Origin: Zingiber officinale
Taxonomy: Eukaryota > Streptophyta > Magnoliopsida > Zingiberales > Zingiberaceae
Length of the DNA: 64,000 bases
Assembly: GCF_018446385.1 (NCBI RefSeq)
Contig: NC_056000.1
Coordinates: 79,742,688-79,806,687, forward strand
Reading direction: 5' to 3'
Made by a program: the position numbers and the translations under genes. The notes below the pieces were generated by a model. The model did not search any database. It saw only the letters and a program-made list of their open reading frames with translations, and was not told where the DNA came from. Below are positions 1 through 64,000 of this stretch, piece by piece; position 1 is the first letter of the stretch, and every line of letters starts with the position of its first letter.

Positions 1-1
1 T

Positions 2-1620
2 TTACACCATTTGGTGATTCTACAAGCTTCCAGATTTTATTAGAATACATATATTCTAATTCTTTTATTCATTACTCTTTGCCAAGATGCTGCATCTTTA
101 TCTTGGAGTGCTTCATCATATGACCGGAGATCAGGTTCATGTCCTCCAGGGATCGAGTCCAAAAACTCTCCCAAAACATGAACCTATTTAGGTTGCATAA
201 CAACCCTCCCACTACAACAAGACACTTTCTGTAATTGTGTATCAATTTGTGATACGTGTTGCAGTTTTCTTGTGGTATCTCATCTTGTACAGTTGGTACT
301 AGGTTAGACATGTCCTTTATTATTTGCTTAAGAACAAATTTACTTATGAGCACGTGGTTCATTATATAGTCTTTTTCTAAAAAATCAGTCATTGATGCTA
401 ACAATGACCTTCTGATTTTTAAGACTATAAACCTACTTTTGTTTATCTAGGATAACTTACAAACAAGTGAACTCCTATCCAACTTATCATTGTCTCTCTT
501 TAACATATGTGATGGATTACCCGAATCTGAATATGCTTCAAAATAGGTTTTCACCTATTCAGCAATTCTATATGAGTAGAGAGTTCTAACTTGGAAGGTA
601 CTATGTTCACTTTCGTTATCAGAGTTTATCCTTAAAACAAATTTGGTAATTTTCTGAATAACTCATCATCTATCTAAATATTTCATAAGAGTCTTTTACC
701 TTCTTTCTACTACACCATCCTTGTTGGGGTGTACCAGGTGCAGTTAGTTGGGGTTGAAATCCAACTACTGATAAGTGACTCCTAAAATCTCTCAAGAGGT
801 ACTTGCCACTATGATCTTACCATAGTGACATTTACTTTAACATTTTTCCGCATCAGCCTTGTACTCTTTGAACTAATCAAAGTACTTAGTCTTGCGGTAC
901 ATTAAGTAAATTTATTTGTATCTTGAATAGTTGTCTAAACCCTAAACCCGAAACCCTAAAATAGATGAAATATTCAATACTACCTCTTGTCTGGATAGTC
1001 ATAGGATCACATAAATCAGAATGAACCGATTTCAACATATCTTTGACTCCATACCCCTTGGACTTAAAAGCTTCTTGGTTATTTTCCTTCCAAGTAAGAC
1101 TCGCAGGTTGGAAAGATTTCCACTACTAATGAACCCAAAAGTTCATCAGCTACCAATGAATCCTACTTAAGTTAATATAACCTAGCCTTAGATGTCAAAG
1201 ATATAATTGGTTCATGAAGGTTGCTTTCTCTTAAGTTAGAAGATGTGTTATTAATTTCCATTTGTTGCATCATGGGAGTTATTGGATTATAAATTGTCAA
1301 CCAACATACCAGAATAGATAACTTGCCTATTTTTCTTGATAACAACTTTGTTATCAAAATAGACACAATATCTATTCTATAATAGTTTAGAAACTGAAAT
1401 CATGTTCTTTCTAAACTTAGTATGTAAAGACAATTCCTAATAATCCAAATTTTATTCCTATTAGAGAATAAACCTCTCCCACTGCAACAGCTGCTACTTT
1501 TGCAGTAGTGCCCATGTGGACGGTGTTTTTTTTTTATTTAGTTGTCGGGTTTCTTGGAACCCTGCAATGAATTGCAGACATGATCAGTGGCTCCCATATC
1601 TACACACCAGGTACCGGTAG
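2..1620 (-). pseudogene. copia pol remnant: protease, GAG-pre-integrase, integrase, linker
   Basis: Several frames of the minus strand give recognisable copia pol. Near 1,545-1,620 is a protease active site of the form VDMGATDH. Around 960-1,130 the translation has KPFKSKGYG and SVHSDLC, the end of GAG-pre-integrase and start of the integrase core. At about 640-900 is integrase text with LLRDFRSHLS and LTAPGTPQQ, just before the usual NGVAERRN-type stretch. At 2-260 is the linker before reverse transcriptase (SYDEALQDKDAASW, then YSNKIWKLVE), now spread over three frames. Protease would cut the polyprotein and integrase insert the cDNA, but stops and indels mean no product is expected. RT and RNase H lie beyond base 1. 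Confidence 0.8.
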
Positions 1621-3151
1621 ATAACTCCACTAAACATGTATCAACTAATGAATAAAATACACCTATATTGTTCTTAGTTCTAAGAGGACAGTCTACCTTA
1701 ATGTCCAAATTCTATTTCCAATCAATTATAATTGGGACCACTATGTCTATCCTAAAGTATATCAGCTAGGGATTGACCATCATCCTAAGAATCACAAAAA
1801 TATTTGGTTAAGACCAACTCCTTAAAAATCCCCATGAATTTTGTATGCCACGTTAGTGTGGACGTATACAAATTCGAAGAGGAAATTTTATCATTTAATT
1901 TTATTATCACGTCAACCTTACTTTATGACGAATAAAATTAATAGTTGGTCTATCTTTAATCAAATATTTGGTCAAGACTCTAAATTTAAAATAATATTGA
2001 TTCCTCTAACAATACTATTTAAATTTACCAACACCTCAAAACACCGTGAATTTTGCATGCCACGTTAGTGTGGACGTATACAAAATCAACATTTGTAAGA
2101 GGAGGGTTTTACCCATTAACTATCTTGTCAACGTAACTTTATGACAAATAAAATTATCTCAACACCGTTAATTTTGTATGCCACGTTAGTGTGGACGATA
2201 CAAAATCAATCATTTGTAAGAGGGGTTTTAACCTTTAATTTTATTATCTTGTCAACCTAGTTTTATGACAAATTAATAGTTGGTTTCATTTGGTCACACA
2301 AATAATAGCGATGACTCCGATGGGAGGATACTATTAGATGTGTCTAAGTGTATACCATTACTTGACACTAAGTCCATTAATAAGATTATGCCCCTTCCGT
2401 TGGGAAGATCACACGCCTTAATTAACTTCCTATAGTCATCCAAAATGGAAGTCTGTTCTAGTGATCCGCAAACAAGTTCATCCGTTATGGAGGAAGGCAC
2501 TCGAGCCAACGCAAGCTTGTTTGCATCACTTACAAACCAGTAATGGAGACCATGGGATTTACTTAAAATCCTCTCCCACTTAGTTATTTATTAATGAGGA
2601 ATTTTAACTATGCTAGCCTACTAAACTTGTAAACTAACATGCACAGACAAGACAATATAAAAGCAATAAATAGAAAATCTAATTTTCAACTATTATGGCT
2701 TTTATCTCTAGTTGTCCTCCGTGTGTTGTCATCCCAAGCTGCTGCCATATTTGGCCACCGCCACCGGGTCTGTCGCATCCATCTTGCTCCTTGTTCCACT
2801 GCGCCTCTGGTCCTTAGAAGGTTCCACGCTTTGCAAGATTCGATCCATGACATAAATAGAATTTTACAATTTTGATCCTATATTCCATAAAAGGAATGTA
2901 CATGTATCTAGATCAAAATAAAATCCTAATAAAACTAAATACAGCTCCTGCTGTATTTTATAATACAATCATGCACACACATATAAATGCCCTTGACATG
3001 TCCAAGGGTCCAATCACACACATAAAACTATAAGCCATAATAGTTGGATCCTGCATCCACAAAGTTAGCACATCCTACTATTATCCTGCCTAAATTATGT
3101 ATGACATGTGCATAATTAAACTAATACCAAATACACAGAGGCAAAACCCTA
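1621..3151 (-). other. copia leader/gag region, degenerate, with three direct repeats
   Basis: This stretch lies between PBS and protease, where gag belongs, but I recognise no gag or zinc-knuckle motif. It contains three copies of a ~30-bp motif built around CCACGTTAGTGTGG at about 1,848, 2,058 and 2,180, each followed by similar AT-rich sequence ending in a 'gtcaac..t..tttatgac' stretch. The minus-strand open frame at 2,294-2,509 resembles nothing I can name. Confidence 0.5.
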
Positions 3152-3163
3152 GCTCTGATACCA
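3152..3163 (-). other. primer-binding site (tRNA-iMet type)
   Basis: The minus strand reads TGGTATCAGAGC two bases after the LTR end (CCAACA-AT-TGGTATCAGAGC). This is the standard plant copia PBS complementary to the 3' end of initiator tRNA-Met. It fixes the element orientation and the inner LTR border. Confidence 0.9.
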
Positions 3164-3165
3164 AT

Positions 3166-5572
3166 TGTTGGTTGCTACTCGGAAAACCTAGATGTTCCAC
3201 TGTACAAAACTTTTGTACAAAGGTCTGAACCTTTTCCTAGCTACCATGTGTTCTTTTAAATTAGATTTTGGATCGCCTGCGGAACTTAACACGTTTGATC
3301 CAAAACTTAATCTATTTGTTCTTTTAGGTTTTGACTTGGATCTCCTGCGGAACTTAACACGTTCGACCCAAGTCTCCTTAAGTTATTAATTCCATTAAAT
3401 ATTAATTTCCATAAAAGGTTCCCAGTACTGACGTGGCGAGGCACATGGCCTTCTTGGATATGGGAGCAACCACCACCGACTAGACAAAACCTTTAATAGA
3501 AAGCTAATATTTAATTTCCTAAAATAACTTTAGGTTAACCAAAGAGAACAATCAAATCACAAGGAAAAGAAAGAAAATAAAAGAACACAACTTCGAAAAA
3601 CATATTCGAAATACTAGAACGTAAGCCTCTTGTATTTGGTATTATTTCCATAAATAACTAGCATGATGCGGAAATAGAAATTACTAGTTATACCTTATAG
3701 AAAAAACCTCTTGATCTTCTACCGTATTCCTCTTCTAACCTCGGACGTTGTGTGGGCAACGATCTTCCAAGATGAGAAACCACCAACCACCTTCTTCTCC
3801 TCCAAGCAAGGTTCGGCCACAAAAGAAAAGCTTTACCAAGGAGAAAAACCAAAATACTAACCAAGCTCCAAGAGATGCTAGCTTTCTCTCCTTCTTCTTC
3901 TTCTTCTCCGAGTAGTATCCGGCCACCACAAGAACTCCAAGGGAGAGGGAGAGGTTCGGCCACCACAAGAGGAAGAGAAGGATGATGGCCGGCCACACCA
4001 AGGAACAAAAGAGGAGAGGAATAATAGATGTTGTGTCTTGTGAAGGCACCCTCACCCTTCTTTTATATTCCTTGGCCTAGGTAAATTAGGAAATTTAATT
4101 ACAATAAATTTTCTTTAATTTCCTTGACATGATTTAATTGAGAAAGATAAAATAATATTTCCCCAATTAACCAATGATGGGCGGCCAAATCAATAGGAAG
4201 CAAATTGGACAAGTTTCAATAAACAATTAAAACTTTCCTTATTTGTTTCCGGAAATTTTAAAAATAAAATTTCTCTTTAAAATCTCTTCATGGTTAATAA
4301 AAGGAAATATCTATAATTTTAATTTTATTAACATGTGAATAATTTTAAAGAGAAAATAAAACATCTCTCCAATCTATAAATAAGGAAAGAGATCTAATCT
4401 CTTTCTTTAATCTTTTGTAAATTTTACAAGAGAGATATTTTAATTTTAATTCTCTTTAAATTAAATCTTCCACATAATAATAAACATTAAAATTAAATTT
4501 TCTTTTAATTAATTATGGCCGGCCCTACTAGCTTGGGTTCAAGCTGGGCCGCCACCCTAAACCAAGCTTAGGCCGGCCCTAGCTTGGTTCCCAAGCTAGC
4601 TTGGCCGGCCCCTTTAGGTGGGTATAGAAGGTGGGTATATGTGGGTATAGTGCTCTATAAATAAGAGGCTACGATAGGGACCGAGAGGAGGAATTGGTTT
4701 TGGTCTCCCGATAAAATTAAGCATCCCGTGTTCGCCCTGAACACACAACTTAATTTTATCAATGATAATTCATTCCACTAGAGAACTATCATTGAACTAC
4801 CGCACCAATCCCAAATTACATTTTTGGGCTCCTTCTTATTATGAGTGTGTTAGTCTCCCTGTGTTTAAGATATCGAATGTCCACTAATTAAGTGAGTTAC
4901 TGACAACTCATTTAATTAATTTCTTAGTCCAAGAGTAGTACCACTCAACCTTATTATCATGTCGGACTATGTCCACCTGCAGGGTTTAACATGACAATCC
5001 TTATGAGCTCCTCTTGAGGACATTATCAACCTAGTATCACTAGGACACAATTTCCTTCTATAATCAACAACACACACTATAAGTGATATCATTTCCCAAC
5101 TTATCGGGCTTATTGATTCATCGAACTAAATCTCACCCATTGATAAATTAAAGAAATAAATATCAAATATATGTACTTGTTATTATATTAGGATTAAGAG
5201 CACACACTTCCATAATAACTGAGGTCTTTGTTCCTTTATAAAGTCAGTATAAAAAGAACGACCTCAAATGGTCCTACTCAATACACTCTAAGTGTACTAG
5301 TGTAATTATATAGTTAAGATAAACTAACACCTAATTACACTACGACCTTCCAATGGTTTGTTCCTTTCCATCTTAGTCGTGAGCTACTGTTTATAATTTA
5401 TAAGGAACCGATAACATGATCTTCTGTGTGTGACACCACACACCATGTTATCTACAATATAAATTAATTGAGCAACTACATTTATCATAAATGTAGACAT
5501 TTGACCAATGTGATTCTTATTTCTAGATAAATATTTATACCAAAAGCTAGGCTTTTAGTATACACTCTAACA
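3166..5572 (-). repeat. copia 5' LTR (2.4 kb)
   Basis: On the minus strand the LTR starts TGTTAGAGTGTATACT and ends CCAACA beside the PBS. It contains the transcription start region of the element and a GGCCGGCC-rich stretch (4,510-4,615). Overlapping open frames at 3,688-4,055 are Leu/Trp-rich and have no recognisable domain, so they are treated as chance. At 5,573 MULE coding sequence begins at once. Confidence 0.8.
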
Positions 5573-5573
5573 A

Positions 5574-5951
5574 TACATTGTTGATTTGGAGAGGAAATAT
5601 TGTAACTGTGGGGAGTTTCAAATTTCTGGATTGCCTTGCTCACATGCAAATATCGTCATAATTCACCGGAACATGGATACACTCCCATATTGTGAGCATT
5701 ATTTTCATTCACATAATTGAAAAACGACATACATAGATCGTATTTATCCCTGTCGAAACAAGGAATTTTGGCCTAGGGGAGTCAACAACATTATAGTGTT
5801 ATTTCCCCGTAGCCTTGTGCAGCCTGGTAGGCGAAAGAAGGCAAGGATCGAGTTGAAACATAATGGGAAGGTAAAAATCAAATGTAGCAGGTGCAAACAA
5901 CTGGGCCATAATCGGAGGACCTGTAGAATGTCGCCAGCCCCTGGATCTTGA
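5574..5951 (+). pseudogene. MURA-type MULE transposase, C-terminal fragment
   Basis: The frame opens at the LTR border with a SWIM zinc finger (IVDLERKYCNCGEF, then GLPCSHA: the CxC...CxH pattern), followed by a linker (VQPGRRKKARIE) and a CCHC zinc knuckle (CSRCKQLGHNRRTC). This order is the C-terminus of plant mudrA/FAR1-related transposases, which cut and move MULEs. The N-terminal and DDE catalytic parts are missing because the copia element interrupts the gene at 5,572. An in-frame TGA at about 5,716 sits where relatives have Trp before the conserved TY..IYP stretch, so a TGG to TGA change is likely. The frame then ends in TGA near 5,949. No active protein is expected. Confidence 0.8.
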
Positions 5952-6313
5952 CTGAATTGTAAATTGGAGGAGTTGAGGCATATGTTTTGTATGAAGTACA
6001 TAAATAGGTTTGTAAGAAAAACAATTGTTAAAAGTGATGTTTCTGTTATATACGTTTATGGAGTATTTAGTTTGTGTTACAGTTTTATGGTAGGTATGAG
6101 AAGTGTAAACCATCACCTACAAGGTAGAAATAATACATCACACCATATCTCCATTGTGTCAAATAAAAATGCGATACATTTCAATTCAACAGGAAGTGGT
6201 TCGTAATTTCAAAGTCACGTAAATATGTAGTGAAATATAGATGTGTTAAAACTCGCACAAAGGGATTGTAGTAATCCTTGCAAAATAAGATAGGACAGCA
6301 ATTCTCGGTCATT
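5952..6313. other. non-coding interval
   Basis: About 360 bases between the transposase fragment and the first palindromic-repeat unit. No gene, tandem repeat or recognisable terminal motif is visible. A small open frame at 5,964-6,206 has no family features. This may be the 3' flank of the mudrA-like gene. Confidence 0.4.
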
Positions 6314-8760
6314 GAAATGGGGTATAAATACGTTTTGACACCAGATATATCATCTTCCCAGTTAGAACTTCACAGGGAACGTGATTTCAGGTAGATCCAA
6401 GTAGGGGAGGGTCATCAGTGGTTTTGGTCAAAACCCACTGATGGACCTTGACACCTCTGATTGGATTCATTTCAGCTATAGTGGTATTCTGGAGTTGCAA
6501 GGACTCCAAAACTACTGGTAAATCATTATTTAAATATCTATAGGTGCTGGGAAAAAATAATATAAAATCAGCCTTCGTTGGGTCTGATATGCTTGGATAT
6601 CAGGCCTAACGTGGGCCTGATATGAGGGCATATCAGGCCCAACGTGGGCCTGATATGAGTATCTTTAATAAAGCATTATTCTATCTCCCCCTAATATAAA
6701 CTCCAAGCATTCTAACAGGGGCCTGATCAAAAAAATAAAATAAGATCAATTTTAAAAGTCACCTTCCATAGGGTAGAAAAGAAAAGCTGTGCACTGTTCC
6801 GTGCCAATTGGCACGGAGCCATACCTTCTAATCCATGGTGTATAAATTATGTTTGACACCATATATACCATCTCCCCACTAAGACCTTCACAGGGGACTT
6901 GATTTCATGTAAATCCAAGTAGGGGTTTTGGTCAAAACCCACTGATGGACCTAGACACCTCTGATTGGACTCATTTCAGTTCTAGTGGTATTCTGGAGTT
7001 GCAAGAACTCCAAATCTGCTGGCAAATCATTATTTAAATATCTATAGGTGCTGGGAAAAAATTAAAATACAATCAGCCTCCGTTGGGCCTGATATGCTTA
7101 GATATCAGGCCCAATGTGGGCCTGATATTAGTGCATATCAGGCCCAACGTGGGCCTGATATTAGTGCATATCAGGCCCAACGTGGGCCTGATATGAGTGC
7201 ATATCAGGCCCAACGTGGGTCTGATATGAGTGCATATCAGGCCCAACGTGAGCCTGATATGAGACCATATCAGGCCCAAAGTGGCCTTAGTATGGTATCC
7301 TTTCTTATAAATTTATACTATCTCCCCCTTTCTATAAACTCAAAATGTGCTACCATGCTCCTTATGAAAAAATAAATGGCAACTAGCACGGAGCCATACT
7401 TCCTAATCCATGGTGTATAAATTATGTTTGACACCATATATACCATCTCCCCACCAAAACCTTCACAGGGGACTTGATTTCATGTAAATCCAAGTAGGGG
7501 AGGGTCATCAGTGGGTTTTGGTCAAAACCCACTGATGGACCTAGACACCTCTGATTGGACCAATTTCAGTTCTAGTGGTATTCTGGAGTTTCAAGGACTC
7601 CAAATCTGCTACCAAATCATTATTTAAATATCTATAGGTGCTGGGAGAAAATTAAAATACAATCAGCCTCCGTTGGGCCTGATATGCTTGGATATCAGGC
7701 CCAACGTGGGCCTGATATGGGATCATTTAATAAAGCATTATTCTATCTCCCCCTAATATAAACTCCAAACATTCTAACAGGGGCCTGATCAAAAAAATAA
7801 AATAAGATCAATTTTAAAAGTCACCTTCCATAGGGTATAAAAGAAAAGTTGTGCATTGTTTCGTGCCAACTGGCACCGAGCCATACCTTCTAATCCATGG
7901 TGTATAAATTATGTTTGACACCATATATACCATCTCCCCACCAAGACCTTCACAAGGGACTTGATTTCATGTAAATCCAAGTAAGGGAGGGCCATCAGTG
8001 GGTTTTGGTCAAAACCCACTGATGGACCTAGACACCTCTGATTGGACTCATTTCAGCTCTTGTGGTATTCTGGAGTTGCAAGGACTCCAAATCTGCTGGC
8101 AAATCATTATTTAAATATCTATAGGTGCTGGGAAAAAATTAAAATACAATTAGCCTCCATTGGGCCTGATATGCTTGGATATCAGGTCCAACGTGGACCT
8201 GATATGAGTGGATATCAGGCCCAACGTGAGCCTGATATGAGTGCATATCAGGCCCAATGTGGGCCTGATATGAGACCATATCAGGCCCAAAGTGGTCTTG
8301 GTATGGTATCCTTTCTTATAAATTTATACTATCTCGCCCTTTCTATAAACTCAAAATGTGCGCTACCATGCTCCTTATGAAAAAATAAAAAATAAAATAA
8401 AATTAGAAGGTGCTACCATAGAGTTTAAGTCTATAGCATGGCCATAAGTGGAATAAGTGGCCACTGGCACGGAGCCATACGGAGACATATATATAGGTGC
8501 TGGGAAAAAGTTAAAATACAATCAGCCTCCGTTGGGCCTGCTATGCTTGGATATCAGGCCCAACGTGGGCCTGATATGAGGATCATTTAATAAAGCATTA
8601 TTCTATCTCCCCCTAATATAAACTCCAAATATTATAACAGGGGCCTGATCAAAAAAATTAAAATAAGATCATTTTTAAAATTCACCTTCCATTGGATTGA
8701 AAAGAAAAGTGGTGCACTGTTCTGTGCCAACTGCCACGGAGCAATACATTATTAGAAAAG
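6314..8760 (+). repeat. left palindromic-repeat array (A-B-A-B'-A units)
   Basis: Five head-to-tail units begin at about 6,322, 6,838, 7,410, 7,899 and 8,485 (the last truncated). Each has the TTTGACACC landmark, the CAGTGGGTTTTG palindrome, a GGAGT...ACTCC hairpin, one to six copies of the ATATCAGGCCCA palindrome and a closing segment. Type A closes with CCCCTAATATAAACTCC and a CCGTGCCAATTGGCACGG palindrome. Type B closes with CCCTTTCTATAAACTC and no perfect palindrome. No coding function is evident. Confidence 0.9.
7080..7290 (+). repeat. 33-bp palindromic sub-repeat, six tandem copies
   Basis: Each copy is a 27-bp near-perfect palindrome (ATATCAGGCCCA, centre ACG, then TGGGCCTGATAT) plus a 6-bp spacer such as GAGTGC. 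Because 33 is divisible by three, both strands stay open and give artefactual repeat peptides (GPDMSAYQAQR on plus). Confidence 0.9.
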
Positions 8761-8882
8761 GGAATTAAAGAAGGTATTTATTAACCATAAATTTAATTTA
8801 CAATAAATTGATTCACCATAAATTTAATTTACACAAACAGTAAATCATTACTAGAATACAATATTACAATTATTCACTATTT
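8761..8882. other. 3' flank of ULP1-like gene 1
   Basis: AT-rich sequence with a direct repeat of CCATAAATTTAATTTACA (8,786 and 8,817), between the left array and the stop codon of the minus-strand gene. It could hold the polyadenylation region. Confidence 0.4.
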
Positions 8883-11800
8883 CTATAGTTTAAAGTTTTT
8901 GTCAGACATGATTTTATGTCCAAGTCTAAATCTATAAGCTCTCATATTAGCTTGTACAAAGTCTGTAGATCTCCGGAACATCAAACTCTCTGCATAGCGC
9001 ATTATAAAAAAAGCACAATCCAACCTACAAAACAAAAGCCCAATCCATCATAAAAAAGCCAAATCGAATTATTATGGAACATACACAAATACTTACGATT
9101 TGCTTTGTGTGGGACCAATAACTTGCATCGTTTTATACTCTCTCCCGGAGAATGGTGCTAAACCTTTATGCCATCTGTGATAGTATGACCAGTTTAGCTC
9201 CTTAAAAAACGACACCTACAAATATCAAACCATAGTAATTAATACATAAACAATGATTATTGGATATAAGAAATTTGTTACTTACAGTTTGATTAAAAAC
9301 AGAAGTGTAATTTTCTGTGGTGCCAAGAGAGTTATAATGAATTATTTGGCGTTCCTCCAGGTCCATGACCATTAGATGCCAATGATCATCTTGGTTATGT
9401 AGAGGACAAAAAATATATCTAATGTCCTTGTCGTCATCAGTTTTTGCAGTTTGTTTCAATGCATCCACGTGCATCATTCCGAACAAGTCCTATGCAAATA
9501 ATAGAGCTATTATGGTGACTGCATCCAATATATATTGTAAACAATTTACAATGAGATAAGGGACATACTGGGAATCCAACCCCATAAAATATGGATGGGT
9601 GGTATGGTGAGTTAGAGTGTTTGGTTTCATTAGCAAGAATATTCCAATAAACATTTATGCAATCCCCATTGGTATATTGCGTCCAATCAAATATTGTCAT
9701 AAAAGATTGCATATCTAAAGAGAAATTATCATTTGCCCATATTGGTTGCACCGTCACCCTACACACAAGGATACAGTCAATGGTATTTAATAAATTAAAA
9801 ATATAAAAAAATATTATTAAACTCCAATAATAATCCTTCGTTGACATGTGGGTTAAGTATTTAGGTTGGCAACTACGCTACCTTAACTGACTGAGCTTCA
9901 ATAATGCATCGGCTATCACATCATCTTGACTCTTTTTAAAAAATGTCTTCGCTTGCTGAGATAATTAAAATAATACTATGTCGTTAAGGATTATAAAATA
10001 ACAACTTACCTACTCTCGACCGTACCTTCAATATTTTGGTTTTGACCTTGTTAATTTCATGACATTGTGTTTCTAGCTGTGATGAACTTGTATTTTCTGT
10101 CTTTGATGGTGCAGGAGCATCTGGTTCGACAGTAAGAACAAGCTGTTTGCCTTTTTTTTTGGTGCATTGGGATATCAAACTTCTCTGGGTTCTCTTTCTT
10201 TTGGGGCCTACCCGAAAATTAGTTGGAATTATAGGCAGATTAGGGTCTATGCCTTTTGATGCAGGGTCTATGCCTTCTGATGCTCTTGGCTCCCCTAATA
10301 TGCTTTGTATGACTTGTTGGAGCTCTTTAATCTTATTTTCGGCATCGGCTATGATTTTGTCTTTTACAGTTAAAATTCTGTTATCCACGTCAGAATTTAT
10401 AGTGTCAGCCTTGTTGCCACTCGTATCCCGTTCTTTACACAGTTCACTTATTTGTTGATCCTTTCCTTTAAGCATAGATTCCATATCAGCAATCACAATA
10501 TCCTTTGTTGCTACTAGACTAACCTTTTCTTCTATCACCGTTACCAGTAGGGATGGCAACGGGGCGGGGCGGGGGCGGGTTTGCCATTCCCATCCCCGCC
10601 CCGTTCTCATTTTTTCGGGTTCGGGGATTCCCCAAACCTGAACCCACGGGTTCGGGGATTCCCCATCCCCGCCTCATTTCTAAATTTAATTTATATTATT
10701 ATTATTATTATTTAATAATAATTATTAATGATAATATTAATATTAATATCAATATCAATAATATTATTATTATTAATATTTTCAAAAATTTTAATATTAA
10801 TATTTTTTTAAAAAATCATATTATTATTTATTAATATTAATAATAATAATATTCGGGGCGGGTTCGGGGATGGAGAGAGTATTCCCATACCCACCCCAAA
10901 CCCACCCCATCCCCGAAAAATCGGGGATCCCCATCCCCATTTGAGTTTTTCCCGCGGGGCCCCAAACCCGCGGGGAAAATTGTCATCCCTAGTTGCCAGG
11001 TTTTTATTAGCTTTCTCCAAACTTTGAGAAGCTTTATGTAATTCTTGCTTTAAACTCTTAATTTTGTTATCCTTTTCCTTGCACAAAATACAATCTACCA
11101 TATCGTCACACTGCAGTAGATCTTCTTCGGCTTGATGTAAAGATCCTTGGCCAACCAACTCAAGATACTCAGATGGCTGAGATCGGTTTGGTAGTAAATC
11201 CAACTCTGATTCTGTCAGAATTAAATCTACTAAAATTTTATCTGCAGTTACACGGTCTATCATTTTTTTTACTGTGTCAACATGATAGTTAGGCCACCTC
11301 CATCGTAGTATTCTTGGCAATTTTTCTGGATGGTCTGGATCAATAATGCTGATGTGCTCACACACCCATACGTACAATATGATTATAAAAATAATTCATA
11401 ATCTTTACAAATATCTTGATATATATGTAATCAGACTTACAGCTAAAATATTTGGAAATCCCTTTAGCAAGGGGGCCTTGGGCGTTGCATCAGCAACCTG
11501 TGGTTTTGGTCTTAATGTAAGCTCCAATCCAATGGAGTCTAATTGTTGAGCCATGAAACTGTATACTGCATTGCACTAGTTAAACCTAGCTAAGTTGTCA
11601 AAATCATCTACACAGTCAATTAGGGAGAGCACAGGTATTCTGAGAACATTGTTACTCCCACAAAACAGAACAGTTGTAAAAAAATACAGGATATAAAGCT
11701 GACAGTACAGCTTGTCATTTGATCTCGACTTCCTAATCAGTTTCTCTAAATGTCTGGCAGAACAATCCGATTCTCGGAAAAACTCCATGTACAGTGTGCT

Positions 11801-12175
11801 TGAAGCCTCATTTAAATTGAGACGAACTATATCTCCATTGTTGGGTAGGCCAAGAATCAGTCCTACATCTACCTTTGTAAAATTGAGCTTCTTCCCATGG
11901 AAGATAAAGTTTTTTTCCTCATGATCCCAGTTATCAAACATATTTTGTACCTGAGCTCTTACAAAAGAACTATCAGGGAGGTCGAGGATCCACGAAAAAG
12001 GTGTGCCTCGAATCTTCTGTTCTTGTTCTGCAGTCGGGTTAACAGAAGAGATAAACTTTCTGAAGTGGCAAATGGTACTTTTCCAGTTCATTCTTTTAGT
12101 TCTTCCTCTGTTGACATAACTTTGATAATTTGGTCGATCAGCACTCACACTTGTGGAGACTTCTTTTGTTGTCAT
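8883..12175 (-). pseudogene. ULP1-like (C48) cysteine protease gene of a MULE, copy 1, interrupted
   Basis: Exons read on minus: 12,175-11,441 (globular N-terminal region, WDHEEKNFIFHGKKLNF), about 11,377-10,010 (Lys/Glu-rich coiled-coil-like part), 9,957-9,882, 9,757-9,570, 9,489-9,286, 9,219-9,099 and about 9,026-8,883. The last four give a ULP1 fold: HWHLMVMD supplies the catalytic His, HYNSLG lies where ULP1 has its Asp, and DCAFFIMRYAE carries the catalytic Cys. ULP1 proteases cleave SUMO; the role of transposon-borne versions is unknown. Damage: TAG at 11,576-11,578 where the paralogue at 26 kb has Trp, and a 444-bp hAT MITE within the second exon. The acceptor before that exon is unclear. 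Flanking repeat arrays make it cargo of the inner element. Confidence 0.75.
10548..10991. mobile_element. hAT-type MITE
   Basis: A 444-bp insertion starts TAGGGATGGCAA and ends TTGTCATCCCTA (one mismatch between termini), flanked by GTTACCAG (10,540-10,547) and GTTGCCAG (10,992-10,999). An 8-bp target duplicate is the hAT signature. Both halves are rich in GGGGCGGG/CCCCGCC-type sequence around an AT-rich (ATT)n core (10,690-10,850). It has no transposase. Removing it with one duplicate leaves the host reading frame continuous. Confidence 0.85.
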
Positions 12176-12445
12176 TGCGAACCTAACTACTGTATAACCA
12201 CACCCAAAAAAACAACTCTTAGTTCCCGTAATAACGACTACGCTCTTATTCTAACACACCCACACAAACCCTAGGTTAAACGGTTATAGAAAGCATAACT
12301 AAATGAGCAACCGACCTACGTACGGAAATGATTCTTGAACGCCGGTGAAGGTAGAGTCACGCCTCAACCGGAGCTGCGTAGAATGGCTTCGAGAAGAAGA
12401 TGACGACCGAAGCAGGAGAGTGTGCGCTTTTGCAGATTGAAACTT
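12176..12445. other. upstream region of ULP1-like gene 1
   Basis: Sequence between the ATG of the minus-strand gene and the first right-array unit. It should hold the promoter and 5' UTR, but no clear TATA box or other site can be assigned. Confidence 0.4.
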
Positions 12446-14357
12446 GGGCCTGATATCGCATTATTTTATTTAAAATTTAATCGACTCGATTTATGTGTAA
12501 GACTATTTATTAATATTTTGAAATAATACTCTTTAATATCAGGCCCCACGTTGGGCCTGATATGCACTCATATCAGGCCCACGTTGGGCCTGATATCCAA
12601 GCATATCAGGCCCAACGGAGGCTGATTGTATTTGAATTTTCTCCCAGCACCTATAGATATTTAAATAATGATTTGGCAGTAGATTTGGAGTCCTTGAAAC
12701 TCCAGAATACCACTAGAACTGAAATGGGTCCAATCAGAGGTGTCTAGGTCCATCAGTGGGTTTTGACCAAAACCCACTGATAGCCCTCCCCTACTTGGAT
12801 TTACATGAAATCAAGTCCCCTGTGAAGGTCTTGGTGGGGAGATGGTATATATGGTGTCAAACATAATTTATACACCATGGATTAGAAGGTATGGCTCCGT
12901 GCCAATTGCCACTTATTCCACTTATGACCATGCTATAGACTTGAACCCTATGGTAGCACCTTCTAATTTTATTTTATTTTTTTATTTTTTCATAAGGAGC
13001 ATGGTAGCACATTTTGAGTTTATGGAAAGGGGGAGATAGTATAAATTTATAAGAAAGGATACCATACCAAGGCCACTTTGGGCCTGATATGGTCTCATAT
13101 CAGGCCCACGTTGGGCCTGATATCCAAGCATATCAGGCCCAACGGAGGCTGATTGTATTTTAATTTTCTCCCAACACCTATAGATATTTAAATAATGATT
13201 TGGCAGCAGATTTGGAGTCCTTGAAACTCCAGAATACTACTAGAACTGAAATGGGTCCAATTAGAGGTGTCTAGGTCCATCAGTGGGTTTTGACCAAAAC
13301 CCACTAATGGCCCTCCCCTACTTGGATTTACATGAAATCAAGTCCCCTGTGAAGGTCTTGGTGGGGAGATGGTATATATGGTGTCAAACATAATTTATAT
13401 ACCATGGATTAGGAAGTATGGCTCCGTGTCAGTTGCCATTTATTTTTTTATAAGGAGCGTGGTAGCACATTTTGAGTTTATAGAAAGAGGGAGATAGTAT
13501 AAATTTATAAGAAAGGATACCATACCGGCTACTTTGGGCCTGATATGGTCTAATATCAGGCCCACGTTGGGCCTGATATGCACTCATATCAGGCCCACGT
13601 TGGGCCTGATATCCAAGCATATCAGGCCCAACGGAGGCTGATTGTATTTTAATTTTCTCGCAACACCTATAGATATTTAAATAATGATTTGCCAGCAGAT
13701 TTGGAGTCCTTGCAACTCCAGAATACCACTAGAACTGAAATGGGTCCAATCAGAGGTGTCTAGGTCCATCAGTGGGTTTTGACCAAAACCCACTGATGGC
13801 CCTCCCCTACTTGGATTTACATGAAATCAAGTCCCCTGTGAAGGTCCTGGTGGGGAGATGGTATATATGGTGTCAAACATAATTTATACACCATGGATTA
13901 GAAGGTATGGCTCTGTGCCAATTGTCACTTATTCCACTTATGGCCATGCTATAGACTTAAACCCTATGGTAGCACCTTCTAATTTTATTTTATTTTTTTA
14001 TTTTTTCATAAGGAGCATGGTAGCACATTTTGAGTTTATAGAAAGGGGAAGATAGTATAAATTTATAAGAAAGGATACCAGACCAAGGCTACTTTGGGCC
14101 TGATATGCACTCATATCAGGCCCATGTTGGGCCTGATATTCAAGCATATCAGGCCCAACGGAGGCTGATTGTATTTTAATTTTCTCCCAGCACCTATAGA
14201 TATTCAAATAATGATTTGGCAGCAGATTTGGAGTCCTTGAAACTCCAGAATACTACTAGAACTGAAATGGGTCCAATCAGAGGTGTCTAGGTCGATCAGT
14301 GGGTTTTGACCAAAACCCACTTATGACCCTCCCCTACTTGGATTTACATGAAATCAA
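12446..14357 (-). repeat. right palindromic-repeat array, part 1
   Basis: The same unit as in 6,314-8,760 in reverse orientation, with the GTGTCAAACATAATTTATA landmark near 12,857, 13,382 and 13,876. Units are of B and B' type; B' includes an extra GGCCATGCTATAG-like segment. The array stops at 14,357 where an LTR element inserted and resumes at 21,372. Confidence 0.9.
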
Positions 14358-15772
14358 TGTTGGGACCGAAAAGTAGCTAGAGGGGTGAATAGCTCGTCGT
14401 TGGCTCGTTGCTCGGCGTTGCTTGTTTCTTCAAAGATGCGCAGCGGAAAATACAGAAACAAACCATACAACGCTAACAAGGTTGGTTTACTTGGTATCCA
14501 CCTCACAAGAGGTGACTAGTCCAAGGATCCACACCTACACACACACCCTCCACTAATAAAACTCTCCTTTATGGTAATTACCAAGGGCGGAGAAGCCCTA
14601 CAAGACTCAATACAAGAAGAAAGGGAAAGGTAATGAAATACAAGCTTACAAGCTTACAATGAGAGCAAAAACCCTAACCCTAGTTTCTTCTTCTTGCTTT
14701 GATCCGCCTCTTGACTTGGAAGAACCTCCAAGAGCCTTCAAGAACTGGCGATCTCGAGCTTGAGAAGAGCTGTGGAGAAGCTGGTGAAGATCTGAAATGA
14801 ATCGGTGAAGAGATTACCGCAGCCAACGCACGCCTGCAGCTCAAATACGACGCAACGGTCGGATCCCGATCGATTCGAAAACTCCCAATCGATCGGGGAG
14901 GCTTTGGATCGATCCACGGATCGATCCAGAGCGCCTTTGTGCTCTGGAGAAAATGCCTGGATCGATCCACGGATCGATCCAGCGTTTATCACGCGAACCA
15001 GCAGCGTCCCAATCGATCGCCTGATCGATTGGGACCTCTGGATCGATCCACGGATCGATCCACGGATTAATCCAGAGGCTCTCTGTTCGCTGGGAAAGGC
15101 CTGGATCGATCCACTGATCGATCCAGCTCTTGGTTTTTGCCCAAAACCAAGTCCCAAGCCTCTCAATCCAACATTCGGTCAACCTTGACCTATTGGTATA
15201 TCATGCCTAGCATCTGGTCACTCCCTTGACCTGCCAGGACTCCCCACCAAGTGTCCGGTCAATCCCTTTGACCCACTTGGACTTTTCTCTTCGTGCCAAG
15301 TATCCAGTCAATCCCTTTGACCTACTTGGACTCTCACCAAATGTCTGGTCAACCTTGACCCATCTGGATTTCTCTTGTCTGGCTTCACTCACCAGGACTT
15401 TTCCCAATTGCCTAGCTTCACTCACTAGGTCTTTCACCTAGCTTCACTCACCAGGATTTTCTTTCTGCCTAGCTTCACTCACTAGGTCTTTCACCTGGCT
15501 TCACTCACCAGGATTTTCTTCCTGCCTAGCTTCACTCACTAGGTCTTTCACCTGGCTTCACTCACCAGGATTTTCCTTCTGCCTAGCTTCACTCACTAGG
15601 TCTTTCACTTTGCCTAACATCCCAGTTAGGACTTCCCAGTCAAGTATCCGGTCATCCTTGACCTACTTGACTCTTCTTCAATCAACCTTGCATTGTCAAA
15701 CATCGAAACCCAAACCAAGACTCAAGCTTGGTCAACTAGGTCAACCTTGACCTGAGGGATGTTGCATCAACA
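14358..15772 (-). repeat. 3' LTR of the TR-GAG element
   Basis: Downstream LTR in element orientation (1,415 bp). Three structured blocks are visible: ATCGATC/GATCGAT hairpins at 14,870-15,130; GGTC/GACC bulged hairpins at 15,168-15,367 and 15,638-15,672; and CCTRG/CYAGG hairpins at 15,374-15,610. Confidence 0.92.
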
Positions 15773-15784
15773 ATCTCCCCCTTT
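15773..15784 (-). other. polypurine tract
   Basis: The minus strand reads AAAAAGGGGGAGAT directly before the LTR, the expected site of plus-strand cDNA priming. Confidence 0.8.
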
Positions 15785-18096
15785 TTGATGTTTGACAATA
15801 CCAACACTATCACTTACAATACCACATGTAAGTTAGGCTAATCCCATAGCCTAAACCTTCTTCATGCCACTAGGTAATGAATACATAAGTTAAGCCCTTC
15901 ATTCTCCCCCTAAGAGGTCAAACTCCCTCTAGGTGATAAAAGCCTAACTTACTCCCTTTCATTCTCCCCCTATTGGCACACATCAAACCATGCCCCAATT
16001 TTGGGCACACATCAACAAATTCACTTGTTGAAAACTCTCCCCCTGAAGAGTTGCTTATCGTTGTTCACAACTTCACTCGTTGTGAGCAACACGATAATGA
16101 AGGTGTCATACCCTTCATTATCCTTAACCCTACATTCTCCCCCAATGTAGGCAAATGCTCATCCTTGAGCATTATCCACTTGAAGCCACTTGAACAATGA
16201 GGATATCCACTCCCCATTAAAGTTCAAACGCTCAACCTTGAGCATGTTCTTAACGGAAGGTTAACCACCTTCCAAGGTTTATGAAAAATAATTTTCATGA
16301 CTTTAAAGAGTCTCTCCCCCTAAAGACATGGTGGTAACTTCTGTCATTGCACCAACAATGACTTGGAATCCCTAAAAACTTTAGGAAACCCAATTTTAGA
16401 AGTTTTGAGGTTTAAATATTCAAAATTTGAAACAAACCTCAACCTAAACTTCAACTTAGCCTTCCTTAACCAATCCATCCTTGTTTTCCACACGAAAACA
16501 CCCTTTTTATGTATACAAATGTATTTTCAGGGGTTTGGAATGGTTACCTAGACTAAAATAGGTTCAAAATGCTGAAAATAAGCTTTCCCAGCCAAAATCA
16601 GCATCTTCAATCGATTGGAGTTGGGTTCCAATCGATTGAACCCTGCTGAATCGATCCACTGATCGATTCAGTCTTCTTGGATCGATCGGCTGGTCGATCC
16701 AGCGAGCTTCTGCTCGCGAGAAATGCCTTCTCAATCGATCGGCTGATCGATTGAGGCACTCCAATCGATCCACTGATCGATTGAAGGCCTGAAATTGCTG
16801 AAATTCAATTTCAGCCAATTTCAGAAACCCCTAGAAAATTCTACAAAATTCCAAAAATCGTAAAAATTTGTGTAGACATTATTTAGGGTATAATTTATCA
16901 TGGAAAAATAGTTTTCTATGAAAATACGTCATATTTTCAAAGATTGACACAAACTTGAGAACTTACAAAAACTTTAGTGTTTTCTTCAAGTTTGTGTCTA
17001 ACTATTCAATGGTGATTACTATCAAAAGATAGCCTTCACCAAGATTTTCCAAAATCATTTTAAAAACAACATTTTCAAAACCAATATTCCACCATGTTCC
17101 TTGGGTTTAATGCACATGAATTGTACATTAGCTTTCCCAATGATGGAAAAACACATAACTATGTGTTTTGATGAATTTAAAACTCAAAGAATGCACTAAA
17201 TCAACATCTTGAGTTTTGTTCATCTTCCTAACATCTCACTTGTATCTAATGTGCACTAAAAACACATACAAGTCACCTTATGGTCCTTGTGAGATGTGAG
17301 ATTTTGGTTTTGCCCTATTCTAGGGATCATGCATAACTATCTAGATATTTTAGAGATATTAGACATCCACCTAGGATGTCACTTGTTAATAAGTGTTGTT
17401 AAATGTCATTTGTCCTTAATTACAAGGAATTTAAACTTAATGCATGATTATGTTATGGCATACATCAAAAGGAAATAATTTTTAAAAGAAAATATCCTAT
17501 AACTACATGATGTATGAATGTCATGACATGGTATTTTTGAGTTTTTCATAATAAGTCATGAATGCACAAATAAATCATGATGTCATGGCATATAATGGGC
17601 AACCAAACATGGCAAGATTTTGCATAATTAAAATATACCTAGATTATCTATCTAAATATCCTTAACCCTTAGCTAATCCTAAAGCATAAACCCTAGATTG
17701 CCCAATTTCCTTAGGAAAATGCCAAAACCCAACTTGACATTTCTTTAATCTCTTGAATTAATTATGCCAATTAAAAATTTAAAACATTCCTCAAATGTTG
17801 GCATATTTCATTTTCCCATAAGAGTAATCACTTTAAATTAAGGCTTAGATTTGCCTTAAACTCCTAAGACAATACCAAAGTCCCAATTTGGTATTTCTTA
17901 ACACTTGATTTCTTGTGGCATTTAAAGTCATCTCAAATTTCTTCCTTTATAGCACATTTTACTCTTTCCAAGAGTAACAATAAATCCATTTCATTTTCAA
18001 AGGTTAACAAAAACATTGAAAATGCTCCTTGAGTGTCAATTTCTTCAAAGTTGGGTTAACTACCCTTCTTCTCAGAGTTGACACTCTCTAACTCAT
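15785..18096 (-). other. internal non-coding region of the TR-GAG element
   Basis: About 2.3 kb between the gag stop and the polypurine tract, where an autonomous element would carry pol. No conserved pol motif is found in any frame. It contains further CTCCCCC tracts on plus (15,900-16,150 and 16,313) and a cluster of ATCGATC hairpins at 16,606-16,785. Confidence 0.75.
16606..16785. repeat. internal cluster of ATCGATC hairpins
   Basis: Five inverted repeats in 180 bp: 14-bp arms at 16,606-16,619/16,627-16,640; 11-bp arms at 16,646-16,671 (CTGAATCGATC, loop CACT) and 16,730-16,755 (CTCAATCGATC, loop GGCT); an imperfect one near 16,678-16,702; and CAATCGATC arms near 16,762-16,783. The same hairpin type occurs in the LTRs. 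Confidence 0.85.
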
Positions 18097-19833
18097 CTAT
18101 GGGATAGAGAAAATGCTCCTAGGAACCCAAAACCAATTGGTGCTTCTTGGATGCTCTAGGTATTCACTAGAGATAACTTCCCTAGATACCTTCCTAGTGA
18201 CCTTGTTTGGTTTCTTAGAAGTCTTGGTCACATTTTCTAGGTCAACTCTAAGGATAGCCTCCCTTGTGGCCTTGTTAGTGACTTTCTTAGACTTCTTAGA
18301 AGTCTTAGTCACTTTGGTTGCAAAGATACTTCTAGGGATATCTTCCCTTGTATCCTTGACTTGACCTCTAGACTTAGGGTTAGTTCCATAACTATATGGA
18401 ACCTTATGGTACGAAATTTCATCCTTCTTAGCCTTAGGTTTGTATCCCAAACCTCTATGGTCATTGGATGACTTTGATACTCCTAGGCCTAGATTTTTAC
18501 CCTTAGACCCTTGTGTCATATTTGTGATTTTTCTAAGGGTCTTCTCTAATTTATCAAGTCTTGACCTCAAGACTTGATTTTCCTTCCATAATCCCTCAAC
18601 CATAGATTTTTCACTAAAATCATGATTTTTCTTCTTCTTAGGTACATACCTAGAATCCTTAGGGTTCTTACCTAAGTTTCTATCTACCTTTCTAACCCTA
18701 GATTGAGAGGTTTTGGCATGATAAGCTACATGATTTTTCTTAACACTATCATGCTTCCTATTTTCATGGTAAATAGCATTAAAATGATATAAATTTGACC
18801 TAGCATGCTTTTTACCATTTTGCAAGGAAATAGGCTCAATAAAAGATACCTTCTTTTTTACCTTGGAGGCTCCCCCTTGAGTTGAGCTTCCTCCATGAGC
18901 CTTGACCACCTTCTTCCCATTAGGGCATTGACTTCGGTAATGCCCCTTTTGATTGCAAGAGAAGCACACAATGTGCTCCTTGCTCTTCTTTGTTCCGGGG
19001 ATGGTCTCCTTGGGCTTCGCCTTGCCCTTTTGTGTCACTTGACCCTTCTTCTTGGCCAAGTTGGGACACTTGCTCTTGTAGTGCCCACTTTCCCTACACT
19101 CAAAACATATTATATGATTTTTATTTTTAATTGAAACATTTATACCTTCTTGTGTAGGGATGGCACTTGCTCCTCCATTTGATATTTCTTGAATTTTGGA
19201 GATGGCACCATCTTCTTCTTCTTCACTTGACCCGGATGTGGAGGCCTCTTCTTGCTTCGGGTTCATTGATCTACACTCCCCCTCAATCCTAGAGGTGGAG
19301 GCTTCATCATCTTGTACATGGAACAAGGAGTATGCTCCCTCCTTGTTCTCTTCATTGCACTCCCTCGAAGATGAAGCTTCTTCTTGGACTTCTTCTTCGG
19401 AGGTTGAGCATCTCTCAACCTCGGAGTCCTCCTCTTGGTCTTGCTCCAAAGAGTCACCCTCTCTGGATTCTTCTTGCTCTTGTACAGTGGAGGGGATCTC
19501 TTCATGAAGCTTGGCCAATTTACTCCACAATTCCTTTGCATCTTCAAATTTTCCAATTTTGCAAAGGATGGTGCTTGGCAATAGATTGACCAAAAGCTTG
19601 GTCACTTTGTCATTGGCCTCGCACCTTTGAACTTGCTCTTGGCTCCACTTGCTCCTCTTGAGAACTTTGCCCTTTGAGTTTGTTGGAGTCTTGAAGCCTT
19701 CCATAAGAGCAAACCATTGCTCTATCTCCATCATAAGAAAATTTTCGATTCTTGATTTCCAAGAATCGAAGCTCGTGGAAGTGTATGGAGGAGCCACCCT
19801 TGTGTCAAATCCAAGTCCATCTTGGAATTGCAT
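18097..19833 (-). CDS. Gag polyprotein of the TR-GAG element (578 aa, two zinc knuckles)
   Basis: The single open frame of the young element. Residues about 70-112 carry a conserved gag segment (VTKLLVNLLPSTILC, ELWSKLAKLHEE) also seen in the remnant at 38,332-38,805. Residues about 115-230 are very acidic (Glu/Ser-rich). Two CCHC knuckles follow: CFECRESGHYKSKC at about 243-256 and CFSCNQKGHYRSQC at about 290-303. The C-terminal half is Lys-rich and basic. Gag packages the RNA and forms virus-like particles in the cytoplasm; zinc knuckles bind RNA. No protease follows. The frame is open about 25 codons upstream of the chosen ATG but has no earlier ATG. It lies 120 bp after the PBS and is presumably driven by the LTR at 19,968-21,371. 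Confidence 0.85.
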   Translation of the reverse strand: MQFQDGLGFDTRVAPPYTSTSFDSWKSRIENFLMMEIEQWFALMEGFKTPTNSKGKVLKRSKWSQEQVQRCEANDKVTKLLVNLLPSTILCKIGKFEDAKELWSKLAKLHEEIPSTVQEQEESREGDSLEQDQEEDSEVERCSTSEEEVQEEASSSRECNEENKEGAYSLFHVQDDEASTSRIEGECRSMNPKQEEASTSGSSEEEEDGAISKIQEISNGGASAIPTQEGINVSIKNKNHIICFECRESGHYKSKCPNLAKKKGQVTQKGKAKPKETIPGTKKSKEHIVCFSCNQKGHYRSQCPNGKKVVKAHGGSSTQGGASKVKKKVSFIEPISLQNGKKHARSNLYHFNAIYHENRKHDSVKKNHVAYHAKTSQSRVRKVDRNLGKNPKDSRYVPKKKKNHDFSEKSMVEGLWKENQVLRSRLDKLEKTLRKITNMTQGSKGKNLGLGVSKSSNDHRGLGYKPKAKKDEISYHKVPYSYGTNPKSRGQVKDTREDIPRSIFATKVTKTSKKSKKVTNKATREAILRVDLENVTKTSKKPNKVTRKVSREVISSEYLEHPRSTNWFWVPRSIFSIP

Positions 19834-19953
19834 CTTGAAGTTGAGCTTCTTGAAATCTTTGACTTTTGATGAATTTGCTTCAACTTCTTCACCCTCTAGC
19901 TCTTCTTGTTATGCTTGACCCTTCCGGCGATGATTCCGGTGAAGAGCGGCCTC

Positions 19954-19965
19954 GCTCTGATACCA
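19954..19965 (-). other. primer-binding site of the TR-GAG element
   Basis: The minus strand reads TGGTATCAGAGC two bases after the LTR (CCAACA-AG-TGGTATCAGAGC), complementary to initiator tRNA-Met. Confidence 0.92.
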
Positions 19966-19967
19966 CT

Positions 19968-21371
19968 TGTTGGGACCGAAAAGTAGCTAGAGGGGGTGAA
20001 TAGCTCGTCGTTGGCTCGTTGCTCGGCGTTGCTTGTTTCTTCAAAGATGCGCAGCGGAAAATATAGAAACAAACCACACAACGCTAACAAGGTTGGTTTA
20101 CTTGGTATCCACCTCACAAGAGGTGACTAGTCCAAGGATCCACACCTACACACACACCCTCCACTAATAAAACTCTCCTTTATGGTAACTACCAAGGGCG
20201 GAGAAGCCCTACAAGACTCAATACAAGAAGAAAGGGAAAGGTAATGAAATACAAGCTTACAAGCTTACAATGAGAGCAAAAACCCTAACCCTAGTTTCTT
20301 CTTCTTGTTTTGATCCGCCTCTTGACTTGGAAGAACCTCCAAGAGCCTTCAAGAACTGGTGATCTCGAGCTTGAGAAGAGCTGTGGAGAAGCTGGTGAAG
20401 ATCTAAAATGAATCGGTGAAGAGATTACCGCAGCCAACGCACGCCTGCAGCTCAAATACGACGCAACGGTCGGATCCCGATCGATTCGAAAACTCCCAAT
20501 CGATCGGGGAGGCTTTGGATCGATCCACGGATCGATCCAGAGCGCCTCTGTGCTCTGGAGAAAATGCCTAGATCGATCCACGGATCGATCCAGCGCTTAT
20601 CGCGCGAACCAGTAGCGTCCCAATCGATCGGCTGATCGATTGGGACCTCTGGATCAATCCACGGATCAATCCAGAGGCTCTCTGTTCGCTGGGAAAGGCC
20701 TGGATCGATCCACTGATCGATCCAGCTCTTGGTTTTTGCCCAAAACCAAGTCCCAAGCCTCTCAATCCAACATTCGGTCAACCTTGACCTATTGGTATAT
20801 CATGCCTAGCATCTGGTCACTCCCTTGACCTGCCAGGACTCCCCACCAAGTGTCCGGTCAATCCCTTTGACCCACTTGGACTTTTCTCTTCGTGCCAAGT
20901 ATCCGGTCAATCCCTTTGACCTACTTGGACTCTCACCAAATGTCTGGTCAACCTTGACCCATCTGGATTTCTCTTGTCTGGCTTCACTCACCAGGACTTT
21001 TCCCAATTGCCTAACTTCACTCACTAGGTCTTTCACCTGGCTTCACTCACCAGGATTTTCTTTCTGCCTAGCTTCACTCACTAGGTCTTTCACCTGGCTT
21101 CACTCACCAGGATTTTCTTCCTGCCTAGCTTCACTCACTAGGTCTTTCACCTGGCTTCACTCACCAGGATTTTCCTTCTGCCTAGCTTCACTCACTAGGT
21201 CTTTCACTTTGCCTAACATCCCAGTTAGGACTTCCCAGTCAAGTATCCGGTCATCCTTGACCTACTTGACTCTTCTTCAATCAACCTTGCATTGTCAAAC
21301 ATCGAAACTCAAACCAAGACTCAAGCTTGGTCAACCAGGTCAACCTTGACCTGAGGGATGTTGCACCAACA
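19968..21371 (-). repeat. 5' LTR of the TR-GAG element
   Basis: Upstream LTR in element orientation (1,404 bp) and nearly identical to the other LTR. Bulged GGTC/GACC hairpins are at 20,767-20,795, 20,805-20,837, 20,846-20,879, 20,895-20,928, 20,936-20,966 and 21,237-21,271. ATCGATC hairpins occupy 20,480-20,730 and CCTRG/CYAGG hairpins 20,978-21,200. The long peptides read here (WIDPWIDP-type) come from the repeats. Confidence 0.92.
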
Positions 21372-23545
21372 ATCAAGTCCCCTGTGAAGGTCTTGGTGGG
21401 GAGATGGTATATATAGTGTCAAACATAATTTATACACCATAGATTAGGAAGTATGGCTCCGTGCCAGTTGTCATTTATTTTTTCATAAAGAGCATGGTAG
21501 CACATTTTGAGTTTATAGAAAGGGGGAGATAGTATAAATTTATAAGAAAGGATATCATACCAAGGCCACTTTAGGCCTGATATGGTCTCATATCAGGCCC
21601 ACGTTGGGCCTTATATGCACTCATATCAGGCCCACGTTGGGCCTGATATCCAAGCATACAGGCCCAACGGAGGCTGATTATATTTTAATTTTTTTTCCCA
21701 GCACCTATAGATATTTAAATAATGATTTGCCAGTAGATTTGGAGTCCTTGCAACTCCAGAATACCACTAGAACTGAAATGGGTCCAATCAGAGGTGTCTA
21801 GGTCCATCAGTGGGTTTTGACCAAAACCCACTGATGGCCCTCCCCTACTTGGATTTACATGAAATCAAGTCCCCTGTGAAGGTCTTGGTGGGGAGATGGT
21901 ATATATGGTGTTAAACATAATTTATACACCATGGATTAGAAGGTATGGCTCCGTGCCAATTGCCACTTATTTCACTTATGGCCATGCTATAGACTTAAAC
22001 CCTATGGTAGCACCTTCTAATTTTATTTTTTTTTAATTTTTTCATAAGGAGCATGGTAGCACATTTTGAGTTTATAGAAAGTGGGAGATAGTATAAATTT
22101 ATAAGAAAGGATACCATACCAAGGCCACGTTGGGCCTGATATGGTCTCATATCAGGCCCACGTTAGGCCTGATATGCACTCATATCAGGCTCACGTTGGG
22201 CCTGATATCCAAGCATATCAGGCCCAACGGAGGCTGATTGTATTTTAATTTTCTTCCAGCACCTATAGATATTTAAATAATGATTTGGCAACAGATTTGG
22301 AATCCTTGAAACTCCAGAATACCACTAGAACTGAAATGAGTCCAATCAGAGGTGTCTAGGTCCATCAGTGGGTTTTGACCAAAACCTACTGATGGTCCTC
22401 CCCTACTTGGATTTACATGAAATCAAGTCCCCTGTGAAGGTCTTGGTGGGGAGATGGTATATATGATGTCAAACATAATTTATACACCATGGATTAGGAA
22501 GTATGGCTCTGTGCCAGTTGTCATTTATTTTTTCATAAGGAGCATGGTAGCACATTTTGAGTTTATAGAAAGGGGGAGATAGTATAAATTTATAATAAAG
22601 GATATCATACCAAGGCCACTTTGGGCCTTATATGGTCTCATATCAGGCCCACGTTGGGCCTGATATGCACTCATATCAGGCCCACGTTGGGCCTGATATC
22701 CAAGCATATCGGGCCCAACGGAGGCTGATTGTATTTTAATTTTTTTCCCAGCACCTATAGATATTTAAATAATGATTTGCCAGCAGATTTGGAGTCCTTG
22801 CAACTCTAGAATACCACTAGAACTGAAATGGGTCCAATCAGAGGTGTCTAGGTCCATCAGTGGGTTTTGACCAAAACCCACTGATGGCCCTCCCCTACTT
22901 GGATTTACATGAAATCAAGTCCCCTGTGAAGGTCTTGGTGGGGAGATGGTATATATGGTGTCAAACATAATTTATACACAATGAATTAGAAGGTATAGCT
23001 CCGTGCCAATTGGCACGGAACAGTGCACAGCTTTTCTTTTCTACCCTATGGAAGGTGATTTTTAAAATTGATCTTATTTTATTTTTTTGATCAGGCCCCT
23101 GTTAGAATGCTTGGAGTTTATATTAGGGGGAGATAGAATAATGCTTTATTAAATGATACTCATATCAAGCCCATGTTGGGCCTGATATGCCCTCATATTA
23201 GGCCCACGTTGGGCCTGATATCCAAGCATATCAGGCCCAACGAAGGCTGATTTTATATTATTTTTTCCCAGCACCTATAGATATTTAAATAATGATTTGC
23301 CAGTAGATTTGGAGTCCTTGCAACTCCAGAATACCATTATAGCTGAAATGGGTCCAATCAGAGGTGTCAAGGTCCATCAGTGGATTTTGACCAAAACCCA
23401 CTGATGGTCCTCCCCTACTTGGATCTACCTGAAATCATGTTCCCTGTGAAGTTCTAACTGGTAAGATGGTATATCTGGTGTCAAAACGTATTTATACCCC
23501 ATTTCTAATAGGGTATTGCTCCGTGGCAGTTGGCACGGAACCTAG
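21372..23545 (-). repeat. right palindromic-repeat array, part 2
   Basis: Continuation of the array split by the LTR element. Landmarks GTGTCAAACATAATTTATA lie near 21,417, 21,907, 22,467 and 22,959, with the outermost variant (GTGTCAAAACGTATTTATA) at 23,479. Reading inward from 23,505 the first unit is type A, then B and B' alternate. The outermost A unit is almost the reverse complement of 6,314-6,840. The last 40 bp contain GCTCCGTGGCAGTTGGCACGG. Confidence 0.9.
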
Positions 23546-23899
23546 TGACATTGTGCTCTTGAAACCGACTGTTGGTCCGAGCATATTTGATTTTTTAAAC
23601 AATCTCAACTGTTACCATGTTTTCACTTTTGAGAAGATAGAAATGGTGTGCATTATAACTTATATACATTGTGTCTTTCCACTGATAAGCACAAGCATCG
23701 CATTTTGTATATTGTGACTTATATTTGACTAATCACTATGCAATATTATTAATATTCCAGTGACAGTTTATAATCTTCTCATATATACATACCACCGTAT
23801 TATACAACAAAGACTACATACAAAGATATTAAAAGTCCTACACTACGTAATAAGTTCATTTACATTCTATACAAGTTTTTGTCTTACAAGACTGGATAT
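23546..23899. other. non-coding interval
   Basis: About 350 bases between the right array and the stop of ULP1-like gene 2. AT-rich, with no gene or repeat seen. It probably contains the 3' end of the minus-strand gene. Confidence 0.4.
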
Positions 23900-26800
23900 T
23901 TAATCCAATGTTTTAAAATACTTATCCCTCAAAATTGATACCATTACATCAATTCTAATCTTTTTCATGTCTCCTTGTTTGAAGTCCATCTTCATATCAT
24001 ATAGGAGACATCAAATGCATTGCATCAGAAAGAAGCCACAGTCAACGCTGTAAAGAACAACAACATTTTTATGGTCAATATTTTTTTATCAATTATTTAT
24101 ATTCACACGTTGTGCTCGATTTACCTTACTTATTGTTGTGGACATTCAATTGTGCGAGAGACCCATCTATCAAACGGATAATGCCTTTCCAAGTTTGGAT
24201 GAATAGCAGCAACGTGCTCACGACTATATAATTTAAAATCTGATACCTGAAGATTGAAGAGGAAATTTCCATTTTCCATCAACTAGCATTTATATTAAAA
24301 TACAAACATACACATTATTATTAGATGCTCACCGCTGCTTCAAATTCATATTTGTATTTACTTCCACTTGCTAGAGAATTGTACTGATTGAACGTCATTG
24401 ATTTGATGTCCACCACCAGCAAGTGGAAGTGTGCATTATCACTGCACAAAGGTATAAATATATACCTTACCTCTTCATCTCGTCTATCTGTCTTTATCAT
24501 GTGTTGGAAGGCAAACTTATTTGACGATTTCATTAATGACTACAAATATGCAAAGTCATACATACATAACCAAATAATAAAAAGAATTCTATTTTTTACT
24601 ATAATCAAATCAATTCCTTACTGTGAAGAATATTGAACAATATATTGACTTGTTGTATGTGCTTCCAGACGGGAATACCCCCCTAAATAAAATTTTACAA
24701 TACGTGTCGATTACATCCCCTCTTGTCAACATTTCTCCATTCACACCAGATAAAAGGGAATACAAATTTAAACAAAAGGATGGTTCCTCCCAAACTATAT
24801 CATTTGTAAACCTACAAAGTAAACAAATCACAGATTATTTTTACAAATTTATTTTTGATAACCTTAGCTCAACTATGTAATCAGATAAGCATATAATATA
24901 CTTTACTATTCAACTATTTAATTTACATACTTTATTTCCTCCAAGGCTTTTAACAAGTACGCCACCTCTTCGTCTTGTTTTTTTTTCTTGGAAGACTTAA
25001 ATTGCTTCTTCACATACTATGCATACAAACAAAAAAGACAATTAGATAATCCATTATATCTAACAAATTACAATGAAATTTGCAGATATCGTCTTACAGC
25101 AATTGCTTGTTTCCTCATTTTATCATATTTGGCAAACATATCTACATCCTTGTCTGCCTCTTCATCAGATTTGTCTTCCATCAATTGTACAATATTAATT
25201 TCTTCTTCCATTTCATCCAAACCAATTTTTCCTTTCCCCTTGCCCATAACAACATATTCTTTAACAACTTTTTTTCCTTCTCCTATACTTGTAACTTTCT
25301 CCGCAGGCTCACTTATATGTATATTTCTACGCTGCCTCTTAGGTAAAGTTTTGAGCTACAATGGACTATCAATTGGAGTATCCCTGTAATCATAGCGACT
25401 TCTGTCACGTCCTCTCCTACTTCTTGTTGTAACACCTACAGGTTCAATTTGAGGATCGTCTACAGGCTCGCTATATTGAGATTCCATGCCTTTTTTTTCA
25501 ACTATTTTAAGTAACTCTTTCACCCTCTCCTTCAATTGCATGTTCTCCATTGTTAGCTCTTTAATTATGTTTGCTTGAATAATGCAATTACAACAATCCT
25601 TATTAATCTGCCTTCCTCCTACAGTGACTTCAATTTGTGATGCCTCCATTGCATGTGGACTGTCATCAACGCCAACAAGGTTCTCAACCAATGATCTTTC
25701 ATCTTGGTTAGGGATTAGGTCAATCACAACCTGTAATAATATTAAACCACATGTTAAAACAATACTTTTTAACCAAACTATAGTCAAAGTATTCTAAATT
25801 TACCTCTTCAGATGAAACTTGGTTAATCAATTCTCTCACCTTACTAATATGTGAAGGAATATTCCTCCACTTTCTGACTCCTTTTATTTTGTATGGTTTT
25901 TGGATTGGAACATGCTCCAAAAACCATGCCTGATTCACCATGACAAGGGTTAACTATTTTAAAATTGTTCGCAAAATATTAAAAAATTTCACACAAATTA
26001 TACACTTACTGCCAAAAGACCAGCAAATCCCTTTAGGTAAGGGGGGTTGGTGTTAGCATGTTTTGTCTCAGTTGATGAAAATATGTCCCCAATCTTAGGT
26101 AATTTTGGAGTCATAAAAATTCATGGATTGCTTCAACCCAGTTGAATCTATCAAGATTCTCAAAATCATCTACTATATCTATAAGACTTAACGAGACCTT
26201 ATATGTATTAGAAGAAAATAAGACACAAACAAATATATACAAAATATAAAATTTGCAAAATAATAAAACATCATCTTCGACTTCAACGCGATTGCCATAA
26301 AATTTAAGCAACTCCTCAATTCTTGATCTAGTAGCTTCTTTTTTGTTTGAGAAGTAAGTTAGAAAAAGGTCACTGGATGCTTTAGCTGAATTCATCGGAA
26401 TTGAAGCTCCTCGGTCTGCAATACCAAGCAGCAATGAAACGTCTCCTCTTGTGAAGCAAACCGGAACACCTGACCAAGTTAAATTATTATTAGACTTCTA
26501 CCAACACATACAAAAGTATTAGGAACACCGTGGACATGATACGATGTCATATTTTAGCAAAAGATTATATTTTACCATACAACTACTTTGTAATTAAAAT
26601 ACGAAATTATAAATTGTACTTGAGAATTTAAAGGTTTGACTACTTGAATCCCAATTTTGAAATATATTTACCAAAATCCCACGGATGTGCTGCATATCTT
26701 CTATGTCCAAAAAAATACGAAAGGGTGACTGTTTGATCAGCACTATGTGTCGGTCATGTAAAATAACAGAGCCTTCATGCGTTCCTTTCTTCGTGGAAGG

Positions 26801-27007
26801 TTGAAAAAAACTTTTAAAGTGACCGAGGACACTGTTCCAATGCAGTTTCTGTCCAACATCAACTGAACCCTATACTTTATAAAAATAAAAAAATTTAAAT
26901 CATACTAGTTCAGCTTCTCAATATCACAGAGTTTGTAAAATGATAACCTTTACAGCTAATTGATGTGGAGAGGATGATGATACACCCGATCGACGTCTTT
27001 GCGCCAT
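23900..27007 (-). pseudogene. ULP1-like (C48) cysteine protease gene of a MULE, copy 2
   Basis: A diverged paralogue of the gene at 8.9-12.2 kb with the same order. Exon 1 is 27,007-26,948 (starts MAQRRRSGVSSSS). The N-terminal globular part lies in about 26,870-26,050 (HWNSVLGHFKSFF, then SLIDIVDDFENLDRFNWVEA). The segment WRNIPSHISKVRELI lies near 25,860 and a charged coiled-coil-like part in 25,090-25,733. The protease lies in about 24,831-23,900: WEEPSFCLNLYSLL, AHFHLLVVD with the catalytic His, QYNSLAS at the Asp position, and VDCGFFLMQ with the catalytic Cys. In-frame stops follow SPL at about 25,356 and the Cys motif near 24,018. The protease would cleave SUMO-like substrates if active. 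Two stops argue for a pseudogene, though unseen introns could remove the first. Confidence 0.7.
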
Positions 27008-27299
27008 TATGATACTAGCTGATTAATGTAAACCCTAGAATCCTTCACTGATGGCTCACGAACACTCCTGGTTTTTAATTGAACTAAAATGCTAGATGCC
27101 GCTTGAGAAAAACTCGAGGTCACTAAACTAGGGTTTCACAAGACGGAGCTGCACTCGCATGTCACGAAGGAGGGAGGTACCCTAATGATCGATTTTATTT
27201 TTTTTAAAATCAAAGTTATTTAAAAATGTGGTTCGGATGCCTAGGAAATGATGACTGATCAGAAGAGTTGGCAAGAGGGTTATATTCGGTAATACACAT

Positions 27300-27388
27300 C
27301 ACTTACCTGCGCCTTTTGGTAAATACCAAATAGTGATACGCCTTTTGATAAATACATTAAACCTAGTACGCCTTTTGGTAAATTGCCC
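27300..27388 (-). repeat. terminal region of the outer MULE with ACGCCTTTTGGTAAAT repeats
   Basis: Three near-identical copies of CGCCTTTTGGTAAAT lie at about 27,311, 27,341 (one change) and 27,369, the last running to the terminus GCCC at 27,388. Repeated motifs of this kind in the terminal ~100 bp are typical of MULE ends that bind transposase. The stretch 27,008-27,300 before it is the 5' flank of the ULP1-like gene and has no other feature. Confidence 0.5.
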
Positions 27389-27484
27389 TATTAATTTTGT
27401 TTGACATGCAGATATTATGGTTTTCAACAACAACAATCCATCTAATTTTTAAATTCTCTTATTTTTTTCTTTTGAAAGTCCTTT

Positions 27485-27524
<40 letters not shown>

Positions 27525-27826
27525 TCCTTATTATTATTATTATTAAAATCATTTTTTTAAAAAAAATAACACTCTATCCTATTTTTCATTCTAAAATACT
27601 TTTATTTTAACACTATTTAATATAAAATTACTCTAATTTAATAAAAAAATATCATTATATTAAAATGATCTTTATTAATTTGATACTATAATTTAGTTAA
27701 AATCACTTCGCAATATTGTAGCTGATGGTATTAAAATGAAATTTGATCAATTTTAATTTGTAAAATGTATTTTGATATAATAATATTTTATACTTAAATT
27801 ATTAGAAAAATATTGCCATGCCCTAC
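27389..27826. repeat. dispersed AT-rich repeat, copy 1
   Basis: Begins TTGTTTGACATGC-like sequence and continues through an (AT)n tract (27,488-27,523) to about 27,826. The same sequence recurs at 29,642-30,125 and 57,343-57,718. No coding capacity and no clear LTR termini; the class is unknown. Confidence 0.75.
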
Positions 27827-28224
27827 TCAAATTGAGGCAGGGATCATCTGGTCCAGGATCCTAGACCAATCCTGGTCCCCTGCTCATTCATTGACTGGAT
27901 GAACTGGATCTCACCTGTTTAACGATGGGGTCCAGTTCATTTAGCCAATGAATGGGCAAGCCTCTTCTGGTCCAGAAAATTCTGGACCAGAGGATCTGGC
28001 CTCCCCAAATTGTCTTCCAGCATGTGTGCTTTGGAAGCCTGGTCGAGTGGGAGTCGTGCGTCATGATCTCAACTAGGCTCCGGTTAGTACATATAAGAAT
28101 TGAAACAGTCCTATTATTAAGATTCACAATTGACCGTTTACTCTTACGAATTAAACTACTTGAAAGGAGGAGGAGGAAAGCGAGAAGGAAAACATAGCAA
28201 AGCTTCATTTGGAGGAATTGGAAA
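27827..28224. other. flank of the small copia LTR, with a 180-bp segment absent from the duplicate
   Basis: 27,827-28,005 is missing in the tandem copy at about 30,140. It contains a perfect 12-bp inverted repeat TCTGGTCCAGAA with a 2-nt centre at 27,967-27,992. 28,006-28,224 is shared with 30,150-30,360. Minus-strand open frames in both copies start with a hydrophobic stretch but have no recognised domain. Confidence 0.5.
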
Positions 28225-28437
28225 TGGATAGAAATAATCACACCAAAATCTTATAAAGATAAAGTAATCACATACTACAATAAGGGATTGAGGATCACTC
28301 TGAACATAGAAATATTATCGAATATTTACTCATATTAAATATTACTGTATATAAATATTATTTAGAATTGTGCATCGAATTAAGAAATCATTTTCAACTT
28401 GTCTTCTTCCTCTTATACTCTTGTTCTTCTCTTATCT
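28225..28437 (+). repeat. copia LTR (duplicated copy)
   Basis: A ~213-bp LTR-like segment starting TGGATAGAAATAATCACACC and ending CTTATCT next to a decayed PBS (TGGTCTCAGAGA). It matches 30,361-30,571 and 44,243-44,515. Confidence 0.65.
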
Positions 28438-29641
28438 TGGTCTCAGAGATACTTAGGAAAAACTCCCAAATTTCAGTCCCTATGGTGATACAGTAAACCC
28501 TCCTCTCTGGTCTAATAATATCAACAAAGCTCGACCAGAACAACTATGTACAGTGGGAATCACAGATACTTCATGTGTTAAGGGGTATCACTTGTAACAA
28601 TTTGTTAATGGTACAGAAACAACGTCATCTGAACTTATCGAGGAGAAAGACGATAAAGGAGAGATTGTCTACTAACCTACTCCATCAATTCGGATTTCAC
28701 CGCATGGGAGACACAAGATCAATGACTCCTCTCATAGCTTATGACAACGCTTTCCAAAACCATACTGAGGCAAGTTATTGGCTCCTCGTGCACAATGTCG
28801 CGACGCCTCTGGACAACACTGGAGAAACAATTTGCCTCTCAATCAAAGGCGAGAATTATGCATCTACACTCCCAACTCCAGACAATACAGAAAGGGGCAC
28901 TCACAGTAGTAGAATACCTACAAAATATAAATAAAATGGTAGATACCTTAGCTGCCGCTGGACAATGTATCTCCGACGACGACCTCATCTTCCTCGTGCT
29001 TGGCGGCAAGGGACCAGAGTATGAATCTTTGATCGTCGCACTTACCAAATGACCTGATACAATGTCGTTCGATGGCATGGCGGGAATGCTCCTCTCTCAC
29101 GAGTATCGATTAGGGTCACTCACCTACACTCCGTCGATGGCCAATCTCTCAATAGGCAGCAACCACAGCAACATGCGTGGGGGAGGTGACGATCGATCTT
29201 CCCAACGACAATGGTAAGCAAGCGCTAGAAATCCTCCATCTCTCTCCCATGGGTCATTTCACCCTTCAACAAATAGAGGACCTAAACAAATTATGCAGCC
29301 CACCTACAGTACTTCTCCAAATGGGTCACACCCTGATTGAACTTCTACTCACAACTCTGTCCAATCCAGCAGTCATGGTCACCAAGGCTCTCGAAATAAT
29401 GATAATTGTCATCTTTGATGCACTAACTGCTCTCATTGGGGTCATATTGTCGAAAATTGTCGTTCTACTCCGTATTATTAAATATGCAATGGCAAGGGTC
29501 GTTCTACAATAAATTGCTTCTGCTGGTTTGATCAAAATTTTCAGTACACCACTACACGCATCGCTCTGATGGCTGCACCATCTACTATTTTAAATCTGTC
29601 TTGGTATCCTAACTTTGGTGCTACTGATCATATCACAGGAA
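28438..29641 (+). pseudogene. copia gag fragment (UBN2 type) in a duplicated segment
   Basis: Frames at 28,575-28,934 and 28,741-29,052 contain copia gag text (RRLWTTLEKQFASQS, then VVEYLQNINKMVDTL). After further frame changes it reaches the start of protease (LSWYPNFGATDH) at about 29,600, where the duplicated segment stops and the AT-rich repeat starts. The active-site Asp-Ser is already lost (NFGATDH instead of DSGATDH). Only a degraded RNA could come from it. Confidence 0.7.
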
Positions 29642-29810
29642 ATTGTTTTACAAATCAGCATCAAATTTTCTGTATTAGTATTGTTTGACATGCAAAACTT
29701 ATGTTTTTCAACAACAACAGTCCATCTAATTTTTAAATTCTCTTATTTTTTTTTCTTTTGAAAGTCCTTTCCATATATATATACTCTTCTTCTTCTTCTT
29801 CTTCTTCTTC

Positions 29811-29841
<31 letters not shown>

Positions 29842-30125
29842 AAAAATCATTTTTTAAAATAAAATAAAATAACACTCTATCCTATTTTTCATTCTAAAAT
29901 ACTTTTATTTTAACACTATTTAATATAAAATTACTCTAATTTAATAAAAAAATATTATTATATTAAAATGATCTTTATTAATTTGATATTATAATTTAGT
30001 TAAAATCACTTCGCAATATTGTAGATATTGTAGCTGATGGTATTAAAATGAAATTTGATCAATTTTAATTAGTAAAATGTATTTTGATATAATAATATTT
30101 TATACTTAAATTATTAAAAAAAAAT
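29642..30125. repeat. dispersed AT-rich repeat, copy 2
   Basis: Starts AATTGTTTTACAAATCAGC and parallels 27,389-27,826 and 57,343-57,718. It includes (TTC)n followed by (TTA)n at 29,786-29,840. Confidence 0.75.
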
Positions 30126-30360
30126 ATTGCATTGTCCCACCCAAGTCGTCTTCCGGCATGTGTGCTTTGGAAGCCTGGTCGAACGGGAGTTGTGCACCAT
30201 GATCTCAATTAGGCTCCGGTTAGTGCATATGAGAATTGAAACAGTCCTATTATTAAGATTCACAATTGACCGTTTACTCTTACGAATTAAACTACTTGAA
30301 GGGAGGAGGAGGAGAGTGAGAAGGAAAATACAGCAAAGCTTCCTTTGGAGGAATTGGAAA

Positions 30361-30571
30361 TGGATAGAAGTAATCACACCAAAATCTCATAAAGATAAAA
30401 TAATCACATGCTACAATCAAGAAATTGAATATCACTCTAATCACGAGAATATTATCAAATATATACTCATATTAAATATTACTGTGTATAAATATTATTT
30501 AAATTATTTATAATTAAGAAACCATTTTCAACTTGTCTTCTTCCTCTTGTACTCTTCTTCTTCTCTTATCT
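30361..30571 (+). repeat. 5' LTR of the small-LTR copia element
   Basis: About 211 bp, diverged from the 273-bp 3' LTR. It shares ATAATCACACC...AAAATCTCAT, TTACTCATATTAA and the terminal CTTATCT beside the PBS. Confidence 0.7.
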
Positions 30572-30615
30572 TGGTATCAGAGCTACTTAAGAAAAACTCC
30601 TAAATTTTAGTCCCT

Positions 30616-31330
30616 ATGACGACACAGCAAACCCTCCTCTCTAATCTAATAGTATCAACAAAGTTCAACCAGAACAACTACGTGCTATGGAAATCACATA
30701 TACTTCTTGTGTTAAGGGGTATCACTTATATCAATTTGTTAATGGTACAGAAACAGCGTCATCTGAACTTATTGAGGAGAAAGACGACAAAGAAGAGATT
30801 GCCTACTGACCTCCTCCATCAATCCAGATTTCACCGCATGGGAGACACAAGATCAGTGACTCCTCTCATAGCTAATGACAACGCTTTCCGAAACCATACT
30901 GGACCAAGTTATTGGCTCCTCGTGCACAACATCGCGACACCTCTGGACAACACTGGAGAAGCAATTTGCCTCTCAATTGAAGGTGAGAATTATGCATCTA
31001 CGCTCCCAGCTCCAGACAATACAGAAAGGGGCACTCACAGTAGTAGAATACCTACAAAATATAAATAAAATGGTAGATACCTTAGCTGTCGCTGGACAAT
31101 GTATCTCCGACAATGACCTAATCTTCCACGTGCTTGGCGGCAAAGGATGAGAGTATGAATCTTTGGTCGTCGCACTTACCACACGACCCGATACAGTGTC
31201 GTTCAATGACATGGCGGGAATGCTCCTCTCCCACGAGTATCGGTTAGGGTCACTCACCTACACTCCGTCGATGGCCAATCTCTCAATCGGCAACAACCGC
31301 AGCAACATGCGTCGGGGAGGCGATGATTGA
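30616..31330 (+). pseudogene. copia gag (UBN2 type), frameshifted
   Basis: Starts at ATG 30,616 with KFNQNNYVLWKSHILLVLRG, the usual copia gag N-terminal motif. The frame shifts near 30,750-30,880 and continues as RHLWTTLEKQFASQL, VVEYLQNINKMVDTLA and MAGMLLSHEYRLG. Gag would package the RNA. A TGA follows GGKG at 31,148 and no zinc knuckle is found, so it is non-functional. Confidence 0.75.
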
Positions 31331-31700
31331 TCTTTCCAACGACAATGGCAAGCAAGCGCCAGAAATCCTCCATCTCTCTCCCATGGGTCATTCACCCTTC
31401 AACAAATGGAGGACCTAAACAAATTGGCAGCCCACCTACGGTACTTCTCCAAATGGGTCACACCCCGATTGAACTTCTACGCACAACTCTGTCCAATCCA
31501 GCGGTCGTGGTCACTGAGGCTCTCGAAATAATGATAATCATCATCTTCGATGCACTAACTACTCTCGTTGGGGTCATATTGTCGAAAATTGTCGTTCTAC
31601 TCCGTATTGTTAAATATGCAATGGCAAGGGTCATTCTGTAATAAATTATTTCTGCTAGTTTGATTAAAATTTTCAATACACCATTACACCCACCGCTCTG

Positions 31701-33749
31701 ATGGTTGTATCATCTACTATTTCAGATCTGTCTTGGTATCCTGACTCTGGTGCTACTGATCATATCACAGGAGACTTGAGAAATCTCCAAGTTCATGCTC
31801 CATGTCAAGGTACTAAAACTATTATTGTTTGTGATGGTAAGATACTTCATATTGCTAGCATTGGTAACTCTACTATTCCTAGCTTGGACAAACCACTACA
31901 CCTGGCTAATATATTACATGTGCTTATAATTACCAAAAATTTATTGAGTGTCGCTCGATTCATTGCTGATAATAATGTTTTCCTTGAGTTTCATCCAACA
32001 TATTGTGTTGTACAGGACAAGTATACGAAGATGGAACTCCTTCGGGGATTTCTTAAATGTGGACTTTATTGTCTTCATTAGCACAATATGCCCACAAACA
32101 AGCCATTGTTGGTACACGGTTCTCCACTACCATCTAGCATCAATGCTTAAGTCATCCATGTACAACCACGACCTCTTATGTTATTTCGCATGTTGAGTTG
32201 CATATGTTAGACAATAAGACTGTTTCTTCTTGTGATGCATGTCATTTAGGCAAGGCCCGTAAACTGCCTTTTAAACTATCAATGATTAAATCTACTGCAA
32301 CTTTATATTTGATTCACTATGATATTTGGGGACCTACCCCGATGCTCTCTAAATCTGGTTGTTGCAATTTTGTATACTTTGTTGATGATTTTAGTCACTA
32401 CACTTGGCTATATCCTACCAAACGCAAGCCACATGTGATTCACATCTTTACTTAGTTTAAAGCTTTGGTTGAGACTTAGTCCAATTGTCGAATCAAAAGT
32501 CTACAAACTGATTGGGGAGGTGAGTTTCAATCTTTTAGTAATTTGACTGCACTTTATGGTATTCAGCATCGCCTGTCATGTCCTCATACTAGCGAACAAA
32601 ATGGCATTGCCGAACACAAAATTTGGCACCTCACAGAGACATGTCTCGTCATGCTTGCTCATGCATCTATGCCTCTCTACTACTGGGATGAAGCCTTCTT
32701 GATTGCTACTTAGCTTATCAATCGTTTACCTACGCCAGTTCTGGCTCGACGATCTCCATTTGAGGTATTATTTAGTTGATCACCAAATTACAACTTTATG
32801 AAAGTGTTTAGGTGTGCATGCTTTCCACGAACACGATCATACAACCATATAAGTTTGACTTCCACTCAGTCAAATATGTATTTCTTGGGTATAACTCTTC
32901 TCATAAGGGTTACAAGTGCCTTCATAAGTCAACAAGACGGAGATTCATCTCCCGTCTTGTTCAATTCGACGAGATGAGTTTTCCTTTCACTGCCTTCTCA
33001 GCTTATCTCCTCACCTTGTCTAGTACTTGTTCCTCATAATCTACAGGTTGCGACACAATTTCCTTCAGGATCACAAAGTGCACCGCAATGTCCAGTCACT
33101 GATCTTCCTACTATTAGTGAATTACCATCCTCGATGGATCCTGCTATCGACGCGTCTATCTCTTCATTGGCTTTGCCTAACTCAGCTCCAGATGACTCTT
33201 CTCTACCTCACGGATCTCCACTTTGAGCTTCTGCTTACTTTGCTCATCCTATGTGCACTCATGTTAAGACTCGAGGTGCCCATCTAGTCAAGATTGACTC
33301 CCCAGAACCGACCCGCTTCACCACTGCCAACAAAGACCCAACTTGGCGGTCTGTTATGACATCTGAATACAATGCTCTTCTTTAGAACTGCACATGGTCT
33401 CTAGTTCCATGCTCATCTCACCAAAACATCGTGGGATGCAAATGGGTATTCAAAACTAAACGCAAAGCAGATGGTTCTATTGACAGGTACAAAGCTCATC
33501 TTTTTACTAAAGGCTTTCACCAACAGCCTGGTCCTGACTATTTAGAAATGTTTAGTCCGGTTGTCAACCCCACGACCATCGGGACTACTCTCTCTCTCAC
33601 CATCACCCACGGGTGGCTCATACACTAGATAGATGTCAGCAACGCTTTTCTACATGGCACTCTTCATGAGGAGGTCTATATGGCTCAACCTCCTGGCTTT
33701 ATTCATCTTGACCATCCTGACTACGTCTGTCGGCTACACAAAGTCATCT
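31701..33749 (+). pseudogene. copia pol, part 1: protease, integrase, start of RT
   Basis: Protease active site DSGATDHITGDL lies at about 31,743. The GAG-pre-integrase/zinc part includes CDACHLGKARKLPF at 32,231. The integrase core has LIHYDIWGPTP, VYFVDDFSHYTWLY, LQTDWGGEF and HTSEQNGIAEH. RT begins GCKWVFKTKRKADGS at 33,433 and runs to [20 protein letters not shown] before the CATCT insertion site. In-frame TAG codons at about 32,453, 32,477, 32,712, 33,383 and 33,627 lie where relatives usually have Gln or similar residues; a TGA is at about 32,778 and frameshifts occur near 32,090. No product is expected. Confidence 0.85.
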
Positions 33750-36494
33750 TGTAAAATACCGAATCAGATAATAATTAAATAATAAGGTTTAATAAGCTAA
33801 TAGCATTAACGAAATTTTTAGAAATTTTTTTGAAATTAATCGGAACTCGTACGACGTATTTAGAGGGGATATATTTATGAACTCGAGAAAGGCATGTTTA
33901 TAAATACATATTTAAATGAGGAGTTGATTTAAATAATGTTAGGTTTTCTTTATATTAAACCCTAAGTTCCTAAGTTCGATCGCGTCCCTTCCTCCCCACG
34001 CCCGCGACAGCGCGCTTCTGCCCGCCACGCGAGAGCGACGCACGACGTCACCTACGCGCCGACCGCTGGCGTCGCATCCCTGCCGATGTAACCAATCGAC
34101 CTTGGCGTCTCCTCCCCTCTGCGCTAACTGCCTGCACCGTGTGTCACCACCGGAGAAGAAGACTCCGCCTCTCCACGCAAGACCGTAGGCGCGGACCGCC
34201 GTCGCCAATTTCTCCAGCCATCGAGTGCATCCCTTTCGCATTGTGAACACTGGTGGCTGCTTCGCCAGCCCCTGTTCTACCCATAGCAGTACATGTGCGC
34301 CCGACCGCCGGCACCACTCCTTAGCCACGCCATCGGCTGACACAGGCGTTGCGTCTGTTCCTTTGCTGATCGACGGCCACTGTTGTTCCTACCCCGTCGC
34401 CACCGCGAGCAGCCCCATAGCCCCGTCAGTCTTCCCTGTCCTCGTCGAGGTTGCTGCTGTTTCCTTGTCCCCCACAACACACCGCTTGGAGATGCCGCCA
34501 ACCACAGCTGCTCACTCGAGCTTTTGCCAACTGTAATGGATGTCAGCACTGTGTGTCGCCTCGCTGCCGAGGAAGAAGAAGTAGTTAATGAGGCATCAAG
34601 TTTATTATTTCATGTTAGGTTACAGTAAGTGTCTTAACTCAACTAATCTATGAATTGATTAGTAATTTTGATTACAGAATAGTAGTTGATTCGTTAATTT
34701 GGTTAATCGATTGTTATAGATAAGTTATTTAATTGATTAATTAATAGATTGATTTAATTAATCAATAGATAGAGGAATAAATTAATAAGTTGATTAATTA
34801 ATCAATAGGGTTTAATTATTGATTAATAGACTCTTTGATTTCCTATATCCTATAATTATAGGATTTGAGCTCGATGCGATTTCACGGACTAGAAGACGAT
34901 TTGGACACGATCTACGTATAAAAGCGGGTACTTCTTATCTTGATTTTTTAGTTACTTGAACTTAGTGCATGAGCTATTTTTTTAGTAAGGACTACTTTAT
35001 CTTGACTCCACTCGTAACTTTTCCTGTGCCTGATACTTCCACTCAAAATCTTTGAGATATTCGTTTCTATATCTATACAGTCTCACATTGTTGTCTATAT
35101 GATATTTAGCAGATATCAAACACTAGATACTAGATATTAGATAATGGATATATAAGTAATAGATACCATGTTTATTTGCTTTGAATGTTGTATGTTTATA
35201 TACCTTATTAAGCATGCTGGCTTCATGTAGCATACCCGTTTTCTGTTTATATATATATGATGACTGTTGCATTGTACGCATCATGTCATTGCATGCATGC
35301 AGGCGACCACTTCTTCCTGGTGGGGGAGTGAGTCGTCGGGCTGCGCCGCACACTCGGCCACTCATGGGTAGTGGTAGCTGGAGGAGATGTCGCTTGTCCT
35401 GTCATGCCACAGTCGACCACTTGTGGATAGTGGTAGCTGGAGTTGCGAGTAGCAGGGACCCCCTCCGCTGTGTAGCTAGTTAGCTACTCAGCACCTGTCC
35501 ATCCGGTCACTCGAGAGAGTGGTGACCTTTGGATGGTACAGTTGTCATCGATCCAGCTTCTCGACCATACAGGGGTCATGGTGCAGAGAGGTGGCCGGGT
35601 TGACCATCCGTGCATACGCTGTTATCGTTATATCTGCTGATGCTGTTGTTGCTATTTTTGCTACTGTTACTAGTTTATGTTGTTGTTGTTTGCTTCTGCT
35701 GCTAGTATTAGTTTATGTGACTATTGCTCACTTATATTGCTATGCTTGCTTATGTTGAGACATGCCCTCGTTGTAGGTGTTTAGTCCTTGATTTACTTAT
35801 TGGAAGTTTGTATATATCTTACATATTTCCTCTGTAGTTATGAGCAGTACTATAACAGATTAGTACTACTTCTGACCTTCTATTACTAGCCTAGGATATG
35901 GTTTCAAGTATGAGCATTTATTATGGTTTTGTTTTAGTATCTACTATTCTTCTTATGAGACTGTATCCCTTTTGGCATCCTCTATTTGTTTATATATGTT
36001 CATACACTATCTTTCCTTACCCGCTGAGTTCCAATACTCACCACCTCGCAAACTGGTTTCCTTTCGCCAGGTAGTAGTAGATGATTCATGGATGCTTGGA
36101 GGGATGTCGGCTGCCAGTCCTAGTCTTGCGCTATATCGGTTTTATTTCCGTTTTACTTGTGTTTTTAGTATACAGCGATTTTGGTATTGTATGAATTGGC
36201 CTGGAGTTTGATTCGTGGTATTTTGCTTTCGTGCTCTTGTGGTTGTGTAAGCCTAATTGGCTAGTGAACTGTCGTTGTGGATTGTGGGTTTTCTCTTCGT
36301 TTTTCCGCTATGTTTTTTATTTAGCCGTGTGGGTTATTATTAACTGCGTGGTTGTACTTATATCCAGCCGTGTGGGCTATTGTATTAGGTTATATGTTGT
36401 GTGTATGTATTTATTGTTTCATATTGTCACCGGTACAGGAGAGATGCTGCCAGATTTTTTTTTTGTCTGGCAGGGACTCCTCTAGGGCGTGACA
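33750..36494 (+). mobile_element. solo LTR (2.7 kb), probably Gypsy type
   Basis: Starts TGTAAAATACC and ends GGGCGTGACA with a perfect duplicate CATCT at 33,745-33,749 and 36,495-36,499. There is no PBS, polypurine tract or coding sequence inside, so recombination left one LTR. The TGTAA...GTGACA ends resemble Gypsy chromovirus LTRs. A GC-rich block (33,960-34,620) yields chance frames on both strands. Confidence 0.85.
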
Positions 36495-36847
36495 CATCTA
36501 CGGTCTCAAGCAGACCCCTCGAGCATGGCATGCCACCTTATGTGCTTCCTTACTCTCACTAGGGTTTATTGAGTTCAGGTCAGATACGTCGCTCTTCCTC
36601 TTTCACTCTGCACAAATCATAGCATATCTCTTGGTTTATATGGATGACATCATCTTCACCAACAATTCTTCCTCTTTTATTGCATCTACAACTGCTCATC
36701 TAGGTACCTCCTTTCCTCTCAAGGATCTGGGCGAGCTACACTACTTCCTTGGTATTGAGGCTACTCGCACCACAACTGGTCTCTTCCTATGCCAATCTAA
36801 ATATATTGATGACATTCTCTCTCGAAAAAACATGCATCAGTATAAAC
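36495..36847 (+). pseudogene. copia pol, part 2: RT core with YMDD
   Basis: Resumes IYGLKQTPRAWHA directly after the solo LTR and carries the catalytic YMDDI at 36,638-36,652, then FPLKDLGELHYFLGIE. It breaks off at NMHQYK where the next element inserted at TAAAC (36,843-36,847). This short stretch has no stops. Confidence 0.88.
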
Positions 36848-37891
36848 TATTGGTGCGGTTAGCACTAACGATCTAACTCAGGTTTTGATGAATGACAAAT
36901 TAAGTTAAGTTAGGTTTGTCGTTGTCTAACACTCTGATCGAGTATGCAGACAAAGTTCAGACAGGTCGACGGGCTGACCGGATGTCTGGCACGAAGCCCA
37001 GCTAGGTCAACAGGCCGACCGGATAGCTGGCATGAAGTCCAAACGGGTCGACGGGCTGACCGGTCGTTTGGCACGAAGTCCAGCTAGGTCGACGGGCTAA
37101 CCGATAGCTGGAATGAAGTCCAGACGAATCGAAGGGTTGACCGGATGTCTGGCAGGTAAGTAAAGGTAAGTCACTGGAGGGGAGTGACTGTGAGGACGCA
37201 TTCCCGGGAAGGGAACTTAGGCGTTGATCCGACTTAGAACCATTTCGGGACTCTAAGTCGAGATCTTGACTAGATTCCGGTCTTGGAGAGACGGAATCTA
37301 ATTAATACTCTTGTTGTTAAATTATAAACTGTGCTAACACTTTGTTTTGCAGGATATACATTGCCCCGGACTAACCTTGTCTTGCAAGAGAAGGAGTTTC
37401 TGGAGAAAGGTGGTCCAGGTGCCCGGAGGCAAGTTTTATCTCCATCGCGGCGTCGACACATGGAGCTCGCTGGTTGGGTCGGCTACGTCACACCAGGGTG
37501 CCCCGAAGGGCTGCGGGTGCCTCGAGCATCCTATAAAAGAAGGGTCAAGGGTGGAGCTTCAAAAAACAACTCTGGATTCAATCTCTGGTGCTCCTGCGAC
37601 GCTGCGAAGCTCTTTCGACGACCTGCGATTCAAGTGTTCTTTCTTATTATTGTCAGTATTATCTTTTAATAGTTCTTGTACTTGATATTGTAATTCTATT
37701 TACGAACTATTAGTGATTGCCCAACGAAAGCACTCAACGAGTGCAGACTTTGGAGTAGGAGTCGACAAAGGCTTCGAACCAAGTAAAATTGGTTTGTGTT
37801 AGCATTGCTTTCTATTTCCGCTGTGTATTCTCGATAGTTTTTTTTAATCGATATTCACCCCCCCCCTCTATCGAACATCTACGATCCAACA
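36848..37891 (+). repeat. 5' LTR of the non-autonomous element
   Basis: Contains five bulged GGTC/GACC hairpins at 36,958-36,988, 36,998-37,030, 37,039-37,071, 37,080-37,111 and 37,120-37,152. Overlapping ~112-codon frames at 37,331-37,685 also occur in the other LTR because the LTRs are near-identical. A CTATAAAAG TATA-like motif at about 37,530 may set the transcript start. Confidence 0.9.
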
Positions 37892-37893
37892 AG

Positions 37894-37905
37894 TGGTATC
37901 AGAGC
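37894..37905 (+). other. primer-binding site
   Basis: TGGTATCAGAGC lies two bases after the LTR end (CCAACA-AG-TGGTATCAGAGC), as in the TR-GAG element. Confidence 0.92.
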
Positions 37906-38331
37906 GGGTACCGCTCTGAATTGGTGCAACTACCAATCAAGCAAGGGGGGTTCTTTTTAAAAGAAAAATAGATATTGTTTGTCTTTAAAATAAAACCTTA
38001 CACCTTTCATTTTTTCCCTCCAAAACTATTTTTGAAAAATACATCGCCGTCTTTTCACCATTGCTTAGTCTTGACAAAATATTACATTTTCAAAATTTTG
38101 AAATAATATTTTTAAATTAATATTTTTTTCGAAATTAGTGCAATACTATATTCTTTCTCCAGCACTACTAATCCAAGACCAAGTCTTGGTATTTTGTCTC
38201 TGTTTCCTTGTGTGGAAGACCAATGTCTCTTCAAGAAGGACAGAACCCCCACGAACCACTACCATACGATCAAGATTTCAACTACTGGAAGCGATTAATG
38301 AAATGCTTCTTAGAAAATAGATTTTGATAAT

Positions 38332-38805
38332 GTGCTAATATTGAGAAAACCTTCTCAGGACTCGGAACTGAACAAAAATGTAAGTAAAATTATTTGCCGT
38401 GTTTTACCTAACAATGTTTTATACAGACTAGAAAAGTACAAGAATGCATATGAGCTTTGGACCCAGTTGATCAAACTTCACGAGGAATCGATGGAGCTCG
38501 AGGATCAAGTAAAAATTGAATCCAAACTTGAGTCAGATCCAACAGAAAAGCTTACTGAACTAGGGGTTGCGCTCAAGGTTAGTAATATTTACCAAAATAC
38601 CTCTGCTAATAGTAGTTTAAAGAATATGCATGTTAATTTGGATATTTCTGAAAATATATGTGAAAATAGTGTAGCTGACAATACTTACAAAAATACCCCT
38701 AGGATATTTTCTGATAAAACAAATCTAATTAATTTAGAAAATTCAGAAAATCTGAAAATAATTAATAACCCTAAAGAAAAAATTCAATTAATCATTTCAA
38801 TATAA
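38332..38805 (+). pseudogene. gag remnant related to the TR-GAG Gag
   Basis: The 157-codon frame has VLPNNVLYRLEKYKNAYELW followed by TQLIKLHEES, matching residues about 70-112 of the 578-aa Gag at 18,097-19,833 (LLPSTILCKIGKFEDAKELW). The usual N-terminal part is missing or out of frame, and no zinc knuckle follows; instead it runs into Asn/Lys-rich low-complexity sequence. This links the two elements as relatives. It is too short to act as a normal Gag. Confidence 0.7.
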
Positions 38806-41800
38806 AAGACAAAGAAAAAATAAGGATAAAATCAAACACTTTGATAAAATCAAAATTAAATCTAACAAACTTAAAATTAAATGTTAAAGATAAACTTTTA
38901 AAGAAATATGATTCAAACAATTTAATTAATTCAAATTTAAAAATTAATAAAAACTTAAACTTTAAAAATAAGCTATTAAAGAAAAATAATTCAATTAACC
39001 TAATAAAATTGAAATTGAATGGAAATTTAAATATTAAATACACTATTTTAAAGAAAGATAATTTGACCAATTTAATTAATTCAAAATTAAAAACTTAAAT
39101 TTAAATTACAAATTAAACATTAAAATTTAACTAAAACCAACTGTAATTATACAAAAATCTTAAAAGGAAAGTCAATAATTTAGGGGGAGACTCCAGAATA
39201 GCTGGCACCTCCGAAACTAACCTATTCGAAAAGATAACCCAAACAAATCTACCCAGCCGGGTATTAGGACTAGTTAAAAATGGACAAATTTTAACTTGAC
39301 CTATGGTACCGGTGAAGTTTTGGATGATAGTACGTTAGGGAAGCTTAGTCTATGCATGTGTAGGAAGATATGTCTTCGACCTAGTGCATTTGGCTAAGTG
39401 GAACTAGCCGAAGCTACCCCTTACGGATCCCAACCAGTTAGACCAAGGTTTTGTATTAAGTTCAGTGGATAGGACTATTTGGAAAACCTCGAAAGCATGT
39501 TTACTCTAACGATGTCCATGTGACTCATATAGCCCAGAAGTTTATCAAAAGAATACCTATTTGTTGAGCCCAAAGCTAAACCTGAATCTAACACAAAGCT
39601 AAACCAAACCCTATAATTGAATCAAATTCATCTCACAAAAATATAGGATTCCCTGATTTAAAATTTAGATCGGGTGAGATGACTAAGGATCAAAATTAAA
39701 TTTTGAATTAAAATTAAATTTAAATTAAGATTAAAATAAAATCTCAAAATTTAAAAATTTATTTTAATCTTAAAAATTTATTTTAAAATTATTTTAACTC
39801 CAAAATTATCTTAAAAATTATTTTAACCCAAAAAAATTTTAAAAAATTATTTTAACTTAAAAATTATCTTAAAAATTATTTTTTAACTTAAAAATTATTT
39901 TAAAAACTTTTAAAACTCATTTTAAAAATTATTTTAAAAACTTTTAAAACTCATTTTAAAACTTTTAAAACTCATTTTAAAAATTATTTAAAAATTATTT
40001 TAAGAACTTTTAAAAATCATTTTTAAAATTATTTTAAAAACATTTAAAAATCATTTTAAAAACTTTTAAAAGTCATTTTAAGAATTCTTTTAAAAATTCT
40101 TTTAAAAATCATTTTAAAAAAAATTCTTTTAAAAACTTTTAAAATCATTTTAAAAAATTCTTTTAAAAATTATTTAAAAATTTTTCAAGATCATTTTAAA
40201 AAAATTCTTTTAAAATTTATTTTAAAAACTTTTAAAAATTGTTCAAAATCTTTTTAAAAAAATTCTTTTAAAAATTATTTTAAAAACTTTTAAAAATAAT
40301 TTTAAAAATTCTTTTAAAAATTATTTTAAAAACTTTTCAAAATCATTAAAAAAAACTTTAAAATTAAATTTAAAACTTAAGTTAAAACTTAACATTAAAA
40401 TATTAAAGTTAATTTAAGTTTAAGACTTAAAATTTAAACTTAATTTAAAATTTACAATTAAAATTAAACTTAAATCATCTTCAAAAATTATATTAAAAAT
40501 CCTTTTTAACAAAAAAAAAATATTTTTAACTTAAATTACTTTTTTTAAAAAAATATATATTTTAATTTTTTTTAAAAAAAAACATTTCAAGTAAACTTAA
40601 AGTTAAATTAAATAAAATTAAATAATTAAATTCAAATTACAATATGTTAAACTAAACCTTAATGATGTTATTAACAAATAATTAAAACTTGATTAACTTA
40701 AGATTATAGACTTAATTAAATACTTAATAAGTGAATAATTGAAGTAAGAACTTCAAAAATTAACTTTAACTTATACTAAAGAGTTAATTAATTCTTAACC
40801 TTAATTTAACTCAATAAATCTTTATTTTAATGTTAATCAAAATCTTAATTCACTATAATTAAATCTTAATTTATCATTATTAATGATTGATTAAAATTGA
40901 ACCTTAACTATGTTTAATAACTTTAATAAATTTAACTTCGAATTAATGCTAACTTTAAACTAAGTTAATCCTACTTAAAAGGAGGTAAATGAATAGTTAA
41001 AATTATAACTAGCACTTTCATTAAATCAACTCAATCAATTAATACGAAATTTAAATTATTTTAATAAGTATTAAATTATTGAATCAAGTAAAATTTAATC
41101 GATAAATTATTGATAATGATTAATTGTTATTGAATTAATAACAAGTTATCTTATTTAACCTTAAACTAAAGTTTAAGGACCTGAATCTAAAATTAATTAA
41201 TTTTAGAATAATTGATTAATTAAACTTAAATAAATAATTATACCAAGGATACAGCGATAATTATGTAAATAATATAAGTGTTACTAAATCCCCTAGAACA
41301 CTTAGGTAGAAAAATGTGTTAGGGCTTTGAAATTTAACACACCCAAATCTTAGCATTATATTAAGGGGGAGTAATAAAATAAAGAGAATTAATAGATTAA
41401 AGGAGTATCAAATTCAAGAGGAGGTTTATTTTTTTAATTATCTCCTTAAGTGTTATTTTTTCTCTTTAAAATCTCTTTAGAAAATTCTACCTCAAGTTAT
41501 TTTAAAAAAAAATACTTTGAAAATCTTATATTAAATATTCTTATCAAATATTTTCAAAAGTATTATTTTAATAATGTCAGGTTCAGGGGGAGCAATAATT
41601 ATTTTCACATATACTTTTTTAAAAAATATTTTTGAAATTAGGTTTTAGAAAATATTCTTCTAAAAATGTTTTAGAAATGTGTTTATGAAACCTAACCTTT
41701 GTAAAACTAAGTTTTATGTTAAATTTTTTTAACTTGGTTTTGAAAATTGTATGTTATAAACTTGGTTTGAAACTGGTTTTGAAAATCGAATGTTACAAAC

Positions 41801-42445
41801 TTAGCTTTGAAATTATGATTTTTTAAACTTAATGTTGAAAATTAATTTAAGAAAATAGAAACCTAGGTTTGCAAATTAGATTTCACAAACTTAACTTTGA
41901 AAAAATAGATTTTGAATATTGAATTTTACCTGGTTTTTGAAAATTTTACTTTTGTAAAATTATCTTTACAGAATTTATGTTTGAAAAATATTTCAAATTC
42001 AAGTTCATTTTGGAACATATAAACTTATGTTTGGAATTTTGAATTCTTCTTAAACTTTGCTAAATTAGTTATTTTTCTAACTTAGTCATTTTTTTCAAAA
42101 CTTAACTATTTTGAAAAAGTTATTAAAAATTACTCTTTCTAAATTATCTTTCTTATAACTTAGCTATTTTGAAAAAGATAAGAAATATTTTTTAAAGCAA
42201 ATTTTCTAACTCCCCTGAGTCGATCTAATTTCTGTTTGCATTCTTTTTGCAATGTTTTTGTATTTATGATTATTTGATCCGTGTTTATGTTTGATGAATG
42301 TCAAAGGGGGAGGGTTATGTGGTTAAGTTAGTGCAACAAAATATAAAATTTAAAATCTAACTTAAAACCCTATAAATGCTTATTTTTACTTGCATATTTT
42401 TTTACTAACTTAACCAGGTTGTTATTCCATCAAAAAATGGGAGAT
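38806..42445 (+). other. AT-rich interior of the non-autonomous element
   Basis: About 3.6 kb dominated by A/T. 39,690-40,370 is a degenerate tandem repeat of ~20-25 bp units around TTTTAAAA (ATTTTAAAAATTATTTTAAAA-like). Open frames such as 38,841-39,098 are Asn/Lys/Leu low complexity. No pol motif is seen. Confidence 0.8.
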
Positions 42446-43491
42446 TATTGGTGCGGTTAGCACTAACGGTCTAACTCAGGTTTTGATGAATGATAAATTA
42501 GGTTAAGTTAGGTTTGTCGTTGTCTAACACTCTGATCGAGTATGCAGACAAAGTTCAGACAGGTCGACGGGCTGACCGGATGTCTGGCACGAAGCCCAGC
42601 TAGGTCAACAGGCCGACCGGATAGCTGGCATGAAGTCCAAACGGGTCGACGGGATGATCGGTCGTTTGGCACGAAGTCCAGCTAGGTCGACGGGCTAACC
42701 GATAGCTGGAATGAAGTCCAGACGGATCGAAGGGTTGACCGGATATCTGGCAGGTAAGTAAAGGTAAGTCACTGGAGGGGAGTGACTGTGAGGACGCGTT
42801 CCCGGGAAGGGAACTTAAGCGCCGATCCGACTTAAAACCATTTCGGGACTCTAAGTCGAGATCTTGACTAGATTCCGGTCTTGGAGAGACGGAATCTAAT
42901 TAATACTCTTGTTGTCAAATTATAAACTGTGCTAACACTTTGTTTTGCAGGATATACATTGCCCCGGACTAACCTTGTCTTGCAAGAGAAGGAGTTTCTG
43001 GAGAAAGGTAGTCCGGGTGCCCGGAGGCAAGTTTTATCTCCATCGCGGCGTCGACACGTGGAGCTCGCTGGTTGGGTCGGCTACGTCACACCAGGGTGCC
43101 CCGAAGGGCTGCGGGTGCCTCGAGCATCCTATAAAAGAAGGGTCAAGGGTGGAGCTTCAAAAAACAACTCTGGATTCAATCTCTGGTGCTCCTGCGACGC
43201 TGCGAAGCTCTTTCGACGACCTGCGATTCAAGTGTTCTTTCTTATTATTGTCAGTATTATCTTTTAATAGTTCTTGTACTTGATATTGTAATTCGATTTA
43301 CGAACTATTAGTGATTGCCCAACAAAAGCACTCAACGAGTGCGGACCTTGGAGTAGGAGTTGACAAAGGCTCCGAACCAAGTAAAATTGGTCTGTGTTAG
43401 CATTGCTTTCTATTTCTGCTGCGTATTCTCGATAGGTTTTTTTAATCGATATTCACCCTCCCCCCCTCTATCGAACGTCTACGATCCAACA
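42446..43491 (+). repeat. 3' LTR of the non-autonomous element
   Basis: Near-identical to 36,848-37,891; the five bulged hairpins recur at about 42,556-42,750. It ends GATCCAACA followed by TAAAC. Confidence 0.9.
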
Positions 43492-43496
43492 TAAAC

Positions 43497-44242
43497 CACT
43501 CAACACTCCCATTTCTCGAGGTTCCTCTCTATCTCAACACGATGGAGACCTACTTCCCGACCCTCATATATATTAGAGCATTGTTGGTGTCATACAGTAC
43601 TTGGCACTCACTCATCCTGAACTGGCATTTACTGTCAATCGAGCCTGCCAATTTATGCATAAACCCACAACGACTCACTAGATCACGGTCAAACGAATTC
43701 TCCGATATATTCGTCACACCCCTCGTCATGGCCTAATGTTGTGCCTCGCAACTTCTCTCACTTTGACAGCATACTCAGATGTTGATTGGGCTAGTTGTCC
43801 CGATGATCGTCGGTCCACCACTACTACTGTATATTTCTTACTGACAACGTCATCTCTTGGAATTCAAAGAAATAACAAGTTGTTGTCAACTCCAGTACTG
43901 AGTCCGAATATCGGGCACTAGCTCATGCTACTGATGAACTCTGTTGGCTTCAATCTTTATTGGAAGAACTCTGAGTGTCTATGCTATCTCCTCCGATTCT
44001 TTGGTGTGACAACATTGGCGCAACTTTCCTTGCTGCCAATCCCATCTTTTACGCTCATACAAAACATATTGACATTGATTTTCACTTTGTTCATAGACGT
44101 GTTGCCCGCAAGACTCTCATCATCGAGTATATCTCCACTCAAGATCAACTATCTGACATTCTCACGAAGGACCTCTCTTCTCATCGATTTGCTCTTTTAC
44201 ACGACTCACGGTGTGTGCTACACCGCTTCGTTTGCAGGAGAA
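43497..44242 (+). pseudogene. copia pol, part 3: RNase H and C-terminus
   Basis: Continues the copia pol after the nested element. YSDVDWASCPDDRRST is the RNase H start, followed by ISWNSKK, STESEYRALAHATDELCW, then PPILWCDNIGATFLAANP and KHIDIDFHFVHRRVARKTL, the standard copia C-terminus. In-frame stops: TAG at about 43,680 where relatives have Trp, TAA at about 43,881 and TGA at about 43,970. The 3' LTR starts at 44,243. Confidence 0.85.
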
Positions 44243-44515
44243 TGATAAGGAAAGAAATAATCACACCAAAATCTCATTAAAAAAAAAAGTAATCGCATGC
44301 TACAATCAAAGGATTGAGGATCACTCTAGTCATGGAAATATTATCGAATATTTACTCATATTAATTAAGCTATAATCAAAGGATTGAGAATCATTCTCTC
44401 CTATATAAATTACTGTTATAAATATTATCTAGATTATTCATAATTATACATCGAATCAAAAAATCATTTTCACCTCTCCCTCTCCTCCTCCTCCTCCTCC
44501 TCCTCCTCCTTATCT
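44243..44515 (+). repeat. 3' LTR of the small-LTR copia element
   Basis: Starts TGATAAGG and ends CCTTATCT; includes a (CTC)n microsatellite at 44,479-44,509 near its end. Confidence 0.7.
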
Positions 44516-45208
44516 GAGCAAGGCAAACAGAGAATGTTTTTTTGTGATTAGTTTATAACATCTAGTAGATTACCTTTTGGCAAAGCACTTGTTCTTATCT
44601 TCGTGCAACTGCTTTATTATTTAAATGCAAATTCTTCACTATTTCAACTTCCAATTTATTTACTTTTAGTAATTAAATCTAGCGAGTATAAGTTAGAAGA
44701 ATTAGTTTCCCATCTTCATTCAATCTGATCAGACTGGTACTCTGCAGGGTAATGTTCTCGTTTCTCTATAATCTCGTTTCCTTTATTTTGCTATGGAGCC
44801 TACGGTCGAATTATTCATAATGCTAGACCATTTATGCTAGACCATCCCCATGGCCCGATGATAAATCTACGCTTTTCAAATTTATCCAATGACGAATAAG
44901 AAGCCTCTGTGGGATTAAACTGGCCACCTCCCAGAAAATGAAAGAAATAACTCCAGACCTTAACTCTCTTTTGCAAAATGCCACAACATTGAAAGATTGA
45001 TGGCAAATAAATCTTAATTTGGGAAATTATATACCAATACCAAAACATCATGTCATTGTAAGATACACTTCAAGCAAACGACGAAATGGATAATAACAAT
45101 AATCCAACAATTCAGGACCATAAATAACAAATAATAATAGAACGGCCACAAAATTATGCCATGAAAAAAAACAGGATTGATATGATCGTGCCAAATGCCT
45201 CAAATCAA
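44516..45208. other. 3' flank of the chromomethylase pseudogene
   Basis: No gene recognised. From about 45,003 to 45,208 the sequence parallels the 3' flank of the gene copy at 57,719-57,950 (TAAATCTTAATTTGGGAAAT and following), so the duplication includes about 200 bp of 3' UTR/flank. Confidence 0.6.
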
Positions 45209-48200
45209 TCAACCACTCTCTTCGGCTTCAATTGTTGCAGATGAAGGATCCAGGACAGGAAAATGACGAGGAAGAGTGAGGAGAGGCTCACTATTGCGAT
45301 GACCCTGATGTGCTTGACCCCGTGCGTAACCTAATGCTCTAGCAACTGGAACAGCAACAGCATTGCCCACTTGAATGTATCTGAAACAAGAATCAAACTG
45401 AGTTACGATGGAGTTCAACTTAAAAGGATCGGGCAATTGGCTGATGATATTGTGTTGTATTTAAGAATTCTAAATTAGGTAAGTAGAACCAAGAAGCTGA
45501 GTTTTAATATCTACTTCTCATTTTATACCCTCTTTACCAACCACCAAGCACTACTACAACATTAAAGCACAAATAAGAGCAATGAGCAAGCAATATCTTA
45601 GTATCTAAAAATCTTATGAAAACCCCTATGAGAATATAAACGCTGAAAGGTGGAATTTTAACCTCTTAATTTCTCCATCTCTTATAACAGATATCACCAT
45701 CATCCAATCAAACAGGGAATAACATTACACATACAGAAGAATTTTTTTTTTTTTGAAATGTATAAAAATTAAACAAACATTTATTTGATGGCATTCCTAC
45801 TTCAAAAGAGAGGGAACGAATTAAACATTCAAAAAATTTATATATAAAAGTTAAAACAAATATCTTTATTTTATGGTCTTCAATAGGGTCAAAATAGAGG
45901 AAAGGAAGAAAAAGAAAACAATCATTTCCCATGTCTAATATATAAAAATTAAAACAAATATATTTATTTTGTGGTCTTCAATAGAGACAAAATAGAGGAA
46001 AGGAAAAAAGAAAAACAATCATTTCCCATGTCTACTTCGGTAGAGGAATTAAAAAGGTAAGAAACAATGGAACAATCTGAGTATTTATACCCCTCTTTTA
46101 ATTCAGTCCAAATCTACACTGAAAAGGTATAAAACAATGGGAAATTATCAAAAAAGACTAATTTTAAAACTGCCTGTATGGAATGAAAAAATCAACGGGT
46201 TAAAAAGTTGAAATTAATTTACAAAAACTAAGTAATATCAACAAAATAATCTTTACAAAAGTGCTCATTTTACGAAGTACCACATCAAAATAATTGAGGA
46301 TGAGGACTATGTTAATGACACATTGACACAGGGAAGGAAAACTATAACAGGAGTTGGTTCTACCTTTCTTTTATAGACCCTCGGAGTTGATAGTAAGCTG
46401 GGAAGCCTTGTAGCCTGGCATTCTCACGAATTGAGAGTACTCTATCTTGCCCCGGGTGCAAAATTACCTATCAACATACAAATCATTACAATGATTAACA
46501 GCTAAAATACCTTATATACTGTAGTTCATCAATTTAATGTTGTACCTGGTTGTGAGCTCAGCTCTTGTTACAACAGTGGGAACTGTTTCATCCCACCACA
46601 GCCGTCCAAAAGGCTTATAAAAAAAAAATATTATAAACTAAATATTCTAGCAGATATGGTACAAGATAAGAAAAAATGATGTTGTAGTGTACTTCAGGGA
46701 TTTTCCTTTGATAAAGGACATTGCATAATCAGGAACCTGCAGCAAAGGATTGTTTCAGATGAACTGAGATTACACCTAAAGCTAGCAATCAACACCTCAT
46801 TAAGTACCAGTGGTTTCCCCGATGGCAAGTAAACTCTCTCGACTTCTGGATCCCCCTCAACTATATTATCATTACCAACTCTAACTCCTGGCAAATCCCT
46901 GAAGTTTGCACCCTACAAAGACAACCAAATTTTGAATTGAGTCTGAATTCAGGACAATATTCCCTCACAGAATGGAAAAGCAAGAACAACTAGGGGTGGG
47001 GAGACCAAGCAAACCTTTTTCTTTGGTATTGCACAAACTTGCTGATAATCATCCTCATTTAATTGAAATGGCCTGGGATCAAAAGGTGGATATTTTGCAA
47101 TAGGCCTCTCCACAATAGACCCAGAAGCTAAAGCTTCTGCACATCAAAGCACAGTCAACAGAAAATCGTAAAAACAATAGGACGCTGTAGAAATGTTGCT
47201 TGTGATGCAAACTAGGAACATAACTACAAGATTTTAAAATTTATTATGGGAAGATCTTCTCTTTACACGAATAAGCTTTTTAAGAAATAGAAAGTTGAAA
47301 ATAGTTTATTCTATAGTATGAAAAAATTTGGCGTGTTCTAATTTAGTAGGATTTCGTAGAATTATCGTATTTCCCAATTAACTATACTTGCCTTTTAATT
47401 AGTTAGACTGAGGTCTATAAAAGAAAGTTGTGTTGTTTCAATTTATCAACTTATGGCACTAGCAATTAATTACTAATTTGGAAATTTACGTGGTAGAAAT
47501 CTTATAGTAGCCAAAACAATATATATATATAAGACAGCTTACCAATCCTTGAAAGACGAATGAACTTCTGGAACTCTGTGATTGGTGGTCTACCATAGGG
47601 CATTTCATCCCTATCTTCATAATTACCAATCTAATAAGTAGCAACTACATATTAATATCTTCAATAATCCATGAGTGATGTAAAATTGATTAAATCGTAT
47701 AGAACCAAATGAGAATATAAATACCACAGGGAGGTCAGATATGGCATTCTCCAATAGTAGTTTCTTCTCGAGTTGAGGGTGTTGATCTTCATTATATGCA
47801 ACAATGTTTTGCTATAATGAGCAAGACATTAGTAGGAACTAAGGCAAGACATAAGGATTAAGCTTTAGTTACCATCAGACCAGTATAAGTCAGGTTCAAG
47901 TCCATTTTTATCTCATTTTTGTCAAATGTAACAGTAAAATAATATACATGTTCAAAACAAGATCCTATGCCAAGTTAGAATAAAATATTGAATATAGCAG
48001 ATAGCAAACTTGTTAAAATCAGTTAGTATTAATCAAGTCTGGTTTAACTAGAATTACAAACTTTATTTGGGAATACAAGACCATAATGTTACTAATTGAT
48101 ATTCATAAAAACTAATCAATATAAGAGGCCAATGAGAATGGAATATATAGTGAGTACCTCAAACTCATTAGGTGTACCTCCACGAACCACCACATCATGA

Positions 48201-48560
48201 GTAGGTAATGGAATTGAGGCAAAATCTGGAACAAAGTATGTTAGAACAAACTAAACAGAAGACTCAAGAAACTTATGATATTGCACATGGAAAAAAGTAT
48301 AACCTCAGTTGGGCGAGCACCCCAAAGGAATGCTCGCATTCGAAATTGAGGCAAGCCATAGCATCCAACAACCATCATACCACACCTTGCCTATAGTTCA
48401 TGGCAACCCGCCTGCTCATTGCATATCTTCCCAAAAACCATTAGCAAACTTGAGAATGTCAACCACATTCTCCATAAGGACATATTTTGGTTTCAAGAAC
48501 TCAACAACATTCATAAAAACAAACATTTGTTGATTCTTTGGACCTTCCAACAAGGCATTC
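45209..48560 (-). pseudogene. CMT3: chromomethylase pseudogene (3' half duplicate)
   Basis: Duplicate of the last nine or so exons of the gene at 57,951-64,000. Exons on minus: about 48,560-48,303, 48,225-48,157, 47,813-47,727, 47,631-47,543, 47,138-47,013, 46,913-46,807, 46,735-46,692, 46,615-46,546, 46,468-46,364 and 45,380-45,209 (the last has [18 protein letters not shown], motif X). BAH, motif I, chromodomain and the catalytic PCQ of motif IV are absent because the copy begins inside the PCQ exon. Frame damage: 1-bp deletions near 46,557 and 48,213, and two in the 48.3-48.5 kb exon. It lacks the active site, so no methyltransferase is possible. At 48,561 it is joined head-on to an inverted copy of its own first exon. 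Confidence 0.88.
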
Positions 48561-48787
48561 AAAGAATCAACAAATGCTTATTTTTATGGATATTGTTGAG
48601 TTCTTGAAACCAAAATATGTCCTTATGGAGAATGTGGTTGACATTCTCAAGTTTGCTAATGATTTTTTGGGAAGATATGCAATGAGCAGCCTGGTTGCCA
48701 TGAACTATCAGGCAAGGCTTGGTATGATGGTTGCTAGATGCTATGGCTTGCCTCAATTTCAAATGCGAGCATTCCTTTGGGATGCTT
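48314..48787. repeat. inverted duplication of a chromomethylase exon (hairpin)
   Basis: Left arm 48,314-48,539, 21-nt centre 48,540-48,560, right arm 48,561-48,787. The arms differ by about 15-17 of 227 positions by eye. The right arm encodes on plus the part with [15 protein letters not shown] and [17 protein letters not shown] (motifs VI and VIII) without frameshift for about 75 codons; the left arm has two 1-bp deletions. Both match 61,336-61,585 of the gene. Read-through RNA would form a long double-stranded hairpin. Confidence 0.92.
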
Positions 48788-49294
48788 GATAGGCACCCAT
48801 CTGTCATACTATAGGTGTATCAAACTCAATTAAGTTACCGAACCCTCTCTATGCTAATGTAGCAAAGGGATGACTCGAGTCATCTCCCAACGAATGTAAC
48901 GATGGATGATAATTCTTAGGATTGATTTATTACTTTTGGATTTTAGATGCAAAATGGGGGGTTTGAGTTTGAGTTCTAAAACTAAGAAATGAAGAGCTAT
49001 ACATGTAATGAAATCGAATCCTAATAAATAAAAGACAATGCATGTAAAGGAAACCTACTCTAACTTAAACTACAATTGCAAGGAATATTAAAAGCAACAT
49101 AAAGTAAAACAATTAACAAAACCTAGAGCATTAAAAGAACTTAATCTAATCTAACCTAATTGCATTTAAATGAAGGCATGAACATAAGAAAAACATGAAG
49201 CATTCAATTAACAAAACAATGCAAGAATCTAAGCTAAAGAAATTGCAAAACTAAAGTAAGGCAACTGATTGGGAAATTTCATCGAACAACTAAC
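48788..49294. other. unassigned interval
   Basis: A-rich sequence without gene or repeat signature that I recognise. It continues at 51,491 after the solo LTR and is probably old transposon sequence. Confidence 0.3.
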
Positions 49295-51490
49295 TGTTAG
49301 AGTAGGTGCCCTATAAGCCAACTATAGGCTAGGGCTTTATTGAATCTTGTAAATAAACATCATTTATTTTAATATAATTCAATTCAATATGATATTTACT
49401 TTATCTTTATACCCATGCTAGATGCATAGATAAAGTTCTTGAATATACTATAGTGAGATATGGTGGTACATATAATGATCATCATGAAATACATTAATAT
49501 TCACACGATATTCTAAACATGTTCCTAGTCAATTGGGTTGTCTAATAAATAAGGGTAAAAGATCGCTCGAGTTAGAGACTAGCATCCGTGATGTAGTGTA
49601 CCATATTTCATTGGTAAGGACAGATGTTCAAGCATACAGATAGATGCTTATATGATTAGTTCATAGAACAACCCTCACACGAACTTTCCAAGTGGTTATC
49701 ATTTATTGAGTAGATAAGTCCTTAGTTGTGATTGTACACTAGTAGTCTTTATAACCCGGGACAACACTGAGACCTTATATGTTGGGGTTGCACTTTGACT
49801 CATTTATCGACTCCATTAGGGTCATCAGGTGGTGAAATTGGGTGTAGTAACGAAACATATAAGAGTCAATGCATTGTAGTTGGAGATTCACCGCACACTC
49901 GCGGGTGTGGATATCCTATGTAATGTATTGTTCTAGAGTGTATAAAGTCTCTTGTCTGAGCTGTAAAATTTGCCTTAGGAAAGGAGTTTCCTAGTTGCAC
50001 ATGCGATGTCACTATAAGATACATCACATGGTTATCGAATCAATATACAACCCTCGATGTACCAATGGTTGTAAATACAACTGGGATATATAAGGTGAAG
50101 GGATTGGACTATACATTAACCATAATCGACTGATTCTTGCCGGCACTATTCAGTGATACCTAAGGAGTCATAGGGCGGTGCTGCTAGACACTCTTATCAT
50201 AATTCTTTGGATGCTAATCAGAATTAGTTCCAACATCCTATAATCAAGCAATTGATCATAAGATGGGGCTATTAAGGGTATGCCCAAATAAAAGATGAGC
50301 ATCGTCCTAAATCACAAATAATTGTAAACTCACGACTAGCTGTATCTTTGAACCATTGAGGGTCACATAAGTATTGGTTTCCCTTTTTCCAGTTGAGAAA
50401 GTCAAATTCAGGTAATTGAATTTGGCGAATAAAGTTTGATATGATTAAATAGTGAATTGACAACTAAAGTTTGATATGATTAAATGTTATCAATATATGA
50501 TTATGAAGGACTCACATTATTGGATTTTAGAAAAGTTCTAATATCCAATGAGCCCAGATGGAAGAAAGAAAAGGGCTAGATTCAATGTATTAAGAGAAGA
50601 GAAAGAAAAAATATTTTTCCTTTTCCACGTTATCCACCACTAACTCTTGGACTTCCCTTTGAGTTTATGGTAGCCACCTCTCTTTATTTCCTTTAGAGAA
50701 GTTGAGAAGACAACCTCTTGATCTTCCTTTGGAGAAGTTGAGAAGACAACTTCTTGATCTTTCCATTAGAGAGTTATAAGTAGCCCTCCTTAGAGAAAAT
50801 TATGTGGACAATCTATTCCTCTTCTCCCTTGGAATTTTTGGAAGTCTACTCCTTTTCTTGAAGAATTTGGCAGCCCCTCCCCTCGAAAGAATAGTATTCT
50901 TCTTCCTTATCTTCCATCGAAAGAGTCTCATCTTCTTGTGTCGTTATAACCATTTCGATGAAAAACGACACTTGATCTCTAGTATGATCAACTATTAGAA
51001 AGGGGACTCCGATCGTGGACCGGATTAGACGGAGCAAGCACAAGTTTTAAGACAAACAAAAAAAAGTTATTTCGCTAAACTTGAAATAGTTGGAGTCATC
51101 CCCAAACAAAGGTTGTTTGGAAGGTATGTTTTCGCTTATGTTTTGATTCATTTATATATTAATGCATGTGTTAATAGTTTTATTTAGATTATGCTTAAAT
51201 AATATAGTATATTTAATTTAGGTAGTTTTGCATGTCTAAATAAAAGGACTAAATTAATATTAGAGGAATTATTCACGTAATAGTTTATCTTTATTATATT
51301 TCAAGGATCTTACTTGAATGGTTAGATTGTAATGCATACTTAGATTAAAGATCATGCTCATATTTATTTTTGAAAAATCCATATGAATACTCCTTTAATT
51401 TAATTGTTAAATCATAAAATAAATTTTAAACTTCCGTTGTGCATAGGGATGTAGAAACACAATACCCGAATTTCGAATTCAGCATAAACA
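49295..51490. mobile_element. solo LTR (2.2 kb), copia-like
   Basis: Begins TGTTAGAGTAGGTGCC and ends CAGCATAAACA, flanked by a perfect CTAAC duplicate at 49,290-49,294 and 51,491-51,495. No PBS or coding part is inside. The start resembles the LTR at 3,166-5,572 read on minus (TGTTAGAGTGTATACT). Open frames inside are chance. Confidence 0.75.
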
Positions 51491-51495
51491 CTAAC

Positions 51496-52900
51496 AAGCA
51501 TAAATCAAAATGAGTCAAATGCAAGCAACTTAAACATGGGAGATAGAATTTGATTATAAGCATACAAAAATCAATGAAAACATCCAACTACATCAAACCA
51601 ACAACATATCTAATGAAGGACGAAGGGATCACTGGATGGACGGAGTTGTGGATCGCAACGAAGGGGCTTCTCCTCTTCTAACCCGAAGAGGGGAAGGGGC
51701 TGCTATGGCTGGCAAGATATGGAGAAGATGGTCAGAGCTGTTTTATGCGTGAAAATGGTGTCCGTGAGAGAGGGTGTGATGGAGATGGTTGAAGACTCCC
51801 CTCTTCTAACCCGAAGAGGAGAGGAACTCCGGCGAAGGCGTGGGTGCTAGACAGAGAAGGGTGACAACGGCTGGTTTTGGTGTGGAGGCAATGATGCTTC
51901 TCCTCTTCTACCGTGAAGAGGAGATGGATCCGTATCTCCCACTTCTAGCCCGAGGAGGAAAATGGCTGGAGATTTTGATGGGCGGCATTGGTCAAACTCC
52001 TTTGATTGCCTTCTTCTGTGAGATGAGATAAGGATGAGGTGGAGCCCGACCGATGATGGTGAAGGTGGAGATGGTGTAGTCGGCCATTGGACTTGGTGGT
52101 GAGGCAATGGTGGAGGAGATAGTGGCGACGTCGGGTAGCGTCCGCGTGAGGAGAAGATCAAGCAGAACCCGTGAGAAGATCATTGTAGCCTCAATTTGGA
52201 ATATGATCTCAGATCTGAACAGACGGTCCATAATGCTTCGGATCTTGGCTGGATCAATTCAGATCTAGATCAAAAGCTTCATAGCTTAATTTGTGGTGAT
52301 GATCTACTCTCTCTTGAGCTTGGATGGAACATATCTTTTCAGATCTTGGATGGATGGTCCATATTGCTCCAAAGCTCGATCTCCTCATTTACCAATATTT
52401 GAGCTCAATTTGGTCTAATTTGACTTGGGTCCATAATCCTTTGATGCCTACAAAGACCACATTAAAATATTAACATCAAATACTGTAAATATGAGATAAA
52501 TTGCAATTAAGTTCAAAAATAAATGCAACTCATGAAATATGAAATAAACATGAAATGAACACAAGAGAATATCAAAAAGTATGCATATGAGTCAGAACAT
52601 TGAATCAAAATTTTAGTCAATGCTAGCCCAACTGCATAGTACAGAAGTAGTTGGAATTTCGAATGCTTGCCTCAAGATAGAGATTTTAGCTTAGTTATTG
52701 GAAAATTACAGAAGTACAAACCATGAACACTGCCAATTGCATATTTATCTTCCACTACTAAAAAAACGTGTACATACTTATTGAAGACAAAATTAACAGC
52801 TGTACAACATATTGACACCAGGCAAAACCAACATATCAAGAAAAACGCTTATAAGATTTTCACTGAAGAATGTATCACATCCAACATAGAAAATATATAC
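51496..52900. other. unassigned interval before the importin fragment
   Basis: Contains a GC-rich stretch (51,620-52,170) with several CTCCTCTTCTA(A)CCCGAAGAGG-like segments (51,670, 51,798 and 51,900), each a small inverted repeat. No gene is recognised on either strand, and the expected next importin exons are not found. Confidence 0.4.
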
Positions 52901-55900
52901 TCGTTTCAAAAATAATATGAGAGAAGCATGGCTCATGAAATGTCTTCTGGTCTGAGTTGAGAAGTTTTATCGAGAGTTCTTTTAAAGTGCGAAACAAAAC
53001 CATGAAGACTCTATGTGAAGTTAGGGTATCAGGTGATTGGAGTCGTTGACCTAAAATTGAAAAGAGCTCTGGCCTAAAAGCAATTAGGCAAATATCATTG
53101 AAATATATATGATTCTAAACTAAGATAATATACCAGAGATGATATGATAATTTGTACATTGAAGACAAATACAAATGGGAAACAAGTAGTTGAAGTAAAT
53201 TCATTGAATATCATGCACAACCAAATCAGTGCATGTGTGGCTCATGCAGAAATGGAAAATCCAACTAGAATCAAGAGTTAATATGAGACAACATGCTTGC
53301 ATAGAAACTATGTGATGTAGAAGCAAACCAAATCAATGCTTTAGGTTGCATAGGGGGTGAATGATTTCTGGTTTAATTGTAATGTTATCTCACCTTTTTA
53401 TCCCTACTCTGTTCTAATTAGTTGCTGGACTCACTTTCTTCAGGTCTCTAATTAGATTTGGGATGTTTAAGTCTATGTAAGCAGCTTTTGAGAAGTTAAG
53501 GCCTTGTGACTAGCAACCTATCTTTAATTAATAAATATTGAAGCTATAAAAATCTGAATCTTGAAAGCGTTTGCATCAACTCTATTTGTAACTGTAAGTC
53601 ATTGCCTAGTTCACAATATTATGCTACCAGAATATGCATAACAATGTGTGCTTGGAGTTTCAGATCATTTGAACTTCTAAACAAACACAATTTGTTATAA
53701 ATTAGCGCTCCATCCATAATATTAGGAGTTAAAGGAAGTTCAGTATGATAATAGGTATATGCAAGATTCTTAGTTATTCTCAAACATTTTGGCTAAGTGA
53801 TTTATGGAGAAGAAGAAAAACCACATGGCCATTTATCAATATCTGATAGAGCAAGATAAACAGCACCATTTACATTATGCAAATCAAGAAGGAAATAACT
53901 GGACTTGCTAATCCTACTAGAATGATATCTTAACATGTCAAAAACTAGATGGATCAATTCTGAACTAGTGTGATAGAGAAAATTACTAGCAAATTCATTT
54001 TATTACAGATTTTTAACTTCAGCAATGCTAATAAATGTAGTGCAGCATTTAAAAAGGTGAAAGAGGAATTTTTTTATATCATGAAGCAAAATGTTAATAA
54101 TATTGTATATAAGTGAGGATAATGCTTTACTGCCACCAACTACCACCAATTAGAATCTTTATGAAATTTGATTTCCCCATCCATTAATCAGTGCGCAATA
54201 AGAAAATATCACCTGCATTTCCAATGAACCAGAATGTCCCATAAGAGGTTAAGAGGACAACAGGAAAAGGGATCTGACATTTGAAGGTCAACAGCAATAT
54301 TGTGGGTTAGAATCAAATATGTACATTTTGTTGAAAGAATAGTAATAGAAAGATTTAATTCCCTTCACATAGATTTATGTAATTATATAGTAATACCCAA
54401 TGTGTTCTTTTCAAAATTCTACCTAATCACAACTCAAACAGTCAAGTGAATGTTTCTCTGCTCCAAGCTTTTCTAGCTCACCTACAGTGCGAGAAATAGT
54501 AATCAAGTAAGAATTTCAAGAAGAACATTTCAATAGATAATGAATTTAAAGTGCAAGTATAGTCGGGCACAAAAAAAATAAAGCAATACTATTCTTTGGG
54601 GTAATCAATGCGTGCAATTTTTGCAACAAGAACAGCCAGCTGAATTGCTATCTGACCAATGACCAATGACACCAACAACGTAGCAGAATTAGCACAGATT
54701 CAAACTGGAAATTTAAGACCAGATAATTCAGATCTATGTTGTGCAAGTATAATGTAAAGTCAAGCCTTTCATCCCAAATAAAGTGCATAAAACAAAACCT
54801 AGCCAAACATCACCTGGGTATTTTCTTCTCGCAAGTGTAAGAGCAACTTTGTTCGGATGTGATTCTTCTCACCATTTCTAATGCCACTGGAAAAGGCATT
54901 TTCAGACATAGACGACAAAGAAATGAAGGTTGATAAGGCAAATATTATGTTGCAGAATTTAAAAACATAAAGGCACTAGTGGAAGAGACAAAGGGCCTCT
55001 TCAGATTGCAAGGCACGACAGAATTTTTGGGATATTTGTTTAAATATTACAAACTACATAAATAAATCTAAGCTTCCATATGATTTTTTGGATATTTAAG
55101 AATGGAAGTTCCATTGAATGGAAAATTTTGGCAAACCAATCTGTTAAAAGTAATCAGTTGAAGAAAAGATAGTCAAAATACAATAAACAGTCAACCGAAT
55201 TCACGTCACATAGCACAAATATTAAAAAGAAGAGTTTTTCCAGTCTTGTTGTTCTGAATCCTCACATTAACTAGGAAATGACTGATGGAACACGCTTGAT
55301 TCAGTTTATTTGGCTTCTAATCTCAGATAAGATATACATGAAAGGATGTAGCCCACTTGTCACATGGCCCAGTTCCAGTTATTGAAAGAACCTTCAGGAA
55401 ATGGAGTCCACCCACAAGCCAAAGTTATGATGACATATTTAAGATAAATAGCTCCAGCTTCACATGAAGAACCTGCCCTCTCATCATTGAATGCCAAAGG
55501 GTATGGAAGACAATCAATAAGCCACACACAATTCTATCAGTGAAAGCAATTGATCTCACAATGTATGGTTGAAAATCACTCTCTCTAAACAATGCTGAAG
55601 GTATATTCAAAAGTGAAGGATATAGGTAGGATGCATATGATTCTGGGCATAACTGCTGGAACAGCAGCTCATACAAGTTAGTTTCATGACCAGCAAATCT
55701 ATGTTGATAAGTTCAAGAAGATCAACAATCTAAGAGATGGAGCAAAACTAGGAGATCGAGCATCGCCAAGATCAGCTAATGACTAGGGACAACAAGTGGG
55801 ACAACAGCCCAGCCCACTTAATTGCTATAACTTAGATAGTGAACACTTAAGTTTCATTTTTATCATGTGTGGTTTAGAGTTTATGGTGGCACTGTTTGTA

Positions 55901-57046
55901 TGTTATCTATAGATACGCATCGCTGCCCGTAGTTTTATGGTCCAAAAACATAACCAACAGAAACACACAAAAGTAGATAGGTTAGTGTACAGTGTATCAC
56001 TAATCTAGGATGGCTATTCATCATCATCCTCTGTTAGATTGGTTGTTGCCTTTCTTTTTCATCGTGATGCATGAAGTGAAATCTTCTCTCCTTTCTTGTG
56101 GAATTTTTTACTTCCTTAGGGTTTCAATGTATAGTGTGCATTTGCATTATATTTGTTCTCACTTCAAAGTGTTTTTGTTTGATTTTTCATACTTGGGACC
56201 AAACTGATTTCAGCATGATTATGAATGGTTTGAATTTACAACAAGCAGGTCCAGCGGAACTTCCAATGGTTACACTAAGTATGTGGACAAGACAATTTCT
56301 TCTATGATATCAACAAACATATAAAGAATGCTTCGAGGACCTTAATAAACAAAACTGGTACATCAGTCCCGTCAATTATAATGCTTCGAAAATGAGATAT
56401 GCAGGCCAAGATAAAGACACCCGTGGGATAAGATAGTAACGCCAAGTGCATCTAGATAATGCAAGTAGACTCCCTATCTAGTGTAAACTCATCCATATGT
56501 GTCCAAATAGCGTTTCAGTTAGAACTATTTCTCCAAATGTCATCCTAATAACTAACTTCTCACTTGCCCGTTAAATTTAGTCCACATAGGCAATGAACTA
56601 TCTAACAACCTGAATCATTCTTAGTGACAAGTCAAATATGAATTCTTAGAACAAAAAAAAAACAGTAAAAGGAAAAAAAAAACAAGAACGAGTGAGTTGA
56701 ACTTCTCACGAGGTATCACGGCGGTGTCTCCAGTAGCGACTGATGCTGTTCTTAAAATACACAGAGGCAAGAAGAAGAGCATCATCCCGGCAACCTGAAT
56801 CCCTCGCGGCAATGATCTCCTGCGTCAACCGTTTCCCGCAGTCAAACGATATGTTCAAGAAATATAGAGATCCTAAGGTTGCGATCCAAGGCGGCTTAAA
56901 ATTACGAGAAGACAGGTGCAGAATCCGGGGCGGTTCTCGCACTGAGCTAGGGCGGATTCCGCTTGCTTGCGGGTGGACTCGTCAATGCTCAAGGCGTTGG
57001 AGAGGAACGAGTACACAGTGTGGAGGTCGGCTGCCGAGAGCGACAT
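52901..57046 (-). pseudogene. KA120: importin-11-like karyopherin (KA120 type), 5' fragment
   Basis: Five exons on minus with GT-AG borders. Exon 1 57,046-56,906 starts MSLSAADLHTVYSFLSNALS and has SALAQCENRPGFC. Exon 2 56,819-56,710 has LLASVYFKNSISRYWRHRRD, the importin-beta N-terminal hallmark. Exon 3 is 54,886-54,814 (EKNHIRTKLLLHLREEN). Exon 4 is 54,651-54,590 (QLAVLVAKIARIDYPKE). Exon 5 is 53,073-52,901 (SHRVFMVLFRTLKELS). Importin-11 family proteins carry cargo into the nucleus and are about 1,000 aa of HEAT repeats; only about 185 residues are here. Joining exons 4 and 5 gives TA|G where the family has a Trp (EWP), a stop. Downstream exons are missing, so this is a truncated pseudogene or a cut-off copy. 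Confidence 0.82.
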
Positions 57047-57342
57047 TTCCTCGCCGGAAGCCGAGTGATCCTTGCACGGAACCTGGATATGGCAATCGAT
57101 TGAGGTTGATTTCGGTGGAGATCGGTGGATGTCAATGCAAAGGAAGCGGACAGCCTGAGTCGAGAGAAGGACGCGGACGGGTTTTCCCTGGCGAGAGGCG
57201 AGAGGCGAGAGGCGAAGACGAACCGATAAAAGGAGAGAAGAGGCAGATAGAAAAGTCGTTCTTTTTTAATTTCCCTTTTTAATCATCACTGCGATATTTA
57301 ATTGAAGTCCTTCCTTTTTTTTGTCTTATATTTTCCGTCCGG
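57047..57342. other. upstream region of the importin-11-like fragment
   Basis: GC-rich near the ATG with a GCGAGAG direct repeat (57,189-57,215), then T-rich. It likely holds the former 5' UTR and promoter; no defined site can be assigned. Confidence 0.45.
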
Positions 57343-57718
57343 AATTGTTTTACAAATCAGCATCAAATTTTCTGTATTATATTGTTTGGCATGCCGATAT
57401 AATTTTTTTCAAATATGTCCATGTAATCTTTAAAGTCTCTTATGATATATATATATATATAAGAGCACTCTATCCGATTTTTTACATTCTAAAATACTTT
57501 TATTTTAACACTATATAATATAAAATTACTCTAATTTAATAAAAAAAATTATCATTATATTAAAATAATCTTTATTCATTTGATATTCTAATTTAGTTAA
57601 AATCACTTTGCGATATTGTAATTTTTGATGGTATTAAAATGAAATTTAATCAATTTTAATTAGTAAAATGTATTTTGATATAATAATATTTTATAATTAA
57701 ATTATATAAAAAATATTG
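57343..57718. repeat. dispersed AT-rich repeat, copy 3
   Basis: Starts AATTGTTTTACAAATCAGC and follows 29,642-30,125. It lies between the importin fragment and the 3' flank of the chromomethylase gene, with CMT-related sequence resuming at about 57,719. Confidence 0.75.
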
Positions 57719-57950
57719 AAGGCAATAAATCTTAATTTGGGAAATTATATACTATCACCAGAACATCATGTCATTGTAAGATGCACTTGCAAGCAAACGA
57801 CGAAATGGATAATAACAATAATACAACAATCAGTGAGTTTAATGTTCCTTCAATTCAGGACCATAAATAACAAATAATAATAGAATGGCCACAAAATTAT
57901 GCCATGAAAAAAACAGGATTGATATGATCGTGCCAAATGCCTCAAATCAA

Positions 57951-58389
57951 TCAACCACTCTCTTCGGCTTCAATTGTTGCAGATGCAGGATCCAGGACAG
58001 GAAAATGACGAGGAAGTATGAGGAGAGGCTCACTATTGCGATGACCCTGATATGCTTGACCCAGTGCGTAACCTAATGCTCTAGCAACTGGAACAGCAAC
58101 AGCATTGCCCACTTGAATGTATCTGAAACAAGAATCAAACTGAGTTACGAGTTCAACTTAAAAGGATCGGGCAATTGGCTGATGATAGTGTTGTATTTAA
58201 GAATTCTAAATTAGGTAAGTAGAACCAAGAAGTTGAGTTTTAATATCTACTTCTCATTTTATACCCTCTTTACCAACCACCAAGCACTACTACAACATTA
58301 AAGCACAAATAAGAGCAATGAGCAAGCAATATCTTAGTATCTAAAAATCTTATGAAAACCAGTATGAAAATATAAACGTTGAAAGGTGC

Positions 58390-58462
<73 letters not shown>

Positions 58463-61400
58463 TTAAAATAAATATTTTTATTTTATGGTCTTCAATTGAG
58501 TCAAAATAGAGGAAAGGAAGAAAAAGAAAACAATAGTTTCCATGTCTACTTCAGTAGAGGAATTAAAAAGGTGAGAAATATCTCTCTTTTAATTCAGTCC
58601 AAATTTACCCTGAAAAGGTATAAAATAATAGGATATTATCAAAAAAGAGTAATTTTAAAACTGCCTGTCTTGAATGAAAAAAAAAAACAAAAAGTCAAAA
58701 AGTTGAAATTAATTTAAAAAAACTAAGTAATATCAACAAAATAATTTTACTAAAAATGCTCATTTTATGAAGTACCACAGCAAACTATGTTAGTGACACA
58801 TCAACATAAGAAAGAAAACTATAATAGGAGTTGGTTCTACCTTTCTTTTATAGACCCTCGGAGTTGATAGTAATCTGGGAAGCCTTGTAGCCTGGCATTC
58901 TCACGAATTGAGAGTACTCTATCTTGCTCTGGGTGCAAAATTACCTATCAACATACAAATCATTACAATGATTAACAACTAAAAAACCTTATGTCTTGTA
59001 GTTCATCAATTTAATGTTGTACCTGGTTGTGAGGCTCAGCTCTTGTTACAACAGTGGGAACCGTTTCATCCCACCACAGCCGTCCAAAAGGCCTATAAAA
59101 AAAATTAATATAAACTAAATATTGTAGCAGATATGGTACAAGATAAGAAAAAATGATGTTGTAGTGTACTTCGGGGATTTTCCTTTGATAAAGGACATTG
59201 CATAATCAGGAACCTGCAGCAAAGAATTGTTTCAGATGAGCTGAGATTACACCTATAGCTAGCAATCAATGCCTCATTAAGTACCAGTGGTTTCCCAGAT
59301 GGCAAGTAAACTCTCTCGACTTCTGGATCCCACTCAACTATATTATCATTACCAACTCTAACTCCTGGCAAATCCCTGAAGTTTGCACCCTACAAAGACA
59401 ACCAAATTTTGAATTGAGTCTGAATTCAGAACAATATTCCCTCACAGAATCGAAAAGCAAGAACTAAGAGTGGGGGGACCAAGCAAACCTTTTTCTTTGG
59501 TATTGCACAAACTCGCTGATAATCATCCTCATTTAATTGCAAAGGCCTGTGATCAAAAAGTGGATATTTTGCAATAGGCCTCTCCACAATAGACCCAGAA
59601 GCTAAAGCTTCTGCACATCAAACAGAAAACTATTATGAAAGCACGGTCAACAGAAAATCCTAAAAACAATAGGACACTGTAGAAATGTTGCTTGTGATGC
59701 AAACTAGGAACATTCCTACAGGATTTTAAAATTTATTATGGGAAAATCTTCTCTTTACACGAATAAGCTTTTTAAGAAATAGAAAGTTGAAAATAGTTTA
59801 TTCTAGAGTATGAAAAAATTTGGCATGTTCTAATTTAGTAGGATTTCGTAGAATTATCGTATTTCCCAATTAACTATCTTTGCCTTTAAATCAGTTAGAG
59901 TGAGATCTACAAAAGAAAGTTGTGTTGTTTCAATTTATCAATTTATGGCACTAGCAATCAATTACTTGTTCAAAAATTTACATGGTAGAAATTTTATAAT
60001 AGCCAAAACAAAATATATAGAGAGAGAAATAATATCCTGCACACCCTTAAGTGAGCAACTGTAGAGGACATCTGACGTGGGCAATGTTGTGGCAAATCTC
60101 ATCTTTTTCCTCTCTCATCTACTTGCAAGAAAATAAAATTCTCTTCTTTCCTTTGATTGTATTCAACAACCACTATAATATTGATTTTTAAAAACTAGCA
60201 CCACAATCTAAATACACCAATATTTAAGCTGTGTTGCTAGTTTCAAGCACCAAAGTGGTTCCATTTTTTAAAAAACAACACCATAGTAGTAATTGATGTA
60301 TTTAAGCTGTGATGTTTATTTTAAAATGCTACCACCGCAGTGATAGCTAGTGTATTTAAGCTGTGATGCTGGTGGGCCAAAGTGGTTGTTGCATGCAATT
60401 AAAGAAGATAAAACAAAGAATTTTATTTTATTGCATGCATATGAGAGATAAAAGAGATGAGATTTGTCACAACACCACATTAGATCACTCACATCGGAGG
60501 TCGCCCACAGTCACTCACCTAAGGAAGTGCAAGATATCATATATATATATATATATATATATAATGCAACATACCAATCCTTGAAAGACGAATGAACTTC
60601 TGGAACTCTGTGATTGGAGGTCTACCATAGGGCATTTCATCTCTATCTTCATAATTATTGATCTAATTCAAAGTAGGAATAGTACATATTAATAACTTCA
60701 ATAATCCATGAATTGTGTAAAATTGATTAAATCAAATGAGAATATAAATACCACAGGGAGGTCAGATATTGCATCCTCTAAGAGTAGTTTCTTCTCGAGT
60801 TGAGGATGTTGATCTTCATTATATGCAACAATGTTTTGCTATAAATGAGCAAGACATTAGTAGGAAATACAGCAAGACACAAAGATTAAGCTTTAGTTAC
60901 CATCAGACTAGCATAAGTCAGGTTCAAGTCCTAATTGATTTCATTTTAGTCAAATATAACTGTCAAATAATATGCATATTCAAACCAAGATCATATGCCA
61001 AGTTAGAATAGAATGTTGAATATAGCAAATAGCAAATTTGTTAAAATCAGTAACTATTAATCAAGTCTAGTTTAACTAATAAAATTACAAACTTTATTTG
61101 GGAATACACGACCATAATGTTACTAACTGATATTCATAAAAACTAATGGATATAAAAGGCTATTGAGAATGGAATACATAATCTGTACCTCAAACTCATT
61201 AGGTGTACCCCCACGAACCACCACATCATGAGTAGGTAATGGAAATTGAGGCAAAATCTGCAACAAAGAATGTTAGAACACACTAAACAAAAAACTCAAG
61301 AAATTTATGATATTGCACATGGAAAAAAGTGCAACCTCAGTTGGGCGAGCACCCCAAAGGAATGCTCGCATTCGAAATTGAGGCAAACCGTAGCATCCAG

Positions 61401-64000
61401 CAACCATCATACCAAGCCTTGCCTGATAGTTCATGGCAACTAGCCTGCTCAATGCATATCTTCCCAAAAAACCATTAGCAAACTTGAGAATGTCAACCAC
61501 ATTCTCCATAAGGACATATTTTGGTTTCAAGAAATTAACAATGTCCATAAAAACAAGCATTTGTTGATTCTTTGGATCTTCTAATGGGGCATTTATATTT
61601 CTGAATCGATTAAATCCACTTATTCCTTGACATGGTGGACCACCACAAATCACATCCACTTGGCCCTGTAGTAAGAGCAAATAAACAATTAGAACATGTA
61701 AAAGAATCACATTTTAAATTTACCAACTAGAAAGGAAAAGTTAAAAGAATGAAAGAAAAAACCATACAGGTAATGGTAAAATATTCTTCTTGTATCCACT
61801 CTTCACAAACTCCATAATTTTCTCTTCACAATTGCTGGTAGAGCATATTTAAGTTACAAATCAGCTATAAAATATTAGAAACAGTATTCGTGCATTAAGT
61901 ACCTTAAGCCATCAATTGGCTCCCATGTATCATAGCTAGGATTATATCCTTTCCAACGAACCTACAAGATGGAGAAAAGTTACTCAATGCTTTTTTTGAT
62001 GCTGTAAGGATGGAAAATCTTGGATCACTTGCTTCAGTCATGTACCTTAAACATCAATCCAACTTTTCCAATGTTATTTGGATCACCATAGCAAATATCA
62101 AGTAAATTTTCAACCTCAAATTCTTCACCATTTGGAGGCTTTGAATCTTCATGTTCTTTATCATCTAAACCATTAAAATCACTTTCTTCTTCATCGAAAC
62201 TTTGGTCACTAAGTACACAGTACTTGGTGCATAATTTCACCCATTCATTCAAAAGAGCCAAAAAATCATTGGCTTTCTCATTTCTCACCTAGAAAACAAG
62301 TCTACCGTAGCAAACACTAACCGTATTGCAAAAAACAAAGCAAGTAACTCTTAAATGTTTTGAAAGTTAAAATAAATGATTCAGTTAGCACTACCTGAGT
62401 CTCTGGATGATTGAGCTTTAAGCTTTCACATGCATATTGATTGAAATCAACCGCCCAACACTACAAAACCAATATATATAAAGTCAAGTATATATAGTTA
62501 GCACATTCAATGAGGTCTGCAGGATTAACTTACAGTTTGGAGATTCATGTCAGACAAACTGGCACCCAGACATAAACCAGTAGACATTGCCCCACAGCCT
62601 GAATAGAGATCAAGCAAAGTGATGACATTCTTTTGACCAAATGTAGCCTCAGAATCTGGTGTTTTCTGATTTGTGGCATTAGTAGGATCTTCTGAAGAAA
62701 CAGTGGATGAAGAACCACTATCAGTCCCAGCATGTTCTGGAATCAAGAAAAAAAAAAGAATCAGAGTAAGTGATAGACAATACCAATTACCAAAATCTCA
62801 GAAAATAATAATACTACCATTGGACAGATTTTCAAATGTAGAATATGCCAAAGAATATGACATATCATAATAAAGATCACATGGAGGAATGTTTTTCTCC
62901 TTAGCTTCCAAATCAATCTGTCATAGGAGGACATAATCAAGTTAGACATCTCAAAAACTAATTTAGAACAATCATCTAGATAATGTTAAGAAAAATATCA
63001 AGATATTTAAACCAACATTTGGAGTCACTCGTTTAATTTGTATCTTTGAGACAATGCAGTCCAACACATTGTCATTTGTCTCTTTTGATAAGAAAACTCT
63101 TCTTGAATCATGCACCACTTTGACTCCATGACAATGAGCATGTTCCTTGATAACCTAGAATTTAGTAATAAAATATACATCAAGGAATTCAATTTCCAAG
63201 AAAAGTTAATGTTAGAAATCTAATGTTACTTACAGTATCTTCTGCTCTGAAAAACCATTGAGCAGTAAAGTATAGTTGATTATCAGTTGCTTGAAAAAAT
63301 TCAACTATATGACCAATATAGTCAGCCTCTCCTTCACCTGCCTGAAATTATCAACCATGATAATTTATAAGGCAAAAGATAGTTTCCACATCAATGTTAA
63401 CTATATAAAAAATAATCAACTTTCATGTCATACAAAAGAACAAAGCATGAGAGAAATGTGAGAATTAAATTAATAATTTTTCATGTCAACCAATAGCAAA
63501 AAGTGCCATACAACTAAACTTATCAACATAACTTTCCAAATGAGATTAAAATGAGGTATACAAAGTATTGTAAATATTAATAAATACTAAAGATGTTTCC
63601 TTTTTCATTCCAAAAATATGATAATCATGAGAAAGATAAAGAATATGTTAAATGAAACATTGATAAAACAACTTAGAAAAAGATAAAACAACTATGAGAG
63701 AAAGAAACAATGCAATATTATTACATTTTTCTTTTTCCAATTTTGAGAAAAAAAGATAAATAAGCATGAGAAAAAGAAAGAATGTCATAGTATTGTATTA
63801 TCTTTTCCCAATTTTCATAATATAATGTCAAACTTAAAAAATGAACTTTTGTATTAGAACTAAGAAAACAAGCATGTGTATAATGAGGTAGAATATTGAA
63901 AAATGCTGCAGCCAGAGTTAAGTTTATTCAATATTTAGTTCAGAACAGCTATGTCAAACAAAATGTTAAGAATAAATATCACAAAGCTCACTTTCACATA
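57951..64000 (-). CDS. CMT3: chromomethylase (CHG DNA cytosine methyltransferase), 5' end outside the window
   Basis: Exons on minus: >64,000-63,992, 63,341-63,234, 63,154-63,017, 62,917-62,818 (BAH domain, ending [16 protein letters not shown]); 62,736-62,534 (motif [16 protein letters not shown]); 62,460-62,395; 62,288-62,046 and 61,961-61,903 (chromodomain, [15 protein letters not shown]); 61,834-61,768; 61,675-61,336 (motif [15 protein letters not shown] with catalytic Cys, motif VI ENV, motif VIII QARLGMM); 61,257-61,189; 60,838-60,753; 60,662-60,575; 59,610-59,489; 59,400-59,285; 59,213-59,170; 59,093-59,023; 58,945-58,841; 58,122-57,951 (motif X). BAH plus embedded chromodomain is unique to plant chromomethylases, which read H3K9 methylation and methylate CHG sites at transposons. 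No frameshift or stop was found, so it looks functional. CMT3/ZMET2-like rather than CMT2 is probable but not proven. Confidence 0.9.
58393..58460. repeat. (TA)n microsatellite in a chromomethylase intron
   Basis: About 68 bp of pure TA in the last intron. The matching intron of the pseudogene has no such tract. Confidence 0.9.
60032..60538. mobile_element. MITE-like element in a chromomethylase intron
   Basis: About 507 bp absent from the equivalent intron of the pseudogene (47,500-47,542). The ends are imperfect inverted repeats of about 90 bp (TATCCTGCAC... against TATCTTGCAC... read from the other end, both reaching CAAATCTCATC and CTCTCAT). The interior has three copies of TATTTAAGCTGTG about 75-80 bp apart. 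No coding capacity. An (AT)n tract follows (60,538-60,563), hiding any target duplicate. It lies about 36 bp from the splice donor of the 60,575-60,662 exon. Confidence 0.75.

Follow-up and report, generated by a model that had tools for sequence, protein, structure and literature searches.

Nested, bulged hairpin arrays with covarying arms in the LTRs of two putative Sirevirus-type elements of Zingiber officinale

When the two arms of a repeated hairpin change together, it becomes directly testable whether the pairing itself is selected, and whether this happens in RNA or in DNA. The question is raised by a 64,000-nt stretch of the Zingiber officinale genome (the window, meaning the whole of the DNA analyzed here), in which two LTR elements, A and B, carry runs of bulged hairpins in their LTRs. 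A preliminary description of the window had taken these for a selected RNA structure and guessed at a signal for Gag binding, packaging or dimerization. The arrays are the best-alignable part between the two LTR families, and one pattern for the unit has more than 40,000 matches in this one genome.

Element A is on the plus strand and has a 5' LTR (TATTGG...CCAACA) at 36,848 to 37,891, a target duplication of TAAAC and a 3' LTR at 42,446 to 43,491 that is 97.2% identical to the 5' LTR. The hairpin units share a design in which an outer stem of about seven pairs encloses a GGTC/GACC inner stem with its loop, and 2 to 3 nucleotides 3' of the core are unpaired. Given as outer 5' arm, core, bulge and outer 3' arm, the units of the 5' LTR (all on the plus strand) are (T)CAGACA, GGTC..GACC, GGA and TGTCTG(G) in unit 1 (36,957 to 36,989); CCAGCTA, GGTC..GACC, GGA and TAGCTGG in unit 2 (36,998 to 37,030); CCAAACG, GGTC..GACC, GGT and CGTTTGG in unit 3 (37,039 to 37,071); CCAGCTA, GGTC..AACC, GA and TAGCTGG in unit 4 (37,080 to 37,111), where the bulge is 2 nt long; and CCAGACG, AATC..GACC, GGA and TGTCTGG in unit 5 (37,120 to 37,152), which has one G-U pair. 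The claim of five hairpins of one design stands insofar as all five are present in both LTRs (the matching units of the 3' LTR are at 42,555 to 42,750, plus strand), but the design was slightly idealized, as the inner stem is exactly GGTC/GACC in three of the five units of the 5' LTR and the cores of units 4 and 5 are imperfect. The outer stems of units 2 and 4 are identical, leaving four distinct stems among five units. A TATA box (CTATAAAA, 37,531 to 37,538, plus strand) lies 378 nt downstream of unit 5, which places the array of element A in U3. The internal region is strongly AT-rich (22% GC over 37,894 to 42,447), with A/T-rich near-repeats within 38,800 to 42,300. Its gag-like remnant is a 157-aa frame at 38,332 to 38,805 (plus strand) that matches the gag of element B at 43% over 44 aa, and no further gag or pol frame of at least 150 aa was found in 38,800 to 42,300.

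Element B is on the minus strand, with a 3' LTR (TGTTGATG...CCAACA) at 14,358 to 15,772, a target duplication of TTGAT, and a 5' LTR at 19,968 to 21,371 that is 97.7% identical to the 3' LTR. The six hairpins described earlier for this element are all present in the 5' LTR, five at 20,767 to 20,966 (cores at 20,959, 20,921, 20,872, 20,830 and 20,789) and a sixth (AGTCAAGTA/TACTTGACT) at 21,237 to 21,271 (core at 21,262). The 3' LTR has five at 15,168 to 15,367 (cores at 15,360, 15,322, 15,273, 15,231 and 15,190) and a sixth at 15,638 to 15,672 (core at 15,663), and the core is imperfect in one of these six. A 578-aa Gag frame at 18,097 to 19,833 (minus strand) contains two CCHC zinc knuckles, which exceed the Pfam cut-off, together with a Copia gag match that falls short of it; in a protein search with this Gag, none of 7,844 candidates matched at E 0.001. 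No pol was found among the frames of at least 150 aa in element B, and a Copia RT fragment had no match inside the element.

Several other repeats accompany element B. Its LTRs contain a 57-nt tandem repeat (15,352 to 15,682 and 20,951 to 21,281, minus strand) with short hairpins of a second class, CCTAG-TGAGTGAAG-CTAGG and CCTGG-TGAGTGAAG-CCAGG, the stems of which show double changes among related arrays. Farther downstream, B-type LTRs carry an array of GATCGATC/GATCGGTC palindromes (about 14,850 to 15,120 and 20,450 to 20,730 in the window, minus strand). The R-Y pair of 194 such palindromes in the sampled loci is A-T in 120, G-C in 65, A-C in 6 and G-T in 3, so that these palindromes covary too. 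Satellite-like repeats with a spacing of about 490 to 590 nt occupy 6,300 to 8,600, about 12,500 to 14,360, and 21,371 to 23,541, the first block being inverted relative to the other two, and element B appears to have inserted within this satellite-like array. Elsewhere in the window, direct repeats at 46,620 to 47,442 and 59,097 to 59,934, which are 12.5 kb apart and 94 to 96% alike, may be a duplication or the two LTRs of one long element.

The unit is abundant well above chance, because GGTCN6GACCGGA has 43,770 matches in the 3.09-Gb genome (21,746 + 22,024), against 327 (146 + 181) for a reversed, uncomplemented control pattern. Loci were sampled from the first listed matches on C1 (20 of 9 to 10 kb, 40 of about 1 kb, and 9 more) and, having been chosen for holding the pattern, are informative on the variation of the unit and not on its frequency. 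In 59 of the first 61 sources, window included, there were 364 hairpins with at least five of seven Watson-Crick outer pairs, and the 3 nt after the core were GGA in 240 and AGA in 75 of them. When the bulge is placed 3', hairpin and LTR-end signal have the same sense in 98 cases and opposite senses in 1, the other 265 of the 364 having no such signal in reach. The gag of element B was matched in 15 of the 20 long loci. Comparison of the two LTRs by blastn gave weak matches only, the best of them over the arrays (70 to 77%; best E 0.004, 72% over 57), and outside the arrays these LTRs can hardly be aligned.

The U3 region is missing from the 5' end of the RNA of an LTR element and present at its 3' end. 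Being upstream of the TATA box, the array of element A would be absent from the 5' leader and lie only near the 3' end of the RNA, which makes a packaging signal in the 5' leader unlikely. A TATA box downstream of the array is also found in the A-type LTR of one sampled locus (L027); among 14 B-type arrays, 12 have no TATA-like box between the array and the LTR-end signal, and the other two have one about 65 nt before that signal. Both window elements had been described as bearing gag and lacking pol. No pol was found in either, but the gag of element A is a remnant and the units also occur in a pol-bearing element. Locus L027 has a four-unit A-type array followed by the TATA box, the LTR-end signal and weak gag matches (24 to 40% identity). 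The adjoining locus, L069, has domains of RVT_2 (E 1.3e-73) and integrase; an A-type array follows the last of its pol frames at a distance of about 1.5 kb, and we take this array as the 3' LTR of a pol-bearing element. Because this pol-bearing relative, a single case, has the array, the array belongs to a wider lineage and not to gag-only elements. With the array of element A in U3 and matching units in a pol-bearing element, a Gag-binding or dimerization signal is not supported. The arrays at L027:6,572-6,735 and L069:5,640-5,740, taken as the 5' and 3' LTR of this element, have one stem pair in which both partners are different (CCAGCTA/TAGCTGG against CCAACTA/TAGTTGG), possibly through a compensatory change after insertion or in a chimeric element.

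That the arms covary in both LTR families, in one strand sense, was borne out by two alignments. The family A alignment has 22 rows, consisting of the 2 window LTRs and 20 of 38 other listed matches (40 of 6,581 candidates scored); the B-type alignment has 42 rows selected from 67, the 25 omitted ones including second LTRs and more divergent arrays. Related copies are not independent, so the following shuffle figures are not strict probabilities: in family A, 9 cells were changed on both sides of a pair against 4.1 after shuffling (5 of 500 shuffles reached 9), and in the B-type alignment 43 were, against 7.3 ± 2.3 (0 of 500). Slid registers gave 0 to 2 such cells in family A and 1 to 10 in B-type arrays. 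Counted by pair, both-side change was found at 10 of 44 pairs in the B-type alignment against 5.3 shuffled (1 of 500) and at 5 of 55 in family A against 2.9 (55 of 500 reached 5), which is weak. The number of pair types was not raised in either alignment (28 against 28.9 and 31 against 30.3). Arm shuffling on hairpins that had been picked for pairing (0.92 against 0.57) is selection-biased and is not used as proof. RNAalifold did give a consensus fold for the family A copies, but one that joins units 2 and 4, with a covariation term of only -0.92.

The same signal is seen on trees. With 60 arrays (another 2 of the 62 were left out for their divergence) and 45 pairs, drawn from five bulged slots and two short hairpins, 30 double changes from one Watson-Crick pair to another were counted in register, against 0 to 6 out of register. 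On a larger tree of 67 arrays (2 of 69 dropped), some double changes come three per slot on one branch, more like replacement of a whole slot, and double changes at single pairs persist in slots s3, s4 and s5 and in the short hairpins t1 and t2. The feature is real, abundant and covarying, and covariation above shuffles and slid registers is clear in B-type arrays and weaker in family A.

Covariation could be produced by mutation, through fold-back copying of arms during reverse transcription together with unit duplication, and serve no selected function. The many double changes on one branch with no visible intermediate would fit such an origin, as would the slots in which three pairs changed on a single branch and a G-U preference that is not significant. 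We nevertheless consider it unlikely, given that outer stems change less on internal branches (1.06 per column) than loops (1.57) or spacers (1.98), and that the 3-nt bulge persists although arm copying might be expected to erase it. The ratio of internal to terminal change in slots s1 to s5 is 0.45 for the core, 0.66 for the outer stem, 0.79 for the bulge, 0.86 for the spacer and 1.23 for the loop; the core differs from the loop (p 0.0009) and the spacer (p 0.016), and the stem from the loop (p 0.014), and there is no difference of stem, bulge or loop from spacer (p 0.20, 0.88 and 0.16). Constraint is best supported for the core and moderately for the stems, and is not supported for the bulge. 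The lower internal-branch change in core and stems than in loops, relative to terminal branches, suggests that lineages which replicate are selected to keep their pairing. Many copies are probably in decay, and weak selection would then go unseen. Correction of the arms in the host genome after insertion is not favored by six LTR pairs, which were compared only at hairpins that are still well paired (30 listed, with 3 cross-slot cases and 1 antisense artifact set aside): 25 of 26 matched hairpins have identical stems and 1 has a single change, with none changed on both sides. The L027/L069 case points the other way, and some change after insertion is conceivable because the two arrays there differ on both sides of one pair.

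RNA pairing should tolerate G-U and not A-C, whereas strand-symmetric decay of DNA should lead to equal counts of the two. The ratio of G-U to A-C was 33:29 in all candidates (p 0.70), 25:26 in unique arm pairs, 66:48 on the 60-array tree (p 0.11) and 68:74 in the downstream GATCG palindromes (p 0.67). On the 67-array tree it was 45:35 on terminal branches, 10:11 on branches with two tips and 13:5 on those with at least three, and in family A it was 21:14 on terminal and 2:2 on internal branches. G-U leans ahead in some classes with no clear, significant preference over A-C; the G-U pairs that had been offered as an argument for RNA structure are thus weak evidence, and the counts do not establish selection at the RNA level. 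It is unlikely, in our judgment, that the array is a selected RNA structure near the 3' end of the element RNA with a part, for instance, in RNA export or stability, in Gag binding or in strand transfer. Such a structure would account for the covariation in family A and B-type arrays, for a bulge that keeps to one side of the hairpin when read in element sense (98 to 1 in the 99 hairpins, out of 364, that can be judged) and for the lead of G-U at 13:5 (branches with at least three tips) and 21:14 (family A, terminal), but the tested sets show no significant difference between G-U and A-C, and a pair in unit 3 of family A went from C-G to T-A by way of C-A and not G-U (C-A in the ancestor of eight copies, T-A in four). 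Folding of single strands does beat shuffled controls, but also on the antisense strand, where the excess over its own shuffles is as large or larger (z -2.3 sense and -4.6 antisense in A, -4.8 and -5.2 in B), and being positive on both strands it cannot tell them apart. In A, the best fold departs from a row of five hairpins, since pairing is also possible between units 2 and 4. The array of A is, moreover, upstream of the TATA box, and 36,800 to 43,500 contains no Rfam match at E 0.5 or better. Unlikely, too, is a wider proposal, that a nested, bulged RNA hairpin module in U3, compensatorily kept across otherwise unrelated Sirevirus LTRs, is a 3'-end RNA signal common to autonomous and gag-only members that lets the gag-only ones use the machinery of others. 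It is quite improbable that the array would face the host and serve mainly as a template for small RNAs derived from hairpins, a role proposed for the palindromes of maize Sireviruses; the accessible parts of the maize reports describe a small-RNA excess over palindromic LTR regions (PMC10760457, PMC5311732), but this would explain silencing and not why the element keeps the pairing.

The reading we prefer, with a probability of roughly 0.5, is that the array is a DNA-level cis-regulatory region of the element and that the pairing of its arms is under selection. Tandem nested inverted repeats in Sirevirus-type Copia LTRs would regulate transcription, and selection would keep the pairing of the two arms and not their exact letters. 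Recognition of their symmetry may involve folded-out arms, or else proteins that bind the two duplex halves; changes would be fixed while the element replicates and not after insertion. This cis-regulatory reading is supported because the array corresponds to the repeated motifs (RM) of Bousios et al. 2010 in its position, its palindromic form and its repetition, and because G-U is about as frequent as A-C, as expected for duplex symmetry and not for wobble pairing. It is weakened because a symmetric DNA site leaves a one-sided bulge unexplained, because neither outer stems (p 0.20) nor bulge (p 0.88) differ from spacers in the ratio of internal to terminal change, and because G-U leads A-C 13:5 on branches with at least three tips. 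It is weakened also by the lack of a TATA-like box before the LTR-end signal in 12 of 14 B-type arrays and by family A, where the pair count is weak and pair types are not raised. The ratio of observed to expected CpG is 1.03 in the array, 0.99 in the LTR and 0.58 in the internal region of element A (0.86, 0.64 and 0.27 in element B), and it speaks against the same reading that high CpG spans the whole LTR of A and not only the array. A reading of the core as a W-box (TTGACC) was rejected as the whole story: in some slots GGTC/GACC has become GATC/GATC and is still paired (at one pair in 5 of 42 rows), and the outer stems are not explained by any single motif.

Sirevirus features were taken as defined in the accessible part of PMC2829016. 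The junction of 5' LTR and PBS has the Sirevirus form, CA-AGTGG-TATCAGAGC, in both elements (AGTGG-TATCAGAGC is at 37,892 to 37,905, plus strand, in A). Element B also has a Sirevirus PPT at its terminal position (AGGGGGAG-AT-TGTTG); that of element A is a variant, AATGGGAG-AT-TATTGG, without AGGGGGAG, and the start of its LTR (TATTGG) is a variant as well. Copies of AGGGGGAG are multiple and cluster upstream of the 3' LTR, as in Sireviruses, in A (four, one of them more than 3 kb upstream) and in B (seven including the terminal one, two of them more than 3 kb upstream). An inverted repeat surrounds the junction of PPT and 3' LTR (81% over 32 columns in A, 94% over 17 in B), and the C-rich integrase signal TTCACCCC lies near the LTR 3' end in both. 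Judged by these sequence features, both elements possess most noncoding hallmarks of Sireviruses, and A would be classed as Sirevirus-type by features other than the PPT.

A TR-GAG is an LTR retrotransposon with LTRs and gag and without pol. Element B, with its LTRs, gag frame and no pol frame found, fits this type, whereas element A has a gag remnant only. The array of B differs from what would mark a TR-GAG in not being particular to gag-only elements, as the one pol-bearing relative with an array indicates.

The nearest known counterparts are the Sirevirus LTR palindrome arrays reported in 2010, for which the accessible part of the report gives no tested function; the repeated motifs there form clusters that lie upstream of the TATA box and within CpG islands, and CGGTC-GACCG motifs are included (PMC2829016). 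Like these RM (Bousios et al. 2010, PMC2829016), the units here are multicopy tandem LTR palindromes upstream of a TATA box, and the published motifs of Osr10 (CGGTCTGACCG), Osr8 (CGGTCAGACCG) and Vitis (CGGTCGACCG) share the GGTC-GACC core with them. The RM consensus, as far as that text extends, is a single palindrome of 10 to 20 nt, whereas here a variable outer stem encloses the core, a bulge lies on the 3' side, and the outer stems covary between units and between copies. The CGG-CCG signature of RM is not symmetric in these units either: published RM comprise at least eight palindromes with a CGG-CCG core, and the bulged units number five or six per window LTR, with CGG on one side only of GGTC/GACC. 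CGGTC..GACCG is held by 65 of the 194 downstream palindromes of B-type LTRs. In maize Sireviruses, LTR palindrome clusters have a strong predicted secondary structure (PMC10760457), and the LTR regions described in the accessible parts of the maize reports are, like those here, palindrome-rich, strongly structured by prediction and called fast evolving (PMC10760457, PMC5311732). The maize motif, CACCGGACNNNGTCCGGTG, is unlike the units here, and those parts of the two reports mention neither covarying outer stems nor a polar bulge. The preliminary description knew of no account of such a structure; palindromic motifs upstream of the TATA box are in fact known (PMC2829016, in the part accessible), but a literature search, which left most subscription journals out of reach, turned up no report of a covarying unit with two nested stems and a bulge, nor of a covarying stem that encloses a core or of a bulge with polarity. 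We regard the hairpins as a variant, nested and polar, of the palindrome array known from Sirevirus U3 regions.
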